Origin: Styela clava
Lineage: Eukaryota; Chordata; Ascidiacea; Stolidobranchia; Styelidae
DNA length: 64,000 nucleotides
Direction of reading: 5' to 3'
Assembly (NCBI RefSeq): GCF_964204865.1
Contig: NC_135259.1
Location: forward strand, 17,804,974-17,868,973
The notes under the pieces were generated by a model. That model was given only the letters and a program-made list of their open reading frames with translations. It was not told where the DNA came from and made no database searches. Below, piece after piece: positions 1 through 64,000 of this stretch. Numbering within the stretch: the stretch's first letter is position 1; each line of letters begins with the position of its first letter. A program made the position numbers and the translations under genes.

Positions 1-300
1 CGAACCATTATTATAATTAGCATATATGCGCTTTCACGCACTATAGTGGATGTGTAGTTCCAACTTTCACTACTAAGTTGTTCTGTTTTTTCCCTGAAAC
101 TAAAAGAAGACTTCTAATTTGAAGAATCGTTTCAGACTTAAAATTATGTTGAAGTCCATGCAAACTTCTGCCCAAAGCACGAAACAACGATACCTGGAGC
201 AGTTTATCAAATCAAGTTTTTGTTTATTTTCAACATTCTCTGGTTTATGACATTTTAGCGAGCGATCACAAATTTTATCACATTTTATTCATTCATGTCA
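1..300. other. Non-coding, nothing recognised
   Basis: AT-rich sequence. I see no coding exon, RNA gene or clear repeat boundary here. Confidence 0.4.
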
Positions 301-344
301 ATAAATGTTTCCTCAAGAATCTCCATTAATTGATGCATCGTGTT

Positions 345-575
345 ATAAATATTGCGGCGCTCCAGAAGAGTGTGTAGCAATGTGGAGGTATCTTATTTTG
401 TTCGTCTACTTTACATCAAGTTGTATAAAGGAACTGAAACCTATGGGCAGGGGGTGTATTCACTTGGCTAACACATCCAGTCCCCGAACTCGTAATAGAA
501 ATAAAATATGGAAGACCAGAATAAAATTATGGCCTAACTCTAACCAGGTGCACATACTACGGGAGTACCAATATT
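345..575. repeat. Foldback-type dispersed repeat, diverged copy
   Basis: It begins with a GGCGCTCCAGAAG-like end and closes with CATACTACGGGAGTACC. In between are the internal marks of a family seen at least ten times in the window: 'cagtccccgaactcgtaat', 'ataaaattatggcctaac' and 'aaccaggtgcacatac'. The 112-aa reading frame over it is a product of the repeat, not a gene. Confidence 0.6.
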
Positions 576-908
576 GCATTGACCTTAAAAGTTGTGCTTT
601 GTCATTCTACCAGGCATTTTATTCCAAACAAGCCTCTGTATAAATAATGACGCCTAAGGGACTGTGGTAATGATGACTATATGACGTAATCTGAGAGAAA
701 TGAATTGTGTGTAACATTGCACGTAAACAGTTGCAAAACAATATCGGCATTATCTTCGTTGAAATATAAATTACATTTTATAGCACATCTCTCACACTTC
801 AATATATTCATTGTATAATGTAAGGTAAAATAAACTGCTTATTATCGGTGAAATATGTTAAATGTGTTTTTTAGGAAAATTAAATGCAGACTAAAATCTG
901 TATCATAA

Positions 909-2759
909 TTAGAGCTCGACCGATATATCGGCCAACCGATATATCGGGCCGATATTGCGTGTTTGCCGATATATCATATCGGCCTAACCGGCCGATATAT
1001 CTGGCCGATATATATCAGCGTTAGTCGCTTTTCCACGTTCTAAAAAATGAGTATTTTTCCCCGGGAAATATCTGCGGCCGAGCGTTTTCTTTTTTTCGCT
1101 TCTCTCATTTTGCCTTTCAATGAACAGAGAGTTCTCTTCTATATTTCCCTCTCTCTTTTATCTCTTCGTGCGGCGCAAAATCCTCGCCTTCGAATATCTT
1201 GCGTCCCCACTAGGCTTGCACGTAATCGACAAAAATCAATTCCGTATTACGAAAAAATTGATTACGTAATGACCCCGTAATTGCGATATTTTTCACACGA
1301 TTAAACCTATCATAAAAACCATTTGAATCCACTTCTTTTCCGAATGGGACATCGAAGTTTGGTTTTCATATTACCGACAGTACTACACGCCGGCGACAGA
1401 TGTTAAAGACAAATACCAAAGAGTGAATTCAAATTAAATTTATACTGATTTTTTTCCTGTTTTATTGTGTTGGCTTTGATTTTCCTTTATCACCTTCGCA
1501 AATTAACCGTCCTAATTTTATGCGATCAATTTTATCATTACTGTATTTACCGACACTGGTATACGGATATTTATGAAACGATAGTTGCCTTTTTTAAAAT
1601 CGACTTTCGTATTGAATAAAAATTTCGGGTTTCTAAGATATTAATCAACGACAAGCGTATTCTCTCGTTTGATTATACCTGCGCTTGCCTCGCGACGAAG
1701 ACTTGTTATTGCTCCGTTTTTTACATTATCCGACTTTGCTACCTAGTCAGCATTTTATAATAATTATTGATGCTGAATTATTGACGATATTCCGAGTACC
1801 AAGCTTTATTTTATATCAAATCGTTACGCGGCCTAAATGTTAATTATTTAGCCGGCGATAAATTCTTACCCGTAACTCGTTGTAAATTAATGCTAATAAA
1901 TTCTATTTTGTTTTTTAATGCGCTGTGATTTGTATTAATAAAAGTGATTGAGTCGGGAAAAGAAAGTAGCCTAGCCTTCTCTCCTTTTGAGCGCTCATAG
2001 CGGCGGTAAAATTCGTCTCATGTCTGTTTCACGGAGAGAAAGAAAAATACGCCTTCCGGAATTACAATCAACTATCACACATTCTTATTTATCATTATCA
2101 GCGCCGAATAAAAAAGATAACAAATCGCGAAGACAAAAATGTCTGTCGGTGTTAATTGCGTTACGGTGATAACGCTTATAATAATATCGTTTTGACCGTG
2201 AAATCAAACGCTTAAACGGGATGGCAACGCGTCATGCCGGCTCAAAACGGCTGCGAATACCGGAACTCTAACTTCTTCTACTTGTTAAACTTTCATTCTC
2301 TACAATCGACGGAATTGACTGCTTGGAAGGAGCACGTTTCAAACGCGAAACAGTTCGACCAATAATTACGACTTTACGTAATTTGTAACTTCCCTTCCGT
2401 AACTCGAAATAATTCCGTAAATCCGTAAATTACGTGCAAGCCTACTCCCACCTACTACTGTATGGATCAAAATGGACTTCTATAAGCTTTTTACTGACTG
2501 CCTTTTTTCTTTTGTGCATTAATGTGTGTTCTTATTATTTGCTGTGAAACTTTTATTAACGATGCAAGCACTGTGTAGGACTGCTTTATTTTTCAACATA
2601 AACTTTTAATTGACTGAAACGGAATGTTTCTTTCTATTTGTATTTACTGTAGGGTTCAGGTTGTAGATATCGGTATGTCGATATCGGTTATCGGTCACTA
2701 GTTGGCCGATATATCGTTATTGGTATCGGTGCCAAAAAGTGATATCGGTCGAGCTCTAA
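909..2759. mobile_element. Non-autonomous DNA transposon with terminal inverted repeats
   Basis: The two ends are inverted copies of TTAGAGCTCGACCGATAT, followed by further GCCGATATATCGG-rich subterminal palindromes. TCATAA lies directly outside both ends (903-908 and 2760-2765), a likely 6-bp target-site duplication. The interior of about 1.6 kb has no transposase reading frame; frames of 60-77 aa in it look random. Superfamily is uncertain. Confidence 0.75.
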
Positions 2760-3690
2760 TCATAATTACACCTGAACGCTACATAAGCATTCCAGCATAC
2801 GCATGAGTCTCTCATTAATTCTAAATTATTGGAAAGATTATCCGATTTTGGATCCATGTTGAAATTTTGTTTTTGATGCTTTAATTCGTTTATAATTTGA
2901 TGCAAACGAGTGACAGGCGGAGGATTAATCTTGCCATGATTTTAATCACGTATACAAATATGAAAGCTTTACTTGTGGTATTTTTTAAGTTTAGATTTGA
3001 CGGGTATCTTACTTACAGAGACAGCTAGCGCAGTTATTTCTATCACGAACACGATGCTTCTAGTTTCCATTCGCAATCGATTTCATTTTATTATTATATT
3101 TACTATTTCGTTCACATATTCTTTCAACCATCTTCATATTTTTCGTAGTTGTATTTGTATGACGTAGCTCGAAAGTGAAAAAAAATTCAGTTCACTTATT
3201 AATAGAAAAGATTTCTCAAAACTTTCAAACTGGAGATTTAAATTTGAATCAAGTTTATTTTTAAAACATAGGCTAAATGTCAGCTTAGCTCAACGAAACA
3301 GACATGACCTGCGGCTAACAAATATTTTGCAATAATTGAGTACGAAGAGCAAGTAGACGAGAGAAATTAATACACTTTTCGTATATAAATGAACGAGATT
3401 AAACTGCTTCAATCACAGTTACAACATCGCACTAACACTGTGTTACTAAATTGGTGCTGTCCTTTTATAAAGTTGTTCGTAAAACAAAAGAAACTTGCGC
3501 TAGGAAACAGTGACAATGAGTTATGGCTATAATCAATTGCACACGCAAAGGTAGATAGGAAATGAATTACGAGCGTCAACAGGATTGTTAAAAGCAATGA
3601 CAAAAAAGTTATAGAATAATATTGCTAAGCCTGCCCCGCCACATGTTTTGAGTAACCCTTGATTATTATTTTAACAGTTTAAAAATACAA
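2760..3690. other. Intergenic sequence upstream of the IGFBP-FReD gene
   Basis: No exon recognised. The promoter and any non-coding first exon of the gene at 3696 should lie here. A TTTTAACAG|TTTAAAAAT motif at about 3677 could be a splice acceptor just upstream of the ATG, so the transcript may start further 5'. Confidence 0.4.
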
Positions 3691-3695
3691 ACATC

Positions 3696-6548
3696 ATGAA
3701 CATTATCGGAGTGACCATATTGCTTGGTTTGACTTTGTTTCACTCAGCAAACACCCTGACTTGTCTTCCCTGTGAAGAACATCTGCTCAATCCCGAAGGT
3801 ATTGAAGTTAAAGTCAAAAAAGAATGTCCGAAATTAAATTGCCCCGGAAGCGAAGCACCAGGAATTTGTCCGTAAGTGTATTTCTGACGAATTTATTCTG
3901 CATCTCTAATAACAAGATTTTTCGAACTTGGATCCTGCGATATAAACTAGGACAAGCAAAAATACTTATTGTACAAAAACCAATTTGCTATTACATTTCA
4001 GCAAAGTACGTGTTCTCCAAAATCATAAACCTATTTTTTGTTTGATTTTGTTCAGCTGCTGCAATAGATGTGCTAAACAAAAAGGTGAAACATGCGGTGG
4101 TGACTTCAATATGGAGGGTGATTGTGACAAAAAATTGAGATGCGTGACACCACAATCCAGAGTCAATCCCGACAACAGTGTTTCACTGACATTTATACAC
4201 AACCGGGGAGGAAAATGCGATGATTCAGGTTAGACGAGATGAAATAATGTTAAAATATTGATATGAACTGAGATACACTACAATTTTTTTTCACAATTTG
4301 CCGTATGAAATCCAGTGGTCGTCGTATATAGTGCATATTTATTATTGTTGCCAATTTATTATAAAATTGTAATTATAGTCGCTCCTCTTGATTGCATGGA
4401 CGTTTGTTCAAAGACGACTAAAGCCAATAACGACCCAATTGGAATGGCAACACGTGGTAGAACGGATTTTTTTGACTACAAAAGGCCGTCTGAAATATCT
4501 TCACACGGAACGTGGTTTTATTGTGACTGCAGCGTTGGAGAAAGTGGAAGCGGATGGATGGTATGTCATACTTCTTACAGCTTTTCGCTTTCTCTCCCGT
4601 TTCCTTGTTTGTATTTTCTTTATTATTTGCTTTCTTCTTCACATTTTTCACAAGATTCAATTTTTTTATTATTATTTATCAGGTTATGCAGCGCCGATAC
4701 CTGGACATGGAATCATTCGACAGAGATTTGAGACATTACATTCATGGATTTGGGATGCCAACGGGAGACTATTGGATGGGTAAGGATCCATTTTATATAT
4801 TGTGCTGTTCATGATTTTACAATTTTTTTGAATAGAACACTGCTTCTCAACCAGTGGGCCATGGCCCACTGCTGGGACACAGCAACACTTCCAGGTGGGC
4901 CACAAACCTATTTAAAATTACTAAAGTTGTTGAATTTTTTTTATTTGTTTCACTATAGTTAAGTTCTGATTGTAGTGGCAATAATTAGGGGTTAGTTTTC
5001 ATTCTAATTATTAAAGTGAGAGTGTCTTGTTTTGCGGAAACAGTTTTTACTTGTCTTGTAGTTTTTCACTTACATGAAAAAATAATTGTGCCACAGAATT
5101 TTCTTGCAAAAAAATTGAGCCACGGAAGAAAAAAGTTTGAGTGCCACTAGTATAAAACAATAAATTAACTTTATCGCAATTTCATCATCTTGCTTTTAGG
5201 TTTGCAAGCAATTCGCCATTTCACCAGTACTGTTCCACATGAACTGAGAATCACTGTAAAATTAGCAGATGGACGACAATTCACGACTTATTTTGAGTAG
5301 GTTTGAGTAATTTAACTTAATCCATGACTTTTTCGGTACTACCGAAGTATGTGAACCAAGTTGGCGGACACCGGAAAGTAGTATGTGTACCAGGTTGGGA
5401 ATAGGTTTTATTTACAGGTACAAATACTACGGGAGTCACTTGACTAGTCCCCGAGCTCGTAATAGAAAATTGGAATAAAATTATTGCCTAACCCTAACCT
5501 GGTACACATACTACGTTGCATTGTCCGCCATCTTGGTTCACATACTTCGGGAGTACCGAAAAAACATCTGTTCATTCAATTCAATCTAGATCAGGGGTGG
5601 GCAAGTTATGGCCCGTGGGCCGGATCCGGCCCTCCGAAGTGTTTCATTCGGCTCTCTCATGTCTGCTGAAATAACAACTACAGTTGTTATGGATATAAAT
5701 TTCGTTGAAAATATCGATGAAAATAAACGTCATAATGGCCCTGATTGTTAAACTATAGAATTAATATTTAATGATGGTTAGCCTAGATGTTGGACTATCT
5801 TTTGTAAATAAACTGTTGGTATTCATAGTTTTTATATTGAGTTTTGAGCCTACGCCCAGTAACGAAGTCTATTATCTATAGCTGGCCCACGCGGAACAGT
5901 CATTGCTCACCCCTTATTTTAAGGTATTGCATAAGCTACTCTCATGAGTCTCAAATTATTGATATTTTCTCTAACTAAATCCAGTTTATAAGAAGCAATC
6001 TGTTCTTTCGGTATTTACCTCTGTCACAGACTTAGAAAACATTGCAACGTTCACTGTATAAAGTGGGTCATGTTTCATTGTCGCTAATTAATATACGTAC
6101 CGTAATTATACAATTCATTCCTAAGCATTCCATCTAGATGTAATCTTTTAACATTTTGATTACCTTTATTCACAGCCAATTTTCCATCGGTGACGAAAAG
6201 GAAAAGTTCAAACTGAGGATAACTCCAACTCCTGAGCAAGCAAGTGTTGATTTTGCTGCCATGCACAATGGCATGGAGTTCACGGCACGTGATAGTGACA
6301 ACGACCAGTGGAGAGATGGAAATTGCGCAAAATCTTACGGCGGTGGCTGGTGGTTTAATCGCTGCACTGATTTCAACTTGAATGGAAAGTTATATGGCGT
6401 CACAATGTTCCCATTGCCGGAAGATGACGTCGTTGACGAAGATGGTCCAGACCGTGTCTCATGGGATGCTTGCAATGGATGGAAAATCGTCCAGACCGAA
6501 ATGGCGATAAGGCCGTCTCTACAATATCCACCAATCATTTACAACTAA
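3696..6548 (+). CDS. Secreted IGFBP-domain / fibrinogen-related-domain protein
   Basis: Six exons join in frame: 3696-3871, 4056-4228, 4379-4560, 4683-4779, 5200-5296, 6176-6548 (1098 nt, 365 aa). All junctions are GT/AG and all phases agree. Residues 1-21 form a signal peptide (MNIIGVTILLGLTLFHSANT). Next comes a cysteine-rich IGFBP-type domain (CLPCEEH, CPCCNRCAKQKGETC, LRCVTP). The rest is a fibrinogen C-terminal-type domain: LDCMDVC, GTWFYCDC, VMQRRYLDMESF, FGMPTGDYWMG, FSIGDEKEKFKLRI, the calcium-type DSDND loop and GGGWWFNRC. FReD proteins usually bind acetylated sugars or microbial surfaces; that role here is inference. Exon 5 must splice at GA|GTAGGT, because reading on meets TAG. Introns carry hAT-like elements. 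A truncated second copy lies at 10.9-13.9 kb. Confidence 0.85.
4838..5149. mobile_element. hAT-like non-autonomous element in intron 4
   Basis: It starts CACTGCTTCTCAACCAGTGG and ends ...AAGTTTGAGTGCCACTAG, an imperfect inverted repeat of the CAGTGGTTCTCAACC type common in hAT elements. No coding capacity. A relative lies at 14086-14414. Target-site duplication not clear. Confidence 0.55.
5334..5558. repeat. Foldback MITE-like repeat in intron 5
   Basis: The left arm has GAAGTATGTGAACCAAG, GGCGGACACCGGAA and GTATGTGTACCAGGTT. The right arm repeats the same blocks inverted: AACCTGGTACACATACTACG, GTCCGCCATCTTGG and TTCACATACTTCGGGAGTACC. The centre holds a short AT-rich loop with 'agtccccgagctcgtaatag'. 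This is one of the cleanest copies of the family. Confidence 0.75.
5592..5914. mobile_element. hAT-like non-autonomous element in intron 5
   Basis: Begins CAGGGGTGGGCAAGTTATGG and ends ...CATTGCTCACCCCTT, an imperfect terminal inverted repeat. It carries the 'gtgggccggatccggccc' motif typical of such elements. No coding capacity. Confidence 0.6.
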
Positions 6549-7012
6549 CTTTACAACAATAGATAAAATTCATACTTCGATATCTACATTTTAAAAAATT
6601 TAAGTTTCAAATTTGAGTGTAAGTTAAAATGATATCTATGGTAGATGTAAAACATGTATGCTTTCGCTATAGAAAAGGTATTTTTCATTGTTATTATCAT
6701 TCTCTGGGCGCCCATCATCATTTAACGCCAATAGACTAACTTGCCGACTTTAAAATTGAGACACTTTGTGTCTAAATTTAGCTCTAAAATGTGGTCAGTT
6801 GAAGTCGTTTGAAATCAGGTTACAATGGGTCCATATTATAAAATGATTTGCGTCCATTTTCTTTGTTGTAGCAATATGTAACTTTTGAATCAAATGTGGT
6901 ACAAATTATCTTTGTGTGTAATAGGCTATGGTATAGCTTCTAGGTGATTTTAATACTTTAAACTTTCAAACGAATGGCCGTGGCAATTTTTGTTTGGGTG
7001 AACGTGTGTATC

Positions 7013-7018
7013 AATAAA
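7013..7018 (+). promoter_or_regulatory. Polyadenylation signal AATAAA of the IGFBP-FReD gene
   Basis: AATAAA lies 465 nt after the stop codon and just before a short A-run (7026-7034). The same 3'-UTR block, including this signal, is conserved next to the pseudogene copy (about 10965, minus strand), which supports it as the transcript end. Confidence 0.55.
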
Positions 7019-7034
7019 CTTGGTTGAAAAAAAA

Positions 7035-7690
7035 ATTATTCACTTTTGTTCTTTTGTCAGTTTCGAGAGTTCTACGTTCAACAACTGACGCCTTTTGACA
7101 TTATTAAAAAATTACGGCGAAATGCTATTTGAGCGTTCAACTACTGTTGCCTTTTTAACAGTATTGAAGTTACTGTAGAATGATATTTAAACGTACATCA
7201 ACTGACTTTTTTAACAGTGCCCTATTTACGGTAGCAGTACCCCACTCAGTCACTTTAGCAGCAAAACAGTTTTAAGCTTCATATTAACTTACAACTCCAC
7301 TTAGCTCTCTTCTATGTGGTTTTGCCTTTTTTGTCATCACTATCCATACTTGTATAGCGGACTCTACGGTGATGAGGTTTCTGGTATTCAAAAATTTTAT
7401 TAAAATAATTTTGGTACTAGGCTATACTCACGAACTGGACGCAATATAATAGACTTTCTATAAGTGTGGTACTATTCTTTAATTATCGTGAGACGTAGGC
7501 TATACAATAAGTCCGACACCTGTGCTCGTCTCTATATTCAAACTAGCAGGCAGAAGTACCGCTACAATGCGTGGCCTAATGATTTTTTGGTTTGTCATTC
7601 CTGCTCAATATCTTACAAAGTCATTATGTCTATCCGTCGTCACATTCAGGTAATAGAGCTTGACAAAACTAATTCATATGTGTTCCCCGC
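7035..7690. other. Intergenic, nothing recognised
   Basis: Three short phrases around 'caactgacgccttttgacattattaaaaa' recur at about 7079, 7139 and 7199 with roughly 60-bp spacing, a decayed short tandem repeat. No gene seen. Confidence 0.35.
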
Positions 7691-7691
7691 C

Positions 7692-9070
7692 GAGTGACTA
7701 ATACGCAGAGCTCAAATAAATGTAAAAATCAAGTGCGCGGGGCCTTGATCCTTGAAGGAACAATTTTTGGCGTTCCAGAAAAATGTGTATCAATATGGCG
7801 GTTACTAATTTTGTTTGTCTATTTTGCATCAAGTTGTGTAAAGGGACTGAAACCTATGGGCATGGGGTATATTCACTTGACTAACACAGACAGTCCCCGA
7901 ACTCTCAGAAGAACTAAAATAAGGAAAATGTGTCTATCAACCATTGGAGTTTCAGTTATGCCTATGTGTTAATATTTTATTAAGGAAAAGCTCATACCAG
8001 TCTGTATTTATGCAATTTAGCTCCATCAATTGCTTCGATACTGCGGATGATCATCAATGACTTTCTGCAGATGAGAAAGCACCCTTGCTTGTATCATGTA
8101 GCCTATGGTAAATAAAAATCTTAAAATCCATCTCAACAACAATAAAACACACTACGTATACTGTTAAACCTGTATGTCATGCAGCTATTGGGTAATCACA
8201 ATAAGTACAGTAGTTTTCTAAGAAATCGCTGAGCGGATTTGTTTATATTATCCTGCAATGGCTCATTATGGCCAAAATCACTTATTACTCAGTGCGATGA
8301 AACACAAAAAGGGACGAGAAACTGGAGAGTCTACGACCTCGCCGCTATACTAAATGCAAGGAAAGAGTTATTTAACTTTCGATTCTTCTTTGCCAGATTT
8401 ATACTGACCAAAAAAATTTGCTCTTTCTAGTTATATTTGTGGATACTTGTTGATTTTATTTCATTTTGATTACATAAGTTCAGCTGAATAATATATGACT
8501 TTCCCACCTAATGCATCTGCATTATTCGTAAAGTGGTCACTAAAATTTATCCGCAATATTCTACAGAAAGAAACATGCAGAAGCTGAGTTTGTGGCAACA
8601 TGTTTGGGACATGAAGTTTATATTTTCTTACGTAACAATGGCTTATCCAAACAATCTATTTTATGAGGACATAAGGCGTGACAAGCTGGTGCGACCCGCC
8701 AGCTTTGGCAGAGTTATTGATGGCCGGACCGAAGGCAAATGCTTTTTGCTTTGTTAGAGAAAGGAAAATCTCGTGTTGAGAACTTGCCCCGTCAGATTAC
8801 TACTGCAAACCGTTCTAACGCCGGCAGATAGCGTAGAATTGTCATTTTCGACTGTTAACGTAGAATTTGCTATTTAATGAGACGAACATACATAAGTACA
8901 AAACTGACACTCGAAAAATCCAGCAACACTCAAGAAGACAGCGAGGCGCATTAAATAGAAGCCACCAAGTGTATTGAGGAATAGCTAATTCTATGCACAG
9001 TTTGTCCATGGCAAAGTGGAGTTTGGTTGTGGAAAAGGGAATAAATTAACCTAGTTGTTTCTCGTCGTCG
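7692..9070 (+). repeat. Dispersed repeat, copy 1 of an inverted pair
   Basis: It matches 25480-27077 in reverse orientation. The shared blocks keep their order: GAGTGAC/AATACGCAGAGCTC, AAGTGCGCGGGGCCTTGATCC, a 'cctgcaatggctcattatgg' block, 'aaactggttgt'-side blocks and 'aattaacctagtt'. A foldback-family remnant (about 7765-7965) sits inside this copy. No clear protein; short frames are not shared between copies. Confidence 0.6.
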
Positions 9071-9299
9071 CCTGCAGTCGAGCCAAATATTTAATCATGT
9101 TAACTAAAATTCCTAACTCTCCCCCTAGTTCATGGATAACCGAGATGAAATTGGCTGGATGGAAAGAGTATTCACACTTCTGCGTAGGTAGATATCTTGG
9201 GATTGAAATTTTCGAGATAATGGCGAAAAACAAGAAATTTCTCAACGATCTGCGCGTTTTTCACTGATGTCATGGAAACAAAATATTAATCCTGACTTC

Positions 9300-10080
9300 A
9301 CGTGGAAGGCACACTACTAGGGTCGCCGTCGTTTTGGGTCCAATTTTGCGTGGATGATAACGTGTTGCTGGAGGTCGGGCCACATTTGATATAAGCGGGG
9401 ATTCTGGGCGTCCACCGACTTGTCCTCGTTTTATCTAATAATTGTTCTTAGCGGTTCTGGCAATTTTAGTGTTGTTCATCTCACTTTGGCCTGAACACTG
9501 TACAATCGCGAGAAGTAATTTTTATTCTACTTTGATAAATGCATGGGTGCTAAGTAGCCCACGTATGTAGGGGAAGGTGGGACATGAGGCACAGTGAAAA
9601 ATACATCTCTCACACTCATGCTATATCAGGTTCGCGTTTCGATATTTGAATCCGCCTTTCGGCAAGTTACAACATCCCTGCAAATTGCCAGCGGCAGTGC
9701 ATAGCGACGCAAGCAATGAGATGAAACTAGTTTCGGAAGGTTCAAACTAAAATCTTGCCATATCAGTCTTTTTCTTTTTTCTACTCCAGGCTTTCCCAAA
9801 GAACAAACCACTGTCTAGTATTTTTTAGTTCTAGTCCATTGGGAAATATTCATAATGTTGGTGAGTACATGCGTTTTCCTGATCTTGACGTGGGATGGTA
9901 TGAAATAATTTTTTCGCTATGGTGAACAATAAACCGGGGTTCAGTGGGACCTGCTCCACTACATTGCAAAATCTTCGCATACAAATATGGCCCAATATGT
10001 TTTCTATACATTGTGCTTTCATTGTTATTGGTTTGTATTATTTTTGTACGTTCTTAACTTCGTTCCCTGATATATGATCG
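9300..10080. other. Intergenic, nothing recognised
   Basis: No exon, RNA gene or repeat with clear ends that I can support. Confidence 0.35.
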
Positions 10081-10089
10081 ACTTCTGAA

Positions 10090-10694
10090 TAGGGATGTCC
10101 AAGCGAACCAAATATTCGAAATGAAATCGAATCGCAAATTATTCAATTTGTTTTTCGGCTAATTTTCGAATCGCTATAATTAATTATGTACATAAAGCGG
10201 AGAAGGCTTTAAACCACCTTTGCAGGACGTTTTTCGTCGGGAAAGCGGAGGCGCTTCGAGCTTAGACAACTCTCGCTCCTGGCTCAATTGGTGTCCCGAT
10301 ATTTTTCTCGCCTTTATTTTGCGATAAACATGTCATTCCTAAGGCTTGGTGACAAGTGATTAGACATTTCATGCATGTTCATCATACCTTAAAAGTTATA
10401 ATCGTTAATGACGTTTTTGAGAGAGAACAAGGAGAAAAGAGCAATTTAGATCTTAGAAAACGATAGTTCTATAAATATAATCGATTTGAAGCTATTGAGT
10501 TAGTTATCATAGGAACATGGTACATGCAACTCAAAGCAAAAACAGGTATTGTGGGATCCTTATGATGGCAATACCTTCTTTCAATGGAATTTGTAATTTC
10601 TTAGGATGGCAATACTTATGATAATATTCGGTACGATTCGGCAAAAGTATTCGATTCAAATCAAAAAAAAAAAATTCGATTTTGGACAGCCCTA
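10090..10694. mobile_element. hAT-like non-autonomous element (605 bp)
   Basis: Ends are TAGGGATGTCCAAGCGAACC and the inverted TTGGACAGCCCTA. The 8 bases outside each end are CTTCTGAA (10082-10089) and CTTATGAA (10695-10702), an 8-bp target-site duplication with one difference, as expected for hAT. Internal sequence repeats 'attcgaat'-like words and has no transposase. Confidence 0.7.
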
Positions 10695-10934
10695 CTTATG
10701 AATAATAGCTTTGTAGTTTTTTTGGTATTGTTATGTTTTATGTAAAAGCGACCGCAGTAAAATTGATTGATGTATGTGCAATCATTTTTTTTTATTCTAA
10801 AATAGCCAGTTAAACCAGTTTTATTTCTCTTTCAAATTGTTCTATTGATAATCAAATATAATGCCGACCATGGTATGTGCTATTATATTCTGAAATCCGT
10901 TCAAAAGAAAACTGACCAAAGAACAAAATATAGA

Positions 10935-13899
10935 ATAATATTACCTTTCAACCACGTTTATTGATATACACGATATATAGAAAAAAATTGCCTCCGGGCG
11001 ATTCGATTGAAAGACTATAAAATCTATTCTATAAAAGCTATACTATAGTCACTTATAAACAAAGATCATCTGTTCCACATTTGATTCAATTGTTGCTTAT
11101 TGCTACAGCAATGCAAGGACAACGGACGCAAATCATTTCAGAATATATATCCTTAGAGTGGTCAGATTTTTAGGCTAAACTTAGACACATGATGTCTCAA
11201 TTTGAAAGTAGGCAAGGTAATTTATCGGGGGTAAATAAATGATGATGGGCGGCCAGGAAATGGCGATTATAAAAAAAATGCACAATTACAACAAAAGCAT
11301 ACATGTTTTGAATATACCATTTAACAACATTTAACTTATACTCAAATTTGAATTTTGTAAAATGTAGATATCGAAGTATGGATTTTAATTATCGTTGTAA
11401 AGTTAGTTGTATATGATTGGTGGATATTGTTGAGACGGCCTTTATTGCCATTTCGGTCTGGATGATTTTCCTTCTTTTGCAAGCATCCCATGTGATACGG
11501 TCTGGACCAGTGGTTCCCAAACTTTTTTAACCATCGCCCCCCTACAGTACTTTATACAACTTCATCGCCCCCCGGCACTACAAAAAAATGTAAAGTTAAA
11601 AACGAATATATTAGGGACCGAATAAGAAGACAAATCATAGTTTATATTGTTTTTTAATGATATGGATGAGCTTGGTGTTCTTCAGCGAGTTTTTTATTAT
11701 ATATATCTGAATTACCCAGTTTACTGATGGAAAGGTGATTTCGTTGTTTTAATAACAATAGTAGCACGGCTCAAAACCCATTTTTCACCTAATATAGGTC
11801 GGAAATGAAAGAATCCAGGGTTCTACCTCCTCAAAAACCGTCGTGTACTCTTGCCTTATAGCATTTCACTCCCAAAATTTACCTCATTTCACATTAAATT
11901 AATGAAATCAAAGTTCATTTTCCCAAAGTTATAATAATGATTTCCGTACATCTCATTCATTCCTACAGCCTGATGACCTGCACCAAAATACTTCGCTAAA
12001 ATTCATCCCCAATTCCTCATTCTACCACGACCTCAAGTCCAATCACCAGTCCATATAATTTTTCAGCTATTTGTTTTTGGATTCACGGACTCGGATGTGG
12101 AAGAAACTGTGACCGACTATCGACTACGGCGCAGGGGTCGGCAAACTTCATGTCGCTCGCGAGACAAAATTTAGGGTTGCTAGTCTTTTGCGGGTCGCAT
12201 ATATTTTTTAAAAGTTAAAAACGGAACAGCGCGCGAAAACTGCGACAATTCGTGAACTCAACTCAGTCGCCTTATTAAAAAATTATTACAATGACATTTA
12301 ATGTGACACTGTCTTGTTGCTGCATCACGCTTGATAGCTTTACGACGCCAAGATTGGAAGATTTTCTAAATGGGCATCACTAATCCCAATTCTTTGCTTG
12401 TTCTTTGTAATGTCTCCATTTTCGAAAAACATTGTTTGCACAAATATGTACTTCCAAACATCTAAGTGAATATTCTCGCATGATTTGTGAAATTTTAATA
12501 AAGATTTTCTTCAAGAAGATATATTCTTACAAAAATTACGCACTGATGAATCATTCTCTCGAATAGAATATGAATTTTATTTCCTTATAGCATTGCAATA
12601 TATTCGAATATTTACTGCATGCGCTATTGAACCCCTGTCCTCAGCATCAACTTTTTTTCTTCGTGTTTCCATTTGTCTAATTATAATTAAATTGTAGGCT
12701 CGTTAAAAGAGTAGCTAGCTGTTCAATAGAATTTTTTAGGATATAATAAAATTTAGTCTAAACGTGTCTCACGATAAATTCTGTTACGTAAAAAATGTAG
12801 TTTAGTCCTCGAGCGTAGATTATAAATAAAAAAAATAAATTCATCGTCAAAACCGCCGTTCGGATTTTTTCCCGGGTATATACTTCCTTGTTTACATCGT
12901 GACATTGGCCAATCAGCAAGATGCAAAAATAAACGTAACAATACCCCCTTTCGCATCCGCTCAGACACACTCAGACAGACTTTCAGGCGTGGTCGTGAAC
13001 ATTCCCCCATTTTCGCGTTTTTGAATTATATTCCTTAGTTTTTAGTTGTTTTTCGGAAATTTGGATATAAGTCAATGATTACTTTGTTTTCCTATGAGTT
13101 TCAGTTTAAATACAGTAATCAAAAATTGGTGTGGAAATAGCTGTGATAGACTATAGGCTAAAATTCTTCATCGTTACTTTTAAAAAACAGATTGTTGAAT
13201 GGTATGAATTAGAATGATGGTTTGAAACAAATACCCTATTTTACAGCCAACAACTAGCGAAACCACTCTTAAAATAAGCACCGAAAATTTTAAAATGATA
13301 AAGTATAGGAAGAATTTTCGAGGATAGGTCTATTCAGTGAATCGTCCCGGTCCAGATTTTTTTACTTCGGCCGTATTTTGCCGACCACTGGGTTACGCAA
13401 ACTACCGTACCTTACTGCAGAGACGAGTCCAGCAATCCTTTCGCGTGTGATAATAGACCACGTGATTCAAGCCTGCGAATGCACACAGAGTACAGAATTA
13501 AAGAGCACAATGCGCCGAGCAAAAACAGGTTTCGCGAAATCGCCCCCCTATCGCCCCCTTTGACTTTTTCGCCCCCCTCTGTATCGTTTTCGCCCACCGG
13601 GGGGCGATATCGCCCACTTTGGGAATCACTGGTCTGGACCATCCTCGTCACCGACGTTCTTTATGAACATTGTGACTCCATATAACTTTCCATTCAAGTT
13701 GACATCAGTGCAGCGATTGAACCACCAGCCACCGCCGTAGGATTTTGCGCAATTTCCATCTCTCCACCGGTCGTTGTCCCTATCACGCGCTGTTACCTCC
13801 ATGCCATTGTGCATGGCAGCAAAATCAACACTTGTTTGATCAATAGTTGTAGTTATTCTCAGTTTAAAATTTCCCTTTTCGTCACCGATGGAAAATTGA
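10935..13899 (-). pseudogene. FReD last-exon pseudogene split by a transposon
   Basis: On the minus strand 13899-13632 and 11507-11403 together match the last exon of the gene at 3.7-6.5 kb: FSIGDEKGNFKLRI, DFAAMHNGMEV, a DRDND calcium-type loop, GGGWWFNRC, and a C-terminal IIYN then stop. A splice acceptor (TTTACAG|TC) and intron-like sequence precede it, so it arose by DNA duplication and not from mRNA. It is broken twice: a 2.1 kb hAT-like element sits inside (11508-13631), and the distal part has one extra A (an AATAAAGGCC run where the intact copy has GATAAGGCC), which shifts the frame before the end. It also lacks three codons near the MF..DEDGPD stretch. The matching 3'-UTR continues to about 10935. 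Upstream exons were not found. Confidence 0.8.
11508..13631. mobile_element. hAT-like element inserted in the FReD pseudogene
   Basis: 2124 bp. The ends are CAGTGGTTCCCAAACTTTTT and, inverted, CAGTGATTCCCAAAGTGGGC. The 8 bases GTCTGGAC occur directly outside both ends (11500-11507 and 13632-13639), a perfect hAT-type target-site duplication whose bases belong to the FReD exon. The interior has no transposase frame. Just inside both ends are CGCCCCCCT-rich stretches. A nested CAGGGGTCGGCAAAC-type end lies at about 12132. Confidence 0.85.
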
Positions 13900-14085
13900 C
13901 TGTAAATAAAGGTAATGAGAATGTTGAATGACTGCGTCAAGATACCTCAACTATGGAATACATGAACTGATTGTATATTGTTTATCCAAATTGGTATACA
14001 ATATATTGTTTAGTGGCAATGAAATCTTTTACAGCGGACGTTGCAATGTTTTTTTGCAATAGTTAATATTTTTTTGAAGCAAGAT

Positions 14086-14414
14086 CACTGGTTCTCAACC
14101 AATGGGCACTGGTCAACTGCTGGGCCACAGTAACACTTCCAGGGGGGCCACAAACTTATTAGAACTTCTGGAGTTGTTGATACATTCAGTTGTATTTGTG
14201 CCACTACAGTTAAGTTTTGATTGTGGTAGCAATGCATGATGGTACGTTTTTTTACTACTGAGGGGTATTATATTTTTATTAGTAAAATAAAAGTGTCTAT
14301 TTTTGCGAGCATAGTTTTTTGCTTTTTTTGTAGTGCTTGCATAAAAAGTCAATGAATCATGAAATTTTGTGCAACGAAAGGGAGCCACATAAGGAAAAAG
14401 GTTGATAATCTCTG
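14086..14414. mobile_element. hAT-like non-autonomous element
   Basis: Begins CACTGGTTCTCAACCAATGG and ends ...AAGGTTGATAATCTCTG, an imperfect inverted repeat. The interior ('aactgctgggccacagtaac', 'cttccaggggggccacaaa') matches the element at 4838-5149, so both belong to one family and sit beside the two FReD copies. Confidence 0.55.
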
Positions 14415-14504
14415 ATCTAGATTTAGCGGGAGCGAATGATTAGAAATAGAAGGAAATATTAATTTGACATCAATGAGAGTGAATTAGACTTTATATCTAG
14501 AATC

Positions 14505-17500
14505 TAGATGAACAATTCAATAAATCAATCAATCAAATTGTTTTTTTATCAGACATCTCTGCAAAGCATAAAAAATTGAAAACAAGTAAGATTACAAAAA
14601 TATAAAAATATTTGTATCGAAGCAGTGCTGTTCCGGCACTTTTAGGTTAACGTTTCTGGGAAAAGTTAAAAAATATATATTAGGTTTAGTAATATTACGA
14701 TACCAAAGAAATACCAGTACTGAAACTGGTAGCTAACGCGAAAAGATATCTTCATGACAGTAAAAATAGCTCAATGAACATGTGAGGTAATTGTATTGTA
14801 ACATGAAAAAATAGTACAGATCAACAATCATGTCTAGGAAACACTAAACACTAAAATAAAACTATGGTCTTGAAAAATGCAATACACATTCATGAAGAAT
14901 ATAAGGATAGTAAATGGTTGCGCAACTGAGTTTTAAAATTTGGATATGTTGAGTCTTTAATACTAAACGGTAAGTCATTCCAAATTTTTCCCTCGGTATG
15001 TCTCAGAGTACTTTGTGTCCGCTTTGATTTACATCTTGGAACAAAAAAAAAACTTGGGCTGATGATCGGGTGTGATGGCTATGTACATAAAACTGTGCCT
15101 TGAAATATTTATCAAAAGCTCTTGGTAATAAAATTGATGAGTATTATTGCATTACTTTTGCAACTTCAAAAAGACACAAGTCTTTTGAATTTGAAAATTT
15201 CCAATTTAGCAAACAAAGGGGTACAACTGGAACGAGGTGGAGAATTAGATAATATTCTTACAGATTTATTTTGTAGAACTTCTATGCTTTTTACAATTCA
15301 TTAGTAACTGAGTATCCCCATGCCAACAAACCATAATGAATATGAGATTGAAAGAGGGCAGAGTATATCATACGCAGAACTCGAGAGGGGAGAAGTTTAC
15401 GAACTCTACTCAAAATTCCTACAGCATGTGATAATTTCCTTAACAAATCTGAAATATGTTTATTCCAGTTTAGGTTTTCATCAATATATATGCCTAGGTA
15501 TTTATAATATTCTACTCTTTCAAGAAGTTGATTGTCATTTGTGGCCTGGAAAATTGGAGATGTGGATGAATTACTTGAAGCAATTATGAGAAATTTTTTG
15601 AGAAAAATGATTTAGCAATGTTGATCGACAATTTATTATTGGCCATCCAATTTTAATCTTTAATGAGTTTATTATTTATATTTGCCTGCAATGATGACAT
15701 AGATGAGGAGCTCGTGGACAATCCAGTGTCATCCGCAAAGAGTTTTGTGAATAGAATTGAGGCATTGGGGAGGTCATTTACATACAGGAGAAAAAATAAT
15801 ACTCCAAGAATTGAGCCTTGAGGAACTCCACAGGTAATAGGAAGTTGACGATTTCGTGTCATGTGATAGTTGAACAAGTTGTTTTCGATTGGTTAAATAC
15901 CTAGATAGAGGTTTCAAAGGAATACCTCGCATACCATAATGAGTTGACTTATGCAATAATATTTTGTGGTCGACCGTATCAAATGCTTTTTGTAGATCTA
16001 TAAAGACACATCATATATTTTGTTTATCATCTAATTGTTTGTGAAAGTAATTAACAAAATCAAGTATGGCATGGGTAGTAGATTGCCCCCTTTAAAATTG
16101 GGATTTATTCAGCAAATTATGTTTATCGATAAAATGAATTAGCCTTTTGTATATCAACTTCTCAAATAAGAGGGCGAGACTGGAAAGAATTGAGATGGGT
16201 CTATAATTCTCAGTTTTAGTCTTATCACCAGATTTTTTAATAACTGGTGTAACTCGTGCAGATTTTAAGATATCCGGGAATATACCATAATTCATTGCAG
16301 CGTTGTATAGGGTTGCCAGTGGGGTACATATAATGTCAGCAATATGTTTAAGGAAGAAATTTGGTATATTATCTGGACCAACAGCTTTTCCATTTTTCAG
16401 GTCACTTATTGCATTGAAAACTTCCATTTCTGTTGATGTTTCAAGAAAGAGGGAGTGTTGGACAGGTGAGCGTAAAGATGTTGTGAATGACTCTGATGTT
16501 GGTTTAATTGTTGAGGCCAATTTTCTTCCAATATCAGAAAAATATGCATTGAATTTATTTGCAATTTCAGTTTTGCCAGCAATTATTTTACCTTTCATAT
16601 CAGTCAGTTCATTTATCACTTGACTAATTTTGCTTTTCTTATTTACAATTTGACTTATGGTTTTCCAAGTAGCCTTAACATCTCTTCTATTGTCAGCTAG
16701 TAAAAACTGATAGTGAAGTTGTTTGGCTTTTTCTTTTGCCCGGGTGAGGACTCGGCTATACTTTTTGTAGTGAGTTAGTAGGTTTGGAGAAGAATTTCGT
16801 TTTGTTCCAGTGAATATCGTATTTTTGTTACTAAATGATATTCTCAGACCCTTGGTTAGCCAGGGTTTGGATTTCAAACGTGCCTCCCTCCTGGAAAGTT
16901 TTTTCAATGGGGCATGTTTTTCGATCAGTCCTCTGATCAAATGGACAAAATTATTGAAAATAGGGTTTAGTGTTTCTGAATTTACTCCAAGGATATTAGT
17001 ATGCCACTGTTTAAATAAAGTGCAAGATTCATTTTTAAAATTGTCTATTGATAAATTTTTCATGCTTTTTTTATAATATGTTTAGTGAGAAAATTGAATT
17101 GGTTTTCACTTTTACATATAATAGGTAATGATCCGTAATATCACAATGTACTACATATGTCTTTAAATCTTTTTTAATATATAGGCATACACCACCAGAT
17201 CTAATGTGTTTTTGAATCGATCTTATTTTAAGGTGGACTAGAAAAAAGTCATTCAATATGAAGGTGAAATTGGAGATCTCAGCATTCGTGATAATTTTGG
17301 TGTCATTCAGGAGAAAAAATTCGGACAATTCAGGACCAGGACTTACATTTCAACAAGGAGAGTGTATACTATCACACAATGTCATTTGGCATGTATCGCA
17401 TAAAAAAGGGTGGATGCAGATCTATCTGTACATACTTATGTATGTGTATATACATAGGTAAGTATGGTCATACAAATTATACAAAATATAAAAGATGTTA

Positions 17501-17865
17501 CTTAATTTTCGAGAGGTCATCCTCAAAATTGATCTGAATTTTTTTTTGTTGTTCTGATATCATTTTTCTTCCTAATTACTTTACCATTGTGGATCCATAG
17601 GTGTTTATATCCACACTGATTTTTGATATTACGGGCATTGAAAAGTAGATCTTTATTGTTTTCTGTTATATTTTCGTTAAATCTCACATTTATTGCATTA
17701 TGGGCGAGGTCTTTGTACAATAGATCCGAAAAAATCACCCTCAGCTCTATCTTCGGACTCTCGCGTATGCAAACCTTTCGAATCAGGGTTCCGTATTTTG
17801 AAAAAGTGAAATTCCCGATACGCCAACATTTCGAATAGTGTTCACTTTTATATGTGAAAATCAAA
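14505..17865 (-). mobile_element. CR1/Jockey-like LINE, 5'-truncated or decayed
   Basis: Read on the minus strand. 17864-17523 resembles the end of a LINE ORF1 (LFNARN...LWIHNGKVIRKK). 17328-17071 carries an endonuclease-like RSGGVCLYIKKDL. 17063-16092 is the start of a reverse transcriptase (GKAVGPDNIPNFFLK, ENYRPISILS). 15956-15653 holds the core, with CGVPQGSILG and the catalytic FADD. About 15010-14890 encodes a typical LINE C-terminus (KIWNDLPFSIKDS...NFKTQLR). The 3' end is a short TTGA-type tail near 14515-14540, as in CR1/Jockey-like elements. Frames are interrupted by shifts and stops, so this copy is not active. The clade is inferred from motif wording only. Confidence 0.8.
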
Positions 17866-18850
17866 GAAAAATCTGCCTAACTTACAACTCTGGAATCACT
17901 ATAACACGTCTGCTTGACTGCGCACCGTTTGAGGAGTTTTAAATGGTTTTTTTTACCCTTTTTACTCTACATTTTATATGTAAACCACGGAAATTAAAAT
18001 TCAGTACTGGGCCAGGTTCACTACAAATATCATTTTATTTACTCTTACCTAAAATACCGGTGTAAACCGTTCGACAGGGATTCTCGATCTAGGTCCTTGG
18101 CCTTTGCAGATACTGCAGAATCATTTCCTGCTAAAATTCTGCTGGATTTACTGTGGCCATTTCCAGAGAGGCTCATCCAGACGTGTAGATGACCGTGTAT
18201 ATCAAAAACTCAAATTGAAACTTTTCATACTTTTATATGATGAAATCAAAGCAAAATCCTTCCTAGCTTACAACTCCGGAATCCCTGTTACACACACGCC
18301 TGCTTAACTACGTACCGTTTAAAAAGTTTTAAATGTTTTTTTTTTTATCTTAACTCGGTCATTTTATACGTTGGCCCGTCTTTGCAGAAATTACCGAATA
18401 ATTTTCTGCTAAAATTCCGCTGGATTCAGATAGGTCGTTTTAAAAGAGGCCCATCTTGACGCGTAGATGACCGTGTATGCATCTTGCCGGCCTAACCTGC
18501 TCAAAAACTCCAAATAAAACTCTCCATAATCTTATATGAGTAAATACATGCAAGAACCTTCCTAACAATTCTGAAATCACTGTAACACGCCTGATGGACT
18601 ACGTACACTTGAAAAGTTTCAAATGTTTTTATTTTATCTTAACTCGGCCATTTTATATGTGAGTCACGGCGAATAAAATTCACTACGGGGCCAAGTTTAC
18701 AACATATATCGTTTGCATCATCTCGCGAACTCTAATTAAAAATATTTTTGTCCCTACTCGGCCATTTTTCATGTAGTCCGCGTGAAATTGAGTACAGGGC
18801 AAGTTTACAACAGATATTGTTTTGTTAACTCTCGCATTCGATAATGACTC
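17866..18850. repeat. Diverged tandem repeat of roughly 300-370 bp units
   Basis: Three units share, in order, 'cttacaactctggaatcac', 'acacgtctgcttgactgcg', 'gtttgaggagttttaaatg', 'actcggccattttatatg' and 'ttcctgctaaaattctgctg'. Unit starts are near 17880, 18250 and 18555, with partial copies to 18850. No coding sequence. Confidence 0.6.
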
Positions 18851-18896
18851 TCTATCCATCCTGACGTGTAAACGACCGCGTCTCTAACTGTCTTAT

Positions 18897-19108
18897 CCAG
18901 TACTCCCGTAGTATGTGTACCAGGTTAGGGCTCGGCCATAATTTTATTTCGATTTTCCTCATTTTAGTTCTATTACAAGTTCGGGGACTGTCTGTGTTAG
19001 CCAGGTGAATATCCCCCTTCCCATAGGTTTCAATCCTTTTATACAACGTGATGTAAAATAGGTGAACAAAATTAGTCACCTCCATTTTGGTACACAGACT
19101 TCTGGATC
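18897..19108. repeat. Foldback-family repeat
   Basis: Starts TACTCCCGTAGTATGTGTAC, contains CAGGTTAGGG, the 'ttcggggactg' core and the 'ccataggtttcaatcc' block, and ends with GGTACACAGACTTCTGGA. The inverted outer arms are partly lost. Confidence 0.65.
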
Positions 19109-19522
19109 GCCCCTAATTTGCTCAAGAACTCAAATTGAAACTCTTCAAATACGAACACACCAAACTACGGTATCTTACCAATTACCGCCAAGTAGAGCCA
19201 CTTTCATTGTTTACTAAATTCACTAAACCGATGTATATCTTTCTGTCAAGATCTGACAGCGTCTACGTGTTATGCATCAGAATATTTCATTTTACACGAT
19301 TTTGGTCGGAATTAAGACAGTTTTAAATTAAATATTCAGGAGTATATACTGTTTGTAAAACTGCAAATTAAGTGTAGTTTTTAAAATGTCTCTGGAGCCG
19401 CATGCGGCTCTTTGTTCTCGGAGCTCTGGCTTCCGTGAATCAAAGTGGTTACAGTACTTTTTTGTTCGAAGCAGTGGGGATTTAATGAAAGTCGTGGGCA
19501 TAAAATCTATTACAACTCACTG

Positions 19523-19745
19523 ATACTCCCGAAGTATGTGAACCAAGATGGCGGACACCGGAACGTAATATGTGTACCTGGTTAGGGTTATTTTCAGGTA
19601 AAAATACTACGGGAGTCACTTGGCTAGTCCCCGAACTCGTAGGAGAACTAAAAAAAAATTTAAATAAAATTATGGCCTAACCCTAACCTGATACACATAC
19701 TCCGTTCCGGTGTCCGCCATCTTGATTCAAATATTACGGGTGTAC
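19523..19745. repeat. Foldback MITE-like repeat, near-complete copy
   Basis: Left arm: ACTCCCGAAGTATGTGAACC, AAGATGGCGGACACCGGAAC, GTAATATGTGTACCTGG. Right arm, inverted: CCTGATACACATACTCCGTT, CCGGTGTCCGCCATCTTG, then ATTACGGGTGTACTC. The loop contains 'ctagtccccgaactcgtag'. Long arms and a short loop would fold into a hairpin. Confidence 0.75.
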
Positions 19746-19749
19746 TCTA

Positions 19750-21340
19750 ATTACACATCACAACAAGTATAAGTCGAGAGCGGTAAAAATATATTGCATT
19801 AAGGTGATTCAAATCTGACAAAAAGAAATTTTTCTTTCCATTTCCAAGTTTTTTTTATTTTGTAGTGAACTGAATTTTCGCAATATTCGTAATTTATTTG
19901 GCTTCTCCTCGGTGATTTTTAAAAACTACTGAAATTAGAGTAGATGTTGCGGCTCCGAGTAGGTTTGAGTTTGACGGATTAAATGCCAAATGGCTCTTTC
20001 AATGCTGACGATTGCCGACCCGTGGTCTGAGTTGTAGGATTTTAGTGACAAGGTACTACTAGTCGGAAAATTAAACTTGGAAATTGTATACATAGCTACC
20101 AACAAACGATTTTCAGGGAGACTTCATAAACAGAACCCATGCATTTCTCAACTATTCCTATAAAAATGGAGAAAAATTATCTAACACCTGAACTTCTGTT
20201 TGTAAATGATTGTACTCGGAAAACTCATTAATCCAGGACAATTTGCACAAAAATTATGTTCTGTCTATGTAAATATATTCCAAATGACCTGGGTTCTCGT
20301 GGTCAGCTTGCATGTACAGCAAGTACCAATTCAATTAGGGATTTATAAGGTACGTAAAAGGCCTGTTTGGACACGTGAAGACTAATAATATTGACTATTA
20401 CTTACGCAGCCCCGCAAATTTGATACCTGACAAACTTGTTGCCACATTTCTACGCTATCGTTGTCAAATTTTATTAATGCGTTATTGCTTCTTTGGACAG
20501 TTACAAAATTAATCAAGTCAGTGTTTTATTGAGTAAACCAATAGCTCACGGAGTCAATAGGTTTCTTTCACGGCCCCCCTGAGGATTCGTATGCAGCACT
20601 TTAAGAACCTATGGTGTATATTAAAACTTTAGATAATTTCAATATGTCATATGATATAGTTTGCCTGACACAATTACAGTAAAATTCAAACTCCTAGCGA
20701 CGAATTTTTCAATAGTGCAAAACCCTCCGCGTGTTTTATAAACATTGAAATTGCATCTATTCTTGTTCTAGTCTCTTCATTATAAATGAAGGAGTACAGT
20801 TTATTTCGTGATTATTATTAGCCAGGAGTAACTAAAATCAAAACCTTCAAATTCAAATCGAAGAATTTTTCAATAGTACGACCCCCCCGCGTGTTTTCTA
20901 AACATTGAAATTGCATCTATTCTTGTCTCAACATTCACTTAATATGGGGAATACAGTTCCTTCCGTGTAGATTATATACAAAAACATGTTTATAACTGCA
21001 ATATATTAATCAAACAGAAAGTATAGACGCAACGACCCGTAAATCTTGGTTTACATGATTTTGGTTTACATGACTACGCAAATGTCACATTTTAAATAAT
21101 AATTTACGGTAAGTTATTTACTTGAACCAATAATAGATTTTTTTGTTTGTTTGAATATATATCTTCATTGGACTTCAAAGATGATTTTAATTATTAATGG
21201 CTATCTACACCAGACAAAGAAATTTATATTGCAACAGTTTTGTGGAATTTAGTACCTCATAGCTAGCTGCCTTTCTGATCGTGTTGACATGAATTACCTC
21301 AAGTCTCGCGTTAATCCGCTTCTGTTATCACACGGTGTAC
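19750..21340. other. Intergenic; one short direct repeat
   Basis: No gene recognised. A block containing 'aatttttcaatagt', 'ccgcgtgtttt' and 'aacattgaaattgcatctat' occurs twice, near 20705 and 20865. Confidence 0.4.
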
Positions 21341-21357
21341 TACTATAATTCTGTGGT

Positions 21358-21562
21358 GACCGTACATTTGAACCCATGTACATTTGAACTCACGTATATT
21401 TGAACTCATGTGTATATCCTCGGGTTCAATCTATATGCGGGTGCTAAAACACATGGGTTCGGAGTTAGTATGGGTTCAAATATCCGTAAAACCAAAAAAT
21501 TCTCATATGTGTAATAGTATGCAGGTGCAATTGTCGTGGGTTCAAATGTAATGGAACCTAAT
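21358..21562. repeat. Small inverted-repeat element rich in GGGTTCAAAT words
   Basis: The stretch between GACCGTACATTTGAACCC and GGGTTCAAATGTAATGG is a set of direct and inverted copies of ACATTTGAACCC / GGGTTCAAATGT. It looks like a small palindromic element. No coding capacity. Confidence 0.5.
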
Positions 21563-21609
21563 TCTGTATAATTACAGCAGCTTTTAACATCCCAGTGGCC
21601 CCGTACCTT

Positions 21610-22960
21610 AGCTCAGGGGTGCGCAACCTTCGGACCGCGGGCCAGGTGCGACCCGCAAGAAAATCTTTTGCGGCCCGTGGAGAAGTGCCAATTTCAAATA
21701 ATTTGGTGGTGATTCCAATACATTTGCGTTGCAAAGCTTATACCTGAGTCCAATTTGGTATCTATGCCGGTGGTTCTCAACCTTTTATGACTCGTGGCCC
21801 CCTTCCGACGGCTCTTTGCACTCGTGGCCTCCCTGTTCATCACTCCAAAAAACTAGACGTGTTGGATTGTACTGCGTATTAACGACCTTGCATAGAACGC
21901 AAAAACAAACTACAGGCAAGAAAGTCAAAGCTTTTTATTAAACAATCAATGGAAATCTTGCGCTTGGGACTGTCTGACTAGTTTTCTTATATTAGGCACC
22001 GTATATAGCCAGACGAATGTCACTGTCAATATCAAGACGGTTTTTAGATTTTATTTTGATGGTAACAAGATCAGAAAATCAGATTTGCACGAATAGGTTG
22101 TGGCAAATTGAACTAGTAATTAGGAAGCTTACTAAGTAGTGGGTAAGAATCCCAAAGAGATAAAACTAAAACATCAACCAATCTAATTAAACATCAAAAC
22201 AATTTCATGCTTTACCTAAATTGTAACAATTTGGAGAGAAAATAGTTTAGTTTTGTTTCTTTCAGTTGTTGCCCGCCAGTAATTTAATTTTTCTTAGATG
22301 TGAGTACCGTTCTATTCTGAGTGAGTGCGAGAAGCCTTACACCGAGCAAATTCTTGTAACAACATCAAGAATTGTCATTTCAACGATGGACTTCCCACGC
22401 CACTTTCATACATATGCGAGACCCGTGATATTGATTTCAATTTATATTTTCGTTTGAGGAATTATGAAAACTTTACCAGTTTATGAATGAATTTACAATA
22501 AAATACGATTGCTAGTTCATATTAACACATTCTAGAGTTTTATGAAATGTTTGCATTTTAACGAGGCATAAATATAATTCAGGCGCAAAGATCTAGTAAA
22601 TTTGTATTGCCGCTACTTTTTTTCCAAAATCCCAAATTGGTTTCATTAAAGTATCAAATAATTTTAATACTTTTGGAGGAACACGTTACAGTAGAAAATA
22701 TGGATATCATAACCAAATTTTAAGATATTATGTATCATGACAGACATTACAAAAAAACAGTCTACTAAATTCTCTCATTTTAACTATTTATTTATACCAC
22801 TCAATTTGGCGCCTTAATTTTATAGTAAACCTAAGGCAAATGTAGATATCACTCAGTAAAAATTTGACACTACTTACATTCACTGCAATATAACAAAAAA
22901 CAACAATAGAATTTTTTTTAAATTCTCGGAAGTGCCTTCTCAATGAATCACATAAAGCTA
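21610..22960. other. Intergenic with hAT-like ends
   Basis: A CAGGGGTGCGCAACCTTCGG end (21614) and a GGTGGTTCTCAACCTTTTATG end (21769) show hAT-like remnants with no visible partner ends. The rest is AT-rich with no gene that I can support. Confidence 0.4.
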
Positions 22961-22962
22961 AT

Positions 22963-23968
22963 TTAAACCAATTTTTCGACATCACCAGCCGGACGCCTCA
23001 ATCTAATACTCATTCTCAAACTAAGAACTTCTGGGTGGGTATAATTACGCGGTTTCGCGTGAATAGGGCGGATTTGACTGAGATGCTTGTGCTTGTGCCA
23101 ATCAAACCGATACATGAATACATTTTGAATTACGTGTGACGACTTATTCATAACAAACTTAACAGCTAACGTGTGAGATTCGACCAAAGTTGTTTTAATT
23201 GAATCTGAATCAGTATCCACAAGGGATGGCTTAAATATTCAAAGTTTTATTACGAATTTTTAAAATCTAACGTTTTAATATGAATACTGAAAGTTTTTAG
23301 TCTTAGAAATTAGTATTGACTACAGAAAATACGTCTCCGATCCTACTCTTTTGAAATATCTATTTATTGCAAGCTGTCAAATTTGAGGAAAAATGATTTT
23401 ACTCCTATCACTTCGAACAAGCGCTTTCTCTGATATTTGAATATATGAATAGCGGTACTCTTCTCGGAGAGAGCGGAATCTTTCCGGTTCGTCTTTGCTT
23501 ACAATTCATTACCTTTGAGTGAGATGGTAGACACATTAACATGGTACTTTTCACCGATTCCACTATTATCGCGCCTAAATTACTAACTTTCTCATGGACA
23601 ATACCAGTAATCCCATTTAAACCAATTATTTTGAAATTATTGTTACCAATTTTAAACCCTAAACTAAGAACAACTTCTGGGCGGGTATAAAAGGAATTAC
23701 GCGGTTTCGCGTGAATAAGACGGATTTGATTGAGATTCTTGTGCTTGTGCCAATCGAACCGATACATGAATACATCTTTAATTCTGTGTGACGGCTTGTT
23801 CATAACAAACTTAACAGCTAACGTGTGAGATTCGACCAAAGTTGTTTGAAAAGAATCTAATGATAGTATTGACAACGGATGGCTCAAATATTCAAAAGGT
23901 TTTAATATCAATATTGAGAATCTTATTCTTAGAAATGAATATCGACTTGAAGAATTTGCTGTTCTCAT
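22963..23968 (-). repeat. Two tandem copies of an unidentified segment
   Basis: Blocks at about 23025-23245 and 23665-23900 are close copies. In the minus frame both read VESHTLAVKFVMNK, FMYRFDWHKHK and HAKPRN. I recognise no domain. Differences between copies mostly change the amino acid (P/S, R/V, K/Q, D/N, L/P), and the frames diverge on both sides, so there is little sign of protein constraint. It could be an exon of an unknown gene or a non-coding duplication. Confidence 0.45.
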
Positions 23969-24581
23969 TATTTGGTCGCTTGCAAATTTCTGTAAGAAAA
24001 TAGATGAAATGCCGTTGCTTTTAGAAATTTCATTCGCTTAAAAGAAATCACAGTACGACACTGAAAACCGTTTTTTTTAATGCCATTAGCATTTGAAGCT
24101 CGACTGATTCCAATGTACCTTTTCCATTGTTATTTAATGGAATATCCCAAACGTGGTTTCAAATTTCTTTCTCACTTCAATCATCACATGTTTGAATACC
24201 CAAGCTGACTTCTACTGATTTGTTATTGATTTACAATCTTTTTTTTTATATAAATTAACTGCTGTACTTGCTGAGTGTCCACTAAGTGAAAATCTACAAA
24301 AAAACAGTGGTTAGGAGCCCGGTTTTGTATCGTTATAGGTTGGAGATATTCATCTTTGTTTGTATACCGGTACCGTACAACTTATCCTATCTATTGGCAG
24401 GCTGGCCAACATATTTGTTCGTAGGCCTATTTACTAAATAATTTAGTTTTCACCTCTTGCAGCCTTGGTACGGTACCGGTAGTTTAAATAACACGTCAGC
24501 ATGCCTTCAGTAAATGATTGCTAGCTGTACAGGTATAAATGCGTGCAACCAGTAAACGAGAATATCGGTCGGAGACCGAAG

Positions 24582-24832
24582 ACTTATCGATTGGAACTGC
24601 GGTTTCGAATCATGTCTCTATAGTGACACCGCTTGTCCCATCACTAATTAATCAATAACTAGCTAATTATACGACATAATTCATCCAAATCAATAGGCTT
24701 CTGGTCCGAGATATGATGAATGCACTTGCAAAATTTGGAGCATATTCAACCTCGCCTTCTTGAGATTTCGCGTTCATCTAACAGACAGACAAATACCTAT
24801 CAACATACTTACCGATCTTAAGATCGATAAGT
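24582..24832. mobile_element. Short inverted-repeat element, relative of 61794-62646
   Basis: Its ends are ACTTATCGAT and ATCGATAAGT. The 3' 190 bp (attaattaatcaataac-like start, 'gacataattcatcc', 'caataggcttctgg', 'gagatatgatgaatgcac', 'acagacagacaaatacc') matches 62445-62646 closely. The left flank 'gagaatatcggtc.gagacc' is also shared, so the true element may extend a little further left. Confidence 0.6.
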
Positions 24833-25479
24833 AACAAACGTAATAGAAATGGTATGAGTTATTATAGATTGTCAATGTTAAACGCTTCCAGTACCGGTAC
24901 CGTACCCAAAGCGACATTAGCGCATATCCCACAGAGTATGAAGCGTTGGCAGAATGTCATGGTATAGTGAGAACGCCGTCATCGGAAACACCGCGCTCAT
25001 TAAAATTTTAATGAACGACTATCAAAAATCTTGACCATGTTTATCGTGATAAAAATATCAAAAAAAATGTAAAAAATATTCTATCCCCAAAACTCCCGAG
25101 TCTACAATGAAAGATATCTAGAAAATTACAAAAAATGCAAATTTCTGCTCTAGTGATCACATTCCCCATAAAAACTAATGTTAAAATTGTTTTGTTTACA
25201 TCACTATATTTTTTGCGCGTAGGATGGGTTTTTATTGAATAAGGTCTATTATTAGCCCTCAGTGTTCCCACCGCCCCAGTATACCCATCCACTCAAAACG
25301 AACTGGCAGTTTCGACATCCAGGTCATTGCAATATTCTGTCGTTATAAGTACAATTGTGTGTATGGTAACGGTTTACTGAGGTGCCTCATGTCTTAGCGG
25401 AGGTCCTAGTCGCCTACACCTACAGGCATGCTTATGTTAAAGCATGACTTACATTCACATGGCCAGGTTTGAATGCGGC

Positions 25480-27077
25480 GAGAAAAATAAAACTAGGTTA
25501 ATTGAATCCCTTTTCCACAATCAAACCCCACTTGCCGTGTGCAAACCGTGTATAGAACTAGCTATTTCTTGATACTCTTGGTTGGTGGCTTCTATTATGC
25601 GCCTCGCTGTCGTCCGGAGTGTTGCTTGATTTTACGAGTGTCAGGTTCGTACGTATGTCTGTTCGACTCATTAAATACCAGAGTAAATACCGCTAACGGT
25701 GGAGAATGAAAATTCTACGTCTATCTGCCGACGTTAGAATGGTTCACAGGCGTGATCTGACGCGGTAAGTTCCCAACACGAGATTGTCCGTTCTCTGGCA
25801 AAGTGAAAAGCGTTTGCCTTTGGTCTGGCCATCAATAGCTCTGTCAATGCTGGCGGGTCGCACCAGCTTGTCACGCCTCAGCTAAGTCATCATGAAACTG
25901 GTTGTTTCGATAGGTCATTGCTACGAAAGAAACCATCAACTTCATGTACTAAACATGTTCCCACAAACACAGCTTCTGCGTGTTTCTTCTGTCAAATATT
26001 GCGGATAAATTTCAGTGTCCACTTTACGGATAATGCAGATGCATTAGGTGGGGAAGTCATATATTATTTAGCTAAACCTATGTAATCAAAAATGAAATGA
26101 AATCAACAAGTATTCGTAAACATAACTAGAAAAGGCAAATTTTTCTAGTCATTATAAATCTGGCAAAATGAAAATAGAAAGTTAAATAACTCCCCCCTTG
26201 TAATTCGTGGAGCGCGAGGTCGTAGAATTTAGACTATTCAGATTTCAGGTCCCTTTTTGAGTTTTATCTCACTGAATAATAAGTGATCAGCCCATAATGA
26301 TCCTGCCGCCTTGCAGGATGATATAAACAAATTCGCTCAGCGATTCCGTAGAAGAGGTGTCGGTAAGTCTTCACTACCGTACTTATTGTGATTTTCACAT
26401 CAAATCCACATGCAGATTTAGGCGCAATAATAGTAGTGGTTTTATTGTTGTTGGTACAAGCAAGGGTGTTTTCTCATCCATAGGAAAGTATGGGAGTTTA
26501 GCAGCAGCATTGAAACCCAGCAGCGGCATCGAACCATTGATGATTTGAAATTGCATAAACACAGACTGGTTCAGACCAGCACCCTGGCTACGCCCCTGTT
26601 GACATATGAACATTGGTAGCACTCCAATATCAACTTAAAGTATATCAACTTTCTAAGCACGAAAAAGATATAATAGAATTTTATGGGTCACGACTCAAAC
26701 TAGAAGTCAATATGTAACCGTTTTGTGTGAGTTTAGACATCTCCTTACAAGTTATACTTCATGGATATTTACAAAAGTTTTCTTTGCTTATTGTATATTG
26801 GAGGTGACTTACCTAAGAAGTGAGGTTAGTGAATTTGTAATGCATGATTAAAAGGAATTACATGGTAGGTTTTCCATTAAAAATCTTAGGATAGGAAAGT
26901 TAAGAGTCAAGATAAATTGAGCCTGTTTCATTTAAGATTGATCAATCGTTTTCCACACAATTTGTTTGTAAATTTCTAAATCAATATGGTTACCTGAGTG
27001 AGAATCATTCCACTGGGATCAAGGCCTCGTGCACTTGACTTATAAATTCATTTAGAGCTCTGCGTATTGGTCACTCG
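25480..27077 (-). repeat. Dispersed repeat, copy 2 of an inverted pair
   Basis: Reverse-orientation match to 7692-9070. In this copy the blocks read ...GGTTAATTGAATCCC, 'catcaatagctctgtcaatg', 'ataagtgatcagcccataatgatcctgc', 'gggatcaaggcctcg' and 'gagctctgcgtattggtcac'. Here it lacks the foldback repeat present in copy 1. No clear protein. Confidence 0.6.
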
Positions 27078-27096
27078 ACATAATGACTATTTTATA

Positions 27097-29836
27097 GGGA
27101 TGGGACAAGATTCGGATCCGGACTCGGATTCGAGTCGAATCCATGCATTTTTGCGACTCGGATTCGATTTCGAGTCCACGCCATTTTTACCGAGTCCCTA
27201 TTCAATTTTGTTTTACATAATTGACGCCTCCATTATGCGATTTTACCGTTATAAAAGTCAGTATAAGCAATATTTTTACAAAATAATGTGATTCGTCACG
27301 TGAGAGATCTCTAAAAACATACGCACATATTGTAACACAGGGGCTTATCAGACATTTCAGTCATTTCGTCGCTAGTGACCATATCCCAATAAAAACATCA
27401 AGGCTACTTTTGGTGCGCGAACCAATAAATTACTCTTCGTAAACAAAACAGATAGGAGAGCATCCCCAAGGAAAAATTTATTAACACGTTTTAATTACAG
27501 TTTATTGCATGCAATTTGCTTCTTGAAAAATAAGAAAGCAAGAAAAATTTGCTAAAAGCAACGAAATTATGTGTGCTACTTGCGAAATAACAGTTTTATA
27601 GCTAATAGCATCTAAAATCATGCAAGCGTATTGTAGTCAAAATTGAGTTTCTTTAGATTGACATGCAAGAATGTTAAAATTTCGACGTTTTTTGGTTTCA
27701 GACGGTTACGTAACGGCGACGTTACAACGCCAGCTGTGCTAAAAAGACGCTCAGAATTGACGGAAGTAGGCGGGCATGAAAGCAAGCTTACGGCTAGAGC
27801 GAACATCGCCTGGCATTCATTTCTGTATTGTGGCCAAAAAACAAGTGGAGACTTGTGCCTTTTAAGAGTAGGTGCAGCAAGATATTGCCTGACAGCAGTT
27901 ACAATATCAGCATCCATATCCACCTGTTCCCTGACAAGACCCGCGTTCTCAGGTGCACCGAAGACCACACTATCTTCGGCCTCTTCTGATGATGATGATT
28001 GATATAATTCAGTCCCTTCGTAGAGTTCAACACTATCCGTGGCAAACTTCTTCACTTCAGTAACAAGCAGCCGTTCGATTTCTTGCCGATTGATAGTTGA
28101 GCACCATGACAACTTTAATCTTGGATCAAGTATTGTAGCCAATAAACAACGGTTATATGAGGCCTGGTTCTGAAAGTATGCGTCTCGGGTCTGAGGTCCA
28201 TTTCCAGGAACGCTAAATCTCCGTTTTATACCACTTTTGAGGCTATTCAGAAAATTGTCGAGTCCATAAATATCGCTGTCACCAATGAATGCTTCCAATC
28301 TTTTCAACAAATTCTCTTTTACTGGTAGAATGCTTGCTATTGTCGCCTCCTCAGTACAAACTTCCTTGGTCGCTATGTCAAATAACTTCAAAACTCGAAT
28401 TAAAGATGAAGCCATTCTCCACTGGTTAGGTGACAGAGTATTACCAATTCCCCTGAAGGACATATCATTAATAACTTCTCTCTGTTCCACCATTCGCTCC
28501 AGCGCGTAGTATGTAGAGTTCCATCTGGTACTCACGTCTTGTTGCAATTTATGTTCTGGTGCATTCAGCCTTTTCTGACATTCCCTGAGAGCACGAGCGT
28601 CGCGAGATGAGCGGTTATAGTGGGCAATTATAGAACGGGCATCAGCCACGATATCTTTCACATCAATGTTTGATCTGATAGCGTCGTGAACGATCAAGTT
28701 CAAAGTGTGTGCCATACATCGGATATTGAAAATCTCCCCGTCCTTTAATGCCTTTATCACATCCGAGGCATTGTCGGATGTTATTGTAGCAAACGATACG
28801 CCTCACTCACTTTCTTGTCTTCGTATTTCTGACAGCAGCAATTCTACGGTTTGCGAGCCCACGAGCTCAGAACAGGAAAGAACGGGCGTAACACGGTGTA
28901 AATCACCCTTGTTCCAGATAAGAAAATTGGAGGTTATACTCATGAACGAATCATTTTGAAGACTTGTCCATTCATCTGTTGTAGCCCATATGGGTCCAAC
29001 GGCACTTTTCAACAATTCCTTGATCTTATTTGTCACTTTATCATGTATTCCTGGAACAACGGTGTTGGAAAAATATTTTCGAGACGGAATAGTGTACCTA
29101 GCATTCAGTTCTTTCACAAGCCGCAAAAACCCCACATTTTCCACCATCGAATACGGCATAAAATCTAGAGCAATCATCTCGCCAATTTTGGATGTTAAGC
29201 ATCGAGAAACGGGGTGTGAATTGTCATACAATTTACGTTTTGACAAGGCTTCGACAATGGTGGGTTGGCGACTGCTGCATTCTGCAGCAGCAGTACTTTC
29301 GACGTTGACTCTCTTAGATCCATCTGGTTTTTCGAAAACCTGATGGCAAGTTGACAAGTGCTTAAGCATTGAACTCGTTGTATAAGAAGATTTGCATTTC
29401 CCACGACTAATTTTAGTTGCGCAAATGCCACATTCGGCCTTCGAACAGTCATCTTCACAAATTTTAAAATACTGCCACGCAAGTGACTTTGTATTCGGTG
29501 ATGACATCGCAACAGACAACCAGCAGAAGCGGAAACCTTCTTGAAGTAAAGTTGCCAAAAGCAAGCTAATTCCACCCGTAAATCTTATCAAAAACAATCA
29601 ACCTTGAGTAGCTTATTATACAATCATCCAAAAGATTCACGCAATTAGTCGGTAACTGAGCTGTACGCGAAGCATGGCAAGAAAACAGTACGTCACCGAT
29701 CGCGCATTGTTGCGTCACAATTGAAACCGTGTTTTTGCCGTTTTCATTGTGACGTCACGGACTCGGCGGATTCGACTCGAGTCCATGACCTATTACTCGG
29801 ATTCGCCGAATCTCTGTAATGCCGGACTCGTCCCCA
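27097..29836 (-). mobile_element. hAT transposon with one in-frame stop
   Basis: The transposase reads on the minus strand from 29597 to 27618. Its start encodes a BED-type zinc finger (CGICATKISRGK, then HLSTCH). Downstream come ITSDNASDVIKAL, CMAHTLNLIVHDAI, DVSTRWNSTYYALERM, VFWPQYRNECQAMFALAVSLLSCPPTSVNSERLFSTAG and a C-terminal dimerisation-like RNRLKPKNVEILTFLHVN. A single TGA (28803-28805) interrupts an otherwise open frame, at a place where hAT transposases often carry Trp-Gly, so a nonsense change of TGG is likely. Terminal sequences GGGATGGGACAAGATTCGG and inverted TGGGGACGAGTCC, with gactcgg-rich subterminal repeats, mark the ends. The right end abuts another repeat, so the target-site duplication is unclear. 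Confidence 0.85.
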
Positions 29837-30320
29837 GGGTTGCCAGATCCCAGCGATCAAAAAAAGCCAAATCAAGACACAAAAAAGCCAGAAAAAGCCA
29901 ACAATTTTACCAAGTACAAAAGCCCCATGATTAGTCAGATTTTCAGCCCTTGGCAACGTACTGATGATGATGATGATGAAGACGTAAAGCCATCATGTCA
30001 TTCAGTGAGGCACACAAATAGAAAGTAAAGTTCCCATGGACCTTTCCCCGACCTTTGACCCTCGGAAAATTCTCCTTATACTTTACCATTGCAAAATTGT
30101 CAACTCTATTTTAAGAATGCTTTTGCGAGTTGGCGTCTGTAAAATGGGGTATGTGTTTCAAACCATCATTATGATTCATCGCATACAACAATCTGTTTTT
30201 TAAAAGTACCGGTAAAGAATTTCAGGCTAGACACTAGAATAGACTTGAAAAAAGCCAAAAAAAAACGCCAAAAAGCCAAACGGAAATTCTGACGCCAAAC
30301 GCGCTTGAAAAAAGCCAAAA
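29837..30320. repeat. AAAAAGCCAAA-rich element
   Basis: Begins AGGGTTGCCAGATCCCAGCG and contains repeated 'aaaaaagccaaa' words at both ends (29860-29910 and 30240-30330), so the flanks are direct low-complexity copies. Probably a small transposon remnant next to the hAT copy. Confidence 0.4.
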
Positions 30321-31590
30321 AAATTAAAAAAAATGTAAAAAATGTAAAAAAATGTACGGTAAAATTAAATGTACTCGCGGACCGGAAAAATTAAATGTAC
30401 TCGCGGACCGGAAAAAAATTAAAATGGCCGGAACAGAAAAGAATAACATATATTTGCGTAATATATTGCAATGTCGGGTGCGCAATATGCTTCTAGACAA
30501 AAAAAGGCACACTTAAAAACATTTCACACGAAGAAAAACTATCAAATACCGTGCCGACCAAAAGTGGAAATGAGTGAAACATAAAATATTACCATATATT
30601 TGTGTAATAAAAAGCAGTGCTGGGCACCCATTATGCGTAAGAAAGGCACGCCTGAAACATCTCACATAAAAAACACGTACATGCCAAATCGTGTACAAAC
30701 ACAATTAACTCTAGTGAGAATTTTGCTGCTGTTTCGTTTCCAATATAGGATTGCAAACGAAGCCACAAAAAAGTTTCTGCAACACGTAGCTCTTCAGCGG
30801 CGTTTAGCCGATTTCTTTTCTTCGTTTTAATCAAAGCTAGTGATGAAAATGTTTTTTTTGCATAACCTAGCAACTGGTTGAAAACACGGACAACAGTTTA
30901 ATTTCTCGATTACTTAGCGATGAGTATTCGTTATAAGAGATATCCAAAATTGCGACAGTAATTATTTTTTTAAATCTGGACTGTTAAGTAGAATCACAAT
31001 TTTGATCAAGCTTTCTCTTCTTCATCGGGTTTGTCATATTAATTCCTCTGCAGTTGATCGACGCCTCAATTGAAATGAATTTATATTACAATGACAAAGT
31101 CGTTGGTAACTTGGCACCAGGCTCAAAATACTGGGAATATATCTCTGCGGCCATGTTTTTTTGCGTGCCTCATGACCACCCGCATGGTCACAACAAGCTC
31201 ATATCTTACTGGAATATTATACTGTTCTTGACTGTTTCAAACAAAAAAAAATGCACAACGTTTGGATGGTCATGCAGAACTGAAAAAGCACGCGTGCCCA
31301 TTTTTAGGTTCCTGAATCCTGCGGGATTTGATGGAGCGCATTCGTGATGAATCGGAGGTGAAACAGCGAAAAGTGTGATTGCTTGGCGCCAAGATGTCGC
31401 GATTGCGTAATAAACCAACGCAACCTGGTCTTCGGTGAAGCGATTGAGACAGCATATATCAACAAAACAACGAAATTTTACGCGAACCGGAAAAAGCTTC
31501 GTGGACCGTCACCGGTAAGCGGACCGGCGGTTGGGAACCAATGGTTAGTACCACCATATAAAAATATTTTTATACCGGCCATATAAAAAT
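30321..31590. other. Intergenic, nothing recognised
   Basis: A direct repeat of 'aattaaatgtactcgcggaccgg' lies at about 30362-30410. Short reading frames here look random. Confidence 0.35.
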
Positions 31591-31792
31591 TATGGTACAA
31601 CCGTAGTGTGTGTACCAGGTTAGTGTTGGGCCATAATTTTATTCCAATTTTCTTCATTTTAGTTCTAAAAAAGTTCGGGGACTGTCTGTGTTAGCCAAGT
31701 AAATATACCCTCTGCCCTTTGGCTTCAGTCCCTTTGCACGACTTGGCGTAAAATTTGCTAACAAAATTAGTTGCCTCAATATTGGTACACTG
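31591..31792. repeat. Foldback-family repeat
   Basis: Contains ACCGTAGTGTGTGTACCAGG, 'gttcggggactgtctgtgtt', 'cttcagtccctttgcacgac' and TTGGTACACTGCTTG. Outer arms partly lost. Confidence 0.6.
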
Positions 31793-31799
31793 CTTGCAG

Positions 31800-33465
31800 A
31801 AATAATGAAATGAAACGATATGATGAAGGTTTCTTGGACACACGTAAATTAAATACAAATGGATTCCATACACAAAACTTATGCTAATCAACTACGACGA
31901 CGATGCATTTATAAACACTAACAATAAAGCCCATCGACGCCTTAACCGACTTACTTAAGTGTTTCAACCTAAAAAGAACAAAGCATAAAAGCAAAATAAG
32001 TCACCAACCTAAAAAAATAAACATGAGTATGGACGACGGTCACTATTCGGGCGTCTCACTTTGCAATCAGGTTGCGCGCAATTTATTCAAAAGCAAAACA
32101 GTGAACTGAATAGCCACTGTGCGTTTGATGATTGACGTAAACAAACAATCGGAAAAATTCTGGAATATATGTCGTCATGCCATGCTTATTATAATTAATA
32201 TAATATTGAATAAACCATCCACACAAATTTGGTGATAACATTTTGCAATGATTTGCTTTAGTTTGCAGGAATCAAATATACTATTGCTCAACTGCACTTT
32301 AGGCAAGGGGTGCAAATACTCAAATCTAAACTATATTATGTACTGATTCTGGAAACAGTTTTATTTTGTTTTTGTCAATAATTTTATTGACTTTTATGCT
32401 AATTATGGAGTCAAAATAAACTTATACACATAATACTCTTACTGAATGTTGGCTTTTAACTAATTGTAGTGATTGTTAAAATTATTGTTCAAGTTGTATA
32501 GAGAACATACATAACAACAAAGATAGCGTTGGTTATTTAATTTGAATTATATAAAAAAAAAAATTCAGCAATGAATGAATACACATTTGATACCCGCAGA
32601 TGGCTTACAGACTTTCTGTGCCCCAGACGATCCTTCACTGACTTTTCTGACCACAAGGTGGTATGAAAGGTTTTAGTAAGGATTCTGGCTTTCAGCCTTC
32701 TAGGGATTGGAGAATCCACAATAACATGTGGATTTGAGTATTCATTTGTATAGATGTTTATTGTTGTCCTAGCAGCATATACTGCACGACAACTTTCGGG
32801 TACTGGTACAATCCTAACATCGTTCAATGAATTCACATATACATTATTTTTAAACGATTCCGAGGCAAAAGAAAATCGAAGTCATAACTCGAACCGTCTA
32901 GTGGTTTGAAAAGTCTATTGGCCAGAGTGTCTAAGGCGAAAGTCTGTATACCTTAGCAGATTACATGAATGCGTTTCACGTAAAAAGGCTATGGTTAAAT
33001 AGTTACATAACAGGTCCACCAAGATTCAATTAAGTCACATTTCAGATCAAATTTGAGTAATTGGGTTTTCTTAGATCCAAATTCGAGCGATCCAAACTTT
33101 TTAGTAAGTAAGTTTTTATTTCAATTTTTCGTCACAACAAAACAATACATAGCAAAACAAACAGATATACGGAAAATAAGTAAGTGGGCAAAATCGAAAA
33201 AAGATTTGAGACGTAAACACGTGCCCACTTACCCCAAACAATCCAATTGATGTAAATTTCAAAAAATACACGAAAGATAATTCGGGCGTAAATACTTGAA
33301 TGTGGATGTGTAGTTTGAACATAAACTACAGTTTCTACTATATCTGTATTAGAAAATACCGAGAAGTGTAGACTACAACAAACAAACAAGCGGTGCGCAA
33401 TATGTGATAATTAAAGTGATTGCGAACGCACTCAACTAATACTAGACGACAAACAACAATAATAA
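31800..33465. other. Intergenic; one 99-aa frame of unknown meaning
   Basis: A minus-strand frame at 32836-32537 (starts MNSLNDVRIVPVPE, contains SPIPRRLKARILTKT) has a fairly protein-like composition, but I recognise no domain and see no supporting exon. Otherwise AT-rich and empty. Confidence 0.3.
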
Positions 33466-33469
33466 AAGC

Positions 33470-35470
33470 AGCGTAAAAGTAAACAACAACAAATGAAGTA
33501 AAAATTAAATGAATTTTGCGAAATCTCGCACTCAAATACTAGGCGTAGATAATGCTTATGCCGTATGTGAGTACAAAATTAACTGACGAATATGAAACAA
33601 ACATTTTTACATAAAATTCAATTTTTTTAAATTAACTCTCAAATTAAAGTGAGAAAGATGCGCTTATTTGCCATAAACGAGTTTTTTTTTAAATCGTGGC
33701 GTGGCATTTCTTATGCAAAACAGCAGCAGCCAAGTTTATACGCTGTGATGCTTCCCACATATACAATCACTATTGAGCAACACTTCAATATAACTATAAA
33801 GTAAACGATAAAATTTCCTACAAAATAAAAGCAGCAGTTTTTGTTGAAAACACAAACGAGCCACAACAAATTTCGGGCAACCTACTTTTTGGTCATGACC
33901 CATAGATTGGGAAACATTGGTTTAGAGATTACATGGGAAGAGCCTGCGGGCCAAATCCAAATTGAGTTATTCAATCTTGCCCGCCTGATGCTGCCACAAC
34001 CAAACTTAAATCAAATTTTGATGTTTTAGATAAAAAAAAAAGCTCAGATAATTTGTCTTGATTAGTATTAAATTTAGTTTTGCCACGAGGCTTATTGTTT
34101 TTTGCTTTTGTAACTTGTAAATATTGTTCATAAATGAAACTTTTTGCGTCACACTTGCATGGCCCGTCAGTCCAGGCGATCAAAATGTTTGGCCCGTTTC
34201 CTGCCCAATCCTGTTTTAGAGTATAACACAACAACTTTGAGTAATTGTTATGCGCTTAATACACTGTTTCACTGAAGAACTGAAGCCATATAATATATTG
34301 ATTGGGCTGTATTCATTTTAAAATTTCAATTACCCAGTTCTAACCGTTGAATGTAACACTATATGTATAAAATACAATAACTTTATTAGAGCCACTGTCA
34401 CCTACATGATGAAACAATTTGCAAGCAATCTTGCTCCTTTTCCAAATATGTCCCAATCGCAGGGGTAAGGGGTTCGGCCATATAAAATTATGATACAACC
34501 GTAGTATGTGTACCAGGTTAGTGTTGGGACACAACAAAAACGAAAGAAGTAAAATTTAAATGAATTTTTTGAAATTTCACACTCAAATACTAGGCGTACA
34601 TAACCCCTATGCCTTATGTAGTCACAAAATTAACTGACTAATTCAAAAACCCATTTTTACTTAAAATTCATTTTTTTCAAAAATTAAATCAAAGTGAGAA
34701 AGCTGCGCTTATTTGCTTTATCAAGCTTTTTTTTTAAATCGTGGCGTGGCTTTTCTTATGCAAAACAACAGCTGCCAAGTTTTGACGATGTGATACTTCC
34801 CACATATACAATCACTATTGAGCAACACTTCAATATAACTATAAAATAAACAATAAAATTTTCTAGAGAATGAAAGCAGTAACTTTCAGGTTTTTGTTGA
34901 AAACACAAACGACCCATAAAAATTTCGGGCAACCTAATTTTTAATCATGACCCATAGATTGTGAAACATTGTTCTAGAGATTACATGGGCAGAGCCCGCG
35001 GGCCAAATTCGGCCCGTTGAGGTATTCAATCTTGCCCGCCTGATGTTGCCACAACCAAACTTAAACCAAATTTTGATGTTTCAGCTAAAGATAAATAGCT
35101 CAAAGAATTTGTTGAGATTGCTATTAAATTTAATTTTGGCCACGAAGCTTATTGTTTTTCACTTTTGCTTTGAACCCTAACCTGGTACTCATACTATGTT
35201 CAGGTTGTGCGCCATCTTGGTACAATACTTCGGGAGCACCAAACTTTTTACGTCACACTTACATGGCCCGCCAACCCAGACGGGCAAAATGTTCGGCCCG
35301 TTTCCATGCCCAACCGTATTTTAGAGTATATCACACAACTTTTAGTAATAGTTATGCGATTAAAACACTGTGTCACTGAAGAACTGAAAGCATATAATAC
35401 ATCGATTTGAAATTGATAGGCTGCACTCATTCTAAAATTTCAAGTACCCAGCTGTAACCGTAGTTAGTGT
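33470..35470. repeat. Tandem duplication of about 1.05 kb
   Basis: 33470-34350 and 34530-35470 share, in order: 'cactcaaatactaggcgta', 'aagtgagaaag', 'aaatcgtggcgtggc', 'cccacatatacaatcactat', 'gagattacatggg', 'cttgcccgcctgatg', 'gaagaactgaa' and 'aatttcaa.tacccag'. Each unit carries a hAT-like 'gcccgcgggccaaat' block. A foldback-family piece lies at the junction (about 34480-34522) and another inside unit 2 (35166-35238). Confidence 0.65.
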
Positions 35471-35474
35471 GGAG

Positions 35475-36730
35475 CTGTGGAATAACTAGATGAGATGTGT
35501 AAAAAAACTTTTAAACATATAAAAACTCATTTTCCTATTTTTCAATGCCAGAACAGAGAACAAGCTGCTTATGTGGGAAGTACCATGAACTGAAAATTGT
35601 TGACGTTTCATAAAGCAATCCAGGTATTTTTCACAAGGATATACTTTAAATATAGCTTAGTGAAAATAGTTTTCGTTCAATCTCCTCCTAATCAGTGCCG
35701 ATGCCGTCTTCATATTGATTTTGAATATCCGTATTTTCATAATCATTTTGATTGTTCGCAGGAGTCATTGGAGCATCTATTAAAAATGTTTTGTTCCAGT
35801 TTAACAAACGGTTCACAATGTCCATTATTCTGACTCAGGCTACCAATAAAGTTTGAACACCAAAACTTGAAATGTGTAAATTTCTTTCATTATCTGTTAA
35901 TAATGCTTATTTATTTGTCATTATTGGGGAAAAATTTTGCTCAGTATTTGTTGTTGTACAACTATTAAATTCTTTATTATTACTGCTACAATGCTTATAT
36001 ATGCACACATAAAGTAATGAAGCTGTACCAAAGTGTAAATGTGCCCCTCTCACATGATACTAGCTGAGGAACCATTGAAGTTTGAGAGAGGGTTGAAGCG
36101 TACGAAAATATGTTATGAAAAAAGTCTAACGAAAAAGGATGGGAACCGCTGAATTAACCTCTTACCTGTCTCCATACTGATCAAGTTTAGTAAAAGGTCA
36201 GAGTTAACGGTTCATCATGTGATAAAGGTTTGGTGTATTTGGTTTTCAGAATTAAACTAAACTAAATCAAATGATTAGCGCAATATCAGTTACGCAAAAC
36301 AGCGCAAAAATATTTCTTTGAGCACTACTAATTGAGTATGATAAATAATCACTAAATGTTTAGGAATTTTATTACCATTTAGTAAGATTTTAATTATTAC
36401 CAAGATTATTACCAAGATTTTAATGCAACGATCTGACCAAATCGACCTCTACAATCACGCTACAATAACATACATGGGCCTCATAAGTTTAAGAGTTGCC
36501 AAATCTTCAAATATGTCAAAAAGGACATAGTGTTACCTGTTTGTGGCATTCGGTTATTCAATTCTTGTCTTGAGTGATATTTGGAGGAATTGCGTTTCAG
36601 GAAAAAATTGTCTTTTGAACCTTCACTCGTCACCAGTATTTGCTGAAAAAATCAAACAATTTAATTTCCAAGATTACTAATATGACAGTATACTCAGAGG
36701 CTTGAGATGCGTTGTCTATCCTTTTAAATG
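35475..36730. other. Intergenic downstream of the FN3-NACHT gene
   Basis: No exon recognised. It holds the far 3' flank of the gene that ends at 36949. Confidence 0.4.
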
Positions 36731-36733
36731 TAA

Positions 36734-36739
36734 TTTATT
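36734..36739 (-). promoter_or_regulatory. Candidate polyadenylation signal of the FN3-NACHT gene
   Basis: AATAAA on the minus strand, 210 nt after the stop codon at 36949. Nearest good candidate, not proven. Confidence 0.4.
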
Positions 36740-36948
36740 TATAATAATGCATCCCTCGAAATCTGATATATATATACCAGACAGACAAATATATCTAATC
36801 TTTAGTTAATATTAATAAAACTTAAAATGACTGTAGAATGATGAAAGTAAATCAAAAATATACATGATGTTGATGTCATAATGCTAAGCTGGTAATTTTT
36901 CCTTTTCCTGACAATATAACAGAAAATCCGGCAAACTAATGCTTTGAA

Positions 36949-38555
36949 CTAAACTACAGTGGAAGTTATAGCAGAATATTTAACACCTACTTCGCCGTTT
37001 GGGTTGTCTCTGATTGCATTGTCTATTGTTAATGTTTTTGTTGCATCATTACAGGTGTACTTCACTTTCACATTGGAGCAGAATTTATTTGGTAGCTGTC
37101 TCAAAAACTCAGCTGCTTTATCCACTTCATCAGTTGTGCTTTTGTCCGTAATTTCAATTTTCTTTTTGCACATTTGCAGAAGTTGATCATCGTTAAGTTC
37201 ATTGCAGATTGAAAACCAGTTCAAAGTTATTTGTGGTTCAATGTGAATTTGTTTCAAGATATTTGCAATATTATCTTTGATGAATTTCTTAATAACCTCC
37301 CGTTTATTGGAAACTTCTTTCTCATCAATTACTATTTCAGCTGGTTCGAATATTTGCTTTGCCGTTTTCATTGTTTCTTCTCTTAAAAATCCAGCAATCA
37401 TTATCCATATGTTTGCAAATGAGCCAAACTTCAAAGATTTTTTTTTCAATCTTTTTTTTAAATCGTCCACTTTGCAAAAAAAGGCAAAATACATGGCAAT
37501 AGTAAAGAAATTCTGCAAGTTGTCACAGTTGATTGAAGATTTTACATTGACAATGGAGTTTTTTTCATACTCCAAGAATGAGAGACCACCACTGTTTAAG
37601 GACGATTCCATGACAGATGTTGCAACTTGTGATTGGCTGCTTGACCTGCGTTCATTTTTTTTTACTTTCTCCGGATTAATATTAGCGGCTTCATTTCTTT
37701 TTGGTACATTATTAATTTTCTGACACAAATAATTGATTTTGTCTTTCCTTTGAACCAATGGATATCTGTTCAATTTCTCAAGGAAAAGTTGAACGACTAC
37801 GGAAGAGAATGAGTCAGGATCTGCATTGATTTTATTATTCTTTATCCAGTACAAAATGCTTTCACAGAATCCTGGGTTTGCACAAAAATATCGGAAAACA
37901 TTAGAAAGATCAATGATATCGCTTTTCTTTCCCAAAATGTTTTTCATCATATTCATGATTCCAGTATCATCAAATCCCTCAATATTTATAGACAGTGTGG
38001 GTTTCAAAAACTGTTTCCTCGGATCATGTGATGTAGAGCAGAATACTTGGGACTTGGAGAATTGTCGATTAGTGACAAAAAAATTATAAAAAATTTCATT
38101 CGGTAGTCCCTCAGTTTCATAAAGAAAATACTGGAGCTTGAATTCAGGTGATAAGTGGAAATTGTCAACAATGAATACAACTTGGTTAGAGTTATTCTTT
38201 ATCCAATGAAAAACAATATCCATTTCCTCTTTGGACAAATCAGTCATGTACACATGCAGTATTGATTTTACATTGAATTTTGTTTTGAGTGTTTCCACTT
38301 CTTCGTAATTCAAAAAAATTGTCAGTTTTGTATTGGGTACACATTCCAAGAAATAGCTACAACATGCAGTTTTGCCTGTGAAATTCTCTCCAATAATCAT
38401 TACTGTATCTCCTTCTTTAATTTGAGTTGCCTGCAATTTAAGGTCTTCAATGACATCACCGCTAGGAACTTTAATGAGCTTTGGTGTAACGAATGTACTT
38501 TCATTTAGAAGCTTTTTAGCCATTTGTTTGAACTTTTGTTGCAGAAGAAGGATAA
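36949..38555 (-). other. NACHT/STAND-like NTPase exon
   Basis: One exon, about 535 aa (residues about 1260-1794), entered in phase 1 from the last FN3 exon. Counting from the internal Met at 38523: Walker A GENFTGKT at 45-52; Walker B VVFIVD at 115-120, followed by NFH without the second acidic residue usual in NACHT; a sensor-like QVFCSTSHDPRK at 159-170 in the place of the NACHT TSRP; a GFDDTGI-type element; and YFCANPGFCESILYWI, which resembles the NLR NP-L-x-C helix. A Ser-rich linker (ERRSSSQSQVATS) follows, then helices NIWIMIAGFL and NWFSICNELNDDQLLQMCKKK that recall the NLR HD2 region. There is no LRR after them. The assignment to NACHT rests on motif order, not on a profile search. 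Confidence 0.7.
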
Positions 38556-41500
38556 CTGTAAAATAGATTAATGTATATATAACATGTGTATATAAAAGAT
38601 AAATGACTGCAATGACTTATTCATGTATAACACAAAACTAGTTTTTACTAGAAATGAGTCTGGTCTTACAGGGATACATGTAACAGACAGTAAAGTTGCC
38701 CAGATATTGAGAGTTCAGAAATAATAGTAATACATGCACAACGGTTATAAAAAAACAAACAATATTCATATCTTTACAGACAAACTATATCAGGTCAAAA
38801 GATGGAGATGAAAAGTCTTCGATTAAATTTTATCTATATGGTGATTCGAAATGCTGGTTAAACTGTATGATTCGCTTATCAATAGTTGCACACATATTAC
38901 CAGAAAGAAGCCTAAAAAATCCCAACCCTATACGAATATTCCACAGAGGAGTATTTTTAAGAGTATTAAAGGCTGAAAATACAGTCTGAGTGCATTAAAT
39001 AAAAGCGATTTTGAGAAGTGAAAAGGGTTGAGATAAAAACAAATTGGTCAAATACATCTGTGATTTTTATAGTGTCTGTGTTATGAATTGTATTCAAATT
39101 GCTCCAAGAAACTATGGCTGGCTTAACTGTTATGTTTAATTTTTTTTAAATTCAAACAGCATTCCAATTTTGGTCTGATATCTAGATTAGGTCATCACAT
39201 TTTGTATTTTATCGGCTGCTGAAAAAAGAGTTTAACATCATAGAAATAAACATGGTCATGGAAATAAACATTGTACACCAAATAGCTTACCTTGTCTAAA
39301 CTTCAGCACATCTGATAAATTGCTTTCTCCAGCGGCATTGTAAGACTGCACAGTTACTTCTAAATCAACCAGGTCTTCACATTGCAATGTATACATAGGC
39401 ATTTTAGTATTATAACTCTTATTGTTGATTTTGAAAATATATCCGTCTGCACCTTCGCAGAATTTGCATGATAAATTGACCTCTTGGGTTGAAAGTATTT
39501 GTTGTTGAAGATCAGTTGGAACAGCAGGTACTGAAAAAAGTGATGAAAATGGGTTAAATAAGTTTTTAACATATTGTAAAGTTGTTATTGTCACTATGTT
39601 TTTTATTTAGATCCTATTCTATATTAAGTTGTAATTGAACCAGTAAGGTCATATAACAATATTTCAATGCTATAAAATATTACAATATTATTAAAATAAT
39701 ATTCTAAATCATAGAAAGTCAATCCAATAGCAATGTGAATACTATGAATACAAAGTGAATGTTTCAAAAATATAAATATAATATAAAATGAGTTGTTCTT
39801 ATATTTTTATAATTTAAACTTCTGCCTACCTGTGAAAAACTGTACCATGGGGGACTTTGCGCTCCCACCACTATCATTACTTGCTGTGACGTAGACTTCA
39901 TATTTTTTCCCAGGTTCCAAGTTTTCCAAAATAAATTCGTCTTGATAAACAATTTCTTGTTTCCAGTCTCTATGATGTTCTATTCTCCAATGGAATTCAT
40001 ATTCTGATACATTGCCTATCTCGTTCCACGTGAATTTTTGTTCTTCATGACTGATGCTCATGGTTTTAACAACCAGCGATTGTGAACCTAGAAAACAGAA
40101 ACAAGGTTATAGGATAGGAGTTTCATATTTATACCAGGAATGAAAGAAGCTGTTGGGAAAGCTTAATCATATGGCGTACCTCGGATCCTTATCAGATTAC
40201 CGGTTCCCGCTAATGTATGGAGTTAGTTGGCTATTATTTGTTTCAGATGCAACTCAATGGCCAGGGAATAGTTTGCATCAATACATCATATACTTATATT
40301 TGTATTCAAAACTCATAAAATATCTTACGTGTCCAAATCGGATCAGACATTATTTCTTCACTATTAAGTTCTTCATCTGTTTCATGAACTGAAGTCACTC
40401 CTACTTTATATTTTGTGCCTTCATGTAGTCCACTCAATTCAATAATATCTCCAGATTCTATAATTTCTTTGACTGTGCCTTCATTTAAGTTGATAAATCT
40501 GAGTTTGTATTTTGAGGTCGAAGATGCTTCTGATCCTTCAAGTCTTACAATAAGTTCAGTGGTTGGATTTTTCATGCTGTTCTCCACCTGTACACTTTCC
40601 ACTGGGTGAAGTGCTGCAATATAAAGATTGTAAATTTGGTATAAATATAACTTTTGAGGTGCAAAAGATAAACAAAAAATCGGAGTCAAACAAATAAAAT
40701 TATCAGTCACTTTAATAGAAGTAATAAAATCACTCATAAAGTGATGGCTGATGGATACAATTTTAGTGGTTCCTAAAATTGTTAGATCCAGGTGACCGTT
40801 GATAGATATTTAAAGCATATTTGGTAAAAACCTAATAGCATCGTGGTATTTGTTCCGATCTGAACATTTATCAAGTACGGAAAAAGGATACTTCTGCAGA
40901 TTCATAATTTAGGCCTTGAACTATATCGATAATTCAAAGTTTGCGACCACCTCAGAAAATCCATGCTACAGTTAAAAAAAAATCCGTTTCTGCGGATGCT
41001 AGGTTGACTATCTCCTAGTTGAAGTGGAAATAAATCCTTATTTAAATTGCAGTCTGACACAATTTTTAAATATGTGTGATGATCAGGTTTAGATTAGTCA
41101 GTTTAACACTTTGTAAGTTATTTTCATTATTTTATCTTATCGTGATAGCTGGGCATGTTTGACATTGCTTTAAGTAAAATACGTCTTAAAAATTACCTTG
41201 CATTTCCTTTTTCAAGTTGCATAAATAATATTGTTCAAAAGTACATGTGTATACACCTACCTAGGTCCCAAAGCATTGTCAAAATTTTTACTGACCTGTT
41301 TTAAATGCGAGTGTGTCTGATTCTTCTCCGACACCGCCAGAATTCAATGCTGTTACTGATACACTGTATTGACAATTGAGTTCTAAATCTTTGAAATGAA
41401 TGTTATTATCAGTTGTGGATTGTGTGACTGGTGCAATTCCATTTTTCTTCAGCTGTATATTGTATGAAGTTGCTCCTGGAACCTTATTCCATGTAATAAT

Positions 41501-44500
41501 TTGTGAACTTGTTGAATCTTTATGTGCTTGAATTTTGGGTATTTTGCAAGGACCTGAATACAACACAAAAATATATAAAATTTAATTCCGCTTTTAATTT
41601 ATGTTATCAATTTATCACATACTTTTATGTATTTGTATTTTGAAATCTTATTTTTGGAAAAATAAATTTATTATTTCGAAATCAGTCAATATTAGCATAA
41701 TCGATCATCATTTTGATAAAATCCTTTGAATTAAGCTATTTAACAACTTTAACTAATTCTAAATCTGAACCATTGAACAAGGGCGAGATTTGTACCCCTT
41801 TAACAATGACGTAACCCAAACATTGGTACATCATGTATTTATTCGTGTAAATGAGAATGATTACCTATACCAGGAGACGGCAAAAATTTTTAGTATAAGA
41901 GCCGCATGCAGCAAGTCGGAAATATGTGAGAGCCGCATAATTTTTGAAATTAATAATATTAGATTATCGTGAACTGAAATGAAATTTACACAAACGTATA
42001 ATAACAATTTTGCAAACTATCTTATATATATTCTTCAATCGCTTAATGAATTTGAAAAAAATGTTACGTTCTAGTTTCTCTTAGTCAAATTTGGATAGTA
42101 TATAATTATTGCCAGTGAAAAGAGCCGCATAAAAACTCCGGCAGACCGCGGTTTGCCCACCGTTGACCTATACCATTTTTGGAAATTATAAGTGTTGATC
42201 TCAACTTTTCAATATAATATAAAAATATAGTAACATTTCAAATGCCACGCAAATTTTATATTCTTCCCACTTTGCTGTTGTGCACTTTAAATTAAATAGG
42301 TTTTATCAGGTTATGGCCAGTCAACTAAGAGTTTATACAGTATAAAACTGACAGTTTACTTTAATTCTCATTTTTAAAATCATATCACCAATTGTATCTG
42401 TTTTAGGTAGATATCTGGTATCTATTTTGTCCTTAAACAACATACTTACATGTCCATATCTTTGTAGAGGAAACTTTTTCACTATTTAGTTTTTCATCTG
42501 CCTTATACACAGACCATGCTTGAACAAGATATTGAACACCAGGTGTAAGGCCACATATTGTGGTCATACAAAAATCTGTGTCAATTTTCTGAATTTCACT
42601 TCTATGTTGTCGCGAAACTGCAATTGCTCTTGCTTGATAGAATGATGGCTTGTTTTGGGGTTCAATTAATGTGCAGTTAATGGATGTACTCGGCCTGTCC
42701 GGATTGTTAGTAACTTCTAAACCTGCAGGAGGCATCATTCCTAAAGAAAAAACGTATTGAGTTTGCTTAAACGGATTTTGCATAATTATTACCTGAATAT
42801 TCCATATCATCAAATGTCTAATAAAACAGTTTACTCACACAGCCTCTCATCCAGTTACCTATTCGAGTCAAGTAGGCTATTCAGTAGCTCTCCCGATATT
42901 AACTTTTCTGTATTCAAACTTCCCCTAATTATTCATGAGTATAGGAAGAAATGAGGGTTGACCCCCTCCCCCCTTTTCAAATGTAAAAAAATGAAAAGGA
43001 TTTTTTGTATGTATTATACATTGTTTAGACCCTCGGGAATCTTGACCTCCGATTGGGCCCGCTAGCTGTTGCAGCCAAACTGTGTAATTTTAATTTTCAG
43101 ACCCTTCATTCGAAAATTCGTGTTTACACCCAAGCATATGTAGAAATCTGGGTACTCACTCCTGTTGTATGCGAACCAAGATAGCAGACACCGGATCGTA
43201 GTATGTGTACCAAGTTAGGGTTAGTATTTGTACCTGAAATTATGACATGACCTGGTACACATAATACGATTCGGTGTCCGCCATCTTGGTTCACATACTA
43301 CCGAAGTACGGAAATCTGTAGTTTACAAATGGCTTCATCAACGGAACTCATTAAGAGCAAACATTTCTTACCTGTTTTGAATTCAACAGGTTCTGATTCT
43401 TGTCCTGCACCCGCGCCATTGACTGCTGTAACATGGGCAATGTGTAGCATTCCAAGTTGCAAGTTTGGTATAGTTTTATAACATACTGCTGTGTCAATTA
43501 CAGTAAAATTTCCATCAACTGGTTTATAACTTAACTTGTATGCGATTGCTGATGGTATGAGATTCCATTTCAATGTAAATGTGTCCAAAGTAATGTATGC
43601 TGCTTCCAATCCATGAACTTTTGGGCAGTCTGTCATAAATATGTATGATAAATTTTTGGCGGGTCACGTTATTAATTTCCTTACAGTATAGTAACAGAAA
43701 ACTCAGACAAATGAGTCTGACAGTACATTTGACACGAATTAAATAATGATTGTTATATGCTGTTAAGAATGAGTAGTGTTTAGCTCTCTAAGAAACATCA
43801 GTTGACATAATGTCCAAGCTTAGAGAAAACGCCTAACATTGCAAGAGATTTATTATCAAAAAGCAACACTATTATAAACATATTCCAAAAAAAATGTTAA
43901 CATTAATACCACTGAATGATTATTATTGCTTTGTGCAGGTCGATGTGCAGGACGGATAAAAGTCATCTAGGCTTCCGACCGTTGTGTGCATTTTGTGTAT
44001 TCAATTATTGGCGCTCCCGTAGTATGTGAAACAAGATGGCGGACACCGGAACGTAGTATGTGTACCAGGTTAGGTCATAAGTTTATTCCAATTTTCCTTA
44101 TTTTAGTTTATTTACGAGTTCGGTGACTAGCCAAGTGACTCCCGTAGTGTACCTGAAATTAAAGCCTAACACCAACCTGGTACACATACTACATTCCAAT
44201 GTTTTCCATATTGATTTACATAGCACAGAACTACCCAATCATTATGAGGATGTACAGTTGAAAAGATATAATACAATAGGTACTGCCGTAGTGTGTGTAC
44301 CAGGTTAGGAATGGCCATAATTTTGTTCCGATTATCTGGTACACATACTTCTGGAGCGCCATAAAACCATCTATTACGTTGTCACTAAGGTTGAAATTTG
44401 GGGCCTGAATTTGTATTTTAAAAATCTACTACTCACAATTTTCTAGGACTAGCAAAGTTTTTTAAAAAAAAAAAAGTATTTGAGGAGCTTATTTAGATAC

Positions 44501-47500
44501 AAAGTATTATTAAGTACACACAAACGTTTTATTATAGACGACAAAACAATAGGTAGAACCAATTAAGGTTTGTATAACAATCATTTCAGGAATTAAAACC
44601 TGTTTTTATGGCACACTTGTTTATCGAGTAGAAAACTTCTTTTGTCAATCTGCAATGGAATAAATAGAAAGAACTTACAAGTCCATATTTTGTCAGATAG
44701 GGTGAGTGTACTATTCCTCTTTTGACTATCGGAGATAGATCTGACAGAAGCTCTGTACTCGCAACTTGGTTTGAGATCATAGAACTCATAAGAACATTTT
44801 TTTGTTTTTCCTGGAATGGGATGATTTGTTGCAACTTCTATCAAGTCAATTTCATATTCTATAGCGCCGTCGCATCCTTTCCAAGAGACTAGGATTCCAG
44901 ATTCTTTATGATGAGGACTGTTGCTAGTTTTCAAATCTTCTGGTGGCGAAAGAGCTAAAAAGAAAATTTCAAATTATGTTAATATACCAAAAACCTCATC
45001 ATTACTTGATGAAAAAAGCTCAACGTTCTAATAATAATGATGTGCAGGAGGATTAAATGACTCCTTGCCACCAAAAAAATTTCACCTTCACGCTGGCTGG
45101 TTACAACTTCCTCCACCAAAAGGTTCATGATTTTCAAACAAATAAATGTCTAACTATTCTCATGGACTGGTAACTGGACAGAAAGCTTTGGTTTGCCATA
45201 TGAATGAAACTTTTTCCCACAAATTAAATATAAAAATTTTATTCCATCATTAGTTCAATAATGTTTTTAGAATATGGAGTACGGGTGAATTTATTTGTTT
45301 CAAAAAATAGCATCACAGCTAATTAATAATTGAACAAATCAAAGAAAATTTAAATCAAACAAAACCAAAGTACATTATCAGCAGAACTAACTTTTGTCAT
45401 ACCTGTCATAAAATGAACTGGCTTGGATATTTTACCCAAACCTCCTACATTGACCGCCATGACTGTAACGGAGCACCTTTTGTTCAGGGTAAGATTTGTC
45501 AGAGTAATTTCTGGCACATTTCTCTTGTGTTCGACAGAATTTCCATCTTTTTCCACGAAAATACAATACGACTCTGCTCCTTCCACATCATCCCAGTATA
45601 CTCTTTCCGAATTCCCTGTAAGGGCTTCACTTTTCACGTTTTTCACAGTTCCAGGTCCTGTTGTGAAAGTATATGTTTCTCTTATGTCACAACTTCTAAT
45701 TTTGTTCAATACACGATGCATAATTCGGTTACAGCTTTCTTTAACAAATATAGTATTGAATTAGTTTGCTGATGTTATACTTCCAGGCTGACAAATAACC
45801 AAGAAACTCATCATATATGTGCTCATTTGTGTTAATCAAGTCCATGCATCTAAAATGAATAGCTGGTTACTCAATTCCATACCATGGACCTGTAACTGAA
45901 TGTGAAGTCATAGTATGCCAAAAAATCAAGCCGCTCTATTGTCTTTCATCGCCCAGAGACAAAAAGGAAAAGCTTACTGTATGAACATATCCTACTGTGC
46001 CATTTTTGGGGCCAAATAACAAAATTTGTAATGAATAAGTTTAAATCAGTGCATATCTAATCCAAAGTACTGATTCAACATTTTTTTTGTGTAAATATAC
46101 ATATGCAGGCAATTTTGGCAAGATTAGAAAAATCTTTATAATGTGAAATTATTTTCCACAGGATGCAAATATTTGAGTGATTAACGGGTAAATGTAGTAC
46201 ATCACTGAAGCTTAGTGATAATTTCTAATGAAAGTGAAGTAAAAGTAGACAAGACAAATAACTTACGTATCCAAATAGGTTCGGCATAAACTTTCTTGCT
46301 TTCAACTCCATTCGTTCCAACAGCTTGAACAGAAACTGTGTAACAATGGCCTTCGTGCAGATTTGAGAATAGCGTTTGACATGATTCTTCTTCTTTTGTT
46401 TGAGAATCACCAGAGTCTGATTTTGCAGTGATCACATATTTACCAATTTTTTGATCTGAACCAGTGTATTTGACTTCCAAGAAAACATCATTCCCAGTGC
46501 AAATTGCACTCCTGTAAATATGTCTGGGAGGCAATAAATCTGGAATGACAAAGATTTTTATAAAAAGAGGAGTATATAAAGATGAGTTCATCAAAAGTGG
46601 CAATCTATACTGGTTTATGTCAAGCAGTAACTGACAATTTATCATTCCAGTTGAGCAAATGTAAAAAATGAAGGAATCTTTAACTTCATAAATATGAAGT
46701 TCGAATTTACAACCTATAACACAAAGAGCAAACATTTTTTTAATAGATAGGAAAAAAATCGACGTTGTTAGGTCTTGTAAATTTTGTTTTCTAGAGACAT
46801 TGTATGTGGGAAAAGATTAAATTACAATTTAGCATCTAGTTCTTATATACTCTTTAAAATAATATTTGGCAACTTTGGTTCATGCAAAAGAGAACCACCA
46901 CAACAAAATGAGTTGTGGGAAAGGAACAGATCAATCGAAATGTTATGTTATAAACGCTACATAACAGCATTGTTGCCAGCAGCAGCAAATCAGTAAACTA
47001 CATTAGTTTTTTAGATTGAATGAAGGCCAGTCTTATAATAAATTTTTATCAGTGAAAAGTTGGTAAGTTTTTCTGCATTAATATGTGACTTGAAGAAAAA
47101 CCAACATGGTCACCTTGTGAAGCATGCATTGGTCAGTGGTTCACTATTACTGACCTGATGTGAGGAGTAATTACCAAATGATGGTAGAAACTAATAGCTG
47201 CGTCAATACAGCCGAACATTTGTTTAAAATATATGAGTTTCACAGTCCAGAATGGCTGTTATCAGTAATTTGATTTGAGTCGATGTTAGAAAATTACTGA
47301 TCCTAGCACACTTAAGCCTTTAGACTTACCAGTGGTGAAAATCTCTGGTTCTGATAATTCACTTATCCCTGATGAATTTTCTGCGGCAACACAGACTTTA
47401 TAAGTTTGACCACCATCTAGATTCGAAAGTGTGAGCTCTGTGTCTAATGTTCGAATTGTTTCATAATTGCCATCACATCTTTTCTTCTTAACTAAGTATG

Positions 47501-50500
47501 CATTTGCTCCAAATGCAGGCTTCCAGCTGATGATTTGAGATGTGGGTGAAGTTTTGTCAGTTGTAAGACCTTCCACTTTTCCTGGATCTGGATCAAGAAA
47601 TTATGTGCAAGTTAGAATATTCCACTTGATAAATAATTCACTAGTTAATATTCAGTTTCAGATTTGTATTTTTTGTGTTATAGTGACGGTTATTCACAAT
47701 TTTATGGGTAATCAAGGCTGTCAAAATGAAAAAATCTGTATAATAAATATTATAACTTGAAAGTTTTTCGAATTATTTCAGCTATTTTACACCTTTGACT
47801 CAAATAAGATGCATGTAGCCATTCACATGAATAGCTCCATAAATATATTATACCACTGGAACAATAACAATGATCATGTTCATGAGATTATCTTTAAACT
47901 CTTGCTCCCTGGCCTATATCACATTATGGTAACATAATAGATAGAATAGGATTTTAGCATTCATCAAGTGGGAGAGATGAGCCAAACTCTATAACATAGC
48001 TTCATATAGCGTGATTGACCATGGTCAGTCCATTCATTCCAAGTATGAGAAATCCAACCAATATTTATTTCTGCTGAATGACCTAAGATGTCATAATGAT
48101 AAAATGGGATTTTTACATTAAACCCAGAAGAAAGCTGATAGGATTGTTTAATCATAAGGCGTAAACTGTTACCAGTGCGAGTGAAATTGTGTTTTACAAT
48201 GTGCCAACTACAAGCCTTTAGTAGAGCCATCAGTGGTGTTATGATATATGTGATGTGTTTCCAATGCTTATTACTATGACTCTGGCTGTTTTTTTTTAGA
48301 ATCCATGGAAAGTCACGCATATATATCTTACATGTTTGCATTGGATCCTTAAGCTTGCAGGATTCACTTTCAACTCCTTCCTTGGAGGCAACAACCCATA
48401 TATCATAGGTATCACCAGGTGTGAGATGTTCAATTTTTGCAAATCCTAGGTCAGCCTTGACTTTATTTATTTCTCCTGTTGTTAAGCTTCTGTAGAAAAC
48501 CTCATGTTCAATTCCTGGGAGTTGTTGATAATTAAATTTCACTATGAATGAGGTATCTGATGATTTGCGTCGAGTCTGTACAAAAAGATCAGTAGGCTTC
48601 TCCGGACCTGCAAATACAAAACACAATATAAATAATAGGCATTGACTAGAAGTTAAATTTTATACTTTGTAACATGAATGCTGTTGGAGATCTACTACAA
48701 ACTAGCAATGTTTCACCTCATAAAAACAGCCTTAGATGGACATCTCAAACATGATAAAAGGACAGAAAATTTTTGCGCTCGTCTCACTAATAAATATATG
48801 TGGGTTTGCAGGAGCACAGTCAGAAATTAAAGTGCTTCATGTAACCACTTATCAAAGAATACTTTTTTCAACTTTCAAGTTCATGTATATGGAATCTTAA
48901 CATGTCTAACTTTTCTAGGTAACCAAGATAAAGCACTTGGTTACACACCTGGTTGAAAAGTCAAAACTTCCGAATATCGTCCACATTTTTCAGTATCATC
49001 CTCTGTAATGCATGCTGCTACTTGTATGTTATATCTACTGTCAGGACATAGATCATTCATTGTAAACATTGGAACTGGGCATTGTTTTTCAGAAGGTTCC
49101 TCGCCATCTATCCACCATCTCACATAGTATTTCTCACAGTCATGATCATCCCATACTATTGTTGCTCTTGTATCTTGTGGTGAATATCCTCTGAGTTCTG
49201 GCTTTTCTATTCTGTCAGGATCTGAAACATGATTTTACAGCAATTAGAAGTCTCCATATTTCTAAAGTTTGGGTTTGGCAGTAAATATTGAACTAGTATT
49301 GGGAATAAGGATGAAATGCTTTTCATAACAAACTGAATGAGATTTATTTTTCTTTTTGTATACAAATTTCTGTGTGCAAGTGTGGTGTCAAAACCTAATA
49401 TATGCTCTGTAAAAGAAATAAACTGGAATCCAAATTTGGTCAAATAATGTACCAGATTTGGTCAAATAATGTACAAAATTAGAAACAAATGCAAGTGTTC
49501 CAAGTACATGTGGTGCTATAGGTTATAAAAGTGGCGTTTCAGAATGTGTGTACCAATATGGCTCTATAACATAGCTTCATATAGAGTGATTGTCCGTGGT
49601 CAGTCCATTCATTCCAAGTATGAGAAATCCAACCATTTATTTATTCCTGCTGAATGACCTAAGATATCATAATGGTAAGATGGGATTTTCATATTAAACC
49701 CAGAAGAAAGCTGATAGGATTGTTTAATCATAAGGCGTAACCTGTTACCAGTGCGAGAGAAATTGTGTTTTACAATGTGCCAACTACAAGCCTAAGCCTT
49801 TAGTAGAGCCATCAGTGGTGTTATGATATATGTGATGTGTTTCCAATGCTTATTACTATGACTCTGACTGTTTTTTAAAATACATAGAAAGTCACGCATA
49901 TATATCTTACATGTTTGCATTGGATCCTTAAGTTTGCAGGATTCACTTTGAACTCCTTCCTTGGAGGCAACAACCCATATATCATAGATATCACCAGGAG
50001 TGAGATTTTCAATTTTTGCAAATCCTAGGTCAGCCTTGACTTTATTTATTTCTCCTGTTGTTAGGCTTCTGTAGAAAACCTCATGTTCAATTCCTGGGAG
50101 TTGTTGATAATTAAATTTCACTATGAATGAAGTATCTGATGATTTGCGTCGAGTCTGTACAAAAAGATCAGTAGGCTTCTCCGGACCTGCAAATACGAAA
50201 CACAATATAAATAATAGGCATTGACTAGAAGTTAAATTTTATACTTTGTAACATGAATGCTGTTGGAGATTTATTACAATCTAGCAATGTTTCACCTCAT
50301 AAAAAACAGCCTTAGATGGACATCTCAAACATGATAATAGAAAAGAAAATTTTTGCGCTCGTCTCACTAATATGTGGGTTTGCAGGAGCACAGTCAGAAA
50401 TTAGAGTGCTTCATGTAACCACTTATCAAAGAATACTTTTTTCAACTTTCAAGTCCATGTCTATGAAATCTTAACTTGTCTAACTTTTCTATGTAACCTA

Positions 50501-51638
50501 GATAAACCACTTGGTTGCACACCTGATTGAAAAGTCAAAACTTCCGAATATCGTCCACATTTCTCAGTATCATCCTCTGTAATGCATGCTGCTACTTGTA
50601 TGTTATATCTACTGCCAGAACATAGATCATTCATTGTAAACATTGGAACTGGGCATTGTTCTTTAGAAGGTTCCTTGCCATCTATCCACCATCTCACATA
50701 GTATTTCTCACAGTCATAATCGTCCCATACTACTGTTGCTCTTGTATCTTGTGGTGAATATCCTCTGAGTTCTGGCTTTCCTATTCTGTCAGGATCTGAA
50801 ACATGATTTTACAGTAATTAGAAGTCTCTATATTTCTAAAGTTTGGGTTTGGCAGTAAATATTGAACTTTTATTGGGAATAAGGATGCAATGCTTTTCAT
50901 AACTAACTGAATGAGATTTATTTTTCTTTTTGTATACAAATGTCTGTGTGCAAATGTGGTGTCAAAACCTAATATATGCTCTTTGAAATAAATAAACTGG
51001 AATCCAAATTTGGTCAAATAATGTACCAGATTTGGTCAAATAATGTACAAAATTAGGAAAAAATGCTAGTTTTCCAAGTACATGTAGTGCTATAGGTTAT
51101 AAAATTGGCGTTTCAGAATGTGTGTACCAATATGGTGGTACCATAACTAATTTTTTTCGCCTACTTTACATCAACTTGTGTAATAGGACTAAAAACTCTG
51201 AGCAGAGGGGATATTCACTACTTGGCTCACACAGACAGTCCCTGAACTCGTAATGGAACTGAAATGTGAAAAATCGGAATAAACCTACCGGTAACCCTGA
51301 CATGGTACACGGTACTACAGGAGTACCATAAAAGTTATTGGTGGGGGGGGGGGGGTAATTACATTTAGACATACAGCATAACAATCAATCGATTTTGCGA
51401 TTCATCGTCAAATGAGGGATTCAGAATTCTATATATTTTCATTTAATTTCTGAATATGACATTATAGTCTCTGTTTTGGTAGGTTGGTTGAGGCTTAAGC
51501 ATTAATATTGCATCAATATCTGTAATTAGAATAGTATAGCGATTCAACAGTAGACATTCGTGCAATTTTATTCAGCAATGAAAAATCAAAATATTATCAC
51601 TTTTACTCACACGTAGCAATGGGTGTTTGTTTGTCCAT
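36949..51638 (-). CDS. 14x FN3 array protein with C-terminal NACHT-like NTPase
   Basis: Exons in transcript order: 51638-51611, 50795-50523, 50186-49911, 49221-48949, 48607-48332, 47587-47330, 46539-46267, 45657-45403, 44954-44679, 43629-43372, 42740-42450, 41553-41296, 40613-40329, 40087-39830, 39530-39291, 38555-36949. Every junction is GT/AG, phase 1, and the sum (5385 nt) is divisible by three: 1794 aa. Exons 2-15 each encode one FN3 domain of 80-97 aa (W-x-Y core, PG..Y.V.V.A and a C-terminal F.TG or IWTC). Exon 16 is the NTPase. No signal peptide or membrane segment is visible, so the protein is probably cytosolic. The exon order is well supported. The 28-nt first exon (MDKQTPIAT) is the weakest part; it is chosen for its ATG, GTGAGT donor, correct phase and likeness to MDEQ in the neighbouring paralogue. 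Sensing or immune function is inference from STAND architecture. Confidence 0.75.
41871..42165. mobile_element. hAT-like element in an intron of the FN3-NACHT gene
   Basis: 295 bp, ends CAGGAGACGGCAAAAATTTT and inverted CAACGGTGGGCAAACCGCGG, with a perfect 8-bp target-site duplication ACCTATAC at 41863-41870 and 42166-42173. 'agagccgcat' words repeat inside. It lies between the eleventh and twelfth exons of FN3 type II and I. Confidence 0.8.
43150..43311. repeat. Foldback-family repeat in an intron
   Basis: Short, nearly symmetrical copy: TATGCGAACCAAGATAGCAG, ACACCGGATCGTAGTATGTG, then inverted CCTGGTACACATAATACGAT, TCGGTGTCCGCCATCTTGG, TTCACATACTACCGAAGTAC. The loop is only about 40 nt. 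Confidence 0.75.
44012..44365. repeat. Two foldback-family copies in an intron
   Basis: Copy 1 starts GCTCCCGTAGTATGTGAAAC, AAGATGGCGGACACCGG and closes with CCTGGTACACATACTACATT near 44200. A second partial copy starts CTGCCGTAGTGTGTGTACC (44282) and ends CATACTTCTGGAGCGCC (44360). Confidence 0.65.
47980..51135 (-). repeat. Recent tandem duplication of a two-FN3-exon unit
   Basis: Units of about 1.57 kb at 47985-49557 and 49560-51135. Each holds one type-I FN3 exon (273 nt) and one type-II FN3 exon (276 nt), with their introns also nearly identical. Both units start with 'ctctataacatagcttcatatag', and the far end is marked by 'gtgtaccaatatgg', a foldback-family end. Exon sizes and phases are unchanged, so the copy adds two domains in frame. 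Confidence 0.85.
51118..51340. repeat. Foldback-family repeat at the duplication edge
   Basis: Contains 'gtgtaccaatatggtggtac', 'cacagacagtccctgaactc' and CATGGTACACGGTACTACAG. A 13-nt G-run (about 51342-51354) follows. It sits in the first intron of the FN3-NACHT gene. Confidence 0.65.
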
Positions 51639-52057
51639 TTTTCAAGCGATTCCGCTTCTACAAATTCCCAAAACTGTAACAAAGACACATTGTCATTTCG
51701 AGCAACACAAAAGTTATATGCAATCGAACCTTGATGTCTGTCATACCAGCCATACTGGCACAAGAATTTTTAATGTTGTAATCTCAAGCTGGTAGTTCAT
51801 CTTATCTGTTTTCAATTTAAAACCGGTTTGGATCAGCCATGTAAATACAAGTTTTTGCATAGCTTAAAGTTCAAGAATGTCAAAATTGCTTGTTACCAAT
51901 CCATGGAATCTTTAATTTAACAAATTATATATTTAAAATATATATTATAGGTTCTAAAATTCGGTAACAGAATAGAGTCAAATTTATTTCACCGTTTTGC
52001 AAAGGATTGTACACATTTATGTTTGAGATGATATTGGGGCGAAGAAGATATGTACAT

Positions 52058-52298
52058 CAGAGGTGTGCAACCTGTGGCAATGGTCCGAATGCCCACAAGG
52101 AAAAATTATGGGACCCGCGGACGATTGTCAATTTGGAATAATGTGTGGCTCGCGAAACTCGCGAAGCTTACAAAGCATTTCATAAGATCAATAACCAAAT
52201 ATTTTGTGCCTGTAACTACTAGAAAGCCTGTTAAATTAACGTGCAGTCGGCGGTTTTATTCTGTTATTTGCACCTGTATTAAAGGTTGCATACCCCTG
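52058..52298. mobile_element. hAT-like non-autonomous element (241 bp)
   Basis: Ends CAGAGGTGTGCAACCTGTGG and inverted CAGGGGTATGCAACCTTTAA. Outside lie ATGTACAT (52050-52057) and ACGTACAT (52299-52306), an 8-bp target-site duplication with one difference. Confidence 0.75.
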
Positions 52299-52911
52299 AC
52301 GTACATCATTAAAAAAAATTCAAAAATAAGGTCTTTTCACCCAGCATTCAGTTTTTATGCTAATTTTAGCAACAATGGCAAATAATCAGCGTGAAGGCAA
52401 TGATGGAATAAATACAAGATTGGAGAGGGCTAATTTAGGATGGGGCGGCGGTAGGTACATCTTACTTATCTTATTGGATTCACCATTATCTGATTATCCT
52501 TTTAATTCGATGTCAAGCAATTAATCAATATTTATAAAAAAAATTATCAAAATAAAAAACTGTACCTTTTCTAACAAAACCCTTGTCTTTTGAAATACAT
52601 ACAAATGCTTGCAATTCAGAATATGTTGCCACCGTTGTTTACTTGTCAGTATTATTTAGTAAGTAAAAATAGCCCAGTATTGAATACTTTAAGATTAGAC
52701 ATCTGAAAGCAGAAAAAACACAAATTAGCATGACAAACAAATTAATTCTATACATTACCTAAAAACTTGCATAAAAATTGAACAAAAATACATACTGATA
52801 TAATCAATTGTCACAAATTATTTTTGCAAATCGGACCATTTGACAACTTTTTATATTTATGTTTTGTAAACATTTGAACTTTTAGTATTGCTTATAATTT
52901 CTTTTAATTCA

Positions 52912-53640
52912 TTTTCACAGAGAATTGAGAGGTATAGAATGAAAAAAATATTAGCTATTTACATTGCATCTCAAACCCCCCAAACTATTATCGCAATGTA
53001 TAAATATAAATATAATAGCTTCTTATACAAGAATTAGAAATAAGTGAATAAAATTCTTCAAATATATGCTAATATTACTCATATCCAAATATCTTCCTAG
53101 ATTCAAAAATAAACTATTTGAACAAATAAGTGCAATTAAAAATCAGTAATTTCCATTTAAAGTATCACTTATATTTGGCCATATTGTTTTGGAAAATTAT
53201 AATTGTACAAATTTGAATACGACAAATGTTAAAGGTTGATTTTTGAATTGGCATAGTTTCATTGTAACTATAAGATCATTTTCACAGAGAATTTAGTGGT
53301 AAAAAAAAAGAAAAAAAAAATATTAGCTATTTACATTGCACCTCAAACCCCCTCAAACTACTATCGCAATGTATAAATCTAAATATAAGAGTTTTTTATA
53401 CAAGAACTAGAAATAAGTGAATAAAATTCCTCAAATGTATGCTAATATTACTCATATTAATATATCTTGCTAGATTATATAGAGTATTTGAGCAAAAAAG
53501 TGCATTTAAAAATCAGTAATTTCCATTTAATGTATCACTTATCTTTGGCCATATTGTTTTGGCAAATTATTATTGTAGACAATTTGAATAAGATAATTGT
53601 CAAAGGTTAATTTTTGAATTGGCATATTTTCATTGTAACA
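52912..53640. repeat. Tandem duplication of about 360 bp between FN3 genes
   Basis: Two units (about 52912-53275 and 53276-53640) share 'tattagctatttacattgca', 'tatcgcaatgtataaat', 'gaaataagtgaataaaatt', 'aaaaatcagtaatttccatt' and 'ttggccatattgttttgg'. Non-coding. A diverged relative lies at 58530-58800. Confidence 0.75.
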
Positions 53641-54018
53641 ATAAGGTGCAAGAATAGCTGTAAAATGGCCCTCTAAAATAGTAGTTTTATTTAAAACTCA
53701 CAAGGAACATTATTGGAAAAAGTATGATGAAAAAATACATGAAGCTACCAGTATGTGGTTTTTACTGTGATATATAAATTCCCAGGAGTGTAACAAGAAA
53801 GAATAATTCACAAACGATCACATATTTATTTATGTATTACACAAATCCACAATTTTAACAAGTCATTTTCTTTTATAAGAAGCTGTTTTTATTTATCATT
53901 ATTTCAGTCCTATTTTTCATTTTTTAGCATTCTTGCATATTGACCTAGTTATGACTATAATAAGTGGTATAGTTTTGAAATGGTTTATAAAGTTCTTAGT
54001 GAGGCATAGATAATCCAA

Positions 54019-54024
54019 TTTATT
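54019..54024 (-). promoter_or_regulatory. Candidate polyadenylation signal of the 4x FN3 gene
   Basis: AATAAA on the minus strand, about 250 nt after the stop codon at 54272. Nearest clear candidate. Confidence 0.35.
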
Positions 54025-54271
54025 GTATTATTGAATAGGTGGGACCAGGGGCCATCATCTAATATTTGGCAACAGCTTTTCAAACATGTGACCCATTAAA
54101 TTTATCCTCCCGGACATGGTTATTCCAGTTTCGCATAATGGTTGGATTATCAAGTAATTTTTAAATACAATAAATAGGGAAGTTTATAGAGGGGTTACTG
54201 ATATCACAATGGTGGCGGATACATGCATCATAATAAAACTGTTTATGTGAAGGTAGGTTATCAATTCATTT

Positions 54272-57200
54272 TTAGTTTTTGACAAAGTGAGCTTTTTGAC
54301 TTTCTAGAGTTCCATAAATAGCAACTACATAAATGTAGTAAGATTGGCCTGGTTGAAGCTCACTCAGCACTGCAGTGTGAGTTTCGGTCTCTATTGTCGC
54401 TGCTTCTTTCCCTTTTATATCATTTGCCACAATCCGATATGTCTTTTTAATCACCGTGTCAGGATCATCATACTTCACGATAAAACTCCTTGCTTTAGAT
54501 TGAGGGTTTGGTGTGACCTTGATGTTGATAGGAGCAGAGGGAACTGAAATAAAATATTCTGAATATTACCATGGCTCACCTAAACTGCATATAGCTATTC
54601 CAGATATTGAGGTAACAAAGTATCCTCTTTTAAAGTAAACGCCAAGTAGGCTGTTGGAGATAACTAAACCTAAGCATATTTCAAAATAATTTTTTTATGT
54701 CTGTATTTCGCTTGATTCTTTCATTTCATTATTCAAACAATATTTTGAAATCTATTAATCTTTATATGACTGCATATATATTAAACTTGGGTTAGGGTCG
54801 TAAGAATCATAAGATAAATATCATTTCCTTTCATCTTCATCTAATTGTCTGTTATAGTTGATGACACGGAACACGAGACTGTGCAGTAAGAGCAATTAGT
54901 AAATTATAATATCTGTGATAATCCTGATTCCAAGTTTTTTTTAATAAAATTTGGGTGCTCCCGAAGTATGTGCGCCATCTTGGTGCACATATTTCCGGAG
55001 CGCTACAATTTGTATCAAATTACCTGTAACATATTCAATTTCTGCACTTTTCTCACTTTCCCCTGCAGCGTTTAAAGCTGCCACTCTGAACTTGTAAATC
55101 GTAGATCTTTTCAATTTGTTGAAGTAGAAATAGTCCTCTTTAGTTTCAATCACTTCCTGCATGTCCCAGTTTGCTGCCCAAAATATTCTGTAATTCTTTG
55201 GTCTGATTTCGTTGTGCTTCCATGAAAGTTTCAGCCCATCATAAAATTCTTCTGTTTTTACATCTACCGGAATTTCAGGATCTATTTCGAATAAATGAAA
55301 GGTAGTGGTATAATTCTTGCTGTTTTTTATTATAGCGATGCGGTTCTATTGAGCATCTTGAACATGCATGGTATCACATTGCTAAAAGGACGGAAACGAA
55401 TTACAAAAAAATATTAAATGTGATAATTGCAGAAGTTTTCATCATTAAATAATGGTCCAAGCGAGCTTAATGACTTTTCTTTCAAGTGAGATTAAAAGAA
55501 ACAACCCATTTAGATCTATAGCCACAAAACTAATTGTCTTTTATTTTTTATGTTATACAACTTACATGTCTGAATCATTCTGGGGAAATTTGCAAAATCG
55601 CTCTTGAGATCACCAACTACTGCTGCCACTTGAATGTTATAAAATTGTCCAGGTGTAAGTCCTTCTATCAATGCAAAATTTTGCCCTTTTTTTGTTTCGA
55701 TGAGTGCTATCTCACTACCACTGATGGGCTGAACCGATACCAGATGGTCTACTTGTCTTGTATTTGCATTATCGAACTGAACCATAAGATGGTCATGAGG
55801 TGATGGTTCATAATTCATGACCTGAATATTAACAGGGCACTCTGGTCCTGAAAATGTTAAAAATTTATTTTCATTTAGAAAATTATAATGTACTTCACGT
55901 TGTTAGCAATGTTAGATGACCAGTTTAAAGATAAACTGAGCGAGGTGTATTACATAATATATGGTTTAAGTCAGCAACCCTCAAACTTTTTTTCATGCGA
56001 TGCCAAATTATCGGGGGAAATAACTGGCAAAAAAAATTACTGCCTTTAAATAAAATTCAATTTTGTGATCGTTAATATGTGTTTAATGGCTTTTGAAGTT
56101 TGTAAACATGTAGGGCTGCAGCTCACAAAATTAGTAGTATGGCTACTTATACTGTTAGGATTATATAAAGTAAACAACATAAAAATGTGGAATGGATTTA
56201 TTGATTCATATACACAGCAATATGTTAAATATTTACACCATATATTAGATATGTTTAACACAATTCTGTTAATTTTTGGGGCGCACTTAGCAAATCGCCA
56301 CGACATACTAGTGCCCCCTTTGAAAACCGTTGTTTTTTCCAATGATAATATTGTTGACAAGTTCTAACAAAGTAATTGGTAATTTATATTTATTAGCATC
56401 AGTGTCTTAATAATAAATTTTTATTTAGGTATCAGTTTAACACAATATTAATATTTTTCTCTACTGATCACAAATTAAAATTTACTAAAAATTATTTACT
56501 AACCAGTTTCGAATTTGATGATATTGGAAGGAATCGAGCAACCTGCTTTATTAATTAGAATTGCATTGACAAAATACGTGGAACCTTTCTTCAATTTTGT
56601 CAGAGGATATTGTCTTCCGTGTGCTTCAAATTCCCGCTTATCGGTTTCATCTGTCCAGCAATATAATTTATACATTTCTTCGCTGTAAAAAATGAAAGCA
56701 ATTTCTTTATTTACATGTCTGGAAAATTTAGCAGACTTTGTACATAAACGATATTAAATCAAATTAAAGTACATAAAATTTTTGCAAAATTCCTAAACAT
56801 TAACACTGCATTTTACTGTTCGATTCCAAATTTGTAACCAAAATTTAAAAAAATTATAATCTCAATATTACATTTATCGGAAAGCAGTCTTATGACAAGT
56901 TACACGAGGTTCTCATTCATTTTGTTATTTCTAGGAAACATAACAAATTGTAATCATTCATCTTACTCTTGAGATGGAGTTTCTTCCCATGTCACCCAGG
57001 CACATAATGGATCATCTTTATCCCATTCTACATTTTCTGCCAGATTCGGAGCAGAAGGATCTAAAATATAAAACCACTGGGCATTAAAAAGTATACATCA
57101 CCCGGTAAAGCCAATGTAGCTTAATCACATTTTTTAGAAATAGAGTTTTTCGATATGTTGTTATGAACCGGGGGCCATCTTCAAAACTGTACCTGTTTTA

Positions 57201-57423
57201 ATTTTGATTTTAGGTATTGCCATGTGTCTGTGTTTAGTTTTTGCTGTTAAAACCAAACTATTACAAAATTGCGATCTCAATTGCTTAAAATGTTACATAA
57301 GCTACCGGTAATTAGATTTTACCTCTCATTAAAAGATTTGTGAATCTTATTTTACTTACGAAGCACACACATTCCTCCATCTGTCATTGGTTGTTTTACA
57401 CATGCTTCATCCTGCTCGTCCAT
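54272..57423 (-). CDS. 4x FN3 protein without NTPase, paralogue
   Basis: Exons: 57423-57360, 57060-56967, 56682-56504, 55847-55566, 55281-55024, 54543-54272 (1149 nt, 382 aa). All junctions are GT/AG and all phases agree. The start is MDEQDEACVKQPMTDGG; the exon begins a little upstream, in 5'-UTR, perhaps at an acceptor-like TATAG (57438). FN3-1 is split by an extra phase-2 intron (exons 2 and 3: NVEWDKDDPLCAWVTWEE, then YKLYCWTDETD...PSNIIKFETG). FN3-2 to FN3-4 are single exons. The last ends in frame at SQKAHFVKN and stop, about where sibling domains continue to a donor. No signal peptide and no membrane segment. It could be a functional short form, a decoy for the FN3-NACHT protein, or a truncated duplicate. 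Confidence 0.7.
55973..56330. mobile_element. hAT-like element in an intron of the 4x FN3 gene
   Basis: Ends CAGCAACCCTCAAACTTTTT and inverted CAACGGTTTTCAAAGGGGGC. No target-site duplication found. Frames of about 100 aa on both strands inside it are not conserved with anything I recognise. Confidence 0.6.
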
Positions 57424-57439
57424 GCTTGGTTTTATTACT

Positions 57440-59500
57440 ATAAAACTAAATAATTAAATATATCAATCTGAAATTTCAATCAAAAATGAAACACTAATTT
57501 TACTTTCAGATTATCATAGTGAGCAAGCTGAATAATACAATCTACAAGTCTGTGAAACAGAATATGAATTTAGCAAACAATGAACATTGACCAGGTTTAC
57601 GATAGAATCAGTTAACAAATGGAATGACGGAATATACAGGGTGTCTCAAAAGTAAGTATACACTTTTAATTTTGATTTGCTTTTAAGGTACTCATCATAG
57701 AGCGTTCATTTCTTCAGAAAACATAGTATGGATAAGTAGTAAAATTTAGGTATTGTTTGCATTTTTCATCAACCCAAGTTAAATATGAGACCAGAGGGAA
57801 TTACAGAATATATATCAGCTTGGCACAGCTTCAGTATATACCAACCCAGTGTTGACAAAATAAATATTTAAGTTCATTATGCCAAAAAATTACTTTACAA
57901 AACAATTTATATTTGAAATTATAGGTATCTTATCCTAAATAATGTGTCAGGCATAAACATAGTTTACAGAAATCTTTAGAAAAAGCAGTGAAATGATGAT
58001 CTGAAAATGATAAAACATACAGTAACAATGCGATCAACAAATAATATCATTTTCAAAATTAAATATTGAAAAAAGGTAACCAAACATAAGCACTTTTTAA
58101 TAACAATTCACCTGACAACAGCAAGATATATACCAAAAGTTGAAAGAACTACATGAATGTAATTATTCTATTAAATGAATACACCATATGAACAAGCGGC
58201 ATTATCAACTTTCCTCTCTCCCAGGATAAATATGTAAATTTTATCCTATCCCATTTGTAATCTACAGTGCTGTGGCTGGGCAAATGCACAGTTGAATCTT
58301 AATAAAAATTGCAGATTCACTCAAATTGGAAACTGTACAAACATCCACAAGTAATGTTTTCTACAACAATTTTGGTTAAATTTTAAATTGGCTTTTTTTT
58401 ATTAAATGTTGGTTTTATTAGAACCCACAAGAAACAAGTACAAAGTCTCAAAAGTCAGTCTTGTCAAAATTGCATTTTTGATTTTTTAATCAGCCTCTTC
58501 GCAAATTTATTTGAAACGGTCACAAAATTTTTAGCTAAATAATCCAATTCATTGTACTAACAGGAGTTGGTGATCACAATTTTACACAAACTATTATCAC
58601 AATGCATGAATCAATAATTTCCATTCATTTTTTATATTTTGGACATATATTCCCGATTATAAGGCTGGATTTTGAATTGGCGTATTTTTATATAGGAATA
58701 GCTGTAAATGGTCTTCTGAAATAGTGGTTTTATTTAGAGCTCACAAGGAACATATCATATATAAAGTAGTATATAAAGCTACATAGTTTTCGTTGTGATA
58801 TACAATATATCCGCTGAACTGCAATTGAAGCGTTTTGCTTCAGTTGTTTCCACAGCACTTTCATTCATGTTTGCAGTTAATTCTACAGTATTATATGTAA
58901 TTCTGCAATATTTACATACCGGTACAAGTATTCAATGATTACAATTGAATATTTAGAAAAAAAAAGCATAGGCATTATTTGAGCAATGTAAATTAACATA
59001 GTACAGATATAAATAAAAAAACTTATCTTAAGCAATATTAAACTGTGATACTGTGGTAAAATACATAAGATACATCTCTGTACTGTTCATGTTGAATGCA
59101 ATATGTTGTTCCAGTGCATGATTTATGGGGTGATATTATGAAACATAATGCATCCCCTGCACATATTATAAAACTAGAATGAAAATATACATATACATGA
59201 ATATATGTTATACATATTAGGCTACATAGCGTTAACTTCAAATATTGTTCAGTAGGATTTTAATAGAATGTCCTTATACAGAAATTAATAGATGGTTCAC
59301 CAGGTGGTGCATTAGAAAAATCATCAGGGTTTAAATATAACTTTGCAACATACACATAAACATGTAAATCAATCAAATTTTCATCAAAATAAATCTTACT
59401 TGTATTAACATAAGCAGATAAAAGAATTGTAATTTCAGAGTGAATTTACGGTATATAAAATCCAATCATGCTCATTTTAAGCAATTGAAAATAATACTAA
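57440..59500. other. Region between two FN3 genes
   Basis: It should contain the promoter of the 4x FN3 gene. 58530-58860 resembles 53150-53780: 'caataatttcc', 'ggattttgaattggc', 'aatagctgtaaa', 'aatagt.gttttatttag', 'ctcacaaggaacat', 'tgtgatata'. This marks an old duplication of 3' flanks. No further exon is recognised. Confidence 0.5.
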
Positions 59501-59511
59501 ATGTAGATCTT

Positions 59512-59517
59512 TTTATT
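59512..59517 (-). promoter_or_regulatory. AATAAA overlapping the stop codon of the third FN3 gene
   Basis: The minus strand reads TTCCAATAAAAAGATC across the stop codon. If used, the 3'-UTR would be only about 20 nt, which is unusually short. A later signal is possible. Confidence 0.3.
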
Positions 59518-62500
59518 GGAAAGCAAATTTACTTTCTTTGCCACAAAACAGAGTTTGGACATTAATTTTATAAGTTTGACCAGCTTTTAGGTCATTGAAT
59601 ATATATGAATATTCTTTAGTTGTTGCAGATCTAACGTCCTTGACCATGGGAGAGGTACAGCTTGCTACTACCTTGTATGATTTCAAAATATCAAAATCGT
59701 CGTCAAATTTTGCAATCATGCTTGTTGTTGGATTCTTTTCATTAGGCTTTACTTGAATATTACGAGGTGGAAGTGGATCTGAAATGGGATAATATTGTAG
59801 ATAATTGTATTTCAGCTGTTGCCATATATATAAATGGAAAACAGGTTCAAGGATGTGTACTAAGATATATTTTACAGAATGAAAATAGGTTATATTTTAA
59901 CTCATATAAAATAGTGGAAATGAAATTATATATACAAGTCATTTTTAAAATTAGTTCTACACCTTATTTCGCCAAATAAGTGAAATTGTACACAATGCCA
60001 AGAATTAACAATACCTGTTATGAATGTTTTCCACTGGCTAAACTTCCCACAACCAGACTCATTTGTAGCAGCAACTCGGATACTGTAACAATGAGCAGGT
60101 TTCACAAACCGAATTTTAAATATTGGCTCATGCGTAAAATCCTCTGTTATTGTATCATTTCCCACTCTCCACTGCACTTTGTATTCGTCTGGCTCAATTT
60201 TGAGAGCAGCCCACTTGAAAATAACAGCTCCAATTGTTTCATCAAAATCTGATTCCAAGTTTTGGATTTTTTCTGGCACTAAACATCAATTTTTAAAATG
60301 GGTGAACAATAATCAAATTACTAGAATAAATACAAAATTAACAATGTTAATCAGTTTTAAGAGTAAATTTTTTAAGTAAATTAATGAGGCCAACTACATT
60401 TTCCACTCGAAAAATTAAAAAAATCTATTATTTAAAATGAAGATCGTTAAATGATTTAAATCAATTTGCAAATGTCATAGTAATCAAATGAAGAAATTTT
60501 TTATTGACTATTTGCTAATACTCAATACTGTCCGTATTATCAGTTACTCTGACACAATATTATATTGTTTACATCTCAATAGTTACCTGCTATTTTTCAA
60601 TAGTGATTCTTTAACATTTAGAATATTACTTATCGGGTTCTGAGCAATTTCACATAAAAATAAACAATGAGCAATGATATATAGAAAATGAACTTACAGG
60701 TTTTCACATATCCGTCGTTCACTGCTGCCTCACTCTTTGTATCTTCCACTATAGCCGTGACATTTATAGAATAGGATTCTCCAGCAACCAAATCTTTTAA
60801 CGCTACCTTGTGTTGATTTGTGTCAATGCTTTTCTTTTCCAATGCTTTTTGTAGTGGTTCTGCTGTAACCTCATATTTTTTTTGAAATATAGAGTTGTCT
60901 TTGAATTCTACTATGAAGCCATGGATATCACCATTTGGAGTAACCACAATATTAGTGGGCGCTTCTGGTTCTGAGTAAACATAAAAGAATGGGCATTAGG
61001 TTTATTTCTGTTTCATTGCTCATTTTGGTCGATAGGGAAGCTTCAACCATATTTGCTTGGTAATGCAATATGATAGCGCTTATTAAAGGTGGGATTCCAA
61101 ATCTGACAATTGCTAGGGGATTTGTCAGTCATTTCGCGAAAGATTTTCAGCAGATAGATAGCAAATCTAAATCTGAACCTTTTTTAGGCCGCTTCTCTAA
61201 AGCCATTTTGCATGGGTATTTTTAAAATAATTTCTTTCGTCAACCATTAAGCCCTAAAGCTTCATTTATGGCTTTTTATAAGCGTGTGCTATAGTTCTAT
61301 TCGGCGATATATCACACACAGCTCTAATAATATTTTTTTTATGCGATAAAGTTTCAAAAATTTCTAATAAAAAACCTTGGTCTTGGTCTTGAGTGTCCAG
61401 TAAAGGGTTAATATTTATTCCTAATTAAATAATTTTTATTTCGCCGTTTTCTTGAAGTTTTTACCAACAGAACAATACCAAAACGACTATTATAACATAA
61501 GTGGTTGAAAATGGTTACGCATTTGTATTTACAGAATTTTCAAGTTCAATGCTTCACTTGGCAATTATGATGACGTCACAGCGCGTAGAAAGACGTGAAC
61601 AATCCAATGAGCGCCGTTACGCGTGAAAATTACCATTACTTTTACGTTTTTTTCACGTTTAAAAAACCTCGATACCTATTCCAAGTATGGTGCAGTCAAA
61701 ATCATATTTAGCAAAACATCACATCTCATCATGATATGTATGACTGAGAATACATGCTAAACCAATAACGAGAATATCGGTCAGAGACCGAAGACTTATC
61801 GATCGAAAGTTAGGGGATCCCCAAAACAGAAACTGCGGTTTCGATTCGAAAAATTCTGCAAACCCGAACTGGATTGTTTTGAATAGTTTTCAGCCAATAT
61901 CAAAAATGTAGGAAACAATAGCCAACTCCCCATGTCGTCGTCAAAATACTACTCGAAGAAATACTTTTATGAAGAATTCTGCAAATCCGAACTGGATTGT
62001 TTGATTAGTTTCCAGCCAATAACCTATTTACCAATCCTAAATTTTGTGTCAAATCCAACGGCGCTAACCCGGGTTGCGACGGTTATTCAAACACAGCCTA
62101 GCGATATTTTGGTGAGGAATTCTGCAACCCCGAACCTGATAGAGGGATATGGAAATTGCTTAAACTTTAAAGAGTAATTATAAATAACGAGGTACGATCT
62201 CACGGCTTGTATCCTTCGCTCTGACTCAATAGCGCGGAAAATTTCCCGAGGGAAACTTGCGCATCGCGACGACGTCAAAGTTACAAGAGAGATATGGACA
62301 ATGCTTAAAGATTAATCACGAGATACGATCTAGCGGTGTGTATCCTTCGCTCTGACTCACTAGCATGAAAACTTGGGAATAGGACACGCACACACACATT
62401 CAGCGCGTCTCGAAAATCTCTCGCTTTGTAAAAACCCAGATCTCTTCATCACTAATTAATTAATAACTCACTAATTATACGACATAATTCATCCAAAATC

Positions 62501-63945
62501 AATAGGCTTCTGATCCGAGATATGATGAATGCACATGCAAAATTTGAAGCAGATTCAACCCCGCTTTCGTGAGATATCGAAACAAAATCGTGTATCAAAC
62601 AGACAAATACCTATCAACATACTTACTGATCTTAAGATCGATAAGTAATAAGTCATTATAAAGGAGTTAAGGTTACTGATTTCCTGTCTGATTCGCGTCA
62701 GCAATATTACATATCTGAGTGGCGATTTTGAAATCCACGCTTTTTATACGATTTGCACTGTGCGTCAAAGCTGGATGGTTTTGTTACTTCTCTCATATCG
62801 GACGAACACGGAAATAATAGATAAGACCGATATTAACTCGTTTAGTACAAGATTTGAACAGATAGTATCTCAAGCCCATATAGGCAGACCAGCAGGCATA
62901 GGCAACAAATTTTATAGTGTTGTATATATGCCACACTCAATCAACTTAAATAAACTAAATGTTTGTAAAAATAAAATAAATCATACTCATAATCATTGTC
63001 TCTAGACTGAAGTTCAAGTCATAATGTGAGTCACAGCCACAGTACAATCTGACTGTGTATCTGTTTCCAGGTATGCCACTTCGGTAGGCATAGTTGTCAT
63101 TTTTAAGTAATATCTCAGAAGAAACACCAGTTAGGTTGTTTTCAATTTGAAGCTTGAAGCAGTTCGCCCCATATGGTTTTTCCCATTTCATATTAGCACA
63201 TTGAGAAGGATTATTTTCATCTGGCATAATTGTGAAGTAGCTTGGCTTTGACCACACTGTAAAATAATGATGATACCTTTGCATTAATTCTCAGGAAAGT
63301 TTCTAAAAAATAGAAATAAAAGAGCTTACTTATTCGATAGTTCTTCGATTTTGAAGTTTTGCCAATTGCTTTTTCTCTAATTGCTGTCACGGTACAGTAG
63401 CATAGTGACCCTGGTTTGGCTATTCCTTCAAACCTAAATTCAGTTTTGTCTGTTTCCTCTGTAGCAAGTTTTTCCTGCCCTCCAAACAATTTAACAACAT
63501 ATTTTTCTGGTTTGTGTTTCAGTGGTTCCCACTTGATCTCAACAAATCTCACAGGATCTTGACAATCGTCTTCAAGCAATTTCACGTCACTCGGTGCTAA
63601 AAGTTAAAATAAATGTACCTTCTTAAAATAATTAAACTGTATTCTATATTAGATTAGTTCTAGACAACATACCCAAATTAATTTCACATTCATTCGACCA
63701 GTCCCCTTTCACTGTTCCACAAATACTCCTGACTGCCACTTTGTATTTGCTTCCGGGGCATTGACATATATACTGGCATAAAGTTGTATCGAATATCAAT
63801 ATGTTTTCTAGTTTATTTTCATCAGCACAGCAGATCCTAAGTTCATATTTTTCACATCTTTCTTGAGCTCGCCTTTCTATTTGAATTTCTGTGCTCGGAT
63901 TCTCATCATTCAAATTTACAACAGGAACTTTGCCTTTCTCTGGCC
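59513..63945 (-). CDS. FN3-array protein, 3' part of a third paralogue (5' end outside window)
   Basis: Exons seen: 63945-63673, 63596-63330, 63256-62987, 60970-60698, 60278-60015, 59778-59513. Each is one FN3 domain, all phase 1, and together they read open for 537 codons to a stop at 59513-59515. The first exon starts with a splice acceptor (ATAG|GGCCAGAG), so the gene continues past the window. Domain types run II, I, II, II, I, II; a type-I exon appears to be missing in the 2 kb intron that carries a transposon. The last domain ends GKESKFAFQ and stop, with AATAAA overlapping the stop. A GAAA|GTAAAT donor-like site just before the stop leaves the alternative that this exon splices on. Confidence 0.7.
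61794..62646. mobile_element. Inverted-repeat element inside an FN3 intron
   Basis: Ends ACTTATCGATCG and inverted ACTTATCGATCTTAAG, 853 bp, AT-rich interior without a transposase. Repeats within it ('aattctgcaaa.ccgaactgg' three times, 'gtatccttcgctctgactca' twice). A 251-bp relative lies at 24582-24832. It enlarges the intron between FN3 exons 62987 and 60970. Confidence 0.65.
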
Positions 63946-64000
63946 CTATAAAAAATAATATGTCAGATGTATTATGCATTGCTATTCAAATAATCTTCAG

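Follow-up and report, generated by a model that had tools for sequence, protein, structure and literature searches.

Gene structure

The question raised by this locus is whether a single gene of Styela clava joins a long array of fibronectin type III (FN3) domains to a NACHT-like STAND NTPase, as the original prediction had it, and if so, what kind of protein such a gene may encode. The window, i.e. the whole stretch of 64,000 nucleotides that was analysed, carries on its minus strand sixteen exons, from 51638-51611 down to 38555-36949, which are separated by 15 GT...AG introns, all of phase 1, and which keep a single frame for 1795 codons with the stop counted in. When the window DNA is spliced as 18 exons, it gives a protein identical, letter for letter, to the NCBI record "fibronectin-like" of S. 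clava (P0002, 1845 aa). This record agrees with the sixteen-exon model as far as NPNGE near the end of exon 16, so the frame is more than chance and, on the strength of this identity, the gene model is real. The departure lies at the 3′ end, where exon 16 ends at 36991 (GAA followed by the donor gtaggt) and the P0002 match places two more exons on the minus strand, exon 17 (36537..36642) and exon 18 with the stop codon (35688..35776), both absent from the original prediction. The stop claimed at 36949 is therefore intronic in the NCBI model, whereas exons 1-15 stand, as does the beginning of exon 16. A read-through form stopping at 36949 may nevertheless be made; P0004, a record from other sources, retains a few codons, DVGAKYSA, that resemble EVGVKYSA of the window and bear on such a form. 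Rfam and tRNA scans gave no matches.

Exon 1 (51611..51638, minus strand) holds the start codon and 9 codons (MDKQTPIAT) with no signal peptide evident, and it has counterparts in P0005, which begins MNEQTPIAT, and in P0003, which begins MSQREIPLAT. Exons 2-15 are all FN3, as had been predicted: Pfam fn3 matches with an E value of 4.6e-73 over 12 stretches, i.e. tandem FN3 domains, and a profile built from these same exons recovers 14 domains. On the minus strand, domains 1 and 2 (exon 2, 50523..50795; exon 3, 49911..50186) are assigned from the exon model, Pfam fn3 and the exon-derived profile. The exon model and the FN3 profile give domain 3 in exon 4 (48949..49221), domain 4 in exon 5 (48332..48607), domain 5 in exon 6 (47330..47587), domain 6 in exon 7 (46267..46539), domain 7 in exon 8 (45403..45657), domain 8 in exon 9 (44679..44954), domain 9 in exon 10 (43372..43629), domain 10 in exon 11 (42450..42740), domain 11 in exon 12 (41296..41553), domain 12 in exon 13 (40329..40613), domain 13 in exon 14 (39830..40087) and domain 14 in exon 15 (39291..39530), which adjoins the NACHT-like exon. 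Exons 4 and 5 are a recent tandem copy of exons 2 and 3, introns included (94.7% identity over 1583 aligned bases), and the 12 nonsynonymous and 6 synonymous codon differences among 181 codons are too few to judge selection. In a FastTree tree, with branch support left out of account, domains 2, 4, 8, 10 and 12 lie apart from domains 1, 3, 5, 7, 9, 11 and 13, which fits the duplication of a two-exon unit, while domains 6 and 14 depart from this two-group pattern. Just upstream of the window gene lies a second FN3 gene, which ends in a stop of its own and lacks a NACHT-like exon; this gene was missed by the original prediction, as were the multi-copy family and the ZU5-like C-terminus of some relatives described below.

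A family in one species

Six further S. clava records have the NACHT-like region in common with the window gene, which brings the records to seven (P0001-P0007). The locus number of P0004, for which no contig is listed, is the same as that of P0006, so the seven records may be fewer than seven genes. The listed contig has a length of 22,500,630 for each of P0001, P0002, P0003, P0005 and P0006, which are probably on one chromosome, and P0007, with 27% identity to exon 16, is on a different contig (length 32,746,820). Searching with the NACHT region among proteins of similar full length returned 5 S. clava proteins with P0002 first, and a profile of the NACHT and C-terminal parts run against the protein database gave 6 S. 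clava records and nothing else among the matches listed (E up to 1; 7998 scored). The search among proteins of similar full length drew its 5 matches from 6629 candidates (E up to 1), and a further protein search gave 1 match from 7774 candidates (E up to 0.1). All these searches returned S. clava records alone, under limits of length and word match that relatives in other species can escape.

The order of FN3 followed by NACHT is kept in P0003-P0006 as well as in the distant P0007. By the exon-built profile, the number of FN3 domains from P0002 to P0007 is 14, 7, 7, 12, 9 (two overlapping) and 7, respectively. In the FN3 tree the two terminal domains of P0007 fall with those of P0002, first with first and last with last, the last in P0002 being exon 15. 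Since P0007 keeps both the order and this grouping, the layout predates the divergence of the close copies. The same comparison bears on the possibility that a predictor has joined an adjacent FN3 gene to a separate NACHT-like gene, for which one could cite P0001 (603 aa), annotated with the NACHT-like part and without FN3, and the self-contained FN3 gene upstream. Against it, the intron phase is constantly 1 and the same join, with a matching junction LKF[RK]QV, is found in the six annotated proteins P0002-P0007. Since P0002-P0006 and the 27%-identical P0007 on its other contig all keep the join, we consider a fusion of separate genes very improbable.

The class of the NTPase

Exon 16 (36991..38555, minus strand) is assigned as a NACHT-like NTPase region followed by a low-complexity linker and HD2-like helices from the P0002 match, the predicted fold and the relatives. 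It is entered in phase 1 and has the three motifs that were originally pointed out, GENFTGKT, VVFIVD and CSTSHDPR. The Walker A motif GENFTGKT (38368..38391, minus strand) has G55, G60, K61 and T62 invariant in the alignment, and the pattern GxxxxGK[ST] is present in 7 of 7 proteins P0001-P0007, which establishes the P-loop. VVFIVD (38164..38181, minus strand; IALVLD in P0007) agrees with the Walker B pattern hhhhD, and both its Asp (D130) and the Asn that follows (N131) are invariant in 8 of 8 aligned rows. No aligned sequence has an acidic pair at +3/+4, so the extended Walker B hhhhD[GAS]hDE of the motif table in Proell 2008 is absent. At sensor 1 (consensus T[TS]R) the family has STSHD, STSCD, STACD or TTNHR, with an invariant Thr and the Arg out of its usual place; in the window this is the sensor-1-like CSTSHDPR (38017..38040, minus strand; alignment and motif table), which is followed by a GFDD motif. 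The same table has the sensor 1 Arg missing also in Ipaf/NLRC4 and three NALPs (Proell 2008). A HLWQKI-like patch in the relatives may, by the sequence alignment, hold the conserved winged-helix His, for which the window gene has Tyr.

The profile searches give a graded picture. Exon 16 of the window has no NACHT match in Pfam; its matches, all below the cut-off, are to ABC_tran, an AAA-type family, YqeY and NLRC4_HD2, the last over 37174..37467 on the minus strand (E 0.0052, 17.7 bits against a cut-off of 33.1). A NACHT match at E up to 1 is seen in 3 of 6 members, the best being that of P0006 (E 1.9e-4, profile positions 1-151 of 167, 21.7 bits against a cut-off of 26.7), and none of the members scanned reaches the curated NACHT cut-off. 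P0007 matches NACHT over profile positions 2-164 of 167 with an E value of 0.023. NLRC4_HD2 is matched in 1 of 6 members. No LRR family matches any of P0002-P0007 in Pfam with an E value up to 1, as predicted, and Pfam likewise gave no CARD and no Death family. The precomputed Pfam domains of P0002 list PF28033 and PF28407, two accessions more recent than the Pfam version scanned here, and lack PF05729 (NACHT), so that a part of P0002 may already be described under one of the first two. NCBIfam scans gave weak matches, none stronger. In PADLOC, 2 of 6 members matched mad8, with an E value of 6.8e-4 at best. PDB sequence searches found no NLR or ZU5 structure; what came up instead was faint similarity to HinP1I, Integrator subunit 3, a designed TIM barrel, CbiE, cathepsin H and InvE, which we put down to chance.

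An AlphaFold2 model of the exon 16 region, built from 8 sequences, is weak (mean pLDDT 53.5, pTM 0.46), and in our reading the order of its strands and helices fits a P-loop NTPase followed by helices. When this model was compared with the PDB by Foldseek, there were 86 matches with E values up to 0.001, and NLR proteins were at the top (E 1.7e-9). Among the best 50 of these 86, ranks 1-26 are NLR proteins or oocyte lattice/SCMC complexes, with 16 of the 26 titles naming NOD2 or an NLRP and the other 10 being oocyte lattice or SCMC complexes, in which the matched chains are presumably NLRPs; chains of p97 begin at rank 27 and NLRC4 is found at rank 31. The structures superpose poorly, with TM values around 0.3 and an rmsd of some 20 A, so the fold search backs a NACHT fold but falls short of proof.

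A P-loop NTPase of some other class, AAA+ or another STAND, would also account for part of this evidence, as AAA_7 and ABC_tran each match weakly in 4 of 6 members, NPHP3_N (E 9.6e-4) and AAA_14 outscore NACHT in P0007, for which NPHP3_N is the best match, and p97 follows directly on the NLR chains in the fold search. But NACHT covers the largest share of its own profile among the P-loop families compared, the NLR chains not only outrank the AAA+ chains but align over some 500-620 columns, where p97 reaches some 225-300, and NLRC4_HD2 lies downstream in the window exon in the expected order, so that we regard another class as unlikely. The likeliest reading of the below-cut-off Pfam matches, the motifs and the predicted fold is that exon 16 encodes a divergent NLR-type NACHT. 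The NACHT-like assignment made originally thus holds as a NACHT/STAND-like region, resting on the Pfam matches of relatives and the predicted fold, but in a weaker form than stated and with a degenerate Walker B and sensor 1; its NACHT fold is supported but not proved.

Relatives with a longer C-terminus

P0003, P0004 and P0006 have an extra C-terminal part of about 590 residues. In a 133-residue cut-out from P0004, ZU5 was the sole match (E 0.0011, 19.7 bits against a cut-off of 21); with the whole C-terminal parts ZU5 was matched in 3 of 3 (best E 0.007), and DUF460 was matched on a different stretch, also in 3 of 3 (best E 0.0029). The ZU5-like stretch ends in CDHFSPY, which contains an HF/S motif, in all three. 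PIDD self-cleaves at HF/S after ZU5 domains, and NLRP1 and CARD8 at SF/S (PMC3210808). By their sequence, some relatives appear to have a self-cleaving module of the kind found in the immune proteins PIDD and NLRP1. UPA had no Pfam match, the PDB profile search gave no ZU5-UPA structure and no death-fold tail was detected in the Pfam scans. P0002 and P0005 have short tails without the ZU5-like part. Such a part was ruled out in the window gene: when the C-terminal sequences of P0003, P0004 and P0006 were used as tblastn queries, no match turned up in the window (best E 0.8).

Cellular location and possible function

Long FN3 arrays are usually extracellular, and this would favour secretion or a place at the cell surface, with the FN3 domains facing outwards. 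So would the sea cucumber AjNLRC4, which has Ig and NACHT and is reported to be a membrane receptor (PMC8699970). P0004 has a different and more hydrophobic N-terminus. For P0002, on the contrary, a simple hydropathy scan showed neither a hydrophobic N-terminus nor any stretch of 19 residues scoring above 1.07 on the Kyte-Doolittle scale, in line with the earlier claim, and a signal peptide or membrane span was accordingly rejected. The short first exon is polar, and similarly so in P0005 and P0003, and we consider a location outside the cell quite unlikely.

Taken together, we think it probable that this one S. clava gene encodes a protein, probably cytosolic, in which 14 FN3 domains are followed by a divergent NACHT module of the NLR type, with a short acidic tail at the end; it would act as an NLR-like sensor or scaffold. 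The module would consist of the nucleotide-binding domain, a helical and winged-helix-like region and HD2-like helices, in that order, and the FN3 array, with its varying domain number among relatives, could be a recognition or tethering arm. With nucleotide bound, the protein would stay in a closed state, from which a ligand or partner binding to the FN3 arm would free it for oligomerisation. From the degenerate Walker B and sensor 1 we infer that little hydrolysis would take place. In three relatives the ZU5-like stretch may cut itself at HF/S and possibly release the C-terminal fragment; the window gene, being without this part, would encode a short form that senses, regulates or serves as a scaffold.

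A role in innate sensing or in self/non-self recognition, suggested in the original prediction, we likewise only infer. The protein may instead be no immune sensor but a cytosolic scaffold, in which FN3 binds the cytoskeleton or partners and the degenerate NTPase merely serves as an oligomerisation or regulatory platform. The missing Walker B acidic pair and sensor 1 Arg would fit this, as would the oocyte cytoplasmic lattice complexes among the fold matches, NLRPs being builders of these lattices. Multi-copy families with changing domain number are, however, common among recognition genes, and the present family is of this type. A scaffold also has a described parallel in the sea cucumber AjNLR-new, whose Ig domain binds actin (PMC13133943). 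The ZU5-like part of three relatives is of a kind known from cell-death and inflammasome proteins and speaks against a mere scaffold, which we hold to be possible but the lesser alternative to an NLR-like sensor.

Comparison with known systems

Animal NLRs such as NOD2, NLRP3 and NLRC4, which are the top PDB fold matches, share with the window protein a P-loop NACHT-like region followed by helical domains. Unlike them, the window protein shows no LRR in Pfam and has an FN3 array before the NACHT in place of CARD, PYD or Death, and its family has lost the Walker B acidic pair and has the sensor 1 Arg out of place. The nearest described precedents that we found for an Ig-type domain with NACHT are AjNLRC4 and AjNLR-new, likened here by their description and also from an invertebrate deuterostome; AjNLRC4 is without CARD and LRR (PMC8699970). 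Both are membrane proteins with transmembrane segments and Ig (PMC8699970, PMC13133943), whereas the window protein carries 14 FN3 domains and is predicted not to span the membrane. The ZU5-UPA/FIIND proteins PIDD, NLRP1 and CARD8 are resembled by 3 of the 7 S. clava records in the ZU5-like stretch with its predicted cleavage, but not by the window gene, and no CARD, Death or UPA appeared in the Pfam scans. FN3 is reported with TIR in ctenophores (PMC11797021), FIIND and ZU5-UPA are reported as fused to TRADD-N proteins (PMC8195603), and ascidian NLRs are described as NACHT-LRR or NACHT only in one survey (PMC11508797). In the literature searched, with subscription papers mostly outside it, no FN3-NACHT protein of tunicates was found. 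The protein itself is already public under a name that covers the FN3 part alone, so what is new is the recognition of its NACHT-like half and of the ZU5-like relatives.

Tunicates are the sister group of vertebrates. We tentatively suggest, as an idea we would put at rather less than even chances, that tunicates of the Styela line have a class of NLRs with FN3 recognition arrays before the NACHT, that its full members have, like NLRP1, a ZU5-UPA (FIIND-like) module with autoproteolytic activity at their end, and that the window gene is one of the short members that do not cleave themselves and acts on those that do, as a regulator or as a partner in hetero-oligomers. An N-terminal FN3 array without LRR, in some members together with a ZU5-like self-cleavage motif, would, if true, be another route to an NLR-type switch, and it would bear on whether the NACHT-FIIND pairing of NLRP1 had one origin or several.

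A 1.58 kb tandem duplication, whose unit comprises two FN3 exons and their introns, lies inside the FN3 array of the main gene at window 47987-50669; its copies are 94.7% identical and the duplication is recent. In the introns at window 43159-44234, short dispersed repeats share common GGTACACATACTACG-like cores, and these repeats are perhaps a small mobile element. Remains of a hAT-type transposase are present on the - strand at 27618-29597, where Dimer_Tnp_hAT is matched at E 1.6e-16 and zf-BED, in an adjoining frame, at E 1.4e-8. The long reading frame at 16092-17081 (- strand), as judged by eye, looks like a fragment of a non-LTR reverse transcriptase, and a Pfam scan of this frame at E up to 0.01 gave no match.

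Upstream of the main gene, nine additional FN3-like reading frames were found on the - strand at 54272-63985 (E 3e-10 to 4e-4), the last of them having its stop near 54272, and no NACHT-like match was found between this stop and exon 1 of the main gene at 51638. The nine frames suggest a second, diverged FN3 gene at 54272-63985, which would continue past the window edge.
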